Source of the DNA: Massospora cicadina
Taxonomy: Eukaryota; Entomophthoromycota; Entomophthoromycetes; Entomophthorales; Entomophthoraceae
Direction of reading: 5' to 3'
Length of the DNA: 64,000 bases
Assembly: GCA_022478985.1 (NCBI GenBank)
Contig: JAKSZP010009285.1
Span: forward strand, 124,001-188,000
Positions within the stretch are counted from its first letter, which is position 1. The number at the start of each line of letters is the position of its first letter. Below are positions 1 to 64,000 of the stretch, in pieces. The notes below the pieces were generated by a model. That model had not been told where the DNA came from. It was given only the letters and a program-made list of their open reading frames with translations, and did no database searches. The position numbers were made by a program, and so were the translations under genes.

Positions 1-330
1 GGTTCATTAAAAGATCATGTTTCCTCTCTGTCTCACTGTTATCCAAGTGAAGGACTGATAGCTGAGTCAACCCATCAACATTAAATTGATGGGTTTCAGC
101 ATGGTGTTCAATCTTCATGTCATAAGGCTGGAGCTTTAAAGCCCAGCGAGCTAGCCGACCAGTAGGATCCTTCATATTCTGCAACCACTTTAGAGATGCG
201 TGGTCAGTAACTACAGTGAAGGTAATTCCATATAGGAAAGGATGGTAGTGATTTTAGCCAACAAGAACAGAAAGGCGCTCCTTTTCCGTGACACTGTAGA
301 TTCGTTCAGTCTTTGATATCATCTTACTAA
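1..330 (-). pseudogene. G1 RNase H domain fragment
   Basis: Translation of the minus strand gives VVTDHASLKWLQN followed by GRLARWALKLQPYD, the C-terminal half of a Ty3/Gypsy RNase H domain (catalytic Asp in TDH). It lies directly after the reverse transcriptase on the same strand. Matching blocks occur in G2 near 21430-21540 and in G3 near 37650-37800. In-frame stops follow, so the fragment is inactive as it stands. Confidence 0.75.
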
Positions 331-615
331 AGTAGGAGTTAGGATGATCTACACAGTTTTCATCCAAATGGGCTAAGATGGCCCAAGGCATAGTCCGAAG
401 CATCAGTAATTAAGATGAAGGGCTTATTATAATCTGGGTGCTGTAGAATAGGGCGTTGTTGCAGCAGTTGCTTCAGCGTCTCAAAAGCAGCCTTCTGTTC
501 TACACCCCACTGAAAAGGAGTGTTCTTGGCCATAGGCGGATAAGGGGCTCACTGAGTTGAGCGAACATAGGGATGAACTGATGGCAATACCCCATCATCC
601 TCTAAAAATACCTGA

Positions 616-1315
616 CTATCTCGTAGATTTTAGGGGCCAGCATCTTGGATATGGCTTCGACCTTGTCCTGCATGGGTTTATTCCTTCTTGGGAAATGGAT
701 TGACCAAGGCAATCGAGTTTCCATTGGAAGAAGGTACACTTTAAGGGCTTTAACTTTATATTAGACTGACGTAACAGTTGAAACGCCTCCTTAAAATGAT
801 CAAGAAATTCATAAAAGGTTTTTAAGAACACTGTGAGGTCATCAAGATATACAATGACATAAGTCAAATTGAGGTCATGTAAAATGTGATCTATCGAATG
901 CTGGAAAGAGGCAGGTGCATTGCACAACCCTTGAGGTAATCGTGTGGGTTTGAAGAGGCCTTCACTACATATAAGAGCGCATTCTTCCTGGACTTGATGA
1001 GAAGGGTCCATTTGCCAACAGCCGCTAGCTAAGCCCATGGCAGAATAGAAATTAGAGCCCGAGAGTTGGGCCAAGGCGTCATCAATATGAGTAAGAGTAG
1101 CTATCCTTTTTTGTGAGGCTATTTGACCTGCGGTAATCAATAACTATCTGATGTCCTCCCTTCTTTTTTATTAGCAAGAGAGGTGAAGACCAGGGGCTTT
1201 GTGAAGGAACTAAAAACCCCGCATTGAGTAAATGCTGAAGTTCTGTTCTCATTTTCTGTTCTTCCACTTTTGATTTGTGATAAGGTTTTGACCAGATGGG
1301 ATGGGCATCACCCAC
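616..1315 (-). pseudogene. G1 reverse transcriptase domain, broken
   Basis: Two overlapping minus-strand frames make one Ty3 reverse transcriptase. The 1082-1315 piece holds the N-terminal block (FLVPSQSPWSSPLLLIKKK, then VIDYRR). The 616-1140 piece continues with the fingers/palm (THIDDALAQLSGSNFYSAM, RLPQGLCNAPASFQ) and the catalytic YLDD box near position 845. A frameshift around 1082-1140 separates them. YLDD is intact but the chain is not continuous. Confidence 0.85.
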
Positions 1316-2100
1316 ATCAATGGAGTGGCACTAACCCTTCATGTGGCCATAGTTGGTATCAGATTTGGAAAATATGTCACTATAATCATCAAGGAGAGTA
1401 TGAACAGTTTCAGCTCATCTGGGGTCAGCTCGTCTGAGATATGGACGCTGGGTAAGGTACGTACCAGGTTATCCGTTGGCAGGCCCATATCCATCATATT
1501 TATAATGGAGTGAATTTGTTCAATGTCCTCCACAGGGACTAACAAGCCTCTGCCAATCTCCTAGTGTTTTTTTACAACTATATTATTATAGGTGAGGTTC
1601 CTTAATAGCAAAGTAATGGGCCTTTGATAAGCAGGGTCAAGAATTCTAGGCAATATCTGAGGCTCCAAGGGACTGACATTCTCAATACTAACGAGGTGCA
1701 ACAAACAGTGGCATGGGATTTGGAGCGTGAATTTTGTGTCAACCACTCGTTGTTCACCAGCTTGATCACGACTTCATCTGCAGCATAAAAAGGGATACCT
1801 TCCTTAGCGTCCAAGGAAACAGGCAATTTTTAGGTGTGACGTTCAGAAGTATTCTAAGACAAAGGCATTGCTTCGTAGGGGTATTCAAACAGGCAAGGTA
1901 TTCATGCTTACTGGATTCTATATTAGATAAAACTAACGGGACTTCATAGTTGAGTAATGAGAGGTAATCTTGCTTCAGGTTGCTTATTCCCTCATACTAA
2001 ATCATAAACTGAGTGCCAATGAGCATATCATATGCGTTGTTATCAAAAGCCACAGAAGGGGCTGATAAAAAAGCTTCCCTACTCAAATGGGAAGGGAAGA

Positions 2101-2370
2101 TTAGGCCCCAATAGCCCGGGTATTGTTGGGGCTAGCAGTTCCAAACTCTTGTGTGTACTTCAAGTCAGGCGCTAACTTGATCTTCTTGATAAGCTTAGTG
2201 GATATCACGTTGACTGGGGAGCCAGTGTCCAAGCTGGCCAAGATACGGACCTTTTGAATGACTACTTCAACCTTTGTGAAGGTCCCTCCAAAGTTAGGTG
2301 ACAAAGATAAAGCCTCCATGAGCCATAATGTGGAGGTGAGTTTTATAGCAGTCTCAGGGTAGTTATTCAT
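2101..2370 (-). pseudogene. G1 aspartic protease domain
   Basis: This 89-codon minus-strand frame contains ILASLDTGSPVNVISTKLIK. The DTGS box is the catalytic signature of retropepsins, which act as dimers to cut the Gag-Pol polyprotein. Its position between gag and reverse transcriptase is as expected for Ty3/Gypsy. G2, G3 and G4 have the counterpart as VDSGVP, VDSGAP and VNSGAP. Here the motif is intact, but the frame is closed on both sides by stops. Confidence 0.8.
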
Positions 2371-2403
2371 GATGGTTCATAAGGGGTGAACACGCTGAAG
2401 GGA

Positions 2404-2718
2404 TTAAATCAGTCCAGATAAAAATTGATCACCATCTCTGGCAGTGTCAATCACTTGTGGAAAACCTAGGATTTGACAGAGGTACGTTTCCTCAGGGATT
2501 GTGGTCTCATCTACTCCTCCAGAATTCAGATGATCTGTACCTCTACCTCTGCGGGGGCTCCAAGTATGTAGTAACCAAACTATAATAACCCCCTCAGATT
2601 TATCCCCAAAGGTATTCTCAACAACTGGCAAGGCCACGATGGAGGTAGTAGAGATGGCCATAGGAGATTGAATAGCCTTAGGGAACGCCTTTACTAGCTT
2701 AGTTGGAGGAGTATGCAA
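2404..2718 (-). pseudogene. G1 gag-protease linker region, unrecognised
   Basis: A 104-codon minus-strand frame between the gag ORF and the protease. Its position suggests the C-terminal part of Gag or the linker before protease. I find no zinc knuckle and recognise no domain. It might be a chance frame inside decayed gag. Confidence 0.3.
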
Positions 2719-3050
2719 AGCAGCTTTAGTGAGCTGGTGCAGAGGATGGTGTTATTACCTTACATGATTTTGATTCATAAGAAAGAGTGGTAACCGTTTT
2801 AGGTTGCACAGAGGGAGCAGGACTCTACTGATCAACTAGTGGTAACTCCTCAATAGTGAGAGCTGGAGGAATCACCTCATCTTCCTTATTTTTTTCACAT
2901 AGATGGAAATTGGCAACTTCCATTAACGCCACCTTTAGATCACAGATATTTTGGAAATGTCAAACCATTGAGATAATATGCCTAGCTAGAGAGGGCTGAG
3001 AAGCTAACTCAGTTAACAGGGCAGCGATAGCATCATCTAGGGTGAGCATG

Positions 3051-3494
3051 TTAGAGGTTGTTAACCTTTGCGCAGTGAGGTAAAACTTTTACAGCAAAGG
3101 CAAGAAGTGGTTCATCCTCATACATACTAAGGCACATTAAGGCCTGTTTTTCCATGAGTAGACTCTGCTTAGATTCATATTCAGCCACAAGAGCCTTCTT
3201 CACCTCTACCCAAGTGAGCGAAGGGTTCAGGTAAGGAACTATCATCTCTTGTGCTAGGCGGTTTAGACAGGGAAGGATGTGCTGAACATTTTGTATATCA
3301 GTTGAACCACACATGGAAGCTTCATAAACATACAGGAAAGTATGGTTGTTTTCTTCAGTAGGAGTGACTTTTTCCTTAAGGGGGAGATTGTAAGGGCGCT
3401 GCTCAAGCTCCTTAAGACGGGATAAGGAACTGGCGAGTTGCTCCTTTAGTTCAATGATTCTGGTAATACAGAGATTCCCTGTAGTGAGCACCAT
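3051..3494 (-). CDS. G1 Gag N-terminal ORF, 147 aa
   Basis: An uninterrupted frame whose ATG (3494-3492) overlaps the primer-binding site: the protein opens MVLTTG, which is the translation of the first bases of that site. After it comes a Leu/Lys/Glu-rich stretch of probable coiled coil (ELKEQLASSLSRLKELEQR). A region follows with LTWVEVKKALVAEY, which resembles the retrotransposon gag core. The ORF stops at 3051, short of any zinc knuckle, so Gag is probably truncated. The start was chosen because it is the first ATG after the LTR. Confidence 0.65.
   Translation of the reverse strand: MVLTTGNLCITRIIELKEQLASSLSRLKELEQRPYNLPLKEKVTPTEENNHTFLYVYEASMCGSTDIQNVQHILPCLNRLAQEMIVPYLNPSLTWVEVKKALVAEYESKQSLLMEKQALMCLSMYEDEPLLAFAVKVLPHCAKVNNL
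3477..3493 (-). promoter_or_regulatory. G1 tRNA primer-binding site
   Basis: Minus strand TGGTGCTCACTACAGGG begins 3 nt after the CA end of the LTR. The leading TGG pairs with the CCA end of a tRNA. The same 17 bases sit at the same place in G2 and G3. I could not assign the tRNA. Confidence 0.75.
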
Positions 3495-3496
3495 TT

Positions 3497-3934
3497 TGTG
3501 GGAAACCAGCTACTTTTTCTTGCTGGTGCATTCCTCCAGCTGGTTTCCAAAAATATTTTTTAATAAAAAAAGTTTAAATAAGGTGCGCTGATAAAAAATA
3601 GGATATTTTTGATTTTTATTACCCACACATAATAAAGGGTAAAATGATCCCCCTCAACATCTGACTATCTAATTTAAAGTAATTTCAAGGGTTGAGAGGG
3701 GATTCAGGAATATGTTTAGAATAACATATGCAAGTCTAAATTAGGAAATATGCAGTAATAACATATCATAACTTGGGAACTTGCTTTGGGACAGCAGAAC
3801 GAAGGAAGAAAAATTCTGATTGGCCCAAATGTACCCATGGGGTAATGTTTTTATAAATTTAAGCCAATCAACACCTGAGAAATTTATTGCACCTTGGGGG
3901 AACCCACCAAGCCTATAAAAGGGAGGTCCCCACA
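3497..3934 (-). repeat. G1 5' LTR (outer boundary tentative)
   Basis: Read on the plus strand, the segment starts TGTGGGAAACC next to the primer-binding site and could end at GGTCCCCACA (3934). That gives matching TGTGGG / CCCACA termini and a 438-bp LTR. The inner end is well placed by the primer-binding site. The outer end is a guess because no second LTR copy is in the window. The inner end also carries a hairpin: GGAAACCAGCT (3501-3511) is the inverse of AGCTGGTTTCC (3538-3548). Confidence 0.4.
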
Positions 3935-5199
3935 CAGGTGCGTTAAAGGACTTTGCTGGGGTCAGGGGAGTGCCTTCCAATGATTCCCCCGAGGTTCATG
4001 GTGAGGCCAGAGTGATTCAACCAGTCAAATTTTACTACTAGTGCCCATACAGGTTTTGAACTTGTGTTTCCCCAATTAACAGGGTTCCATCAAGAATTGG
4101 CCAGGGACCTTTGGCTGATTTCTTTGACTTTCTTATTTTTAATAATAATAGACAAACTCTTAATATCATCAGAAAATTGCAAATGGCTGACATTTACTTT
4201 TTTTGGTGTAAATTGACCTACAGCATATTTGTTTTAGGCTGCAAAGGTAAATGTCCGACACAAATGACACTTTACTTATTCAATATTTACAGTAGTTACT
4301 CGTTGTTCTACTCTCAAAAACAACTAACATTCTTCCTCCTTCAGTAGTCTCATCTCATTTATAACTCAGTGACCTAAAACGATACCATTTCCTTGGCTTA
4401 GCTATTAAGTTCCGCCATATCTCATTGGTTCTAGCAGAGTATGGTATTCTCAATTCTCTATCACCTTAGTTCAAAGCAATCTCACTCAAGATTCGTTTAA
4501 TGTCAACATCATCTTAACGCCCTATTTGGAGGCAATCTAATAATGACCTTTTCACTCAAAATCGCCTCGACTCAAGGCGCTTGAATTATTGTAACTAGTA
4601 TCATGGTTGGCGGATTCTCTCCAATCCGCCATAGCTATTTCAGGCTTATCATCCAGTCATATCAGAAACTCACCAAATAGTTATCATATGGAATGATAAT
4701 TACCACATCCACTAGTGGGCCTTTTCCCCTAATGGATAAGCAGATAAATTTATAATCTGATCAGGCGGGATAATATGGTCATACTAAGAACCCAACATTT
4801 CCTTCGCTTTACTATATTATCCAGCATGAGGTAGAAACTTTTGAGATGGATATAACCTCAGGCCGTGGTCATATTTTGGCCATCATACTTCAATATGACT
4901 TCAGCAGAGTGCGATTTCTCTACACTCAATGCATCTCATGCCATGCTCATCAACGTGGCTCTTCCTCTTAGTTTCCTCCTCACTGCTACCTCTTCAGAGC
5001 GCAGTTCCCATAGCCCCATGCTGTTCCAAACTATCTTGGTTTTTCTTGATGATAATATGTTCTAGAAAGCCTGTATTACCCCAGGTTGGGCTTATATGAA
5101 CAGTATCATTTAGTTATTCATGGGTTCCCCAATTCCTTAGTCCCTGTTCTCCCACAGGCTGGACTCTCCAATTTTGATCGGAGCAGATATTCCTTAACT
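3935..5199 (-). mobile_element. Remnant of minus-oriented Ty3 element: antisense-gene leader region
   Basis: No intact gene. The plus-strand frame at 4865-5065 (LSFLLTATSSERSSHS, then FLDDNMF) matches by eye the leader between the 3' LTR and the antisense gene in G3 (34457-34580: FLFLLATASSES, THDDII). In G3 that leader lies inside a minus-oriented element, so this is probably the worn 3' end of a relative. Its other parts appear to be the pieces at 7141-7330 and 12531-13111. The first 500 bases (3935-4440) show nothing recognisable. Confidence 0.45.
5186..5199. repeat. TSD of half-LINE 1, left copy
   Basis: GATATTCCTTAACT here is repeated exactly at 7127-7140, directly flanking half-LINE 1. 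A 14-bp duplication with no shared sequence beyond it is the mark of target-primed insertion. Confidence 0.85.
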
Positions 5200-7126
5200 C
5201 AATTCTCTTTCCTCTTGGTGTAACTATATGATAAATATCTTACAGAAAAAGCAAATTTTAATCGCCTGCCATAGTTTTTCTCTGATGTCCTCAGATTCCC
5301 TGCCAGCTGCCCCAGTGCGGGGCAGCATCAAAACTCCCCCTGCCTTTTCTGTCTGAAAGTAAAACGCGCTCAGACCGGCTCACCCAGTCATAACAAACCC
5401 CTGGGACGATTTATCTCTAATAATGATCTTGACGCCCACTTCACTCATACCCAAGCGGTGCCTCATTGCCCTCTGGTGCTCCCCTGGAGCAACATGCTTT
5501 TTGGCCTTAGGGTCGATTATGAAAAAACTTTTTCCTTATCATGACCAAGCCATTATCAAATGGCTCAGGCGATATGTCCCACCGGTTTTATTGACTTCTG
5601 CTCATATAAGGGATATTTTAACTTGGGCTTTACATGTGAAGCTGATGCTGCCACTGTGGCAACTGTGCCCCTGGGTTTCCAGGGGTACCCTCTCCCCACA
5701 ACTTGGACCTAGCTCCCATCAGATACCACTTTGGTGTTTCAATTTGCTGGAATGCATACCCACCTCCCCCCTGCGGTGCTCAACCAGGAACTGATGGACA
5801 GTTTGGCAGCCTATGGCTCCAACCCCATTTTACAATTTGTGGTCCCAGATGGGGCCAAACGACTCTTTGGGCTTCAGGTGTATTCCAAAATCAGCCCTGA
5901 ATATAGCAAAATCGCCGTTTTTGTACCCCTTTACGCCATCGTTCCTTCTGCCCCTGACCATCTGTTCTGGGCCTGCGCCAAGGGCGGGCGGACGATCTGT
6001 ACATCCTGTTTTGAGTTGGACCATTTGAAACATATTTGCCCCTCCTTAGCTATTCCCCAATGGCTCTGATTTTTCGTCTGCTGACCTCCAAACTGCCGCC
6101 CACCCCACGCCAGTTCTGGTATGGGGTATGATCCTACCTCCCCATCCCCCAAATCCTGTTGCTGCAGCTGCACCTGCAGCCTCCAATAAGCCTCTTCCTC
6201 GCCCCAGTGCCACACATGATTCCTCCAATCAAGAACTGGCTTGGACACCAGTTTGATCCCATGATTACTATAACAAGTCACCAAACCTCAACCATACTTC
6301 AATTCCCCACTCTAATTCAACTGGAACCCATGGGAGTTATTGGCTATAATTGATGAACTAGGTGATCTCATTGAAGAAATTGCTCTGCAAATTGAGTAAT
6401 TTGTTAATACAGAATGTGACGCCAAATACCTCCATCATTTATATGCCCTACAGCCAAATGCTGAATCATTTTGCAGTGACCACCAGCTGGCAATCAAAGC
6501 AGCTGCCACACCAGATTGTTGTCTTCTCTGTAAAGCTGTCGCCAAATCAGTGGTGATGCTCACAGGAGGTAATCCCCCTCCTGTTATCCCCTTAACCCTC
6601 ACCCCAAAAAGTAAATTACAGTGAATCAATTGCACAAAAATGCCAACGACACTATCCAGAAATTGGTAACTGTAGCACGGAACCCTAAAGCTTAGATTAC
6701 TTGAATATATATTGCCATGTTTGTTAAACTCCCATACATCTGCATTAAAGACGAAAAAGCTTTAGCTGAATATATCAGCGCCATTTTCTTAGCTGGAAAT
6801 TTCCATAAAATATCAATAATTAGTGATATTGAACCACATGCTGCCAATGCACCGGCGTCCTTGCTAGCTTTCTTGACACATACCTTACTCTGGGATGAGC
6901 AAGCTTCTTCCAAAGATGAGCCCTCCAATCCACCCTCCCCTTCCGCCATGGCCAGATATGCGGTTTTCTGCTACCCACCTGGTTGGTTGTTTTTGTCTGG
7001 TGTGTTTCATTCAATCCGGCTCATTTTGGGCGTTTTGTTTGAATTAATTAGTTATGATGGTTTTTAGATTTAGTTATAGTTTTGGTAATGTCTGTCCCCT
7101 GGTCGGCTTACCTCAAATAAATATGA
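5200..7126 (+). mobile_element. Half-LINE 1: full-length ORF1-only LINE relative (1927 bp)
   Basis: The exact 14-bp duplication GATATTCCTTAACT sets both ends. The element has a short 5' leader, a single ORF1-like coding region and a 3' UTR. It ends in the LINE tail (GGTAATGTCTGTCCCCTGG, then CTTACCTCAAATAAAT). There is no endonuclease or reverse transcriptase between ORF and tail. Its size matches half-LINE 2 (1894 bp) and half-LINE 4 (1903 bp), so the ORF1-only form is the unit that moves and not an accidental deletion. Confidence 0.85.
5285..6960 (+). pseudogene. Half-LINE 1 ORF1-like protein, broken
   Basis: The start ATG at 5285 (MSSDSLPAAPVRGS) is placed by homology with the starts at 15805 and 46396. 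In order: a conserved block near 5510-5650 (KLFPYHDQAIIKW, frame-shifted), AGMHTHLPPAVLNQELMDSL at 5745-5805, and a CCHC zinc knuckle C-X2-C-X4-H-X4-C (CTSCFELDHLKHIC, 5998-6040). A C-terminal region without counterpart in LINE ORF1 ends DEPSNPPSPSAM near 6950. Several frameshifts break it, and the stop seen after the last Met in other copies is lost. Likely role: nucleic-acid binding in the retrotransposition particle, inferred from the knuckle. Confidence 0.75.
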
Positions 7127-7330
7127 GATATTCCTTAACTTTTTTTCAAGAAAACCTATTGGAAGATCCAGTTTCAACCTGGGCTGATCCTGTTAAACAA
7201 TATTATGGAGCACCACAAGATGCTTTTGATTGTGGCAAAATAAAGAAACAATTTTTTGTATGGTTTTTCTTTTTTAATTTTATATCTTTTCTCTATGTTT
7301 TTATCCTATGTATTTTATTTCTATTTTTAA
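7127..7330. other. Right TSD of half-LINE 1 and remnant flank
   Basis: 7127-7140 is the second copy of the 14-bp duplication. The next 190 bases are AT-rich (long T runs near 7250-7330) and hold no gene. They separate half-LINE 1 from the 3' end of LINE-C and probably belong to the old Ty3 remnant into which both inserted. Confidence 0.5.
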
Positions 7331-7477
7331 TAATTTTAAATTTATTTGAGGAAAGCTGACCATGAGATGAACAATCCTAATATGTAAACTAAAAAAACTA
7401 ATATAAGCAAGAGGCACCTCAGAGAAGCTAAGAATGTCTCATGTTGCCAGTGGGAACGCCAAATAAAGGAAGGGGTA

Positions 7478-10400
7478 GTGTGAGTAAAGGCTAGTGAAAC
7501 TATTGACACGTGTGAAGGAAAGGGCCTAAAGTGATATCCCAAACCAGAAATTAGGATGAGACCAACTGTCATTGATGGGTTGGTAGATATCCAAACAACC
7601 ATGCTTGAAAGCGGTCCATGAGGTGTGACTGGCTTGGTGTACAGCTTCCTGAAGGGTAGGAGTAGAGCCTGAAATGGCATCCAAGACAATCGTGTGGATA
7701 GCCCACATTGCTTTGCTACCACTTAGGCTCAAGGGATGGTTGTATTGGGGAATTCAAGGACAAGGTGAAGATATCCTTTGATAGGCTGAAGGGTGTGTTT
7801 GCTCCTGGCAAAAGAGACGGTGAACCTCACGCCAGATCACTTTTGATGGAGTGCACTCTTCCCGGCGGTATCCAAAGTCCCATATTGGTCACACACAACT
7901 CATGAGGAGTGTGATGCTTTGGATCACTCAGCAGTACAGTATACCGTTTCAAGCAGCGCCACACATGGGAACATACTTGTGGTTGAAGAAGAGGGTTATG
8001 GGGTGTATTTTCAGATGTCTTTCTGGGTTTATAGGGAGTATGGAATGTACAACATGTGCAGATATTCCACTCTGGCCGTGGTAGGGGACTTCCTGGGTAC
8101 TAAATTGTTCAGAATGGCTTTTTAATGGATTTCCTGTGTGAAGTGGGGAGTAGGGAGACCCCTCTGTGCGGTGTGTCCACTGATGCAAATTCTCCATTCA
8201 GAGCTCATATGGAGAGGAAAATTTTTTTGAAGTGGGTTGATGTACCATGTGGGCCTGCAGCAGAGGGATGTGAGGCAAGATATTTTAACAGAGAATGGAG
8301 GTGGGTAAGATTGCTGAGGCCCAGGGCGCAGGAGAAATTGGAGCGGGCTGCACATGACAAGTGTTGGGTGTGGAGTGGGGGGTTGGTGACTGCAGTAATC
8401 TAGGTGCCAAGTATCTTGGCCGCTTGGGCCTCTAAGTTGAGAAGGCCCATACCACCACAATAGCGAGGGTTAAATAAGACATTATGCGCACTGGTGGTGG
8501 GTGGCCTAATTAAAGCCACCCTTGCAGGAGGGCATATAAAGATGTGTAGAAGGAAGGGGAAAAGGCGATAGCATGGGCCACAAACCAAACCTTAGATAGG
8601 ATCATAGAGTTGGCCAGCACAAATCTGCCTTTGAGGGAAGTTTGGTGGGATCTGAGGGAAGCTATGCGTTTAGTGACATTGTCCAGGATATGGTGCTTTA
8701 TCACCATTGTGGCATACCCTCCCACCTCCAGACACACCCCCTAATGGCGTACTGGACCAGCAGTGGGTCTTGGCATGAAAGGGAGAACAAGTGAGGAGGT
8801 TTGGAGTGAGTGGGGCAAGCGAACCTGTGAGTAAGCTGCTGAAGTAGGGAGGAAATTGGGTGCTGGTGACCAGCGTGCTTGGAAACGCTCAAGGAGAATG
8901 AATTCAGTTGTTGGGGCGTTAGGTGCAGTGTTACTTACCCTAGATTAAACCTGAATAGTATCCTCCAGCGCGCAAGCATCTTGGTTGTTAGACACCCCAA
9001 CCACACAATCAGCAGCAAATGCCAATATCAATACCGGTGCTTGGCCTTGCACATGGACACCAGTAAGCCGGGCATTCACATTGCGTAAAAGTGATTCAAG
9101 GCTGAAGTTATATGAGTGGGCTCAAAGGGTCCCCTTGTTGGAGGCCCCTATAAGAGTGAAAGACATCAGTTAGGAAGCCAGGGCCATGCACAGCCATTGT
9201 GGCAGATTCTGTAAGCAACATCACTCAAATTAATGAACCAATGGGGGAGGTGGAACTTGTGGAGGCAGGCTTTAAGGTAATCCCAGTTAACTCAATCATA
9301 AGCCTTCTGCTGGTCTAAAAAAGCAAGTTCTCCACTAGCCCTGAATTGGCAGACGTTGGATACAGTATGTATGTTGTCCCAAATAGACCGCTTGGGAATG
9401 AAACTGAATTTCTCGGAGGAAATGAGATCAGAGGCAAACTCTCCTAGGCGGTTGGCCATAAATTTTTGTAAACAATTAAGTATCTGTGTTAGTAAGTGAA
9501 ATGGGGCGCCAGTTGGCCAAGTCCAGCTTATCCCTTTCTTATAAAGCTTTATTGTTAAAAGCCTTCTGGCCCCCAGGAAGGAGGCGCGTTTCTAGCAAAC
9601 ACTAATTCATTGAGGCAAGCAGAAAAGAGGAGAAATAAATATAATATTCTTGTAGAACTTATATGGAATTCCATCTAGACCTGGGCATTTTTGTCAGTGC
9701 ACCAATAATGGTGACCAGAGTTATCCAGAGATATTAAATTCAATTCTGGATAATGGAGATGGTGCAGATATGTGCACTTACAGGAATTTCAGCAACTTCA
9801 GCTGGTTCAACTGGATCAGAGTAATACAATTTGGAGTGATAACATCGAACTTTGATTGCCACTTTGGGATTAATTTCTATGATGGCGTGGTCTGGCCGCC
9901 CTACCTGTGTGCAGGCCAAGCTCTGTCATGGTGTGAAGAACTTTTGGAAAAAGTAGGCGTAGCTTGTGTTGCTTGCTATTATATTTTTCACTTTGTACTG
10001 TACACAAACGCAATGTTTGTGTTGCCTTATGAGTGCGTTAAGGCTAGTGGACACCTCTGCCCACTTTTAACCCCAAGCCAGTCTGTAGCCTGCAGAAGGG
10101 ACATTAGACTCCACGTGGTCCACTTCTGCAAGAGTGCGTAAAATGACTGCTGAGGCAGCCTGAGAGCAACGAAATGAGATGTGGTATGCCTGGTGGATGG
10201 TGTTCACTTTGAAGTTTGACCAGGTTGAAAGTGGGTCCGCACAGAATGGTGTGGTGAACTCCAGTGCTGAGGTTTTGGTGTCCACCCATGAGGAAAACCT
10301 GGGCGATGTGATCAGCTGGGCAAAGTTTATACCACTTTGGTGCCTGTGCTTCTGGGTGCAACAAAGAGAAGGAAATTGACATCAACTTGTGGTTAGTGAA

Positions 10401-11068
10401 ATTGATTTTCTTCATCATAAAGTTTGCAACCTGAGACTGAAATTTCAAAAGGCAAGAATAAGGTCGATGTGGGAAATTGACCTCAGCTGACCATTGTGCA
10501 CATGGGGATGAGACATGTTGGGGAGCAGTGCATTTTTAGGTAGGGTATCAAACACTCCCAAAGTGGCTTTTAGAATGCAAAGTTCCACATGCCTATGTGG
10601 GGGCCTGGCGCCAAAAGCCAGCAGTCAATGGCCAGGTTGACCCAGAAGTTCATATCGCCTACCACAAACAAGTCAAGTGGAAATGTGAGGTAAGTAATGG
10701 CTGAGAAGAATTCTTAGTGAGCCCGCACAGATGTCAGGGCATAAATATTAGAAATAGCATGCAATTTGTCATCCCATGGAAAGGACTCAACAAGCAAATG
10801 GCCATTAAGTATGAATTTGTTGAAAAAAATTTAAAAATATAGGTTGAATGTATAAGCACCTCACAGTGCGATGACTAAAAGGAAAGAAAGGGGAGGAGCA
10901 TGGTTGCCCATGTTTCCTCAGCACCACATGGACAGTGGGTTTCCTGAATGGCCAGGATGCCACAGGTAAATTATCTTTTAAAAAATTCAGTTTCCTGGGC
11001 TGGGATGGCGAGGCCTTGAGTCCAGAGATGTTCAATGTCCCTATAGTTAAGGCTCCCCCCATTGCACC
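7478..11068 (-). pseudogene. LINE-C ORF2: endonuclease-reverse transcriptase, broken
   Basis: Minus-strand pieces in order: an APE-like endonuclease start (IGTLNISGLKASPSQ, near 11040), then a reverse transcriptase block FLDQQKAYD near 9315 with a stop just after it. The late region follows (RIASLRSHQTSLKGRFVLANS near 8640; AMWAIHTIVLDAISG near 7690). The same blocks occur in LINE-A and LINE-B in the same order. Many frameshifts and stops make it inactive. The end near 7478 is taken from alignment with the LINE-A and LINE-B stops. Confidence 0.75.
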
Positions 11069-12423
11069 TTAGGTGCGAGGGGGAAGGTCCCTTAGCCTCC
11101 CTTTGCCACTTTCTCAGCAGCAGCAATGGACCGCATATAGTGCTTTTTGCTGACATATACAGGTTTAAGTGACTCTGACACTTTGGTTGTAGTTGTAGTT
11201 TTGTTGTTCTTTTTTGTTGATTTCTTAAGAATTTTTGCATTGCTGTATCCAATGGTGTATCATCTCAGGTCAGCAAAAACCTGGGAGAAAAATTGATAAA
11301 TCAATTTTTAATCAAGGCTTGATAACATTGCTTGAGAAAATCCGACTCACCCATTGGGTCATCATGGTGGGTGGCTCAACCTGATTGGTGAACAGACTCA
11401 TGACCTGCTTTGGCAGTGAATGATTTGATGTCATCCTGAGTCTGGGCAGGCGGGATCATGGACACGGCCCTGGACGCTGCCCTGCGGGCCTGTTTGGCCT
11501 TCTTACGCTCCTGTGGGGACACGGGTTTGACCTGAATGTAACACCCCTGCACGCCCCACGGGAAGGTGGCTTCAGTTTATATGGCCAGTACATAGTGGTT
11601 GCCTGCACTGCTCATTGCTTCAGGTATGATTTCGTTTTGTGTGATGCCTTTTTTGACTGGGCATGTGTGGCATTGTGGCCAAAAGCACAACAAAAGGTGC
11701 AGATAGGGGGTGCGCTATCCATGGTAACATGGAACGTGCATGATTCCTGCCCATCAATGAAAACAAATGAAGTTTTGGGATTTGGGTCAAATATTCTGCA
11801 ACAGCTGCGGATGGGGTGAGCACAACGATTTCTTTGCCCCTGCACAGGTCTGGCATGAGCTTAAAGCATTACATCTCAAAGGATTGAATTTTCCCATATG
11901 CCTTAAGCCCTGCCATTAGGTGGTGCTCCAGCACTGTGCACTTAATTGTTGTGGGAGGAAGTCAACCGTTACGTAAATCTGATTTTGTTTGGGCTAACAA
12001 GTGCACTTTATATTGACCACCCATTGGTCATCCAGGAGGTCTATCACCGCATGCGCATGTGCATCTTCATCCACTGCTTGTTTACTTTCAAACTCGAGAT
12101 CCAACCAACCTTAGGACATGGAGTGCGGTGTAATGTATACTACATTTGAAAAATGGTTGTAAAAACTCTACAGAATTTTTTTCAAAGTGCCATTTGTTGG
12201 ATATCTAATAATACTCAAACCCCATGCTCCACTGACATCAGGGGCTGGGAATACAAAGTATTGATGAACTGGTTATATTTCGCTTGTCAGGCCAAACTCT
12301 CCAAGGAAATTTTAATGGCCAATTTTTATTATTTTTATAGAGCCCGCCAGTATCACCAGGGCGTTTACAAAGTTTTATTAGGTGCAGGGCCCACGCCTGT
12401 GCTTCTTTAATTTTCTCGCTCAA
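11069..12423 (-). pseudogene. LINE-C ORF1, broken
   Basis: The start is placed at 12423, where TTG replaces the ATG that opens ORF1 in LINE-A and LINE-B. The N-terminus SEKIKEAQAWA parallels SDFNNKNNTTWA in LINE-A. GWLDLEFESKQAVDEDAHA near 12110 parallels SWIDMGFKTEEDADAAA. A zinc knuckle near 11700 reads CTFCCAFGHNATHA, so the last Cys is lost. The ORF ends in TAA at 11071-11069, exactly where both other LINEs have a single TGA before ORF2. Confidence 0.7.
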
Positions 12424-12530
12424 CTGCTACCTGACATTGGGTGCACACTAATCTCCTTGAAGAGATTTATTAAACTTACCTAGTCTTTAATCAAATATGT
12501 TGCAAAAGTGATTCCTACAAGAGTAAAAAA

Positions 12531-12629
12531 GTGTTTTTATCTTAGATAATTTTTTATATTTTTTTCTTTGGAATGGGACATAACCTAGTAGTAGGTTTGG
12601 AGGTCCATATTTTCTTTTCTCCTAATCTT
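12531..12629. other. AT-rich remnant, no gene
   Basis: AT-rich flank between the estimated 5' end of LINE-C and the 39-bp tandem repeats. Nothing recognisable was seen. Confidence 0.4.
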
Positions 12630-12783
12630 GTTCAGAGTTTCTTTTTATAAACTTAACCAGTTATCATGGTTCAGCGGTCCCCTTTTGAGACTTAACCAAC
12701 AATTATGGTTCAGAGGCCCCTTCTGGGACTTATCCAGCAACTGTGGTTCAGCGGTCTTCTTAAAACTTAACAAATACTTTGGA
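12630..12783. repeat. Four 39-bp tandem repeats (post-integrase motif of Ty3 remnant)
   Basis: Units begin GTTCAG at 12630, 12669, 12708 and 12746, so the period is 39, 39 and 38 bases. Each has the pattern GGTTCAGAGGTCC, a T/C-rich spacer, then ACTTAACCA. The same motif follows integrase in G3 (36179-36370, same orientation) and G2 (22870-22990, opposite orientation). Its presence here supports an old minus-oriented relative of those elements at this site. Confidence 0.75.
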
Positions 12784-13111
12784 ATCTAACCTAATGTTAG
12801 TAGGTTTATCAGTCCCACGGAAACATTTCAATTAATTTTTTTCTAGATTTATTACATTAAGTAACTTTTGTGGACCTTCTTCATTATACAATTATCAGCG
12901 ATGTTCTTCTGTATATAAGCATCTCTCGCCAAATTAGCAATAATAAAGAATGGCTACTTCCATTGAGGGCTTTATTCCTAACTTGTCACTGATTTTGAAA
13001 GGTCTAATCTCAGTTTTAACTTCTTCCAGCTGGCTCTTGATTCCCCTGTTATCATAATATGTGTTCTACCATCGATTGCCAGTTCTGTTTGAATGTTTTG
13101 ACTAACTTTTT
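12784..13111. other. Unassigned flank left of G2
   Basis: No gene or known repeat was seen. By position it could be the worn end of the integrase gene of the old minus-oriented element, but no integrase motif is readable. Confidence 0.3.
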
Positions 13112-14056
13112 TGTTGAGATTTTTGCCCATATTCCCAGCCTGATAAATTACCAGGAATTGCTAGGGGATATTCCCTAAGGTGAAGTGAATTGGAAATCAG
13201 TTGGCCTAAGTTTTAGAGTAACTACATTTGGGGTATTTTAAGATAATTGCCTGGTTGTATCCACAAGAGATTAATCCAGACGAGTATTTAAGAATTCATT
13301 GGGTGGAGTTACCAATGAAATAGGGGCATCTGATAGTATTTAACTATCAGGTGTACCAATTGGGATCAGTTTGGGTTTCATCACCAACTGATTGGGAATG
13401 AATAGCAAGTTGTAAGGTGAGTGATTCTGCCTTCAACTAGTGAATTGACTGGTTGGTGTGTGACCTGCCTTAATGGATAAAGGTCCCATTACTTAAGCAG
13501 GTTGCTAGCCAAATATGGTTGGTTCACTTGGATTGAGAGGAAAACGTTAGGGACACGTTTTCTGACTCTTTCCATTTAGGTATCAGGGGTGTCCAATAAT
13601 GGAATTCCTAGCCAGGATAGGGAGGACCATTGCTGCTGAGATGAGGATGGGTGATATAATGGCAATGGCTGCCGTTTCATCAAAGAGGTGTCATCTGAAG
13701 GTTAGATGACCAAGTCCCCACTATAAATTCCCTAGAATTCAATCATAATAAAAAACAGATAATTAGATCATATTATAGATATATATTTTAAAGTTGTTCA
13801 TCTGGTATATGATTTAAGTAGTAAATTATCATCAGCTTTCAATTGTGCTATTATTCTCAAGGATATTATTGCTGTGTGCAATAACTAGGAGATTCTTAGA
13901 GAAAAGAGGAAGATCTGAGTTGGGGATTGAGAGAAGAATGAGACACAATCAGGGATTATTGCTGACTGTGTGTTGGACCAAAGAGACTGTCACCAGGGAA
14001 TTTCAACAAAGATTGGGTTGGACAGAATGAGGGAACAAATCCCTAGATCATAACAT

Positions 14057-14350
14057 ATTTAACCGAGGCAAGCTGGTCAGGGACAGGCATTACTGAAAGA
14101 AAGAAACAAAAGAAAGAAATGACATGAAACCTAAACAGGGTCAACTCTGTTGAAGAATTTTTTTCCACCTCTGGATCAGGACTCAAATTTTTCAAGTTAT
14201 GTCATGGGTAAAGTTTTCGTGTTATTAGACCTAATAACCGCCAATAGCTTCCTTTGGCTGGCACCCCAATCGATGTGCAAAGGGTGGGAATCGAACCCAC
14301 AACCTTCAGGTTGGTAGCCTTACACCCTACCAACTCGCCTTCCACCCCCT
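14057..14350 (-). mobile_element. tRNA-derived SINE sharing the LINE 3' tail
   Basis: A 294-bp insertion in the G2 LTR flanked by a 15-bp duplication (CCTAGATCATAACAT at 14042-14056, CCTAGATCACAACAT at 14351-14365). On the minus strand it starts with a tRNA-like head: an A-box-like GGCGAGTTGGTAGGG and a perfect B box GGTTCGATTCC, which together form the internal promoter of RNA polymerase III. It ends AGTAATGCCTGTCCCTGAC, CAGCTTGCCTCGGTTAAAT, close to the LINE and half-LINE tails. The middle 170 bp is unassigned. There is no ORF, so it must rely on a partner LINE. Confidence 0.85.
14284..14348 (-). promoter_or_regulatory. SINE internal Pol III promoter (tRNA-like head)
   Basis: The T arm GTGGG-TTCGATT-CCCAC is perfect and the A box is recognisable. 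The anticodon loop would read CTACCAA (anticodon ACC), but the anticodon stem has a mismatch and no paired acceptor stem closes it. The head is therefore tRNA-derived, not a working tRNA. Confidence 0.7.
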
Positions 14351-14578
14351 CCTAGATCACAACATCTTAAGTATTTAATCGGGAATACTGGCCAAGCATT
14401 GGTCCAAGATATAAGAATTCATGATCAACTACAGATAATAGTCGTCATACTATTATCACCTGATAATCTAATATATTATACAACGCAGACAAAGTGCACA
14501 AGAAAACCAAACCTGTGCAGTAAAAAGATTACTAGGGTTGTTTGCTGATAATTACCCAACAAGTATATTTTTACAAGA

Positions 14579-14595
14579 TGGTGCTCACTACAGGG
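14579..14595 (+). promoter_or_regulatory. G2 tRNA primer-binding site
   Basis: TGGTGCTCACTACAGGG starts 3 nt after the LTR end (ACA). It is identical to the sites in G1 and G3. The A before it makes an ATG, but that frame closes after 13 codons here, unlike in G1. Confidence 0.8.
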
Positions 14596-14619
14596 GTAGT
14601 TGAGTTAAAGAACTTATAA

Positions 14620-15707
14620 GAATGTCTTATAAAGACAAGTTATGCAAACTGTGGATGGAATTAGCCATGGTGATCAGAATGACCCAAACTCAGAATATCA
14701 TCAGGACTTCACAGCCTTGGAAGAGCGAGTCATCAAGGTGGAGGAAGAAATAGATAATGTTGCAAGCTTTGGGAACAAATTACTTGGGAAAGTAACACCA
14801 TTGAAAAAGAAGTAAAGGACCTCATTTGAGAGGTCTTATATATGAAAATGGAGTGAGAAGAGGATAGCATTCATTTGAGAAAGGTCAGCGCAGATATAGA
14901 GTGACTGATCAAACAGGTGGAGGAACTTAAAGCTCACAAATGTGCTTGTGAGCCCAATATGGCAAGTGATGCTGAAGAAAGAAGTCCTGACATGAGACTT
15001 GGGAAGTTGAATACCCCAAGGAACATGCCACTCGCTTTTGCTGCCATTTCAGAGATGACGCCCAAAGCCACTCCTCAAGTTAGCTGAGTGGATGAACTGA
15101 GTGAATCGGTCAGAGATAACTCAGAGGAATTTAAGGCAATGCCAAAATTACCAATGTTCCATCAAGATAATGCCCCAGCACTCTTTTGATGTTCAATATG
15201 ACCATGGATGGCTATTGGGATCATCAAAAGGCGTTGACAGTCATGAATTGCCTAGACACCAACTGTCAGAACTTAGTGTTACCTCACCTCGAGGGGGACA
15301 GCTGGTTGTATGCTGAGGCAAAGGTGGCCATCATGAAAGAGTTCTGGAGTCTGACATGCATTTAAAGTGCAAACAGGAATTTATGGGAATCCAGTTCCAT
15401 AAAGGTGAGTCTCTAGCAAACTTTGCAGATTGGTTTTACCAGGAGTCGCAGATCCTGGTTAGAGTGAAAGTGCTTGACAACTTCTATGCTAGAATTGACT
15501 CGCAACTGGCCCTTCAGCCCTATCATGATTTGCATTGCATGATGTCTTCTGTGTTCACGATGGAAATAACTACCTTGCAAATGGTAGATAATTTAAATAT
15601 TTTGGGAGCAACATTTGATGCCCCAAATAGAAGCTTCAAATCCAATCTGTTACACAATCTGAATCCCATGAAGGGAAACAAAGGAACTAAAGAGATGACT
15701 AATTGAA
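14620..15707 (+). pseudogene. G2 gag, first part, broken
   Basis: Begins near MSYKDKLCKLWMELA (about 14623), which matches LYKDELRKLWMVLA of G3 gag (minus, 41514 downward). The longest surviving piece, 15356-15706, reads FMGIQFHKGESLANFADWFYQ and PYHDLHCMM, resembling a retrotransposon gag core and the G4 block at 45943-46206. It is cut at 15707 by half-LINE 2 and resumes at 17618. Several stops lie between 14640 and 15350. Confidence 0.7.
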
Positions 15708-15804
15708 TTGAAAAAAACTTTCTTTTACCGCTCAAAGTCACTTTTGAGCGATTTTAAATTTAAGTTTTATTTATCCACAGCCGTCTGCCCAAACCTATTC
15801 TTTA

Positions 15805-16461
15805 ATGTCCTTGGCTCTACCACCTGCCACCCCAGTGTGGGGCAGTGGTGCACCCCCACCTAGCGTTTTCCGCCCTGCGGGCAAGTGCATTTGGATGGGC
15901 TCAAACAGCCCGCCCACTGCTTCCAGCCGTTTTGTCCCCCACGGGACTTAGCGCTCCACCTGGCGCGCGTCCACCCTTCTCGCCCCCATCCTCTCGCCCT
16001 CCCTCGCTCCACCATTCGCTATTGCCTCAGAGTGGACTATGGGCGTTTGTTCCCATATGCTGATAAGGCAATTATTGACTTAGCCACTGTGGCCTTTGCG
16101 CCGCCTGGCTTTATAGACTTCCGCCCTTTTAAGGGCTACTTTGACGTTGGGTTCCAATCTGAGGAGGATGCTGAAGCGGCAGCACAAACTCCTCTAATTT
16201 ATAAAAAATCCCCATTCCCACAACTCGTACTCGCCTCCCTTCAGACACCACGCTGGTGGTATCCTTTGCAAATCTCTCATCCCACCTTCCACCCCAGGTT
16301 TTGTATGACCAGTTGGTCGCGTGGCTTATGGCTTATAGCACTCAGCACAACCTCATATTTGCCATTCCATCGGGTGCAGAGCGCTTTCTGCTCCTCGTGC
16401 AACAGCCACCATCATACCACACCACCCTACCATAGCCCAACAAATCCCACCCCGCGCTAGT
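15805..16461 (+). pseudogene. Half-LINE 2 ORF1-like protein, N-terminal part (frameshifted)
   Basis: Start ATG at 15805 (MSLALPPATPVWGSGAPP) is conserved in half-LINE 1 and half-LINE 4. At least two frameshifts follow. The next readable frame (15885-16460) holds VPPRDLALHLARVHP-like sequence, then YGRLFPYADKAIIDLA and GFIDFRPFKGYFDVGF (about 16035-16155). The next true block, SFANLSSHLPPQVLYDQL (about 16260-16315), lies in another frame. The blocks parallel the WIDMGFKTEEDADAAA and FPTNLPHKVIEEEL blocks of LINE ORF1. Confidence 0.7.
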
Positions 16462-17502
16462 GTGGCTGCAGCGCCTGATCATTTCTTTTGGGCTCGGGTC
16501 AATAATGGTAGGCAGATTTGTCCCCTCTGCTTTGGCCTCGACAATGCAAAAAAAGCGTGCCCTCAGGCCAATTCAGCTGCTGCAGCTTCTGAGCCCCCTC
16601 TGGAGGTTCAGTATGGGGTGCTTTGCTGCCCCCCACCCTCCAATCTCGTTCAGTGGGCCTGCGTGGAAAATCAGCCCCCCAAAACCCCCAGCCTCACTCT
16701 CCCACCTAAATCCATCCCAGCCAATCAGAGCAATGCTTGGACCACCATTGGCACCCAAGCAGCCACCCATTCGCCCAATCCCACCCACCCAAATTTGAAC
16801 GCCACTATTCCAGTGAACCAAAATCCATGGAATCTATTAGCTGAGACTGACGAATTAAGTAATGTCCTCATTAGTAAGCATACAGGTCAAACTCTCTGCC
16901 AATTCAATTATGGTTGGGCAGAAGTTTTCCTTCCCAACTTTGATGAAACCCCTACTCCTTGCCATTTCGCTCCTCTGCCCAATACAGCCCCCTTCCAAAG
17001 TAACCACCAGCTCGCCTTAGCTGCGGTGGCCTCTCCTCAGTGCCTAAAACTAAGCACCGCGGTGGCCCAGTCAGTGGCTCAGTTCCAGCATGGGCTTCCC
17101 ATCCTCTTCTTCCCCCCCAACTTCCCTGAATCTCCCTGTAGTGACATCTCAAAACTATTCAATGATGCTGAAGTTGCTGTTATGAATGTTGCAACGCTTG
17201 CTTTATTCAACCCCGCAGCCAAAATCACCCGCCACAGTATCTCCCTTTTCACCCAACTTCCTGAAGCCCGCAAAGAAGCTGAAATTCTCCTTGCAGCTTT
17301 TGTTGAATCACTTTCCCATCATTATCTTGATGATGAAGTGGAAAACTCTTACTATGCTGACCTCTACCCCCACTATGCAGATGCCCCAACGCCCTGGCTC
17401 TCTGCTCTGGTCCAGTACTGTAACCAACATCCCATGATCAAGGCGGGTCTTTCTGAAAACCAACCCCCTGACCCCTACTCACCCTCTGCCATGGTGGGTT
17501 AG
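16462..17502 (+). CDS. Half-LINE 2 ORF1-like protein, intact C-terminal 346 aa
   Basis: The longest open half-LINE frame in the window. It opens with PDHFFWARVNNGRQ and the CCHC knuckle CPLCFGLDNAKKAC at about residues 20-33; the His position carries Asn here. A Pro/Asn-rich linker follows, then a region rich in Ala/Leu with predicted helices (FTQLPEARKEAEILLAAF). The conserved end is PPDPYSPSAMVG. LINE ORF1 has the knuckle but not this C-terminal region. Its function is unknown; RNA or DNA binding is inferred from the knuckle. The first codon is only the first Met of the surviving frame. Confidence 0.7.
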   Translation: MAAAPDHFFWARVNNGRQICPLCFGLDNAKKACPQANSAAAASEPPLEVQYGVLCCPPPSNLVQWACVENQPPKTPSLTLPPKSIPANQSNAWTTIGTQAATHSPNPTHPNLNATIPVNQNPWNLLAETDELSNVLISKHTGQTLCQFNYGWAEVFLPNFDETPTPCHFAPLPNTAPFQSNHQLALAAVASPQCLKLSTAVAQSVAQFQHGLPILFFPPNFPESPCSDISKLFNDAEVAVMNVATLALFNPAAKITRHSISLFTQLPEARKEAEILLAAFVESLSHHYLDDEVENSYYADLYPHYADAPTPWLSALVQYCNQHPMIKAGLSENQPPDPYSPSAMVG

Positions 17503-17634
17503 CGGTTTCCGCTTCCCACGTGGTTAGTAGTTTTATTTTGTCATTTTGGATGTTTTGATTCGGTACTGTCCGTCCCCTGGTTGGCGTACCTTGTATAAAT
17601 TGAGATGACTAATTGAACCATGCCTGGGAATAAG

Positions 17635-18772
17635 TGTTAAGTTCCAGCCAATGGTGCAAGCTAAAATGACGAAAAATGAATTTGAGGATAAAACTTGCTT
17701 TTCAAAATGAAACTCCTGCTTGTAATTGGGAAGTAGATTCTCTAATAATCCTTGATAATATCTAAGTAACTCTCATATGCTCACCGTTCTTAAGTCTTGT
17801 GGCAACAACAATTATGAGGCCTTCTGTCTTCATACAAAATTAGAAAATTATTCCTCTATAATTGGGACTACTTCTCCAGCAGGTAACTCTGTAATTCTCT
17901 TTGGGAAGTATAAATGCACACAACTATCTAATATAGATTTAAAGCCAATGGATACAATTATCAGATGGATGACAGATGGATAAAAATAATTAATAAGCTA
18001 AGCGACAGTAGTTATTAATGATCAATATTTAAATGTTAAATGATGATCATTTATTAATCAGTCAGGCACCAGTATTATATACCTCTTGGCATCTCCTGGC
18101 CGAACTCATATATTAGATGAGTTCAATCATATTATGCCAATCCTCTGCTGTTCATGGCAATAATCATGAAATATCCTTAGGTCAAATTGGCCCATGAATT
18201 GACTAAAAATAACAATCATTTCAGCCCAATTGAAGGCAATTTTACTCTCATAATTGGGACAATTCTAGTTGTAAACTCAACATCAAAATCTTTTGATTAG
18301 AGCTACATCATAACTTGACAAATAACAATAAATGGGGATTAAAATATATATGAATGATAAAGATGATACACCCCTAATTGGGACATTGGCAGGCCTCTCA
18401 ATAGCACTAAGTATGCCCTTAATTGGGACGTCTATGTTTAAGTGCTTAATAAATCAATTTCATTAATCAAACCCGAAATACCACCTTAGTGTATTAAGAT
18501 TAGTGCACTAATTTAGGAGGTGCAATTTAGTTAATGACATGAGACCACTTTGCACCCAAGTGGACCCATAATCGGCCATAATGTGAATATATCATAGCTA
18601 TTTTTAGCTATGATAATCTGAATGATTTAAGTGCAATTGAGGTAGTTTTGGAATGAATTTAGTTATGCAGATAAATTGGGAAAGATCAAAGGATCCATCA
18701 ATGGGATTAATCTAATAGAATTGATGGTTTTCTCAAAGGGTTTATTTTTGAGTCAACCATCAAAATCTAACA
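17635..18772 (-). repeat. Solo LTR of the G4 family inside G2 gag (1138 bp)
   Basis: A 5-bp duplication ATAAG (17630-17634 and 18773-18777) flanks a segment with TG...CA ends. On the minus strand it starts TGTTAGATTTTGATGGTTGA, CTCAAAAATAAACCCTTT. The same start is seen at 32896 and 63114, the LTRs of G4. Internal blocks (for example around 18075-18110 and 18365-18410) match 43490-43870 in opposite orientation. It is a solo LTR left by recombination between the two LTRs of a full element. Confidence 0.85.
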
Positions 18773-18777
18773 ATAAG

Positions 18778-18993
18778 TCCAACGAATTCAGACAGTTGAA
18801 TAAGAAGAAAAAGGTCTGCTACCAATGTGGTGGGAAAGGACATTTCGCCATGCACTGTAAGAAGCCAAAGGATCGGATAAACGTGGTCCAGGCAAAAGAA
18901 TCATCTGCTATCAAGGAATCAGGAAAAGGGCCCATGGCCTTGATGGGGAAAAGTCTAAAGATGCGGAAGAGCCCATTCCTCCTGACATCATGA
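18778..18993 (+). pseudogene. G2 gag zinc-knuckle part
   Basis: KKKVCYQCGGKGHFAMHCKK contains an intact C-X2-C-X4-H-X4-C nucleocapsid knuckle, which binds element RNA during packaging. It continues gag after half-LINE 2 and the solo LTR. The frame closes at 18993. The codons from 18676 upstream lie in the solo LTR and are not part of gag. Confidence 0.75.
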
Positions 18994-19371
18994 CAAAGGA
19001 GATTGATATCCTTGTTCTGTTCATGAATGAAGATGTACAGGATCAACTGTATCAAGTGGTCAATTTGGATGTAAATGCAGTGACCAGGCTGGGGAAATAA
19101 GAAATGATCCCAAGATAATCAAGAAAGTTGCCCAGCTTTACATCAGACAACTGGCGGATAAGATGCAAACCATTGATATTCTGAAGAATTATCTGAAGTC
19201 CAATTAGATGAGGCCATTCTGTCGATCCCCCTCAGTGTGATAAAGGAATTGTTTCCTGATTTATCACGCAAATTATTCACACACTCAATTTGACTAATAA
19301 CGCCGCTATTCACTCAGTAAACTATATTGTAATACTCTGAGTGTACATATATATAGACATATGAGTGAATC

Positions 19372-19690
19372 AAGTGTGGATGAGGGCAATTGTTGACAGT
19401 GGAGTGCCCATCAATATTCTTTAACAAAGTTGGTAAAGAGGATGAAGATCTCGCCAGACTTGGAACATAAGAAGGAATATGGGACAGCTGGGCTGAACAC
19501 CACCGTCTCCTGTGGAGCGTATAGCGCGTTACCATTATGATTTTAGTCATTGGTGGTATCTGTGCCAGCTATATCTTTGGCCAACCAAAACTATGACATT
19601 CTGATAAGAATGGAGTTTCTACACATATACGGAGTTAAATGTAACTTTGAGGATAATGTGTTGACCATATTGTGTCAGACGTTATCATTA
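19372..19690 (+). pseudogene. G2 aspartic protease domain
   Basis: Plus-strand translation near 19385 gives RAIVDSGVPINIL, the retropepsin active-site loop (DSG), followed soon by stops. It lies between the gag knuckle and reverse transcriptase, as in G1, G3 and G4. Confidence 0.65.
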
Positions 19691-20369
19691 ATATCAGAAG
19701 GATGGTGAAGATCCACTGAACCGTAGAAACAACATCATCAATTTAATATACAATGACAGCATTGTCCCAATTTAGTACCAACTAGTTGGTAGGAAGCGAT
19801 GAGAAATGCCAGCAGAAATCCTAGAGAACCAGGGAATTCCACTGAGGTTTAAGAATGAGAAGACCATACCGCCAGGATCGCAGATGATAGTTGACACAGG
19901 GTATATATTGGAGATACCTGAGCTGTTGATTGGGAGGTTGGAAGCCCCTGGAAGAAGTCCTGAGTAGAGCCTTGGGTGGCCCCTGGGATAATAATGCCAG
20001 GCCATGGAGAAATTCGAGTTCTCCTGGCGAATTTAAGTGAAAACCATTGAAGATTAGGAAGAATCAGATCATCATGTTTGTTCATCTGATCCCAATGGCC
20101 GAATTGAGGAGATTACATGATTTTGGGACTTTTGATGAGATGGGATTACCAGCTGGGGTAAATGAGAGCATCAAGCTATTGGTTAATCAAGAGCAACTCG
20201 CTGATCTGTTGGAAGGCCAGCAAGAGGAGGTGCTCAAACTATTCAAAAAGTATTGGGAAGTGTTCACTCAGGACAACCACAACTTGGGATGCGCAAGAGA
20301 CGTGATCCATAAGGTCAACACTGGGAAAATTTGCTGATCAGAATGAGACTGATCCGATGATCAAAAGCC

Positions 20370-21160
20370 GCTGAAGTGGTAGTGGAGGATGAAATCAGCA
20401 AACTAGTAAAGTATGGGCTTCTAGTTCCATCGTCAAGTCCATGGTGAGTCAAATACTGATCATAAAGAAAAAGGATGTCTCCAAATGGGTGGTGATCAAT
20501 TACCAGAAGCTTAAGAAGATTTTGAAGAAGGATTTGTATCCCCTAACAGGGATTGATGATGCACTAGAATGATTGGGGGAAGTGAAGTATTTCTCCACGA
20601 TGGATCTGAACTCAGGATATTGGCAGATAGACTTGCCAAAAGAAGACCAGGAAAAATGCGCGATTATTACCAAGCAGGGGCCATACCAACTGACAAGGAT
20701 GCCCCAGGGTCTATGTAATGCGCCTGCAATTTTCAGAGGGCCATGGACGCGATACTGAGCGACTTAAAGTTGTCATGCATCCTGGTATATCTGGACGATA
20801 TAAATGTGTTCAGTAGGACGTTTACTGATCACCTACGCCACATTGGAAGTATTCAAGTGACTGTCCACAGCTAACCTGAAGATTAAGCTGAGGAATTCCA
20901 CTTCTTTAATAAAAGTGTTGGAATATCTGGGATTCGTAATTAACTCCAGTGGATTGCAGCTGCAAACACAGAAGATAGAACCCATAGAATGCAAAGCTGT
21001 GCTGAAGAGTGTCTGAGACATCCAAGTGTTCCTTGGGATGGCCAGATACTACAAAAAGATTTATTCATGAATTCGACCTAATAGCTGAGCCCTTATTCCA
21101 TTTATTGAAGGATCTAAAAAAATGATTCATATAGAATGAAGAAGCCCAGGAATCCTTCAA
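20370..21160 (+). pseudogene. G2 reverse transcriptase domain, broken
   Basis: VEDEISKLVKYGLLVPSSSPW (about 20380) opens the domain. The 20573-20758 frame reads KYFSTMDLNSGYWQIDL and RMPQGLCNAPAIF. The catalytic YLDD codons lie at about 20788-20799 in another frame. Several stops and at least two frameshifts are present. The upstream frame 20047-20337 (96 aa) holds the protease-to-RT linker, with EEVLKLFKKYWEVFTQDNHN typical of Ty3 elements. Confidence 0.8.
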
Positions 21161-21179
21161 TGAGTTAAGCTGGTATTTG

Positions 21180-21600
21180 ATAGATTCACCGATTCTGAAA
21201 TATCCCAATTTGGAATTGGGAGTTTATTATACAAACTGATGCTTCATTGATGGCAATTGGCGGTGTACTAAGTGAAGGATGAACTTGGGGATGAACATCT
21301 GGTGAAGTATGTGAGACGGACACTCTCAGATGCTGAGAGGAACTACACTGTAACTGAGCTTGAATGCCTTGCAGTCATTTATGCATGTAAGCAGTTTTGG
21401 GTGTATATCCATGGAATGCACTTTAAAGAGGTGATGGACCACTCTTCATTGCGTTGGCTTCACAATTTGAGAAAGCCAGAAGGACGACTGGCCCAATGGG
21501 CACTTAAGCTCCAAGCTTATGATTACGAGATTGTCCACTGAGTGGGGGCTTCTCACCAGAATGCAGATGGCTTATCGTGGTTACCAATGGTCCAGATGGT
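21180..21600 (+). pseudogene. G2 RNase H domain
   Basis: The 21272-21541 frame reads RTLSDAERNYTVTELECLAVIYACKQF and VMDHSSLRWLHN, GRLAQWALKLQAYDYEI: the catalytic Glu of the TELECLAV block and the Asp of the TDH-like block of Ty3/Gypsy RNase H. The first catalytic Asp region (TDASL, near 21236) is in a different frame. Confidence 0.8.
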
Positions 21601-21691
21601 ATACATGCAGGCGGATGAGCTATTCCAGAGAATGGCCAATGGAGAAATCGGGAACAAGCCCTGAGAAATCCAAGGTGCACTTTGAAAAGCG

Positions 21692-22845
21692 ATGGAAAAC
21701 ACTGAGACCATGGATGGACAAATATTTAAGATGAAAAATGAGAAGCAGTTATTATTACTGAAGCCATCAGAAAGAGCAGCTATTGTGCAAGCAGCTCACA
21801 AGGTTGTTAGGCATGGAGGCCTGAGGAAAACAACTGATCATATTTGCCAGTACTACTACTGGGAGTCCATCAACTACAATGTTGTGGACTATCTAGCTTG
21901 TTGCATGGAGTGCCAGCTGCACAAACCACATAAGGATACAACTGGATACTGACTGGTATGCCTTGGATTTGCCTGGCACATGGTGTCCATTGATGTGATG
22001 GGACCGTTGATGATGAGCACAGGGAAGTCAAGTACATCATAGTTGCTATCGACCATCTGATGATATGGGTCAAGACAAAGGCCCTAACAAAAGTAGATGC
22101 TACCAGCACCGCGAGGTTCATCCTGGATCAAGTAGTATATTGACATGTATGTCCTCAGGTCCTGCTGAGCAATAATGGGACAAATTTCACATCTCATGTG
22201 ATCCTGAGATTGAATGAGATAATGGGGATCAGAGGAGTTGTGTCAGTACCCTACCATCTGGAGACAAATGGACTGGTAGAACGGGTGAATGGAATGCTGG
22301 CTGTGACACTGAGGAAGCTGGTCGCAGGAAGAACTTCCACGTGGGGAATGTACCTGAGTTTGGTGACGTTTGCCTACAATATCAGTCATCATATGGCAAT
22401 GGGAAAAATGCCGTTTGAGTTGTTGTATGGGAGAAAGGCCACGTTGCCACCGATTTTATATTTGGTGGTGGAACCAACGTTGAAAATGAGTGCCAAACAA
22501 ACTTGAACCAACTGATGAATATCCTGATCATATATGCAATCACAAGCATTAGATACTACGTTAAAAAAAGGATATGAGAGAAATTGATGGACAATAAGAA
22601 CTGACCGCCCTTAGCAGAATATCAAATAGGCGAAAGAGTTGCCTATTGTAATACACATGATTTTGGAAGAAGAAACAAGTTAGATGCATTGTGATCAGGT
22701 CCATTTGAAGTTATCGCCAAGATAGGGACTGATGCTTACTCCATCAAGAATCTCTTGGATGGAAGAGTTGTGAATTGAGTCCATGCTAAGTATCTGAAGC
22801 AATGGATCAATGAAAAAATAAAAGAGTTCCTGAAGGATCAATGAA
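21692..22845 (+). pseudogene. G2 integrase with GPY/F module, broken
   Basis: The zinc-binding N-terminal part (YYYWESINYNVVDYLACCMECQLHK; two Cys in C-X2-C) is at 21850-21930. The core follows (VSIDVMGPL near 21985; LLSNNGTNF near 22165, where Asn replaces the second catalytic Asp). The catalytic Glu lies in LETNGLVERVNGML near 22260-22300. A C-terminal GPF block (GPFEVIAKIGTDAYSIKN, about 22705) is the GPY/F module that ends many Ty3 integrases. No chromodomain is visible. Confidence 0.8.
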
Positions 22846-22869
22846 CCATTAAGTTGGTCATGTCCTGAT

Positions 22870-22995
22870 GATTAAATCAAGTCTGAAAAAAGGACCTCTG
22901 AACTAATCTAGATGGTTAAGTCTGAAAAAAGGACCTCTGAACCATAGAAAAATAGCAGGTTTAAGTACCCAGGTCCCAGTTTGGGGAAAAATAAT
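22870..22995. repeat. G2 post-integrase repeats
   Basis: Two close copies of AAGTCTGAAAAAAGGACCTCTGAAC (split here as AAGTCTGAAAAAAGG and ACCTCTGAAC) plus two degenerate ones. They are the reverse complement of the GGTTCAGAGGTCC unit tandemly arrayed at 12630-12783 and also found at 36179-36370. They lie just past integrase and before the end of the antisense gene. Confidence 0.65.
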
Positions 22996-23130
22996 AAGAT
23001 GGACCGCTGAACAAAACAAGGTCAATTCCCATGAAAAAAAGAAGAATAAAAATAAAAAAATTGATAAAAGATATTGGAAAAAAGATTATAAACCGCATAG
23101 AAAAAACTGATATAGTTTTATAATTTTTTA

Positions 23131-24303
23131 TTAATTGTCCTTAATATGGGGATGATTCTGCCTATGTCGCCTCTTAAGGGAGGGAGAACGGATCATGGTA
23201 GGAATGAACAGCCCATCAAAATTGATGTGAGATCGGACACTTGAGAGGGCAAGACCTACATGGAACCACATTTGTTGCGCAGATGCCAAGCCCTGAGAAA
23301 ATGTGACTAGGGGAAGGGAAATTGATATGTCAGAAGAAGTCAATTGTGAAACCCCAGAGCAGGGAGGAAAACAGCAATATAAAAAGAGGCAATTGGCGAA
23401 TAACCACGAGTAATCCTGATAAGGCACCAGTGCTGGAAGATTTGTCTTGAGCGCCTGCCAACGGGCTTCATCAAGGACACTGGACATGTGAGCTGGCAGC
23501 GAAGAAGGAATACTCAATGGGGGTTGTCAAATCATGCCCCCAATTAATGCCATCAACAGAAGATAGCGATGAGAAGCTCCAGAGAAGAGGTAGTTGTACA
23601 AAGAGCGGATTGCATCTTGCAAACAATGACTACAGGCTTCACAGAAACTAAAACTGAATGACCAATGAAAGCCAAGCGAGGCTGAAAGCTTTGTCAACCA
23701 ACTTTGAAGAATTTGGCCAGCAAAGTGGAGAGCATAAGTGGTAGTATTCTGATTCAGAAGGTTGTCAAGGTCAGAGGAATTCAGTGCTAATGTCAACACC
23801 TCAGTGACTTGGGCCCAGAGTTCAGTGTAGGGGAGCTCAAAGTGTATGCTGTTCCTGATTGAAAGCTCAAAAACTGGCACAGCGGGTTTGTAGAATTGAT
23901 CGAGTTGGAAGAGGAACTCAGGGAGCAAGTCCAACCTGGCCAAGAACAAATGATCCAGAGTGACTGGCATGATCTCCGGAGCATTGACAATGATGTTCTG
24001 AGCATCAGTGAAAGGAGCCAAATCCAGGAGGGTTTTGAAGTCCAACTTGGGAATCAACTGTAAGTGAAGAGTTGGCTGAGAGTTGTTTGTAACAATGGAC
24101 AGCCTGGTTTTGGAGAGATTGGTTACCATTTCCAGTAATTTGACAGAAGGACTAGCTGCTTGCACCAGACTAGGCGTTTGAGTCCTGGAAGGACCCTAGA
24201 AGAGGTTCTGTCAAGCATCCTGACTCATCTGCTGGAAGAGGCGGAGGTCAGGATCTGACAGACTGTTAAGAAGCTGCTGGTAGCGGGATTCTGAATTTGA
24301 CAT
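23131..24303 (-). pseudogene. G2 antisense gene, about 390 codons, three stops
   Basis: Opposite to gag-pol, between integrase and 3' LTR. ATG at 24303-24301 (MSNSESRYQQLLNSLSD). The main piece 24165-23527 is 212 codons (TNNSQPTLHLQLIPKLDF, LLDLAPF), and 23517-23131 gives the C-terminus. Both lie in one frame, interrupted by TGA and TAG in the N-terminal part and TGA near 23528. G3 has TGG at that last position, so it is a Trp-to-stop change. Leu-rich, mostly helical by eye, Cys-containing. I recognise no domain. The G3 copy at 34897-36063 matches along its whole length, so it was a real gene. Confidence 0.75.
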
Positions 24304-24331
24304 ATGAGCAGGACTAGAGGGGGATTTTAGA

Positions 24332-24340
24332 CTTATATAG
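24332..24340 (-). promoter_or_regulatory. TATA-like box of the G2 antisense gene
   Basis: Minus strand CTATATAAG lies about 30 nt upstream of the antisense ATG. G3 has TATAAAA 32 nt upstream of its ATG (34859-34865), in otherwise diverged sequence. This suggests the antisense gene has its own promoter. Confidence 0.5.
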
Positions 24341-24868
24341 AAGTTGACATTATGAACTCTATAATCCATTAAGCTCCAATTTTGGGGAAATTATTCTCAA
24401 AATTTTCGAGATAAGCTTTCCAAGGGAAGAATTAAGAATGACTTACAGCCAAGAGGTTATGAGCAAGATAATGAGGGTGAATGAAAATAAGAATTCTTAA
24501 TTAAGTCACAAAACAAACATCAACAGCAAGAGTCTCCTGTCTAGGATGAGGAGAGAATCAGGAATTAAGTACGCTGGACCAAGAATCCTGAATATGACAG
24601 TGGGTCATATGCCCTGATGGGGGGAAAACTGGATCCCAGGATTAATATCATCATAAGTAAATCAATCATCCCGGCACAACAAAAGGTTGTGGGGACCGCT
24701 CTATGAGTAGGCAGTAGCGAGGAGGAAGAGGAGGAACACTGTATGCTAAAGGTCATCCTGAGCAGCGTTGAGTATTAATAAGTGTACTCCACTTGAACCA
24801 AATGAAGTATTTGACCAGGTGTCTGAAGCAGTGTTCTCATGTCCCAGTCCTTTTCTCGCTGGAAATCT
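24341..24868 (-). other. G2 leader between antisense gene and 3' LTR
   Basis: About 530 bp conserved in G2, its duplicate (26017-26554) and G3 (34316-34858), and in part at 4865-5065. A minus-strand frame (24756-24565, ending in PIRAYDPLSYSGFLVQRT) is partly kept in the other copies, but frames differ among copies. It may be the upstream control region of the antisense gene; coding capacity is uncertain. Confidence 0.5.
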
Positions 24869-24884
24869 AGGCAAGAGGGGGATG
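24869..24884 (+). promoter_or_regulatory. G2 polypurine tract
   Basis: GGCAAGAGGGGGATG directly precedes the TG of the 3' LTR and is repeated before the LTR at 26555. A purine-rich stretch at this place primes plus-strand DNA synthesis in LTR retrotransposons. Confidence 0.75.
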
Positions 24885-26016
24885 TGTTGGGATTTTTGCC
24901 CATATTCCCAGCCTGCTATATTACCTGGTGTCGCTAAGGGAAAATTCCCTAAAGCGAAGTGAATTGGAAATTGGTTAGCCCAAATTTTGGAGGAACTATG
25001 TTTGGGGGATTTTGGGATATTCACCTGGTCGTATCCATAAGGGATTGATCTGGATGAATACCTAATATCTCATTGGGCGGAGTGGTCAATGAAATAGGGG
25101 CATCTGATAGTGATCAACTATCAGGTGTACCAATTGGGATTGGTCAGTTTCATCACTGACTAAATGGGAATGAATAGTGAGTTGTGAGGCGAGTGATGCT
25201 GCCTGCAACTAGCAAATTGATCAGTTGGTGAAGTGACCTGCCATATTGGGTAAAAAGTCTCATTACCTAAGCAGGTTGCTAGCCAAATATGGTTGTTTCT
25301 CTTGGATTAAGAGGAAAATGTTAGGAACACGTTTCCAACTCTTTCTATTTGAGGTCTCAAAAATGTCCAACGATGGAATACTAGCCAGGATGGGGAAGAC
25401 CATCGCTGCTGAGATGAGGAAGGGTGATTAAATGGCAACGGCTGCCATTTCATCGAAGAGGTGTCAACCAAGGGTTAGACGGCCAAATCCCCTACTATAT
25501 AATTCCCTAGGATTCACAAAATAAAAACATTATCATTACCAAAAGTATTATTAACCAAAATAATATTGTAGATTTGGTTATAGTTAGACTATTAGCATCC
25601 AGTGTGAAGTTCCATCTTAAGGATATTATTGCAGAAGGCAATAATTGGAAGACTCTCAGAGAGAAGAGTAGAGATCTGAGCGGGGATCTAGAGACATAGG
25701 GAACCACAAATCAGGGATAGCTGCCGACTGTGTGTTGGGCAAAAGAGACTGTCATCAGGAGATCTGGACAAAGATCGAGTGGACAGTAATATAGGGAATG
25801 AATACCTACTAGTATGACTTATCAAGTATTTAATTGGAAGGACTGGCTGAAGCGTTGGGCCAAATAATAGTTTGAACTCAACTACGGATAATAGTCTCCA
25901 TAATATTATTGGATAATATATTCTATACAATGTGAGGTGCATGAGGAAACTGAACCTGTGCAGTAAAAAGGTTACTGGGTTGACGACCAATAATCAACCC
26001 TTAAGTAGAATTTACA
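24885..26016 (+). repeat. G2 3' LTR (first copy, 1132 bp)
   Basis: Starts TGTTGGGATTTTTGCCCAT after the purine tract and ends TTTACA. It aligns along its length with 13112-14575 (minus the SINE) and 26555-27708. Confidence 0.85.
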
Positions 26017-26554
26017 TCAACATTATGCACTCTTCAATCCATTAAGTTCCAATTTCAGAAAAATTAATTTAAAAATTAATGGGATATGCTCTCCAAGAGA
26101 AGAATTAGGAATGACTTGAGCTAAGAGGTTATGAGAGAAATAACGAGGGTGAACAAAAATTAATACTCTTAATAGAGCCACAAAATGAACATCGATGGCA
26201 AGAGTCTCCTGTCTAGGATGAGGAGAAAATCAGGAAATCAAGGACGCTGGACCAAGAATCCTGAATATGACAGTGGGTCATATGCCCTGATGGGGGAAAA
26301 CTGGATCCTGGGACTAATATTGTCATGAGTAAATTGATCAGCCTGGCACAACAGTAGATCGTGGGGACCACGCTCTGAGTAAGCAGTAGCAAGGAGGAAG
26401 AGGAAGAGCGCTGCATACTGAAGGTCATCCTGAGCAGCGTTGAGTATTGACAAGCGTACTCCACTTGAGTTAATGAAGTATTTGACCAGGTATCTGAAGC
26501 TGTGTTCTCATGTCCCTGTCCTTTTCTCGCTGGAAATCTAGGCAAGAGGGGGAT
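26017..26554 (+). repeat. Duplicated leader segment between two LTR copies
   Basis: A second copy of 24343-24884 (AACATTATG..., ending in the same purine tract GGCAAGAGGGGGATG). It begins exactly where LTR 24885-26016 ends. The truncation point falls at the TATA-like box of the antisense gene, so the duplicate lacks that gene. The minus-strand frame 26545-26213 matches the leader frame at 24756-24565. Confidence 0.75.
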
Positions 26555-27708
26555 GTGTCAGGATTTTTGCCCATATTCCCAGCCTGCTAGATTACCAGGA
26601 ATCACTAGGGGATAATTCCCTAAGGTGAAGTGAGTTAGAAATCAGTTGGCTTGAGTTTTGGAGTAACTAAGTTTGGGGGATTTTGGGATATAGCTTGGTC
26701 ATATCCATTGGGGATTGATCCGGATGAATACTTAAGATCTTGTTGGGCGGAGTTGCTGATGAAATAGGGCATCTGATAGTGATTAACCATCAGGTGTACC
26801 AATTGGGATCAGTCAAGTTTCTTCACCAACTGATTGGAAATGAATAGCAAGTTGCAAGGCGAGTGATGCTGCCTGCAACTAGCAAATAGATCAATTGGTG
26901 CGTGACCTGCCTTAATGGGTAATATGTCCTATTACCTAAGCAGGTCAATAGCCAATTATGGTTGGTTTGCTTGGATTGAGAGGAAAACGTTAGGGACACA
27001 TTTTCTGAATCTTTACATATAGGTCTTGAGGATGTCCAATGACGTAATCCTAGCCAGGATGGGGAAGACCATCACTGCCAATACAAGGATGGGTGATTCA
27101 ATGGCAACGGCTGCTGTTTCATCAAATAGGTGTCACCTGAGGGTTAGATGACTGAATCCTCACTATAAATTTCCCAGAATTCACTCTAATAGGAAACAGA
27201 TAATTAGATCATATTACAGATATATAGTTCTATAAGTTGTTCATCTGTTATATAGTTTAAGTAGTAAACTACTACCATCTTTCCATTGTGCTATTCTTCT
27301 CAAGGATATTATTTCTGTGTGCGATAATTGGGAGACTCTTAGAGAAAAGAGTAAAGATCTGAGTGGGGATTTAGAGAAGAAGGAGAAACAATTGGGGATT
27401 GCTGCAGACTGCGTGTTGGACCAAAGAGACTGTCACCAGGGTTTCTAAGAGAAGATTGGGTTGGACAGAGTGAGGAAAAAATCCCTAGATCATGACATCT
27501 CAATTATTTAATCAGGAATACTGGCCGAGCGTTGGGCCAAGATATAAGAATTCATACTCAACTATGGATAATAGTCATCATGCTATTATCAACTGATAAT
27601 CTAATATACTATACAATGCAGATGAAGTGCACAAGAAACTGAACCTGTGCAGTAAAAAGATTACTAGGGTTGTTTACTGATAATAACCAATCCAAGTAAA
27701 TTTTTACA
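26555..27708 (+). repeat. Second downstream LTR copy (1154 bp)
   Basis: Starts TGTCAGGATTTTTGCCCAT and ends AATTTTTACA. It shows some closer matches to the 5' LTR than 24885-26016 does (for example the stretch around 27180-27300 against 13735-13860). It could be the true 3' LTR of G2, with the copy at 24885 added by recombination, or the reverse. Confidence 0.8.
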
Positions 27709-29421
27709 CCCACTTTTCTCAAACACAAGCTGTGCCCCACTGCCCCCTGCTACTTCCCTGAAGAAACATATGGTTGGCCTTAGGGTCAAATATGGGAAAC
27801 TCTTTCCATACAGTAAACAAGCCATTATCAAATTGGCTCAGGCAGTGATGCATCCCACCTGTTTTATTGACTTCCGCCCCTATAAGGGGTATTTTGATCT
27901 CAGCTTAACATGTGAAGCTGATGCCGCCATTGTGGCAACTGTGCCCATGGCGTTCCAGGATACTCCTCTCCCAACAACTTAGACCCAGCTCCTAGTGGAA
28001 ACCACTTTGGTAGTTCAGTTCGCTGGTTTTCCCACCCACCTTCCCCCTGAGGTGCTCCATAAGGAGCTGGTGGAAGGTTTGTTAGCCTATGGCTTAACCC
28101 CATCTTGCAATTTGTGGTCCCAAATGGGGCCAACGACTTGCTGGGCCTCAGGCGTATGCCACTTTAGCCCTGAAATGAACAAAATTGCCCATCAATTCCC
28201 CCCTGCGCCGCTATCCCCTCTGCTCCTGACCATCCGTTCTGGGCCCACATTGAGGGTGGATGGATGATTTGTCCATCCTGTTTTGAGTTAGACCACTCAA
28301 GATGCAAGTGCCCATATCTAGCAGCATCCAACAGTGCTGATAGTTTGTCCAACAGCTACCAATCTGCCACCCACCCCATGTCAGTTCTGGCATGGGGTAT
28401 GATCCTACCTCCCCCTCCCCCAAATCCTGTTGCTGCAGCTGCACCTTCAGTTACTAATCAGCCTCCACCTCGCCCCAGTGCCACACATGATTCCTCCAAT
28501 CAAGCGCAGGATTGGACCCCAGTTTGATCCCATGAATCCTACAACAAATCAACAAACCTCAACCATACGCTGATTCCACTATTAATTTCAACCAGAACCC
28601 ATGGGAGTTTTTGGATGAAATTAATGAATCAGGTAATATCGTTGAAGAACCATAGCTGCAAGTTGACCAGTTCTGTAATGCAAAATAGGATGCAGAATTC
28701 CCCCTCATTTATATGTCCCAAAGCCAAATGCCAAACCATTCCACAGTGACCACCAGCTTGCAGTGGAAGCAGCTGCCACACCAGACTGCCATCCCCTCCA
28801 CAAAGCTGCCACCAAATCAGTTGTGGCACTTGCAGGAGGTATTCCCCCAACTGTTATCCCCCCAACCCTCGCCTCAAAAAGTAAAATCACAGTGAATCAA
28901 TTGCACAAAAATGTCAAGATGCTATTCAGAAAGTGGTAACTGTAGCATGGAATCCTAAAGCTAAGATTACCTGAACCAATATTACCACATTTGTTCTAGT
29001 ACTAAAAAAATATTGCCACATTTGTTAAACTACCAGACACCCACATTAAAGCCAAAAAGCTTTAGCCAAATATATTACTGCCATTTTTATGGCTGGTAAT
29101 TACTCAGAAGTACCAATCATCAGAGATATTGAACCACATACCACTGATGCCCTGACACCCTTGATATCTGTCTTGGCACAAACCCTACTCTGGAAAGAGA
29201 TAGCTGATGCTTAAGATGAGCCCCCTGATCCCCCCTCCTCTTCCACCATGGAGGGATAAGTGGTCTCTGCTGCCTACCTGGTTGGTTGTTTTTTTGTGTG
29301 GTGCATTTCATTCAATTGCCCATTTAGTGTTTTGATTGAAACAATTAGTTACGTTAATTTTTAGTTTAGTTTTTAGTTCAGTAATATCCATTTCCTGGTC
29401 AGATTACCACGGTTAAATAAA
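27709..29421 (+). mobile_element. Half-LINE 3: 5'-truncated copy
   Basis: Begins exactly at the LTR end, at a point matching about position 5430 of half-LINE 1, so the leader and ORF start are missing. It ends in the LINE tail (CAGTAATATCCATTTCCTGG, TTACCACGGTTAAATAA). 5' truncation is usual for target-primed insertion. No clean TSD was found. It is closest to half-LINEs 1 and 5. Confidence 0.8.
27770..29259 (+). pseudogene. Half-LINE 3 ORF1-like protein, broken
   Basis: Pieces in order: KYGKLFPYSKQAIIKLAQ and FIDFRPYKGYFDLSL (27790-27900), FAGFPTHLPPEVLHKELVEG (28020-28080), CCHC knuckle CPSCFELDHSRCKC (28270-28315). The unique C-terminal region follows, ending DEPPDPPSSSTMEG with TAA at 29257-29259. 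Several frameshifts and stops lie between. The C-terminus matches half-LINE 5 (DEPPDPPSLSTMEG). Confidence 0.75.
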
Positions 29422-30114
29422 ATATGTATTTTTAATGGTAATCAATATATTGTTATGGCTGAGCAGTTTGATATTTGGTTGATTTGATAGTTTAAATGGG
29501 TTTGCCAAGTGGTTGGTGGTCATTTGGCTAATTATCAAATTAATCATTTTTGGTAAGTAGTATGTGATTGGCTGATTTGATAGTTTAAATGGTTTGCAAA
29601 GCTGTTGGAGGGTTTAATCTGATTCAATAGGATTAATTGAGACTGGGCGAATGGCTAGTAGTTTTTGGTTGATTCGATAAGTTTAAGAGTAACTTATCGA
29701 TAGCCATCTGCCAATTTAAATAAAATAATATAATATAAATTATATTATATTATATGTTAAATTATACCCAAAAACAATGCTGGGTAAAACGGGCTATCAA
29801 CATGATAAAAAATCTAATTTAATCATTTCAAATGATTTGTTTATTAATCTGAGCAACGCCAGGTAAAACCACTATTATTTGGTTGATTTAATAGTTTCAG
29901 TTGGGTTTAACTATGACTGAGTGGTTAGCGGTTTTTGGTTGATTCGATAAGGCAATTGGTTTTAGCTGAGTGGTTGGTGAAATTTGGTTAAATGATAAGT
30001 CAATGGATTTGGGCGAGTAGTTGGTAGTTGTTTTAATATAAAATCTAAAATAATAATTCAAATCATCTGGTAAGCTATAAACACCGTAGCGAAGCACGGG
30101 TATCTGGATGCTAG
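29420..30114 (+). mobile_element. Possible non-autonomous Helitron-like element, 3' end at 30114
   Basis: CCGTAGCGAAGCACGG (30084-30099) can fold into a short GC hairpin. It is followed 11 nt later by CTAG and then T, the arrangement seen at Helitron 3' ends (hairpin, CTRR, host T). No transposase or helicase is present. The 5' end is not identified; the start given is only the end of half-LINE 3. The minisatellite upstream fits the common presence of such repeats in non-autonomous Helitrons. Confidence 0.4.
29466..30030 (+). repeat. Degenerate minisatellite
   Basis: Repeated phrases TTTGGTTGATTTGATAGTTT, GGTTTGC and GTGGTTGGTGG recur at irregular spacing (about 29466, 29565, 29680, 29880, 29935, 29985). 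An AT palindrome-like stretch lies at about 29719-29757. No coding frame is supported. Confidence 0.6.
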
Positions 30115-30607
30115 TCCAGTTATAATTTTAAAAACTTTGACAAAATAATTTTGGGAGCTAAACAAAAAGGCATCAGACACCGTCAGTTGATTCATTTAGT
30201 ACTCTCTCATTCTCAGTCAACTCTGCTAAGGTTAAAAGGGAGTACGAGGTATAAATTTATGGCCACCATTTGGAAGGCCATCACCCTCTCAATAATTTTC
30301 ACTTTATAATTTCTGAGTTGGTTGAATTTATAATCAATTTGGAAACAAATCAAACTGCCAAGTGAGGCTGAGCACTTCAACACGAAGTATGCAAGAGGAA
30401 ACCTCTTCAGGTTAAATTTTAAAAAACAAAATCCTTAGAGGCTCTACATATTAGAAAACAATGCTGGGCGGTAGTAGTGCCACCCTTACCGATCACACAA
30501 TCCTTAAAACTCTCGCAATGGTTTATAGGATAAACAGGGCAATCTCAAAGGTTTGGGATAAATTGGGAGCAAGCTGAGGTTAGCGATAGTTTAAATGTCG
30601 GGTTGCG
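30115..30607. other. Non-coding stretch downstream of the receptor gene
   Basis: No gene or named repeat was seen. On the minus strand it would hold the 3' untranslated region of the receptor gene. Confidence 0.4.
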
Positions 30608-31488
30608 TTAGAGGAAAGAACACAGTTCATTGTGAATTTCATCGTGGAGGGCAAGGGCGAGGAGAGCGTTAAGAATATTGGAGAAGGTCTTTAGTATCTT
30701 TGAAGTACCGTCGACCCAGCCAATTAGCTTTAAATCCAACGCGGCAATCGCAAACAGTTGTATATATTCGGGGAGGATGGTTAGCATGTAAAGGATAATG
30801 ACAACTGAGAGTAATCGGATTTTACGGCGAGAGTGAAACAAGACCGATTTGCAATATCCGACTTGGATCGAATTAAGGACATGTGAATAATGGCGTACTA
30901 TTTTGATGTAGCAAAATGGGATGACGATGAGGGGTGGTATCGCGTAAAACATGGCCAGAATACTCAAAACGAAACCAGAAGTAGTGGTTGGCCGCCAATC
31001 TATATCGCAGTACATCGCGCTGGGGAATACCCGAGTACTGCTGACAAACAGCCTCAGCACATGGATGGTGAAAAAAGACCCAGCCAGTAGAAACGAGACT
31101 ACCCCCATTTAAGCGCACTTAGTTTCCTTCCCCTGACGATGGCTAGGTAACGGACAACCCCCAAAAGTGCAGTCAAAATAACAACCAAAGTGCCTATAGC
31201 GCGTACTAAGACTGCGCTTGATTTGCACCACCAGTTATCGTTATGGACGATTGCCTCATCCGTCGCCTGCCTAAGAACCTGGGTAAGTATGCGGAACCCA
31301 TCCGACAAGACATCACCAGCGGCAATGATGCTGATGAGGATGATGTCTTCAGTCCACACCTTTCTCTTGTAATTCACCACAAGGAGCAAAAGGTTAAAGA
31401 ACAGCGATACCATCGCCACCACGAGGAGGAGGATATCCATTATCGGACTTGGTTCAACTTTTCCTAGGTTCCCATCTAACAGATCCAT
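30608..31488 (-). CDS. Rhodopsin-like (family A-like) seven-transmembrane receptor, one frameshift
   Basis: ATG at 31488-31486. The first frame (129 codons) covers TM1 to TM3; the second (31108-30608, 166 codons) covers TM4 to TM7. Class A landmarks are in place: Asn in TM1 (FFNLLLLVVNY), Asp in TM2 (AAGDVLSDG), Cys before TM3 (WWCKS) with a partner Cys in loop 2 (MYCDIDW), VRYLAIV at the DRY position, Pro in TM5 (VIPFCYIKI) and TM6 (TILPEY), Asn in TM7 (ILNALLAL). The frames abut at a run of five G (about 31101-31105), so one missing G explains the break. Total about 296 aa, with short N- and C-tails. Plasma-membrane signalling through a G protein is inferred; the ligand is unknown. Confidence 0.75.
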
Positions 31489-32895
31489 TTAATCCAAAGC
31501 CATTGGTTGAATCAATGGTTATATCCCAATCCAACCATGCCTTATGCGGTTCATTAATAGAGCCTCAACGCATCCACCCATGGGTTTAAGTTTGCATAAT
31601 CGGGTGTAGGATCTTAATCCATCTATTATCCCTTAATCCCATCTTGCCATGTCAATAAACCAAGTTTCTATAACTAGCGATATATCCTAATGCCAAACTA
31701 GACTCACCCTACAGGTGAAATGTTATTAATCTAGTGCATAGAGCTATAATTAAAACCAACTTACGAGGTATGAAACTTTAAGCATATTTAAAGTCCGAAT
31801 ACAAATTTTTCACCCGTGATATGACTTTTAGCCCCATGAATCCTGGTAAATCCCACTTTCACCAGGGTTAAGATTACCGAAAGTTTCAGACCACCTTGAA
31901 AAATTTGAACGGCGGCTACCCGTAAGCTTATAGACCAACGCTCCGCTTTAATGGATTTGGCTATTGCTCGAAATTTATTTTGTGAAGGGTTTATTTGAAA
32001 TCTAGATGATTGTATTCGGCGAAATTGTTATAAACTCGCAGAAGGTTTGTAAACCTTTTATCTAGAAAAGGGGCAGAAACCCTTATTACTACTAAAAGTT
32101 TAATGATCATCTATAAATTCAAAGTAAAACGCATATCTAATTGGATTTAAAATTTCATATCTGCACCAAAAATTGGATGCAGTCTTAGAGATAAATTTTT
32201 GTGAGAGATTAAGACATATCAACTAAACCTTTAGTTATATCTAATTGTGGTAAGCTAAGGGGAGGAGAGCATAACAGTAGGACGTGTGACTTATAGGTTT
32301 CCTTCCCACATCAATTCCCCATATAACCTTCCTAAAAGATAATTGACTACATTAGAGTTACAAACCAAGCCTTAATCTAAGATAACAAATATTAATCTAA
32401 ACTATGTTATTACCATGATCTTGGAGCATGCTGGGATTTTCCTGGAATTTATCCACCATTTTAAAAGTTTGTCATATCAAATCCTTTATTATCTTAATAT
32501 AAATACTTATTCTTAAGTCAACACACCTAGATAATAAATTGAAATTATACTAAACTAGAGACTGACACTGCTGATATAAATAAAACGATCAAATTAAACC
32601 TGATTTGATAAAATTTTATTGCTACGAGTTTTTGATATAGTCACATTTAACTTTTTAAGGCTATCTATAGATTTACATCGGGTTATACCTGAATACCTTA
32701 TGCTTTATCTATTAGTATTATATGGTAGAACACCCAAGCCAGTTTTAAAGCAACTAATCTATACCACCAGTAGTGTCATGTTTACATGACATCATTGAGG
32801 GGACTAACTGCCAAGATAAGGCTGGATGCCAGGAGTCCAAAAAGGTCAAGCTGCAGGACCTCCCTGACTTAAAACACACCTTGACCAACGCTGGG
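31489..32895. other. Intergenic region between receptor gene and G4
   Basis: 1.4 kb without a supported gene; AT-rich with many short stops. It should contain the promoter of the receptor gene. A perfect inverted repeat TGTCATGT-TT-ACATGACA lies at 32774-32791. The plus frame 32773-32973 runs into the G4 LTR and is not credible as a gene. Confidence 0.45.
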
Positions 32896-33213
32896 TGTCA
32901 GATTTTGATGGTTGACCTGAAAATAAACCCTTTAAAAATAACAGATCAGGCTGATTATCCTTCCAAAAATTAAGCCAATTTCTCTTATTCTCAACTAAAG
33001 CCAAAAACTATTATATGGCTTGGGCTGATTATCTTGAGTCAATTAAATTTGGTTATTATATCAAAATCTTGGGCCAAATATCCTCACACATTCAGGCCAA
33101 TTATACATATAACAAATATGGTACTTGGTCCCAACTAATTGGGCAATATAAACCATTCATCTTAAGATTTTGTTAAATCCTGGAAACTATTGGCCCCAGT
33201 AGTGACCATAAAT
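32896..33213 (+). repeat. G4 5' LTR, left part
   Basis: Starts TGTCAGATTTTGATGGTTGA, CCTGAAAATAAACCCTTT, matching the start of the solo LTR 17635-18772 (reverse) and of the 3' LTR at 63114. It is cut by the insertion of G3. With 43354-44192 it sums to about 1157 bp, close to the 1138-bp solo LTR. Confidence 0.75.
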
Positions 33214-34315
33214 TGTTAAAGTCTTGGGTTCTTCACCAATTGATAGTTCCCAGGATGGATAACTGCACAGGTTCAATGTGTGTATACTTTGCGTTGTCTG
33301 ATAATATATGATATTTGATTGATAATAGTATGAAGACTGTTATACATAGTTGAATAGATAACCATTTCTGGTCCAATGCTCAACCTGTATTTCTTCTCAA
33401 AATACTCTTGATGTTTTCAGTAGTGATTTATACCCATATCCACTCAACCTAATTTATGCTCAGATCCTTAGTTTATGGCCTTTCCTCTGGTGACACAATA
33501 TCTCATGGAGTCTATAGTAATTCCCATCTAAGCTCAGCTTCTCTTCTAAGGATCCTCAATCCTTACTCTTTACCCTATTAAAGAGTCCCCAATTAAAGCA
33601 TACAGCAATAATTTCCTGAATAAGAATAAAACTAAAAACAATAATGAATTCTGTTATTTACTTCTTTTTTTATTGAGAATTATCTGGGGAATTTATAGAG
33701 TGAATTTGGCACCCAACCCTTGGTTGGCACCTCAGCCATGAAATGGCAGCCGTTGCCATTGAATTTAGCTTTATCACCTTAAAAGCAATGGTATCCCCAT
33801 CTTGGTTAGGATTCCTTTGTCAGACATTCTCAAAACCTAAAATTGGAAAGAGTCAGAAAATGTGTCTCTAATGTTTTCAACTCAATCCCAGAAAACAAAC
33901 TATATTTGGTGAGTGACCTGCTTGTTAATGGGACTTGTTACTAATTATAGGATGTCATGAACCAACTGATTGATTTGAAAGTTGCAGGTGTATCACTTGT
34001 CACACAATTTACTCCTTAGATCCCCAATTGGTCAGTGATGAAACCCAACCAAACCCAATCAGTACACATGATAGTTAATCATCAATCAACTATTAGATGC
34101 CCCCATTTTGTTGGCAACTCTGTCCAATGAGATCTTAAACATTCACTTAGATTGATCCCCAACAGATATGATCCTGGAAAATTACCTAAAATCCCCTGAA
34201 CAAACTTTAACCTAAAATTATGGTCAACTGAATATAATTCACTCGCCATAGGGAATTATCCCCTAGTGACCCATGGTAATCTAAACGTCTGTAAATGTAG
34301 GCAAAAATCCCAACC
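33214..34315 (-). repeat. G3 3' LTR (1102 bp)
   Basis: Plus-strand reading starts TGTTAAAGTCTTGGGTT and ends GCAAAAATCCCAACC, with one base changed from the expected CCCAACA. It aligns with 41562-42470 and 43172-43353. Outside it lies CATCCCCCTCGTGCC (34316-34330), the complement of the purine tract found in G2. Confidence 0.85.
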
Positions 34316-34858
34316 CATCCCCCTCGTGCCTAGATTTCCAGCAATAATAGGATCACTACAGGAGAATAACACCTCAGAGACAGGTTGATTATTTCTTGGT
34401 TTCTAGTGGAGCACAGTTGATCTGCACTCAACGCTTCTCAGGACAACCTTTGGCATTTGGTTTACTTCCTCTTCCTCCTTGCTACTGCCTCCTCAGAGAG
34501 CAATCTCCATGACCCTCTGTTGTGCCAGGCTGATCAATTTACTCATGATGATATAATCTCAGGATCCATTTTTCCCCTGTCAGGGTATATGACTCGCTGT
34601 CATATTCAGGATTCTTGGTCCAGCATCCTAAATTTCCTGATCTTCCTCCTTTTCTTTGACAGGAGGTCATTGCCGTTGATGTCCATTTTGAGGCACAAAT
34701 AAAAATGCTCATTTATATTTGATCTTGTTATTTTCTCATAATAACTTCTTGGCTCAATCATTCTTAATTCTTCTCTGAAGAGCTTATCTCATGAATTTTA
34801 AGATTAATTTTTCCAAAATTAGAGCTTAATTGATACTGAAGTATATAATGTTGAATAT
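34316..34858 (+). other. G3 leader between LTR and antisense gene
   Basis: The plus frame 34457-34702 (FLFLLATASSESNLHDPLLC, then HIQDSWSSILNFLIF) corresponds to the leader segments in G2 (24341-24868 and 26017-26554). It ends 40 bases before the antisense ATG. The frame is conserved only in part, so it may be regulatory sequence and not a gene. Confidence 0.5.
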
Positions 34859-34865
34859 TATAAAA
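34859..34865 (+). promoter_or_regulatory. TATA-like box of the G3 antisense gene
   Basis: TATAAAA lies 32 nt before the ATG at 34897, at the same place as CTATATAAG in G2. Confidence 0.5.
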
Positions 34866-34896
34866 AGTCTGACATCCTCCCTCTTGTCCAGTTCAT

Positions 34897-36063
34897 ATGT
34901 CAAATTTAAAATCCTGGTTCCAGCAACTTCTTGACAGCATGTCTGATAAAGATGTTTGACTTTTTCAACTGATGAGTCGATATGCATGATGAAACCTCTT
35001 CTATGGTCGATCTAGAACTCATACTCACAGTCAAGTACCCATAGCCAGTCTTTCCGTGGAATTATCATAAATACATCCACCCTGACAAAACCAGGTTAGT
35101 GATTATATCAAACAACTCGCAACCAATCCTCCCTCTGTCATCAATTCCTGAATTAGATTTTGTAACTCTCCTGGATTTGGCTCCATTTGCAGATACTCCT
35201 ACTATATTCAATGAACCTCCTGAAGTAATGCCCTCCACTCTTGATCAATTGTTCCTCGCAGAATCTGACTTGCTTCCAAAGTTCCTTTTCCAATTTGGCC
35301 AGTTTTAAAAACTTGTTTTTCTGTCCACTGAACTAACCATAAGAAATTATGAACATATTAAACTCCTCTATTCAGAATTGAGGACCCAAGTAATTAAGAC
35401 TCTGTCCATAGCTCTGAACCCCTCTGACCTCATGAACAACCTAGATTAAGACATTGCAGCCTATGCTCTTCATTTTGCTGACCAAGTTCATTGAAGTTGG
35501 GCCATGAAGCTTCTAGCCTCTCTCAGCTACCATCACTTATTCTGAATTTGCTTCCAAGAAGCTCATAGACATCACTTACAAGATGCCATCCACTCCCTTC
35601 ATGACTATATTGTTTCTGGCGCATCCCATTGGTCTCTTCCCCTGATGGCTTTGATCAGGGTCATAATTTGGCAACCCTCACCTAGTGTCCCTTGCTCAAT
35701 GCTGGCTCATATGTTCAATGTTCTTAATGAAGCCCATAAGCAAGCGCTCAAGACCAATCTTCTGGCTCTGGTGCCATATTGGGATTAAACAGGGTTTTTT
35801 TCTGACTGCCTCTTCTTTTTCTGTTGCTTCCCTCTATGATCTGGGGTATCACGTTTGGCAAGTACCAATATTTCTATCTCTCTTCCCCTTATCATGTTCT
35901 CACAGGGATCAGCTTCTGCTCAACAAACTTGGCTTTAAGTAGGTCTAGCCCTTGCTAGCATCCAATATCACATAAATTTTGACAGTTTGTTACTCCTACT
36001 GCGATAAATCCTCCCCCAAGAGGTGACATAGGCATAATCATCCCCAAGGTGAGGACAAGTAAT
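34897..36063 (+). pseudogene. G3 antisense gene, about 390 codons, several stops
   Basis: ATG at 34897 (MSNLKSWFQQLLDSMSD). Conserved blocks against G2: NNSQPILPL, LDFVTLLDLAPFADT, LYSELRTQVIKTLSIALNPSD, LQDAIHSLHDYIVSGASHW, LKTNLLALVPY, SISLPLIMFSQGSASAQQ, and a His-rich end (HRHNHPQ) before the stop near 36063. The reading frame is one and the same from end to end, with single-codon stops, so loss is by point mutation. One of the stops, after the first 30 codons, is a TGA at the same codon in G2 and G3. Product unknown. Confidence 0.75.
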
Positions 36064-36174
36064 AAAAAAAATTTATAAAAATATAACATTTTCTGTGCAA
36101 TTTTAATACTTCTATTCCTGCTATATTTTTATCAATCTTTTATTTTTTCTTTTTTATATGGGACATTTCCCTCA

Positions 36175-36375
36175 CTTGGTTCAGAATTCCATCTTTTTTA
36201 TTTATTCCCCCAAACAGGTTCTGAGGTAATCTTTGACCTACCGGTTTTCTATGGTTCAGAGGTCTTATTTTTAAGTCTTAACCATCTATTTTGGTTCAGA
36301 AGTCCCTTTTTAAGACTTAACCAAATCATCAGGACGTAAACATCTCAATGGTTCAGCGGTCCTTTGGGAACACTC
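36175..36375. repeat. G3 post-integrase repeats
   Basis: GGTTCAG units start near 36178, 36253, 36293 and 36350, each followed by a T-rich spacer and CTTAACC in the best copies. It is the same unit as the 39-bp tandem repeat at 12630-12783. They sit between the antisense gene's 3' end and the integrase 3' end. Confidence 0.65.
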
Positions 36376-36419
36376 TTTTTATTTTCCTTTCTCAGTCCAC
36401 TGCTTTAATATTTAGCATG

Positions 36420-37403
36420 GACTTGATCCACAATCCTTCCATCTAAGAGGTTCTTGATGGAATAGGCGTCCATCGCCATCTTGGCAATAGTCTCAAATGG
36501 ACCCAACCACAACACATCTAGCTTGTTTCTTCTTATGAAACCATGCATATTGCAATAGACAACTTTTTTCACCTATTGGTATTCTAATAAGGCTGGTCAG
36601 TTCTTGTTGTCTGTCATTTTTGCCTTGATCCTTTTCTTTAAAGTCATATCATATGCTTGCAATTACATCTCAATCAGTATATTTGAAAATCGGATCAGGT
36701 ACTGCTTGGAACTCATCCCTAATGTTGGTTCAGCCACAAAATATAGAATTAGCGGCAATGCGGCCTTCCTTCCATATAGTAACTCAAATGGCATTTTTCC
36801 CATTGTCGTATGATGACTTATATTATAGCAAATGTCACTGAACTAAGGTACATTCCCCATGTTGAAGTTCTCCCTGCACCCAGCTTCCTCAATGTTATGG
36901 CCAGCATTCCATTGAAATATTCTACCAGTCCATTAATCTCCAGCCAGTAAGGTATTGACATGACTCCTTGGATCCCCATTATCTAATTTAATCTCAGGAT
37001 CATATGAGACATGAAATTTGTTCCATTGTTGCTCAACAAAGACTTGTGGGCATCCATGGAAGTATAATACTTGATCCAGGATAAATCTTGCAGTGCTTGT
37101 AGTGTCCACTTTTTCCAGGGCCTTCATCTAGACCCATCATCATATGGTTTATAGCAACTATAATGTATTGACCCCCCTGTACTTATGGTTAATGAGCATC
37201 ACGTCAATGGACACCCTATGCCAGGCAAATCCAGGGCATAATAGTCTATATCCGTTCATGTTCTTGTGAGGCTTGTGTAGCTGGCACTCCACACAACAAG
37301 CCAGATAATCCGCTACATCATAGTTGATAGACTCCCAGTAATAGTACTGGTGACTGTGATTGATCATCTTCATCAGGCCTCCATGCCCAACAACCTTATG
37401 CAC
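36420..37403 (-). pseudogene. G3 integrase, broken
   Basis: The 37403-37158 frame holds the zinc-binding part (YYYWESINYDVADYLACCVECQLHK), close to the G2 sequence, and a core start VSIDVM. The 37127-36933 frame continues (TTSTARFILDQVLYFHGCPQVF). The GPF module and end of integrase fall near 36550-36420. Multiple stops. Confidence 0.75.
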
Positions 37404-37619
37404 AGCTTAAACAATTTCCGCTCATTTTAGAAGTCTTGAGAATAGCAATTATTTTCCATTGATCATTTTAAAAACTTGTCCATCCATGGTCTCAATGTTT
37501 TCCATCGCTTTCCAAAGCGCACCTTAGATTTCTTGGGGCTTATTCCTGATTTCTCCTTTGACCATTCTCTGGAATAGCTCATCCACTTGCTGGTATACCA
37601 CTTAAACCATTGGTAACCG

Positions 37620-38960
37620 CAATAAGCTATCTTAATTCTGATGAAAAGCTCCCACTTGGTGGATTATCTCATAATCATAAGCCTGTAGCTTCAATTCCCA
37701 TTGGGCCAGTCATACTTCTGATTCTTGCAAATTATGCAACCAACGCAACAAGGAGTGGTCTGTCACCACTTTAAAGTGCATTCCATGAATATACACCTGA
37801 AACTTTTACATGCATAAATTACCACAAGGCATTTCAAGCAGTAAAAATGCAATTCTTTTGGCTGCTGATAGCGTCCATCTCACATATGCTACCAGACGTT
37901 CATCCCCAAGTTCATCCAATTGGCTCAGGATGGCGCCAAGCGCCATTAGTGAAGCATCAGTTTTGTTATAGATTCTCTATTAAAATTCAAATATTTTAAT
38001 TTTGGAGAATTTATCAGGTATCAGCATATTCATCAAAAAAATTCTGGGCCACTTCATTTTAAACAAATCCTTTTTTGGATCCTTCAGCAAATGAAAGAGG
38101 GACTTGGCAATTCTCACAAAATTCTGTATGAATCTTTGTAGTTTAAACCATTCCAAGAAACACTTGAATAACTCAGACACTTTTTGGAACAGACATTCGC
38201 TCTATGGCCTCAATTTTCTGTGCTTGCAGCTGCAGTTCATTAGAATTGATAACAAATACCAGATATTCCAACTCTTTCTTGAAGAAGTGGCACCTCCTAA
38301 GATTGATATTCAGGTTAGCCACAGACAGTCTCTTGAAGGCTTCTTTCAAGTGGTGTAAATGGTCAGTAAATGTCCTACTGAACATATTGATATCATCCAA
38401 GTACACCAGGATGCATGACAACTTCAGGTCAATTAAGATAGAGTCCATGGCCTTCTGGAATGTCGCAGGCGCATTACAAAGATTTTAGGGAATCCTAGTC
38501 AGTTGATACAGCTCTTGCGCAGTAATGATCACATGTTTCTCCTGCCTTCTGTTGGCAAATGGATTTTCCAATACCCCAATATTAGATCCATTGCAGAGAA
38601 ATACTTCGCTTCTCTCAATCAATCTAATGATTTGTTGATTTGTGGTAGTGGATACAAATTCTTCTTTGTTATCTTATTCAGCTTCCTATAATTGATCTCT
38701 ACCTGATTAGAGCGATCATTCTTCACGATCAGGATAAGGCTCACCCAGGGACTCATTGACAGAACTAGAAGCTTATGCTTCACTAGTTTACTGATTTCTT
38801 CTTATAATAAAGCTTTAGCCGCCTTCAACCATCAAATTGGTCTCATTCCTATTGGAAAATTTTCCTCAGTGTCAGCTTTGTGAATGACATTCCTCGCACA
38901 TCCCAAATTGTGGTCATCCTGGGCAAATACTTTCTCAATACTTGTAAAATAAAATTAAGC
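37620..38960 (-). pseudogene. G3 reverse transcriptase and RNase H, broken
   Basis: The 38448-38173 frame reads CILVYLDDINMFSRTFTDHL with intact YLDD, then LNINLRRCHFFKKELEYL, the thumb region of Ty3 reverse transcriptase. Upstream (38700-38500) parts of the fingers are visible. The RNase H block lies at about 37900-37640, with the HSLLRWLHN and AQWELKLQAYDYE equivalents. Frameshifts lie between the pieces. Confidence 0.75.
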
Positions 38961-39539
38961 ACCTCCTCATGCTGTCTGTCCGTCAGATAAGCGAGTTTCT
39001 CTCAATTGACCAATAGATTGATGCTTTTGGTCACCCCTGCCAGTATTCCCAATTTCATTAAGTGTCCCAAAATCGTGGACTTTCCTCAATTTGGCCATCA
39101 GGATTAGGTGAACAAACGTGATGATCTGATTCTTCTCAATCTTTATCAGTTTTAACTCAATTCGCCAGGAGAACACATTTCTCCATGGCCTGGCATAATA
39201 ATTCCAGGAGCCACCCAAGGCTCTACTCTGGACTTCTTCCAGGGGCTTCCAAATTCTCCAAACAGCAGCTCAGGTATCTCCAACATCAATTCCGTGCTGA
39301 CTATGATCTGTGATCTTGGCGGTATGGTTCTTGAACTCTTGATCCTCAGCGGAATTCCCCAATTTCCAGAATTTCCATCAGAATTTCTCGTTTCTTTTAG
39401 CCAAATAATTGGTAAAGACTTGGGACAATGCCATCAGTTTAGATCAGATTGATGAAATTATTCCTCCTGGTCAGTAGAGCTTCCCCATATTTCTGATAAA
39501 CCAAAGGTAACCTCTGACTCAATATGGTCAACGTATTAT

Positions 39540-39830
39540 CTTTAAAGTTACATTTAACTCTTTATTTCCTTAGAAACTCCGTCCTTTTCAGAATATCATA
39601 GTTTTGGATTGTCAAAACTATTGCTATGGCGGATACCACTAAAGATCCAAATTGGAGTGGCAAAGTGCTATACGCTCCACAGGAAATAGTTTGTAATCAG
39701 CCTGGAAGTCCCATATTTTTTGTGCTCCAAATTGGGCGAGATCCTTATCTTCTTCACCAGCTTGGTAGAGACAATGTCGATAGGTGCTCCACTGTCAACT
39801 ATCACTTGTACCCATACTCAATTAACCAGT
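39540..39830 (-). pseudogene. G3 aspartic protease domain
   Basis: The minus strand near 39809-39768 reads VIVDSGAPIDIVSTKLV, an intact retropepsin loop. Stops appear further along. It is placed between the gag knuckle and reverse transcriptase. Confidence 0.7.
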
Positions 39831-40329
39831 ATATCAATATATGTACACTCAGAGTATTGTATAATCGTATTTACTATAATATAGCGGGTTTTTTACCAAA
39901 TCAAGGGTGGTAATAATTTGCGCTGATAGATCAGAGAATAATTCCTTGATTGCGCTTAGGGGAATATACAGGTTTGCCTGATCTAATTTGACCTCAGTCA
40001 ATTCTTCCAGATTCTCTGCAGATCAACTTTTGTCTGCTAGTTATTATGCATACAGCTGAGCAACTTTATTGAATATTTCAAGGCCAATCCCCTTCGCTCC
40101 AGATCTGGTTACTGCTTTGGAATTCAAATTGAATACTTGATACAGTTGATCCTGCACATCATCATCAATGAACAGATCACTAATGTCAATTTTTTATGCA
40201 AGATATTGGGGGAGAAGGTTTATCCACAGCTCTAGACTATTCCCTATCTAGGCTGTGAGCCCTTTTTCTGACTACTGTGCGAGTTTAGACTCTTTTGCCT
40301 GCATTACATTGATCTGTTCCTTAGATTTT

Positions 40330-41514
40330 TTTCATTGAACAGTGAAGTGTCCTTTTCTTCCACTCTGATAACAGCATTTATCTTTCTTATTGATCACCAT
40401 TGAACTCCTCAGGCTTATTTCCCAGCATAGTTTGATTATTGTACTCCTTAGCTCTCTTAGTCCCCCTCATAGGATACAAATTTAACACTGGACTTGGTTT
40501 GAAGCTTCTTATAAGAACATCAGATGTAGCTCCTAATATCTTAAAATTATCCACCATCTGCACTCATGTTTTCAGTAGCAAATATGGAAAACATCATTTT
40601 GATGTAAATTGCAATAGGGCTAAAGGTCTGCTTACTTTGTGATCCATGTGTCAAAATTATCCAGTATTTTTGCTCCAACCAAAGTCTGTTATTCTTGGTA
40701 GAATCAATTGGCAAACCTCACTAAGGATTTGTCCTTCTAAAATTGTCCCATATATTCTTGTTTGCACTTTGACATATGCGTGGGACTTCCAAATTCTTTC
40801 ATGATGGCTGCCTTATCCTCCAAATATGACCATTGTTCCCTTCTAGATGGGCTAACATTAAGTTATGACAATCATTGTCCAAATAGTTCATCACCATCAA
40901 AGATTTTTGATATCTGCCAGACCCAAACATTGTCATGTCATATAATCAGAAAAATGCAGGGGCGTTATCCTGATGAAATGTGGGTGATTTTGGCGTAGCT
41001 CTAAATCTTTCAAAATTTTCTCTAGACACCACTCTTGGTTCAGCTACTCAACTGACTTGAGGAGTCATTTCAGGAATCATCTCTGAAATAACTGTAAATG
41101 TGGCTGGCATATTTCTTGTAATAGTTGACTTCCCGACTGGAGTTCTTGGGGTCCTTTCTTCAACTTCAGTTGCCAAATAGGGCTTAAATTCGCATTTATG
41201 AGTCTCCAACCCTTCAACTTGCTTCATCAGAAGCTCTATGTCTGCGATGAATGCCCATAAATGAACACAAACCGCTTCACATTCAGTTTTCAGAAATAAA
41301 CTTCTTGAAATACATCTCCTTCCTTTTTCTTTAATGACGTTACTTTTCCTAGCAACGCATTGCCAAAATTAGGGACTTCTTCAACTCCTTCCTTGATCAT
41401 GGTAACTCTCTCCTCCAAGGCAGCATATTCCTGATAATCCGCAGAATTCAAGGCGTTCTTGTTGACAGTTGCCAAAACCATCCAGAGTTTTCTTAACTCA
41501 TCCTTGTACAACAT
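40330..41514 (-). pseudogene. G3 gag, broken
   Basis: The 41514-41290 frame (LYKDELRKLWMVLATV, EYAALEERVTMIKEGVEEVP) matches G2 near 14623-14800. The middle is decayed. The zinc knuckle near 40380-40335 has the pattern CYQSGRKGHFTVQ, so the second and last Cys are lost. The order and spacing match G2 once the G2 insertions are removed. Confidence 0.65.
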
Positions 41515-41541
41515 CTTATACTAGTGTATTCTACTCAACTA

Positions 41542-41559
41542 CCCCTGTAGTGAGCACCA
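41542..41559 (-). promoter_or_regulatory. G3 tRNA primer-binding site
   Basis: Minus strand TGGTGCTCACTACAGGGG starts 2 nt after the LTR end, and its first 17 bases are identical to the G1 and G2 sites. Confidence 0.8.
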
Positions 41560-41561
41560 AT

Positions 41562-43353
41562 TGTTAAAATCATGGGTTCTTCACCAACTGATAGTTCCCA
41601 GGGTGTTTAACTGCACAGGTTCAATGTGTGTATACTTTGCGTTGTCTGATAATATGATATTCAAATGATTATAGTATGAAGACTATTATATTTATTGAAT
41701 AGATGACCAATTCTGGCCCATCGCTTGACCTGTATTTCTCCTTGAAATACTCTTGATGTCTTCATTAGGGAATTATACCCTTATACACCTAACTTGATCC
41801 ACACTCAGATTTTTAGTTTATAGCCTTTCCTCTGGTGATACAACGTCTCACAGAGTCTATAGCAATTCCCATCTAAGCTCAGCTTCTCTTCTAAGGATCC
41901 TCAATCCTTACTCTTTACCCTATTAAAGAGTCCCCAATTAAAGCATACAGCAATGATTTCCTGAATAAGAATAAAACTAAAAACAATAATGAATTCTGCT
42001 ATTTACTCCTTTTTTATTGTTAATTATCAGGGGAATTTATAGAGAGAATTTGATGCCCAAATCTTGGTTGGCGCCTCAGCCATGAAACGGCAGACATTGT
42101 GGTTGAATTTCCCTTTTTCATCTCACCAGCGATGGTCTTCACCATCTAGGTTAGGATTCATTTGTCAGAAAGCATTGAGAGCTAAAATGGAAGGAGTCAG
42201 AAAACGTGTCTCTAACATCTTACACTAAATCCCAGAAAACTAACCATATTTGGCAAGCGATCTGCTTAGGTAATGGGACTTGTTACTTATTATAGAAGGT
42301 CACAAACCAACTGATTGATTTGCTAGTTGCAGGCGGCATTACTCGCCTCACAACTTGATCCTTAAATTCCCAATTGGTCAGTGATGGAACTCAACTGATC
42401 CCAATCAGTACACCAGATAGTCAATCATCAACTATCAGATGCCCTCATTTTGTCAGCAACTCTGCCAAATAAGATTTTTTGGGACTAAGGGAGGTTTGAA
42501 GGTGGGTCCTTCGAAGCTTGCTGAGGTGGACAGGCGAGAGGAGGATTTAACCTTAGTAACAGGTTCAGAGGTCCTAATAGTTAGTAGTTAGGGACTTAAC
42601 CTATGCAGGATCAGAGGTCCCAAAAACAAGAGAGTGAACTTTACAAAGAGCCTAATTAAAGGTAGAAGTGTAAAAGTTATTTTATTGAGTAAATCATTTG
42701 CACCTTAAATAGTGCTGGTAAAATAAGGGATATAAGGAATGATCAGCGCAAGCCCTGTTGGAACTGGGAATAGATTAGGAAATATTATCCTAAATCTTTT
42801 AGAGGATAAAGAGAAGTAGGAAACAGATAAAGTACTTATAATATAAGGCGAAGTTTGAGATAAGATAACTTTGAAATAAGGGATTTGTTCCCTCCAGGGT
42901 AGAATAATAGTTGTTATAGAGTTTATCAGCCAGAATTATCAATTAGTGGAGCAGTTTGATTACAATTTAACTTGAGTTTGTCCAATACTAATTGAATTTG
43001 GACGATGCTAAGTAAATCGAAGTTAATAATGATTTTGGGCTTTAGACCCAACAAAGCATTGATTGGTAGATTAATAATAGTAAATATATGTTGATATAGC
43101 CCAAAATAAATAATAAGTTTGAAGCCCCAAGTCGAGGCTTCATTTAAACTATTGAGAATCCCAACAAAGATCTTAAGAATTTACCTGAATTGATCCCCAA
43201 CAGATCTGATCCTGGCAAATTTCTAAAATCCCCCAAACATTATTAACCTGAAATCGAGGTCTACCAATATCCAATTCACTCACCATATGGAATTATCCCC
43301 TAATGAACTATTGTAATCTAGATGGTTGGAAATGTGGGCAAAAATCCCAACAG
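41562..43353 (-). repeat. G3 5' LTR, interrupted by a solo LTR
   Basis: Plus-strand reading starts TGTTAAAATCATGGGTT and ends CAAAAATCCCAACA. Without the 691-bp insertion and its 5-bp duplication it is about 1096 bp, against 1102 bp for the 3' LTR. The two LTRs are visibly diverged, so the insertion is old. Confidence 0.85.
42476..43166 (-). repeat. Solo LTR of another family in G3 5' LTR (691 bp)
   Basis: Flanked by AAGAT (42471-42475 and 43167-43171), which is present once in the 3' LTR of G3. On the minus strand it starts TGTTGGGATTCTC and ends CCTTAGTCCCAAAAA, so the TTGGGA / TCCCAA termini match though the final CA is worn. It contains one GGTTCAGAGGTCC ... GACTTAACC unit (42565-42607), the motif also found after integrase in G2 and G3. 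Confidence 0.8.
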
Positions 43354-44192
43354 AAATCATCCAGGAATTGATCCTGAAAATAACCTTTAAAAATCCTATG
43401 GAAAAATAGACATCATAATCTTATAAAAATTTCCTGAGATATGGCAAATTTTGTATGTCAATACTTGTAATTGGCACAATAGCACTTGCACAAGGACTGT
43501 CTAAATGGGAGTACCTAGGGCTATCAAGAGGCCTGTCAATGTCCTAATTAGGGGTACATCATTTAATTGAAATCAATGCCAAATTTCACAGAAGTTTTAT
43601 TTTGTCAGCAGTATGACAAAACTTAAATTGGGATGATCCTGGGACAATTTTGCTTGTTCATATTGTAATTTTTGCCCCTAAAATCTTCTCAATTATGAGA
43701 GTATTTTGCCACCAATAGTCCTAGCAATAGGTCATAATTGTATCAGTTTAAGTTTGAACTGAGGTGTAAAATAATTATCTGCGGAAATTGCGTGCTCAAT
43801 ATGTGGCTAGGAGATCCTTAGAGGTATAAGTATTGGTGCCTGGCCTAATAATTGATCATCAAATAATATTCTTATTATAAAGATATATTTTATTAAAATC
43901 TCGTTAACTGGTTTTCTATCAGAAGTCTATTCTTGAAGTGTGGTGACAAGCTGGCATTTTCAGAATTCTCAGCTTGTACCTTTTCCTGCCTCAGTAAAAG
44001 TTGTTAAATATAGAGGAGAAAATAAGCCCAAGATTAACCAGAAGAGTCAGATTAATTTGAATAAGCCTTGTAAGCTTCAAAGGGTCAAAATACCATAAGA
44101 CACAGGCTAAATCGAGATCTCTCAGCTGAACTTCAACCCAAATAGACATGCAGGAATTTATTTTTCACGAGAGCAATCCTCAGAATATAACA
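43354..44192 (+). repeat. G4 5' LTR, right part
   Basis: Blocks at 43490-43560, 43690-43740 and 43800-43870 match the solo LTR 17635-18772 in reverse orientation. It ends AATATAACA two bases before a primer-binding site. It resumes the LTR interrupted by G3. Confidence 0.75.
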
Positions 44193-44194
44193 AC

Positions 44195-44206
44195 TGGTGC
44201 TTACTC
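44195..44206 (+). promoter_or_regulatory. G4 tRNA primer-binding site
   Basis: TGGTGCTTACTC follows the LTR end by 2 nt and differs from the G1-G3 site at one position in the first eleven bases. It probably uses the same tRNA, worn by mutation. Confidence 0.55.
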
Positions 44207-46317
44207 AAAATCAATGACACTCTCTGAAATGGGCCCAAACAACCACTTACTGGAAAATTTACCATAAGAGTTCGTGACAACAATAAGGAAACTAATGACA
44301 AAGTAATATTTGATTATCTTACTACAAGCCACCAAGTCTCTGGTGCAGGTACCTCCTACTTTCTTATCTTATCACAGTGGGGGAGCTCATATAGATACAA
44401 GCCCAAGTAATCTTACATCTGAAAGCATATAAGCTATTCTGGAAACATTATATCAGGGTTTTAAAATTGGCACTTCACAAATTGATCCCTCCTTCAGCCT
44501 GTTATATCACCTCAAAGATCAGGCACTCAAGATGGAATATACATGAAGTACCATAATGCTACATGGCATCCCTTGCCAGATGTCTCACAGTCAAGATACT
44601 AATGAATACCTGGTTAACTTTGTCCAACCCTCAATCAAGCATACCCAGCGAATCCTTGCTAGACAATATCTGGAACTCATGGAAATCTACCTTGTACAGA
44701 GGGAGGAACAATCTTCCTGAAATGCTCTACTGGATAAAATAAATTTAGTTTTACTGAAGTCCAAAAAGCAATTATGGATAATACAGGCCTCACCAATGAA
44801 GCTCATCACAGATTAAAAACCCTTTAGGAGCTTCTAAACAAAGGAGTCCCAAAGATAGCCGCAGAAGTTCTTGCTCACCATGGGCTATTGCATGAATGGG
44901 TACAAAACATGAATAACTGCTGGAAAAAATTGTAAAGTCATTTGAGTTCCTATTATCTCAGACAGAAAGACACACCATGAAGGCCACTTTAGGCCAAAGA
45001 GATCATCTGGACTTAAATTCAAAGCACTTTAACTTTAAAAATTATGTTCTGACTGAGCTGGGTATTGTAAACAAAACATTGAAGTCCTTGCAGCATTACC
45101 AGATGTCCCAAATAGAGATGAGGAGGATGCCCAAATCAAAGAGGAATTTTCAAAAATTTGGACTGTTGTGTCAAGATTGCAGGCCAAGAATAATGAAATT
45201 ACTCAGGAGAATTGGGAACTCAGAATGCAATTATCAACTGCAAATTACCAAGTAGACAGTATGGCCAAAATTATTAAAAGCATAAAATCAAATTAAGCTG
45301 TATTCAAAAAGAAGTATGACAACCATAAAAAAGAATTTAAATCCCTAAAAGCAAAGCTGCCAGTGCTCACCAGACTTTACAAAGGAGAAATAGGAAAAAG
45401 TTCTGCCCATCTAGCCAAAAAAAATAATTTGGAAAAACAACTAAGGGCCTAATTCAAGCATTATAATCCAGTAGGATGGAGCAATGTCATGAAATTGAAT
45501 CACCAGAAATGACACCAATGCGGAAACTAATATTTTGAAAATCCGTCCTATGCCTGGAGTTCTGGCATCAATCCCAACTCCAGATAATCCCCAACTGGAA
45601 AGAGGGCTAATTATAAATGATGATACACCAAGACGTTCAAGTACTAGAAGTACATCCCTTATGCCCAAATTGGGCAAGATGACTTTAAACCATTAAACTT
45701 GCCAAAGTTTGATAGAGAAGGGGATGTTCACTCTTTTCTAAGCTATTTGAAAAAGCAATGCGGGGAGCATCAGATCATACAAAAGGATCATCACTAATAA
45801 ACTCACTTGAGGCCCATAGCTGTGACCTCATTATGCCCTATTTGGGTGACGATTGGTCCTATATTGATGCCAAAGCTGTGGTGACAAAACAATTTAAAGG
45901 GCTTGGAAAATTAGAGGCCCAAAAAAAGAGAGCTTCTTAATATTGAATTCAAGTAAAATGAGACTATTAAGGACTTTGAAAACAGATATTTCAATGAGGC
46001 GCAGTCTTGCTTGGGTGCAAACAATATATAAGTTAGACGCTAAGATTGCAATGAAACATGCAGTCATGCCCTACCATGAATTGCACCATCTCATGATACC
46101 TGCATTCAATGGAGAAATTGAAACCCAAAAGCTTACCAATTACTTAAGAAGCTGTTCCCACAGTTTTAATACCCTTAATAAGCCCAAGAACCAGCAAAAA
46201 TTTTAATTTTCAAGCCCAAAAAGTAACACTATGTCCAACCAAGGGAAAAATTCCCAAAGTATAAACCAAAAATTTGAGGAAAATCAGCAAACAGTGCCAA
46301 TAACATGCTACAACTGT
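44207..46317 (+). pseudogene. G4 gag, first part, broken
   Basis: Pieces: a Lys/Glu-rich coiled-coil-like region (44977-45255); then 45758-45940 and 45943-46206 with LIMPYLGDDWSYIDAKAVVTKQF and PYHELHHLMIPAF, which parallel the gag core of G2 (PYHDLHCMM) and G1 (IVPYLNPSLTWVEVKKALV). It is cut at 46317 inside the zinc-knuckle codons by half-LINE 4. Confidence 0.65.
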
Positions 46318-48220
46318 CCGCTCAACATCAATTTGAGCATTTTTGTAAAGCAAACCAATTTTTCACCACCGCCTCACCACACCAATTTCCAAATTATGTC
46401 CTTAGATCCAACACTTGCTGCCCCAATATGGGGAAGCGGTGCTCCACCCGCTAGCAATTACCACCCAGAAGGCAAACGCATGCAGACTGGCTTTCCCAGT
46501 CCACCAAATACATCCAGCTCTTATGTCCCTCCAAGGGACCTAGCACTGCACCTTGCATGAGTCCACCCAACCTGCCCCCACCCCCTAGCCCTACCCCAAA
46601 CCAATATTTGCTTTTGCCTCCATGTCGAGTATTGACGTCTCTTCCAATATGCTGACAAAGCAATAATTGAGTTGGCAAGGCCACCTTTGCACCACCAGGG
46701 TTTATCAACTCCCACCCTTATAAGGGCTATTTCAATATTGGATTCCCCACCAAAGGGACACAGCCGCTGCAGCAGCTACACTCATAATGTACAAAAACAC
46801 CCCTATTACCACCACCTGAACACGTCTCCAGATGATATCACACTTGTGGCGACCTTTGCAAACCTCCCCTCACACCTTCCCCTCAAACACTTTATGAGGA
46901 GTTGATGTTAGGGCTGTTCACTTACAGTGAAAACCCTATCCTCCAATTCATTGTACCAAGTGGTGCTGAACGCCTCGCAGCACCTTGGGCAATGGCCACC
47001 TTTACCCCCCACCAGCTGGACATGGCCCAACATATCCCACCGTGTGCCTATAGCCCATCTGCACCTGATCATTTCTTTTGGGCTTGCACTGACAATGGGT
47101 TTCACAATCTGTCCCCTTTGCCATGAGTTGGACCACACAAAAAAAGCATGTCAATACAATCCAAAACTGCAAACATGGCCAACTCCACCCATGAGGCCAA
47201 ACCAACAGTGTTTTAGTGGGGATTTTGGCTGCCCCCCAGGCCATGCTCTTGAATCAGCAACAAAATCGAGCAACTCAAATCCAAGCTGGACAAATCCAAG
47301 ACAGGCAATGTACACCCAGGTCAACCAATCAAAAGCAGGTTTGGAACCATGTTCAGTCCAGAAAATCTCCCACCCTAAAACCTACCCAACCAAAGTTACC
47401 TACCACCATAGCTTCTTGAGTCAACCAAAATTCTTGAAACTTATTGGATGAAGTGACTAAATCTGGTGAAATTTTCCCACCACCGGGTTACCCAATTGTT
47501 TTAGTACCTTTTATGAATTTAGACTTTGATGCCCCAGTCCTGATAAACCGATATGTCCACAAAACCAATGCCATCCTTTACCAAAGTGACCATCAGCTTG
47601 CCAAGGGCACGGTGGCCTCACCCAAAAATCCCTGTTTTCACATATTGTGTGCAAAATCTGTTGCTGAATTTAAAAAAGGGCTGCACCCCCCTTGTTCCCC
47701 TCCAATTTTCCTCCCACTGCAAAAGAGGAGATCCAACACCTCTGCGGAACTGCTACCATCGCAGTCAAGAATGTTGCTGAACTGGCGGATTTTTCTCTAT
47801 CCAAACACATCACAAGAGCCAATATTGCGAAATTAGAACAACTTCCTGACGCCCACATCCAAGCTGAACACCAGGTTGCCACACTCATAGAGGCTTTGAT
47901 CCAGGTTAAATTGATGATCTCAAAAACTATCTACTCCACCTCAACCCTCATCCCACGGATGCCCCAACCCCCTTGCTCTCAGCATTGATTAGCCTCTACA
48001 ATGCTGAGCCTGATGATGATCCGCCTGATCCCCCCTCCCCCTCCGCCATGGTTGAATAAGTGGCTCGCCGCTGTGCCACCTGGTAGGTAATTTTCTCATT
48101 TCTTTTTGTGTCTCACTGCTTGATAAGGGTGGTCAATTCATGTTTTTTGGTTGGTTTAGTTTTGGAGTTTCAGTTTTAGTATTATCCATCCCCTGTCAGC
48201 TTGCCTCAGTTAAATAAAAT
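46318..48220 (+). mobile_element. Half-LINE 4: full-length ORF1-only LINE relative (1903 bp)
   Basis: A 15-bp duplication, ACATGCTACAACTGT (46303-46317) and ACATGCCACAACTGT (48221-48235), defines the ends. The target is the zinc-knuckle coding part of G4 gag. The leader holds a GCTCAA / TTGAGC hairpin (46320-46325, 46333-46338), as in half-LINE 2. It ends AGTATTATCCATCCCCTG, TCAGCTTGCCTCAGTTAAAT. It has no endonuclease or reverse transcriptase. Confidence 0.9.
46396..48059 (+). pseudogene. Half-LINE 4 ORF1-like protein, broken
   Basis: ATG at 46396 (MSLDPTLAAPIWGSGAPP), then VPPRDLALHLA to 46560. Further pieces: FANLPSHLPLKHF (46855-46895), ILQFIVPSGAERLAAP (46940-46985), DHFFWACTDNG, and an intact CCHC knuckle CPLCHELDHTKKAC (47110-47155). 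The C-terminal region (ITRANIAKLEQLPDAHIQAEH near 47810) ends DPPDPPSPSAMVE, TAA at 48057-48059. There are frameshifts between pieces. The C-terminus is closest to half-LINE 2. Confidence 0.75.
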
Positions 48221-48222
48221 AC

Positions 48223-48350
48223 ATGCCACAACTGTGGTCAAAAGGGGCATTTTGCTAGCCAATGCTAAAGATGGTAAGAAAAAGCCTGTGGTCAACGTTT
48301 CTCAAGAAATCAACAGTGACAGTGAGGTGGGAAAAGAGCAGGTGGAGTAG
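48223..48350 (+). pseudogene. G4 gag zinc knuckle, second part
   Basis: TCHNCGQKGHFASQC restores a C-X2-C-X4-H-X4-C knuckle right after half-LINE 4. The duplicated target bases encode its first part. A stop follows the last Cys. Confidence 0.7.
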
Positions 48351-48779
48351 AGGCGGAATTCTCTAACTCCACCAATGTTCACCAAACCATTCCACCTGAC
48401 CCTGTCGAGCTCTTTAGGACTGAAGATGTTGCCAAAGATAACCTCCACCATACTATGTCTTAAGATGTCCTGATGGTCACTACTTGTGCCAAAACAAGAG
48501 CAACTAAACTCTTGAAAATTACCAAATAATCCCGAATAGAGGTGTCAAACCCTTATGTAAAACATATTATTGATCAGGGTTTGGACCTCAAACCTGGATG
48601 TTCAACCGACCTACCTTTACTCAACAATGTACAAGTAGCCATTCTCATGAAGACCTTAGCAGACAACTTCCCAGATATGTGAACAAGTCTGAAATCACAC
48701 CTGAAATTGGGCAGCAGTCACAGTATTCACACAATAAATACATCAGAAAACTACTTCAAATGTACTTATGTGGATATAG

Positions 48780-49306
48780 CAGTGAACACAATGTGAGTTT
48801 AGGCTATTGTCAATAGTGGTGCTCCTATTAATATAGTCAGCACAAAGTTTGTTAAAAAAGTTGAAAATTGCACCCAATGTTGCCCACTGTCAGGAATATA
48901 GTACAGCTGGAGCGCATACAACTAAATTGCTGGGTGCATAAAGTACCCTAGCTCTCAGATCAAATCTATTGTAGTGACAGCACCTGCCATAGTGTTGCCA
49001 AATATGAACTATGATATTCTAATTGGGACTGATTTTATAAGGAGATATGGAGTTCTTACCAATCATAAGGATGATACTCTTACCATTATTGGCCAGGCCA
49101 TCCCGCCTTACTACTTTAAGGATAGGGCAGTTGAGAAAAAGAAACACATCCTATTAATAAATCTGGCCTACAAATATGGAGTAGTTCTGATTAAGTATAT
49201 CAAAGCGCAGTTAAAGATAAAGACACTACCCACCCAGATCAATGGGTCAAAGGGCATCCCACTTCGGTCAATTAGCACTTTATTATACCATCTGGAGATC
49301 AAATAA
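48780..49306 (+). pseudogene. G4 aspartic protease domain
   Basis: Near 48800-48860 the frame reads AIVNSGAPINIVSTKFVKK; the catalytic Asp is Asn (DSG to NSG), so this copy could not cut. The 48974-49306 frame continues with LPNMNYDILIGTDFIRRYGV, the second conserved block of Ty3 proteases. Confidence 0.75.
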
Positions 49307-49799
49307 TTCTCCTGACTGGACTGAAAAGTAATATTGTGGAAGCACTTTTGTGGTGAAGTATATTAATTATGGTCTAAATCTCAATGTGAGCCAAACATCG
49401 CCCCTGGTATTATCATTCCTGGCCATAAAGAATTCATATCTTATGTGTAAACCTGCAAAATCAGCCCATCTTATTCAAACAACATCAAATAATCACTAAA
49501 CTGCATCTGTTCCCTACCATGGAAATTCACTCATTTCATGAGTTTAGAACATTTTTCAAATTAGGGCTTCCCAATAAGAACTTACTCAGCATCAATAACG
49601 TTGTCCCAATGGCCTATTTAAACAACCTGACCAATTCTGAGAAAGGCCAAGCTCAGGAGTTATTTTCTAAATATCAAAAATATTAGCAAAAGATGATTTT
49701 GACTTGGTATGTGCTAAAGTTGTCATCCACAATATTGATACCGTAAATCATAAACTAGTTTAATTATGCCAATTAAATGCTCAAAATCATCATAAGAAG

Positions 49800-50570
49800 C
49801 TGTATCCAAGGAGATTAAGGAACTCCTTAATTGCGGCATGTTAGTGCCTTCAAAAAGTCTATGGGCGGCACCAATTTAGTAGTGAAGGAAAAGGATGGAA
49901 GCAACTGAGTAGTCGTTGATTACTGGAAGTTAAACAACATCACAGAGAAGGAATTGTACCCTCTGTCATGAATTGATGATGCCTTGGATAGGCTAGAGGG
50001 CGCTAAGTTCTTCTCAGCAATGGACCTTATCAGCGGGTATTGGAAAATAGATTTGTCCAAAGAGGAGCGTAAAAAATGTGCAATCACAACCCAAGAGGGC
50101 CTATTCCAGCCGATAAGAATGCCTCAAGTGCTCTGCAATGCCTCAGCTACCTTTCAGAGGGCCATGGACACAATCTTGGGAGATTTAAAATTGTCATGTA
50201 TACTAGTGTACATTGATAATATCAACATTTTCAGCCGCATTTTTGACGACCACCTAGAGCACTTAGAGGAAGTTTTCAGAAGGCTAGCAGCTGAAAACTT
50301 AAAAATCAGCCCAAAAAGTTCCAGTTCTTTGAAGACCAGCTGGAATACCTCAGCTTTGTAATTGACAAAGTGGGTCTTCAGCCCCAACCCTCTATGTTAG
50401 ATGCCATATCAAAAATGAAATAGTCCCAATCCAAGTGTGATATCCAAGTATTCCTAGGCATGTTTGAGTATAATCGCCAATTTATCACTGACTTTGCACA
50501 ACTTGGAGAGCCGCTTTCTATCTACTTAAGGATAATGTCCAATTTGACTAGACTTCAGATTGCCAAAATG
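49800..50570 (+). pseudogene. G4 reverse transcriptase domain, broken
   Basis: The 49984-50361 frame holds AKFFSAMDLISGYWKIDL, RMPQVLCNASATFQRAMD and ILVYIDNINIFSR. The catalytic box is YIDN instead of YLDD, so the second metal-binding Asp is lost. Fingers sequences precede it around 49800-49960 with frameshifts. Confidence 0.8.
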
Positions 50571-51000
50571 CATTTAAGCAACTCTGATAAGCACTATTGG
50601 TCACGCCTGTCCTTTGATATCTGGACTTTGATCAAGAATTTATTGTCCAGACTGATGAATCCCTAACAGCAGTGGGGCCATATTATCTCAAATCAGGGAA
50701 GATGGTGAAGAACATCCGGCTGCCTTTACTAGTTGACCTTAAATGTTCATGAGAGAAATTACACGGTGACAAAAAGAGAATGCTTAGACGTCATATATGC
50801 TTGCAAATTGTATGGGTCTACCTGCATGTCATTCATTTCAAAGTTGTTACTGATCATTCATCCCTAAGATGAACAACTAAAGATAGCCTGAGGGCCGATT
50901 AGCCCGCTGAGAATTAAAGCTTTAAGCTTATACCTGAGCAGTTGAGCATTGAGCTGGGGAAAAACATAAAATACTGCTTGCCTTTCCTGACTACCCACTA
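50571..51000 (+). pseudogene. G4 RNase H domain, decayed
   Basis: Scattered blocks: QTDES near 50650, ECLDVIYACKL near 50780, KVVTDHSSLR near 50840. Order and spacing are as in G2. No continuous frame. Confidence 0.6.
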
Positions 51001-51029
51001 TTGCAACACTTAGTCAAACCACCAATAAG

Positions 51030-52230
51030 TTGTTTAAGAAAAAATTAGTGGAAAGTACCAAGATGATCATGAATCTGTCCAAAATATTATTGGATTTACA
51101 AAAGAATACAGCTATCAAAAATGGGACACTTTACAAGATCATTGAGGGCATTAAGTATATTTTTCCAAGACCATTGGCCCAAACAGAAATCATTTTGGCT
51201 TCCCATAAGGCCATAGGGAGTGGTGGATTTAAAAAAGATGAAAGAGCATTTGAAGCAATTCTACTATTGGGAGTCAATGCATTTTGACATCCAAGAAACG
51301 TTAAAATGCTGTATGGAGTGTCAAAGTGAGAAACCATAAAAAAAGCACATCTTATCTGCTTGTTTGTCCCAAGTTTTCCTAGAACACTGTATCTATCAAC
51401 GTTGTTGTCCTACTTCCAACAAGCAATACAAAGGCCAAGTACATTATTGTAGCTAATGACCACTTGACCAAATGGGTCAAAGCCAAGGCTACTCAGGAAG
51501 CAGGAGCAGAAACTACAGCCAAGTTCGTCCTTGAAAACATCCTCCACAAGTATGGATATCTGCAGGCTATCCTTACCAATAATAATACAAATTTTATTGG
51601 CAATATCCTTGCCAAACTCGACCAAAAATGGGAGTATGAGGTGTGCTTTCTGCTCCCTATCATCTCAAAAAAATAGTACAGTTGAGCGCACAAACAGGAC
51701 GTTGGTGAACATTTTAAAAAAATTAACTTTGGCCAAAACATCCAAATGGAGTACTTATTTGAGGTCAGCAGTATTTGCCTAAAATCTCATACCATTTGGC
51801 AACCAGGATGTCCCCTTTTCAGATATTATATGGAAGACATCCAGCCCTTACATCGCTACTATTTTCAGTCCTAAAAGATCTTGGCAAAAACAATTATCCT
51901 AAATATGTCAAGAAGCTTGCAGATAATTTAATCAAACTACAAGCTCAAGACTTTGACAACAGTTTTGCCGTGAAAAAGGCCTGATATGAAAAGGATTTGA
52001 AAAATCGCTACAAATTGGCCAAAATTGAAGTCAATAAATAGAGTTTTATTTAACAACACCCACGGATTGGGCCAATTGCAAAACTTAGATCACATCTGGG
52101 TTGGGCCATTCGAAATAATTGAGAATACATCATAGTCCATATACACAATTAAGGATATTAGGATTGGCTATATATACAACTGAGTCCATGCAAAATTCCT
52201 AAGAAGGTTCAATAAGCTGGTCATTTAAAA
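51030..52230 (+). pseudogene. G4 integrase, broken
   Basis: An N-terminal segment (51030-51287), a core piece with NHLTKWVKAKATQEAGAETT-like sequence near 51460, and STVERTNRTLVNILKKLTLA (51675-51730), which includes the catalytic Glu. ISYHLATRMSPFQILYGRHP follows (51781-51840). A GPFEII block near 52105 is the GPY/F module, with VHAKFLRRFNK at the end. Frameshifts separate the pieces. Confidence 0.75.
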
Positions 52231-52404
52231 AAATTAAAAGTATAAAATAAGAGCATTGCATAAAAAGAAAAAAAGTAAGAAAAAAGTTTAAATTAAATAA
52301 ATAATATGAATTTAACCTAAGACAGCTTTTCTTTCTCGTAACAATCACTTTAGTTACTACAATTTGATTTGAACAGCAACTTTGGATAATCACACACAGG
52401 AAAG

Positions 52405-53869
52405 ATGAGCGACTTTAATAACAAAAATAATACAACATGGGCGAGCGTCGTGGCAAGTGGTGTTCTTAATGGTGCAACTAAGGGCAAGAAACGCCCTGGA
52501 GGGGGACCAGGAACCCAATTCATAAAAAATTGCAAACTCATTGGGTTGGGACCATCTGGTACTAAAAAAATTACAGACTCAGACACCATCTGGGTTTATG
52601 GTATTTACTGTAAAGCACGCGCAATACATGTACATTCAATTCAACCAACCTTTGTCAAAAGTGGAACATGGGATCAGACTCTTCCTTGGGGATGAGTCAC
52701 CGACCCTCTGGGAGAAAACATGTGAGGCACAGCCCTCACTTTTCCCTCACGCGGTGTATGTAGCCACCAACAACATGGGCCACAGCTGGATTGATATGGG
52801 TTTCAAAACTGAAGAGGATGCAGACGCCGCAGCAAAAGTCTGTTTTGAAATAGCCCTCCCTGAGGGCAAACAAATTGTGCACACCGCATGCACCAGATGG
52901 AACAAAGCAAAAACTTTGTTCATCTCCTTTGACTCTTTCCCCACCAACCTTCCTCATAAGGTAATTGAGGAGGAGCTCCGCAAAGGTCTTGTGGCCTATG
53001 GAGAAATCCAACAACTCAAATTACAGCGATTTTGCTTAATGCCCAACCTGTGCATGAGCAAAGCTATTGCTGTAATCAACCCCTTCCCAGAAGTGGAAGA
53101 AGATGCATCCAGAATTCCCCAAGCAGCAGAATTTCACTTTGCAGATGGGGGCCAGTCGGCTGCATTCTGAGTTACACCAGAATGCGCATCACCCATTTGC
53201 AACCACTGAGGCTCACTGGGCCACAAGGAACATTCATGCCCTGTAAAAGAGGGCCTAATGGAAAATGATTTTTGTGAAGAAGCTATGGATGAAGATAATG
53301 ATAACTTTGCCAAAATGACTGATGGCCACCACCTATTCCGCTGGGGTGAAGATGGACTATACTCCATTGTGGACCCAGTTACAAGTAAACAGCGTAAAGC
53401 AGCACAAAAAGCCCGCATGAGAGCAGCGGCTGAAGCGGCGGCACACGCGGAATCCACCATTAACCAAGGAAAAATTCAGGAGGATATTTCAGATATTCAC
53501 CAAACCAACCAATCAGAACAATATGCTCAGGTCGAAAATTTTCACACTAACCAGACTGAGCCACAAAGCGTCATCAGTCATGCACATACTGAGGAACAAT
53601 GCAACCGCAATTTGGGTGAAAATGTGGTGCACAATGCAACAAAGTTGAACCTCAAAAACACAAAATCCAATCAACAACCCGCATCAAATCAACATGAGAC
53701 CTGTGCAGGAAAAGTTGACGCAAATGCAAAAAACTGCAATTCCCTTGAATCATTGGGTCAGATCAAGGGAAACAACAATGGCAGTGAAAGAGTTGGAGTA
53801 CAGATGCGGAGCATGGCCAAAATGAGCCACAGTGGGATAGGACCAGAGGGTCCTCCCAACCGCTCCTGA
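52405..53869 (+). pseudogene. LINE-A ORF1: RNA-binding protein, frameshifted
   Basis: ATG at 52405 (MSDFNNKNNTTWASVVASG, a basic Gly-rich start). One frameshift near 52600 leads into 52541-53170, with SWIDMGFKTEEDADAAAKV and SFPTNLPHKVIEEELRKGL. The CCHC knuckle follows near 53200, but its second Cys codon is TGA, and a second Cys codon shortly before is also TGA. The 53258-53869 frame is an acidic then Ala-rich tail (AAAEAAAHAE) ending PPNRS at TGA 53867-53869. ORF1 proteins coat LINE RNA; that role is inferred from family knowledge. Confidence 0.8.
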
Positions 53870-56800
53870 GGCGCCGCGGGCACCTCAGTGTCAATAGGGA
53901 CGTTAAATATCGCGGGAGCCAGGGCTCATACATCCCAAGCCAAAAATCTGGCATTCCTGCAAAAACCTCTTGTAGACATCTTGACCATCCAAGAAACCCA
54001 CTGCCTACAAGGGGAAGAAGAATCCTGGTCAACCAGGGTCGCACCATCACAATCAGTATGGACGTCTCACTGTGGAGTGATAGTCCAAAACAACAAAAAT
54101 TTAGTATTACAAATTCATCATCACACTTGCACGGTTGAGTCCTGGTAGCAACAATCACATGCCAAGATGAAATAATTTTGTTAGCATGTATCTACGCACC
54201 GTGCACTGCAACTGAGAGAAAATTTTTTTTTTTTTGAAAAAAATTCTACTCTCACCCTCACACCAGATATCATCATGTTAGGCGATTTCAACTGCTGGGA
54301 TAACCCCAATACAGATCAATGGCCTAATCCCAGGGGATACCCACCTGGACACATTGAATATCGCACAATGAAGGCATCTCTTGGCTTACAGGATGCTCTT
54401 CCCCCCAATTCACCAATCCTTCCCCATATGACAAGACCCAACATACGTGAGGGACTGCTCATATCAATGAGTCATATTGACCACATCCTCATCCCACAAT
54501 CCCACCACTCAAGAATCTCCAAATTTACAACAAAAAAGATCAATTTTTCTGATCACTGATTAGTTACGGTGCAGTTAGTGCCAACCCAATCCCACACACA
54601 GGTGTTGCCTTGGAGAAAGCTTCACCCAGAAAATATAAGATTGCCTGAGATATCTGACTGGGTTGAAAACAAGGTTACAAACCCAGAATTCACAGCCCCA
54701 TTCACTTCAGATCCCATCAGAACATGGGAAAATTTCAAAAAAGATTTAATCAATAAAACCTGACATATTGTATCACGCAAGTACACCGCGGACACAGCCA
54801 CAATCAAGCGTAACTTGGCAGAACTAGACCACCTGGATATAAATACTCCGAGATCTGGCTATAGCCCTAATTGGGGACGCAAATGGGCAGAAATTTCAGC
54901 CGACTTAACAATCTCATCTTTGAACACCAACACAGAATCAAAGTATCGAACAAAGGTAAGTTCATAAAGGAAAGTGAAACCTGTTCAACATAGTTTTTCT
55001 GCCAATTCCACTACCGCGGAAACCAGCCCACATGCACACAGGTCCGCAAGACCAATGGCACCATGGCAACTGACCCTGAGGAGGTCAAGGCGGAAGTACA
55101 CCACTATTACACCAAATTATATCGTGATATGCCAACAGATCCACAAAAAATAAAAAGAAATTATTCAAACTGCTAAGATACAAAGTACATCACCAAATTA
55201 CAATATACTATTCCTTATCACACGGGAGGAGCTTTGGGAAACAATTCGCGGTGCACCACATAGGAAATGCCCAGGGCCTGATGGGATACCCTACGAATTT
55301 TACAAAAAATATTTTCAACAAATTGCCACCCTCCTATTGGCGTCAATGAACCAGAGCTTATTGAAAAACACGCCTATTACCAGGAGGCCATGAATTCTAC
55401 GTTATAATCTTGTATAAAAAGGGTGACAAGTTGGACCTGGCCAACTGGCTCCCAATTGCACTCTCCAACACTGACATAAAAATTCTAACAAAAATTCTAG
55501 CAGCTAAATTAGGCGCAATTGCATCTGACGTCCTATCACCCAACCAGTTTGGGTTTATACCAGGGAGTTCAATCTGGAACAACATACGCCCTGTTGCAAA
55601 CATTTGCCAATCAAAAGCAACTGGTGCCCTGGTCTTCTTGGATCAGGAAAAGGCGTATGACCGTGTTAGCTGGCCATACCTAAAAGAATGTCTACATGCC
55701 TTCAAACTCCCACCAAGATTCATAAAATGGGCGATGCTCCTAACAGAATCTGCAACCATGGCTGTATGCGGCCCTGGATTCCTAACAAACAATATCAAAC
55801 CACACAGAGGGCTCAAAAACTGGATCCCCTCAGCCCACTGCTATACAATTTCAGCTTTGACCCGCTCCTCCGAGTAAAAGACTCACGTCTCATGAGGATA
55901 ACCGCACAAGGAAAACCAACAGTCAAGATACTGGCCTTTGCAGATGACTGCGTAGCAGGTATAGCAAACAATGAAGATGCCCAACAGCTGGAACACACTC
56001 TAGAGGAATACTCCAAGGTGAGCAACGCATCGCCCAACAAAAGGAAGACAGAAATCATCCTCTTAGGCAAATACACAAACAATTGGGCCACAACATCAGA
56101 ACCTCACACCAACACTTGAAGAAAAAACCCAATTATTTTACCCTTTGCAACACCTCCCACCACTCCTGTCTGACACCTTGGAATCTGGCTAGATTCAGGG
56201 GGATATGCTAATGAGACAATGGAAAGTAACCTGTTACAACGGGTATCCAAACGCGTCGCCTCCCTCAAGGGAAGAACCCCAGGACTAACAGGACGAGCTA
56301 CAGTTGCTAACTCACTCATCCTCCCAATACTGTGGTACCAGGCCCATGCGATAGACTTCTCACCTACCTTTATAACCTCAATTCGCGCGCTTATCCAGGG
56401 CTGGCTGTGGCCTGGCTCTCATCCTCCTATACGGATGGAAACACTATTTGGCCCACGCTCAAGCGGAGGCATGGGACTAATAGATTTTGAGAGCCATGCC
56501 AATCACATCCTAGGTACCTGGATAAAAGAAATCCTTGATCCAGACCTCCCGCAACAACATTGGTACAGAGCAGCAAGGACTAACTTTGCACAGGCGCTCA
56601 AATTAACCAACCCACATAGTCCACTCAGACTACTTTCATACCTTGCCAAGCACCCTACTGCAACGGGTCCGCATGGAACCTCCCCTCATTTCAAACATAT
56701 CCTCCAAACTATCCGCCTTATGGGATGGACCATAGAGAACATGGGTACTATACAGGGAAGGGGACGACCCAGCCCCCAATTCAAATTAAGAAACCCAGAA

Positions 56801-57447
56801 AACCACCCCCAGAGGGATATGCTCGCAACAAACCCAAGCATAGCTAGGATAGAATACCTAGATATGCTGGACATTCCCTATGATTTAATCACACAGAAAG
56901 CAATGTGGAAAATGACACACCACCCACTCCTACAACCAAGGATAAGAGCAAACGCCTGGCGCTGTTTGAGAAGGACCTATAGGATGGTGGACCGCTCCAA
57001 CTCCCTCCACAAAACATGTGCAGTATGTGGAGGGGAGGGATCCCTACATCACCGCCTAGAAACATGCCCCCCAACCAAAGCTATATGGCAGGAAGTCGCA
57101 CGCCTGCTCAAGATTCAAAACGAACAGGAATTCTCGATATCAAAGAGTATCTTCGCGCTCCAGATTGAGTCACCAATCCCATCTACCCTCCGCTCCCTAA
57201 TAATACCCGTTGCAATGTGGACAATACACACAATTGCATTAGATGCGTTCAAGGGCATGGTTTAACCATTCATGGGCTTATTAACAGATTCCATGTCCAC
57301 TTACTAGAGCACTTCCAAGACTGGCTCTATGGATATATGAGACCAAGGCAAAAAGCGCTCATAGAATCATAGTTCCCACTCTTGTTCCTCCACACAGACC
57401 CTTTCCTTCACACCTGCTCCATAGCAGGGGAAACCCCCTCGGAGTAG
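53870..57447 (+). pseudogene. LINE-A ORF2: endonuclease, reverse transcriptase, zinc-binding end
   Basis: It follows the ORF1 stop with no gap and in the same frame. APE endonuclease: IGTLNIAGARAHTSQ and ILTIQETH (53894-54000), GDFNCWD (54277-54297), HIDHILI and FSDH (54474-54559). Reverse transcriptase: CPGPDGIPYEFYKKY (55270-55315), LANWLPIALSNTDIK (55437-55480), FLDQEKAYDRVSW (55634-55672), FADD (55937-55950). The last 348-codon frame (56219-57265) contains C-X2-C...H-X4-C (CAVCGGEGSLHHRLETC, 57019-57069), the zinc-binding region found after many LINE reverse transcriptases. Several frameshifts and stops; end by alignment with LINE-B. Confidence 0.85.
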
Positions 57448-57720
57448 TGCACCAACCCCCCATACCTGGCATTCCCGCTGGCAACAGGGGTAACTTGAGT
57501 ACCCTGGGGTGCCCAATTTTTATATTTCTTAGTTATTCTCTTAGTTTCACATATATTCGGTAATGTCTGTCCCCTGGTTATCTTACCTCAGTTAAATAAA
57601 ATTATAAATTTAACCTAATTAATACTATAGTTCGCACAAAGCTTTTCTTTCCTGCAATGATAACATCAGTTACTGAGATTTGATTTGAGCAGATAAATTT
57701 TTGATAATCACACAGGTGAG

Positions 57721-59192
57721 ATGAGCGAATATAATAAAACCCAACAAAACTGGATAAAAGTAATATGGGGCAATGGCCAAAACGGTGCACCTAAGGGCAA
57801 AAAACGCCCTGTAGTGGGACTAGGAGCCAATGCTGCCAAAAAACCCAAACCCAAACACCGCGTAGGTTTGTGGAGTTTACCACAAAACAAAACCATTACA
57901 TGGAAATACAATATGAACAGCCCCTATAAAAAGTGGAACATGGGCTCCAACTTTTCTTAGGGGTCAATTCCCCAACTCTGTGGGAGAAGGTAGGTGAGGC
58001 ACAGGCCTCCCTCTTTCCCCACACAATACACATTACCACCCACACCATCCACTGCAGCTGGATTGATATGGGTTTCAAAACTGAAGAGGATGCAGACGCC
58101 GCAGCAAAAGTCTGTTTTGAAATAGCCCTCCCTGAGGGCAAACAAATTGTGCACACCGCATGCACCAGATGGAACAAAGCAAACACTTTGTTCATCTCAT
58201 TTGACTCATTTCCCACCAACCTCCCCTATAAGCCAATAGAAGAAGAACTCCAATTCAGCCTTCAAAGCTACAGAGAAATAAAACAACTAGAACTACAGCG
58301 TTTCCACCTGATGCCAAACCTGTGCACAGGAAAGGCAATCACTGTAATCAACCTGGTCCCCAATGTGGCTGCAAATTTAACCAAAAATCTCACACGCCGC
58401 AGTATTTCACCTCCCAGATGGGGGAGTGTCGAAACCTTTCTGCATCACACCAGAATGTGCACCATCCATCTGCAACCATTGCACTACACTGGGGCACAAG
58501 GAGCATGCATGCCTCATGAAGGAGAGCATCATGGTCCCAGATTTTTATGACAACACCATAGAAAGACAAGGAGTCCTTCAGAAAAATGGTCAACACCAAC
58601 CACGCTTTCCTCTGGGGAGAAGATGGATACTACATCCTCATTGACCCAATCTCACCCAAATTATGCAAACAGGTGCAGAAGGCATGCAAGCGGGCAGCGG
58701 CCAAGGCCGCATCTCTCATGACTTCCTCCATTGACCCAAACCAAATCCAGATGAACAGAGAGGAAATTGGCCAAACCAGCGAATCAGAAACTAATTCCCA
58801 AGCTGGAGCAACCATGGAGGATGTGATCTGAGCCAAACAGTCAGATTGGACAACCTACGCAGAAAATTTTCTCAACAAGCTGACAGAATCACCATGTGAT
58901 CCCAATCAAATAATCTTACTGGGACATTTTGCATCCACTATGGATGAGCCAACAGGGCCCAGAGTGCAAAAATCAAACACAAAACATCAGAAACCAATCA
59001 GCACACCAATTAGAACCAAACAAAATCATGTGCAGAAAAGCTTAATACAATCCCCAAATCTAACAATACCCACATGAAATTATCACAAGGTAAGGAGCTG
59101 GAAGCCTTGGAGTGAACTGGGCCAATCACACGGAGCAAGTCCAAGGCAATGAGCGGGGACTAGGGCCAGAAGGACCGCCCAACCGCTCCTGA
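57721..59192 (+). pseudogene. LINE-B ORF1: RNA-binding protein, frameshifted
   Basis: ATG at 57721 (MSEYNKTQQNWIKVIWG). Frames 57721-57960, 57933-58550 and 58586-58831 cover the same order of blocks as LINE-A. The CCHC knuckle CNHCTTLGHKEHAC (about 58470-58511) is intact. It ends PPNRS with TGA at 59190-59192, as in LINE-A. Bases 58056-58183 are identical to 52784-52911 of LINE-A although the flanks are clearly diverged. Confidence 0.8.
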
Positions 59193-62100
59193 GGCGCTGG
59201 AGGCACCTCAGTGTCAATAGGGATGCTAAAAATCACATGAGCCAGGGCTCAAGAGTCCCAAGCCAAAAAACTGGACTTCCTGTGCAAACCTCTGGTAGAC
59301 ATCTTGGCCAACCAAGAGACCCACTGTCTACAGGGGGAAGAGGGATCCTGAGCGGCCAGGGTCTCATCGTCCCAGTTAATATGGACATCCCACTGTGGGG
59401 TGATCATCCATAATAACAACAAAAAGTTTAAAATCATCGAATCCTCCTCACACTTAGATGGCCATGTCCTAATCACAAGGATTGCAGAACAAGAGACCAC
59501 ACTATCAATAGCCTATATCTACATACAATGCACTGCATCTGAGAGAAAACAATTTCTTGAATCCATCCCGACGCTCAACCTCCTGCTGGACACATCCTGT
59601 TGGGTGACTTTAACTGTTGGGATGATCCCACTATGGACTGATGGCCCAACCCCAGGGGATACCCACCAGGACACTCCAAGTTCCATGTGATGAAGCCATA
59701 CCTTAGCCTGTACAACACCCTCCCCCTGGGTCTCCACTACTTCCCCACATGACCCAACCCAGCATACGTGAGGGTACACTCATCTTGATGAGCTTCATTG
59801 ATCACATACTTGCACCAAAATCCTGTCACTCGTTCATTACTAACTTCACCACTAAAAATTAATTCCTCTAACTATCATCTAGTCTCAGTGCAGTTCACGC
59901 TAACCAGGACTCAAACGTGGACAACTCCCTGGAGGAAGCTATACATGGAGAGTATAAAACTCCCTGAAATTCCTGACTGGGTTGAGCATGAAGCTTTAGC
60001 CAAAAATTCACTGCCCCATTCGCATCAGATCACATCAAAGCTTGGGAAAAATTTAAATCTGAACTAATAAACAAGAGCTGCCATATTGATTCGCGCAAAT
60101 ACACTGCAGATACTGCCACAATCAGATGCACCCTGGTGGAAATTGACCACCTTGAACTCAATACCCCAAAAACTGGATATAGCCTGAACTATGGGCGCAT
60201 CTGGGTGGCAATTTACGCCCTCCTCAACGCCCTCATCCACAAACACTAACACAGAATCGAGGTATCATGGAAAGGTAAGCACATAAAAGAAGGCAAAACC
60301 TGCTCGGCATTCTTCTACCAGTACCACTATTGAGGCAACCTGCCCCAGTGCGCACAGGTCTGCAAAGTTAATGGAACTGTGGTAACTGACTCAATGGAGG
60401 TCAAGGCGTAAATCCACCGCTACTACACTGAGCTTTACCGTGACACCCCACCCAACCACCAAAAAATAAAAAAATTACACTCTGCTGGAGTACAGAGTGC
60501 ACCACCGAACTATAGTCTCTTAAACCTGATAACACAGGAGGAGTTCTGGAATACAGTCTGCAGTGCACCATGTAGGAAATGCTAGGCTCTGATGGGATAC
60601 CCTACGAATTTCATAAAAACACTTTAAACAGATCGCCCTCCTCCTCCTAGTGTCTATGAACCAGTGCTTGCTGGAGACCCATCTCCTGCAAGGAGGCCAG
60701 GACTCCTATGTCATTACCCTATTCAAAAAGGGCGACAGACTGGACCTGGCCAACTGGTGCCCAATAGCACTCTCAAATACTGACACTAAACTAATCACAA
60801 AAATTCTAGCTACTATACTGGGAGCACTATCCTCAAAAACCCTATCGCCCAACCAATTTGGTTTTAAACCTGGGCGCTCCATCTGGTCTAACATACAATC
60901 CATCGCCAATGTATGCCAATCCAAAGTGACGGGTGCCCTGGTATTCCTCGACCAGGAGAAGGCATATGACCGCGTTAGCTGGCAATTCTTAAAAGTGTGC
61001 CTACATGCTTTCAACCTCTTACTCAGGTTCATCAACTGGGCATTGCTCCTCAAGGAATCCGCAATAATGGCGGTATGTCAGCCCTGGCTTCCTGACCGAC
61101 AGGATAACCCAATGCAGAGGTCTCAAGCAAGGGGACCCCCTCAGCCTGCTATTGTACAACTTTAGCTTTGACCCACTCCTCCGCATTGCTGACTTACGCC
61201 TCAGAGGCATAACTGCGCTAGGCCATCCCCCAGTCAAGATACTAGCCTTTGTGGATGAATGTGTAACAGGTATAGCTGACAAAAGCGACACTTGACAGCT
61301 GGAGCGCACCCTAGAGGAATACTCCACGGTGAGTAGCAAATTGCTAATAAATGGAAAACCAAAATTATCCTCCTTGGCAAATACACTACCAACTGGACCA
61401 CATCCCCCACCACACACAACCCAAGACGCAAAAACTCACTTGCCCTACCCTTTGCATCACTCCCCACCACCCCTGTCCGCCACCTTTGGATATGGTTGGA
61501 AACAGGGGGTTATGCAAATGAGATGATAAAAAATAAACTGCTACAACGGATATCCAAGAGAATCGCCTCACTCAAGGGTAGATCCACTGGGTTAATGGGG
61601 TGAGTGGCAGTTGCCAACTTGCTCATCCTCCCGGATGCTGTGGTTCCCCACACATGAAATCCCCTTCTCCCTCACCTTTATAATGTCAATCAGTGCGCTC
61701 ATCCAGGGTTGGCTGTGACCTGGATTCCGCCCACCAGTCTGTGTTGAAACTCTGGATGGCCCACGCTCCAGTGGAGGCTCATCCTGATAGATTTCTAGAA
61801 TCATGACAACCGCATCCTTGGCACCTGGATAGAGGAAGTGATAACCCCGGACCCCCACAACAGCACTGATCCAGGGCAGCAAGGGCCAACTCGCGCAGAC
61901 ACTCAAAATACCTAACCCACATCACCCTTCCAGCTTACTAATGTACCTCGCTAACTTCCCCAATGCAACAGGCCCACATGGAACCCCCCTCACTTTAAGC
62001 GCCTCCTCCAAACCATCCGCTGCATGGGGTTGACCGTTGCTACCACTGGTACAGTGCAGGAAAGTGGACAATCCAGAACCCACTTCATGTTACAAAAGCC

Positions 62101-62752
62101 AGAAGACCACCCTCACAAAGATATACTCACCACGACCCCATCCATTGTTAGAGTTGACTACCTAGACGCTTTAAATATCCCCTACAAACTAACCACATAA
62201 AAGACAATATGAGGGATGACGCACCATCCACTCCTCCAGCCGAGGGTAAGGGCCAACGCCTGGCGCTGCCTAATAAGGACCTACAGAATGGCAGACCGCA
62301 CCCACTCCCTCCATGCAATTTGCGCATTATGTGGAGGAAAGGGCTCTCTAACCCACCGCCTAGAAACCTGCCCCTCGTCCAAAGCCATATGGCGAGAAGT
62401 CTCACGACTGCTCAAAATCCAAGGCAGCCAGGATTTCTCTATCTCAAAGAGCCTCCTCATGATCTGACTTATGTCCTCAATTTCGTCCACCCTGCGCTCC
62501 CTATTGATACCCATTACAATGTGGACGATCCACACTATTGCCTTGGATGTGTTCAAGGGCACGGTCCCTACCATCCATGGGGTTGTCAATAGGTTCCACG
62601 TCCACTTACTGGAACACTTCCAAGCCTGGCTCAATGGGTATATGAGGCCAAGGCAACAGAGCCTCATAAACTCATGGTTCCCACTATGGTTCCTTCACAT
62701 GGACCCCTTCCTTCACACCGGCTCCATAGTAATGGCAACCCCCTTTGAGTAG
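59193..62752 (+). pseudogene. LINE-B ORF2: endonuclease, reverse transcriptase, zinc-binding end
   Basis: Same order as LINE-A. The endonuclease region is badly worn (IQCTASERKQFLESIPTLNLL, 59520-59580; GDFNCWD region near 59605). Reverse transcriptase: LANWCPIALSNTDTKLITKIL (60748-60810), FLDQEKAYDRVSW (60946-60985). The catalytic FADD is FVDE here (61248-61260), so both catalytic Asp positions are affected in part. The zinc-binding end (CALCGGKGSLTHRLETC, about 62325-62375) is intact. The C-terminus after FKGTV is complete, to the stop at 62750-62752. Confidence 0.8.
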
Positions 62753-62940
62753 AGCACCAATTCCCCCATACCTGGCAGTCCCAGCTGGCAACAGGGGTAA
62801 CCTGTGTACCCCAGGGTGCTTATTCATATATAGTCATTGCTTTTATTCCCTCCCCTACCATTTCTACACACATATTGGTAACGCCCCTCCCCTGGTCAGC
62901 TTGCCTTAGTTAAATAATCAAAAAGTACTATAGTTTGCAC

Positions 62941-63113
62941 TTGAGGATGAATAGAGGATCCAACTCCAGATATTATCAGCAATTGGGGACAAAGTTAAAG
63001 CTATGCACTTGTACTGCTTCTACTGGCAATTTGGGCAAAATTAAAGAATGATGCAGATCAATGAAGGCTAATTGGGAACCTTAGGGCATATTTTTGAGTC
63101 AAGTGGGGGGAAA
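62941..63113 (+). other. G4 3' internal end with polypurine tract
   Basis: G4 resumes after LINE-B. AAGTGGGGGGAAA (63101-63113) directly precedes the LTR start, as a purine tract should. No antisense gene lies between integrase and this tract, unlike G2 and G3. Confidence 0.7.
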
Positions 63114-63165
63114 TGTCAGATTCTAGTGGTTGGCTCAAAAATAAACCCTTTGACAAATAGTATTA
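63114..63165 (+). repeat. G4 3' LTR, first 52 bp
   Basis: TGTCAGATTCTAGTGGTTGG, CTCAAAAATAAACCCTTTGA match the LTR start at 32896 and the solo LTR 17635-18772 (reverse). It is cut by half-LINE 5. Confidence 0.75.
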
Positions 63166-64000
63166 TATTAACTAAGGTAAGCCGACCAGGGAACTGACAT
63201 TTTCAAACTAAAAACTAACACTAAAAACTAATGTAACTAATTGATTCAAACAAAACGTCCAAAATAAACAGATTGAGTGAAACACACCGAACGAAACAAC
63301 CAACCAGGTGGGTAGTGGATACTGCTTATCCCTCCATGGTGGAAAGGGAGGGGGGATCGGGGGGTTCATCTTTGGCAGCAGCTTCCTCATCCCAGAGTAG
63401 GGTAAGTGTCAAGGCGGATAGCAAGGGCATCATGGCATCAGCGGCATGTGGTTCAATATCTTTGATGATTGGTACTTCCAAGAAATTGCCAACCATAAAA
63501 ATGGCAGTCATTTATTTAGCTAAAACTTTTCAGCTTTAATGCGGGCGTCTGGTAGTTTAACAAACGTGGCAATATTGGTTCAGGTAAGCTTAGCTTTAGG
63601 ATTCCATGCTACAGTTACCACTTTCTGGATAGCGTCGTTGACATTTTTTATATTTGTTTCATATTAATCTTACTTTTTGGTGTAAGATTTATGGGGATAA
63701 CAGGAGGTGGAATTCCTCCTGTGAGCATCACCACTGATTTAGTAGTGGCTTTGCAGAGATGATGGCAATCTGGTGTGGCGGCTGTTTCTACTGTAAGCTG
63801 GTAGTCACTGTAGAATGATTCAGCATTTGGCTGTGGGGCATATAAATGAGGGGGGGAATTTTGCATCCCATTTTGCATTACAGAACTGGTCAATTTGCAG
63901 CGATGGTTCTTCAATGATTTTACCTGATTCGCTGATTTTACTCAAAAACTCTTATAGTTCTGGTTGAAATTAAATTGTGGAATCAGCGTATGGTTGAGGT
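63166..64000 (-). mobile_element. Half-LINE 5: ORF1-only LINE relative, runs off right edge
   Basis: On the minus strand the 3' end reads TGTCAGTTCCCTGGTCGGCT, TACCTTAGTTAATAT, a variant of the LINE tail. Upstream of it is the C-terminal half of the half-LINE ORF. The left edge is placed to within a few bases because the tail joins AT-rich LTR sequence. The other end and TSD lie outside the window. Confidence 0.8.
63326..64000 (-). pseudogene. Half-LINE 5 ORF1-like protein, C-terminal part
   Basis: It ends DEPPDPPSLSTMEG with TAA at 63328-63326. The frames 63511-63326 (MTAIFMVGNFLEVPIIKDIE, then PHAADAMMP) and 63914-63648 (ATPDCHHLCKATTKSVVML) match half-LINE 1 (ATPDCCLLCKAVAKSVVML, 6505-6555) and half-LINE 3. 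One or more frameshifts separate them. The knuckle lies beyond the window edge. Confidence 0.75.

Follow-up and report, generated by a model that had tools for sequence, protein, structure and literature searches.

The window, a 64,000-nucleotide stretch of DNA from the cicada-infecting fungus Massospora cicadina, contains copies of a non-LTR element with one ORF1-type gene, here called a half-LINE. A reading made from the sequence alone had proposed three copies (A, B and C) with target-site duplications (TSDs) right at their ends, plus two more that were 5'-truncated or cut by the window edge. Both proposals were borne out. A, B and C have the boundaries listed below, D is truncated, and E, cut by the edge, is approximately full-length once the flanking DNA beyond it is added. 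It was also confirmed for A, B and C that each has one ORF1-type gene and neither endonuclease (EN) nor reverse transcriptase (RT). The census covered the window and 20 kb on either side (104 contiguous kb) and found seven half-LINEs, A to G. The features are as follows, in window numbering.

5185-5199 and 7126-7140: TSD of copy A, agatattccttaact, 15 bp when the A at 7126 is included
5200-7126, plus strand: half-LINE copy A, A-type family, full-length, frame with stops and frameshifts
7080-7122, plus strand: 3' tail of A, with a GGTAA...TTACC potential stem-loop
7340-12534, minus strand: LINE-beta, a LINE of greater divergence that has a related tail and pieces of ORF1, EN and RT
15692-15707 and 17602-17617: TSD of copy B, gagatgactaattgaa, 16 bp, exact
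15708-17601, plus strand: half-LINE copy B, B-type family, full-length
15718-15755, plus strand: 5' pyrimidine tract and stem-loop of B (MFE -11.0; 0 of 500 mononucleotide shuffles as low)
16462-17502, plus strand: longest intact ORF part of B, 346 aa, with the knuckle region, linker and C-terminus ending PYSPSAMVG
17557-17600, plus strand: 3' tail of B, with a GGTAC...GTACC potential stem-loop, then TATAAAT
27700-29419, plus strand: half-LINE copy D, A-type, 5'-truncated
46303-46317 and 48221-48235: TSD of copy C, 15 bp, 1 mismatch
46318-48220, plus strand: half-LINE copy C, C/F-type family, full-length except for the 5' pyrimidine tract
52321-57603, plus strand: LINE1, full-length, with LINE-type ORF1, EN and RT, frames broken
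57638-62925, plus strand: LINE2, about 35 bp past LINE1, with pieces of ORF1, EN and RT
63143-63159: 3' copy of the TSD of copy E, TATTTGTCAAAGGGTTT, 17 bp, seen with flanking DNA
63160-64000 within the window, minus strand: 3' part of half-LINE copy E, A-type, which runs on to about 65072 in L049
about 73.3-75.2 kb: half-LINE copy F, with TSD TTTAAGATTACTAGG
elsewhere in the 104 kb: half-LINE G, a C-terminal piece belonging to a fourth family

Five of the seven half-LINEs (A, B, C, E and F) are full-length or nearly so. Copies C and E start at or slightly before the 5' stem-loop, and since most of the pyrimidine tract is missing, they may be about 10 bases short of full length. No TSD was found for D. 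At the DNA level, A is 76-78% identical to D and E, and B is 67% identical to C over 765 bp; the similarity of A to B or C lies mainly at the protein level. No EN/RT match was detected inside the window half-LINEs or directly downstream of them. As a separate observation, CpG is strongly depleted across window positions 1-64000 (observed/expected 0.335, compared with 0.998 for GpC and 1.28 for TpG), and by eye some half-LINE copies often have TG/CA where others have CG. Together these patterns suggest cytosine methylation and deamination of repeats in M. cicadina.

Six LINEs were found in the 104 kb, four of them with an ORF1 (LINE-alpha, LINE-beta, LINE1 and LINE2). None of the seven half-LINEs runs directly into EN/RT; the closest same-strand LINE after a half-LINE is LINE1, which starts 4.1 kb past the end and TSD of C. 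By eye, the TSD of LINE1 is ATAAATTTAACCTAA (1 mismatch) and that of LINE2 is TACTATAGTT[C/T]GCAC. LINE1 is a candidate for the kind of helper that half-LINEs would need. Two further points concern the neighborhood. LINE2 follows LINE1 by about 35 bp on the same strand, and the LINEs of L072 and L067 start no more than a few hundred bp past the tail of a half-LINE; LINE starts close behind element tails may reflect an insertion preference near tails or chance in a LINE-rich genome. Retroelement remains with integrase-like sequence, judged Ty3-like by eye, occupy window positions 50424-52200.

At their 5' ends half-LINEs have a pyrimidine tract together with a stem-loop, the stem of which differs in sequence between families: GCTCAAA/TTTGAGC in B, GCTCAG/CTGAGC in the A-type copy L035, GCTTGA/TCAAGC in F and GCTTCAAT/ATTGAAGC in G. 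The same pyrimidine tract is found at LINE 5' ends, with stems GTTGCAA/TTGCAAC (L095) and GTAAC/GTTAC (LINE1). The motif CACTTT lies in or beside the loop of B, F and six of the LINEs that were read; A and E have AACTTT and C has CAATTT, and neither CACTTT nor these variants was seen in G and LINE2. When compared with 500 mononucleotide shuffles, the stem was strong in B, F, L035, G (L057; less so L055) and the LINEs of L095 and L067, and moderate in C. In E, LINE1, LINE-beta, L072 and LINE2 it did not reach significance. Window copy A is predicted to fold otherwise, without this stem-loop.

The 3' tails of half-LINEs A to F and of all six LINEs in the 104 kb align over about 45 bases (16 sequences in the alignment). 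The fold of A supplied a stem-loop that pairs 85% of the cells in this alignment; its stem reads GGTAA..TTACC in A and LINE-alpha, GGTAC..GTACC in B and GGAAG..CTTCC in LINE82. Among 500 shuffles, 4 equalled or exceeded the stem-loop in covariation score and 5 in paired fraction, but 260 did so in number of covarying pairs, 21 in cells and 37 in pair types. RNAalifold did not choose this stem-loop and returned another, weak structure instead, and when 12 tails were folded singly, the full stem-loop appeared just in A, B, LINE-alpha and LINE82. The tail stem-loop is thus a plausible, moderately supported potential structure.

The sequence-only reading had each half-LINE ending in the same tail as the LINEs. 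This stood in part. The tails of the A, B and C/F types, which are three of the four families, resemble LINE tails, but they are not identical to them. An A/B-type tail, searched as a degenerate pattern without mismatch, occurs 866 times in the genome (control, 0). At the first 20 loci with this variant, half-LINE C-terminal sequence lies upstream in 19 (weakly in L090; the exception is L080), and a LINE protein match within 500 bases upstream was found at none. The tail of G differs from those of A to F and is carried by none of the LINEs in the 104 kb.

TSDs were evaluated with a score of at least 10 as the threshold for a strong TSD and with shifted flanks as controls. Strong TSDs were present in 23 of 28 B-family copies (8 of 336 controls) and in 8 of 20 A-family copies (2 of 240 controls); part of the lower rate in A may be explained by the greater divergence of A copies. 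TSD length ranged from 11 to 21 bp in the scored A/B copies, and half-LINE TSDs are mostly 14-21 bp long. L037 and L039, two A-type copies about 24 kb apart on contig C14118, have an identical TSD; given the common contig and TSD, they probably represent one event, with the locus duplicated or mis-assembled. TSDs, a constant 3' end and 5' truncation, the hallmarks of target-primed reverse transcription (TPRT), are all present in half-LINEs.

Searches were extended to the 1.47-Gb assembly (16,968 contigs). The first-look candidate numbers (7199, 12770, 36220 and 92523) are not copy numbers. For LINE ORF2, 116 of 92,523 first-look candidates were scored. With B as query, the best 40 of 7199 first-look candidates were scored: 36 start within 28 bases of the 5' end (counting the window copy and one two-piece copy), and the copies other than the window copy are 91-93% identical. 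The mean difference between B copies is 7.5% (range, 5.3-9.3%). With A as query, 35 of 40 scored copies, including two that align in two pieces, begin no more than 61 bases from the 5' end; main pieces are 76-83% identical, window copy aside. Being the best-scoring copies, both sets are biased towards full length.

G was examined with its protein sequence and its tail. The protein query gave 150 scored matches including itself, the others being 74-82% identical. Four of six fetched loci (L055 to L058) hold elements of 1.90-1.91 kb with the half-LINE N block and C-terminus. The TSDs of L057 (16 bp) and L055 (13 bp) have one mismatch each, and no convincing TSD was found at L056 and L058. A search of the genome with 33 bases of the G tail, allowing up to 2 mismatches, gave 4,994 occurrences (reversed-pattern control, 0). 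We sampled the first 16 listed loci, which are exact matches in contig order. G protein sequence precedes the tail at 13 of these; at one locus about 180 bp of element come with an exact 14-bp TSD, and the remaining two retain nothing but the final 54 bp. These two are L059 and L074, insertions of just that end of the tail, and by eye the one in L059 seems to have AAAGATACCAAAA on either side. Five of the 16 loci extend at least 1.5 kb, up to the edge of the stretch. At the other 11 the alignment to L057 ends earlier, in L060 through an interrupting LINE. Apart from this nested LINE, LINE ORF2 was found at none of the 16. With its 3' tail constant and its 5' end variable, G shows the signature of TPRT, and full-length copies are not the dominant form in this family.

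These results refine two expectations. That TSD-bounded copies of 1.9 kb dominate agrees with the best-scored B (36/40) and A (35/40) copies, which are biased to long ones, but not with G (5/16 of at least 1.5 kb). The single consensus of about 1.9 kb that had been anticipated gave way to at least four half-LINE families: A, B, C/F and G.

At the locus L060, unlike the others, a G tail has a LINE RT upstream of it. Another 5.5 kb of sequence (L095) gave the order G 218-1328, a LINE that has an ORF1 of LINE type, EN, RT and a tail of its own, and then G 1309-1908. On both sides of this LINE stands a 16-bp TSD, AAAATGGCAG[C/T]TGAGG. Because the same G copy continues beyond the TSD-flanked LINE, L060/L095 is a LINE inserted into a half-LINE; a template-jump chimera formed by co-reverse transcription was rejected for the same reason. 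Two patterns had been named in advance as contrary to a separate lineage. Copies continuing into RT upstream of the tail were seen this once, as a nested LINE with its own TSD. Random breakpoints were not seen: copies repeatedly begin near the pyrimidine tract/stem-loop and end at the tail.

A conserved ATG-TCC opens the half-LINE ORF in A, B and C. The ORF encodes, in this order, an N block, a CCHC knuckle, a low-complexity linker and a C-terminal region of its own. The N block matches LINE ORF1 with a best E value of 2e-13 (27% identity over 201 residues), and identity rises in short stretches to 39%, and to 59% over 17 residues. A CX2CX4HX4C zinc knuckle is present in several copies, e.g., ICSLCFGLDHAKKACP; in window copy B its His is Asn. 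The C-terminal region is present in families A, B, C/F and G and ends with SPSAMV in B-type copies and SPSDMAS in G. It was found on none of the four LINE ORF1s in the 104 kb, and the LINE ORF1 stretches of L067, L072 and L095 gave no match to it. The combination of LINE ORF1 blocks and knuckle with a private C-terminal region, as first read from the sequence, is thus upheld by the N-block homology and by the absence of this C-terminus from 4/4 LINE ORF1s.

In a protein search with the intact ORF part of B (16462-17502), all 15 matches were from Massospora cicadina. A profile search, which scored just the 8000 candidates sharing most words, gave 39 matches, all from M. cicadina, and no homologue from another species at that sensitivity. 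Pfam returned no family for the B ORF at E values up to 1. AlphaFold modelling of the C-terminal region (mean pLDDT, 36.7; pTM, 0.21) allowed no conclusion on its fold. Among the 48 A/B copies examined, none had the half-LINE ORF of about 565 aa intact, and the longest open stretch was 434 aa; half-LINE activity is therefore placed in the past.

A tree of the N block was calculated from 14 half-LINE rows (A, B and C/F types) and four LINEs, with G left out. Half-LINEs and LINEs are separated by a long branch with support of 100/100, in an alignment that may favor this split since each set was aligned internally and then merged, with rows read through frameshifts. The half-LINE clades are A+D+E, C+F and B. 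The view that half-LINEs are a separate lineage and not deletion products gains support from this split, from the distinct C-terminus and from the non-random ends.

Selection was estimated from dN/dS, with ratios limited by misalignment across frameshifts (B-B pS of 0.20 in the N block) and by dS near saturation. Divergence between families A, B and C is near saturation at synonymous sites. In the C block, ratios between families were 0.26 for A-B (net 0.20), 0.22 for C-B and 0.44 for C-A. In the N block they were 0.47 for C-B and 0.33 for C-A, and A-B was saturated. Ratios involving C are raised by the own decay of a single C copy. Within families, we obtained 0.57 (B) and 0.69 (A) for the C block, and 0.74 (B) and 0.61 (A) for the N block, the latter inflated by frameshift misalignment. 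Third positions showed no excess among B-family variants, whether singletons or shared, as is expected if copies decay after insertion; in the C block of B, synonymous changes were somewhat more frequent among shared variants (23 of 56) than among singletons (60 of 209). The half-LINE C-terminus is thus estimated to have been under purifying selection while A, B and C diverged. Constraint between families, together with neutral-looking variation within B, indicates that this constraint is a feature of the replicating lineage.

We consider it quite likely that half-LINEs are a separate, diversified, non-autonomous non-LTR lineage of about 1.9 kb that encodes an ORF1-type protein only and would be mobilised in trans by LINE ORF2. 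According to this model, the full unit would be transcribed, and the half-LINE's own ORF1p would be translated and would coat its own RNA in cis. A LINE ORF2p would then recognise the half-LINE tail and carry out TPRT, as tails and TSDs point to. The enzyme would be supplied in trans by co-resident LINEs, which have a like 5' tract, often with a stem-loop, and tails related to those of three of the four half-LINE families. In G, the tail is changed while the rest of the plan stays, suggesting that this family uses another helper.

Three other explanations were weighed. Each half-LINE family could have lost ORF2 independently, from different autonomous LINEs with such an ORF1. There is a precedent, as mammalian HAL1s arose independently several times according to the available text of PMC5753468, and the LINE sample is small (six LINEs, four with ORF1, in 104 kb). 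Nevertheless, the C-terminal region common to all half-LINE families seen is absent from all four LINE ORF1s, A, B and C/F group together on the N-block tree, and the LINE in L095/L060 also has a LINE-type ORF1, so that we regard repeated loss as unlikely. Slightly less likely again is that an autonomous parent element carrying this ORF1 is still present, or was until recently, at another genomic location, with half-LINEs as its shorter companions and no independent lineage. LINE ORF2 is abundant, as the first-look candidates suggest, and few LINE families were seen with their ORF1, which leaves room for such a parent. No ORF2-sized gap was found in the alignments of the 40 best-scored B or the 40 best-scored A copies (largest gap, 288 bases; sets biased towards long copies), and the 20 A/B-tail and 16 G-tail loci lacked LINE EN/RT, the nested L060 excepted.

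Alternatively, a host ORF1-like gene may have had its mRNA mass-retrocopied by LINEs, making half-LINEs a retrocopied gene and not a mobile lineage. This explanation would equally give a single ORF, defined ends and a mechanism of LINE type, but the LINE-like 5' tract with stem-loop, the LINE-like tails and the near-saturated synonymous divergence of A, B and C make it the least probable of the three, and very improbable overall. A separate lineage mobilised in trans is thus the reading we prefer. We put forward a bolder version only tentatively, and would not lean towards it: half-LINEs may be a long-lived parasitic lineage without an RT of its own, whose private, selected ORF1p C-terminal domain captures LINE ORF2p in trans, and whose helper has changed at least once by a swap of the 3' tail (G versus A/B/C).

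If a long-lived lineage with a private domain is confirmed, half-LINEs would be the LINE counterpart of a satellite virus, not a recent LINE deletion. As a rule, non-autonomous relatives of LINEs are SINEs or short-lived products of deletion, and the ORF1-only lifestyle, which borrows the copying enzyme of a LINE, is known mainly from mammals and flies. That an ORF1p and its private domain were retained without an RT, while synonymous sites diverged to near saturation, suggests that ORF1p itself is worth keeping for a parasite acting in trans. Half-LINEs thereby offer a natural test of the role of ORF1p for its own RNA and of the strictness of ORF2p cis-preference outside mammals. They also bear on the growth of the 1.5-Gb Massospora genome, in which they may be part of the LINE fraction or of the unknown repeats. 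Their interest would be real if the deep lineage with its private domain holds across all LINE families.

The sequence-only reading knew of no half-LINE described in fungi, and our search of the open-access literature, with Repbase and most subscription papers outside its scope, found none either. L1 LINEs are reported to make up 6.3% of the M. cicadina genome, which is unusual among its relatives and for the order (PMC10515909); the available text of this source has no mention of half-LINEs. Cochliobolus LINEs have two ORFs, and no ORF1-only kind is described in the text available to us (PMC4112212). In barley powdery mildew, the EKA genes are reported to be derived from LINE ORF1 and to have become effectors via premature stops in ORF1p (PMC6022598, citing Amselem et al. 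2015). They too are fungal coding units of LINE ORF1 origin, but in the sections of that source at hand they are not described as a mobile half-LINE lineage. Eg-R1 and its relatives in Blumeria are abundant non-autonomous non-LTR elements thought to be transcribed by pol II; they are classed with SINEs and have a short peptide, ROPIP1, with no ORF1 protein described in the same sections (PMC6022598). Half-LINEs are unlike SINEs in being 1.9 kb long and in having an ORF that is conserved between families.

HeT-A of Drosophila telomeres is a non-LTR element that encodes Gag only and is without RT. Unlike the telomere-specific HeT-A, the half-LINEs described here are interspersed and have ordinary TSDs. 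HAL1 keeps the ORF1 of L1. This mammalian element is a non-autonomous L1 derivative that encodes ORF1p only (PMC5753468 and PMC4859970, available text). Like HAL1, the half-LINEs encode ORF1p alone. An ORF1 taken from a specific co-resident LINE, as in HAL1, was not seen in comparison with the four sampled LINE ORF1s, which represent few families. In contrast to HAL1, which has several origins and is mammalian, the half-LINEs appear as one lineage of at least four families in a fungal host, with an ORF1 far from the sampled LINE ORF1s and a C-terminus of its own.
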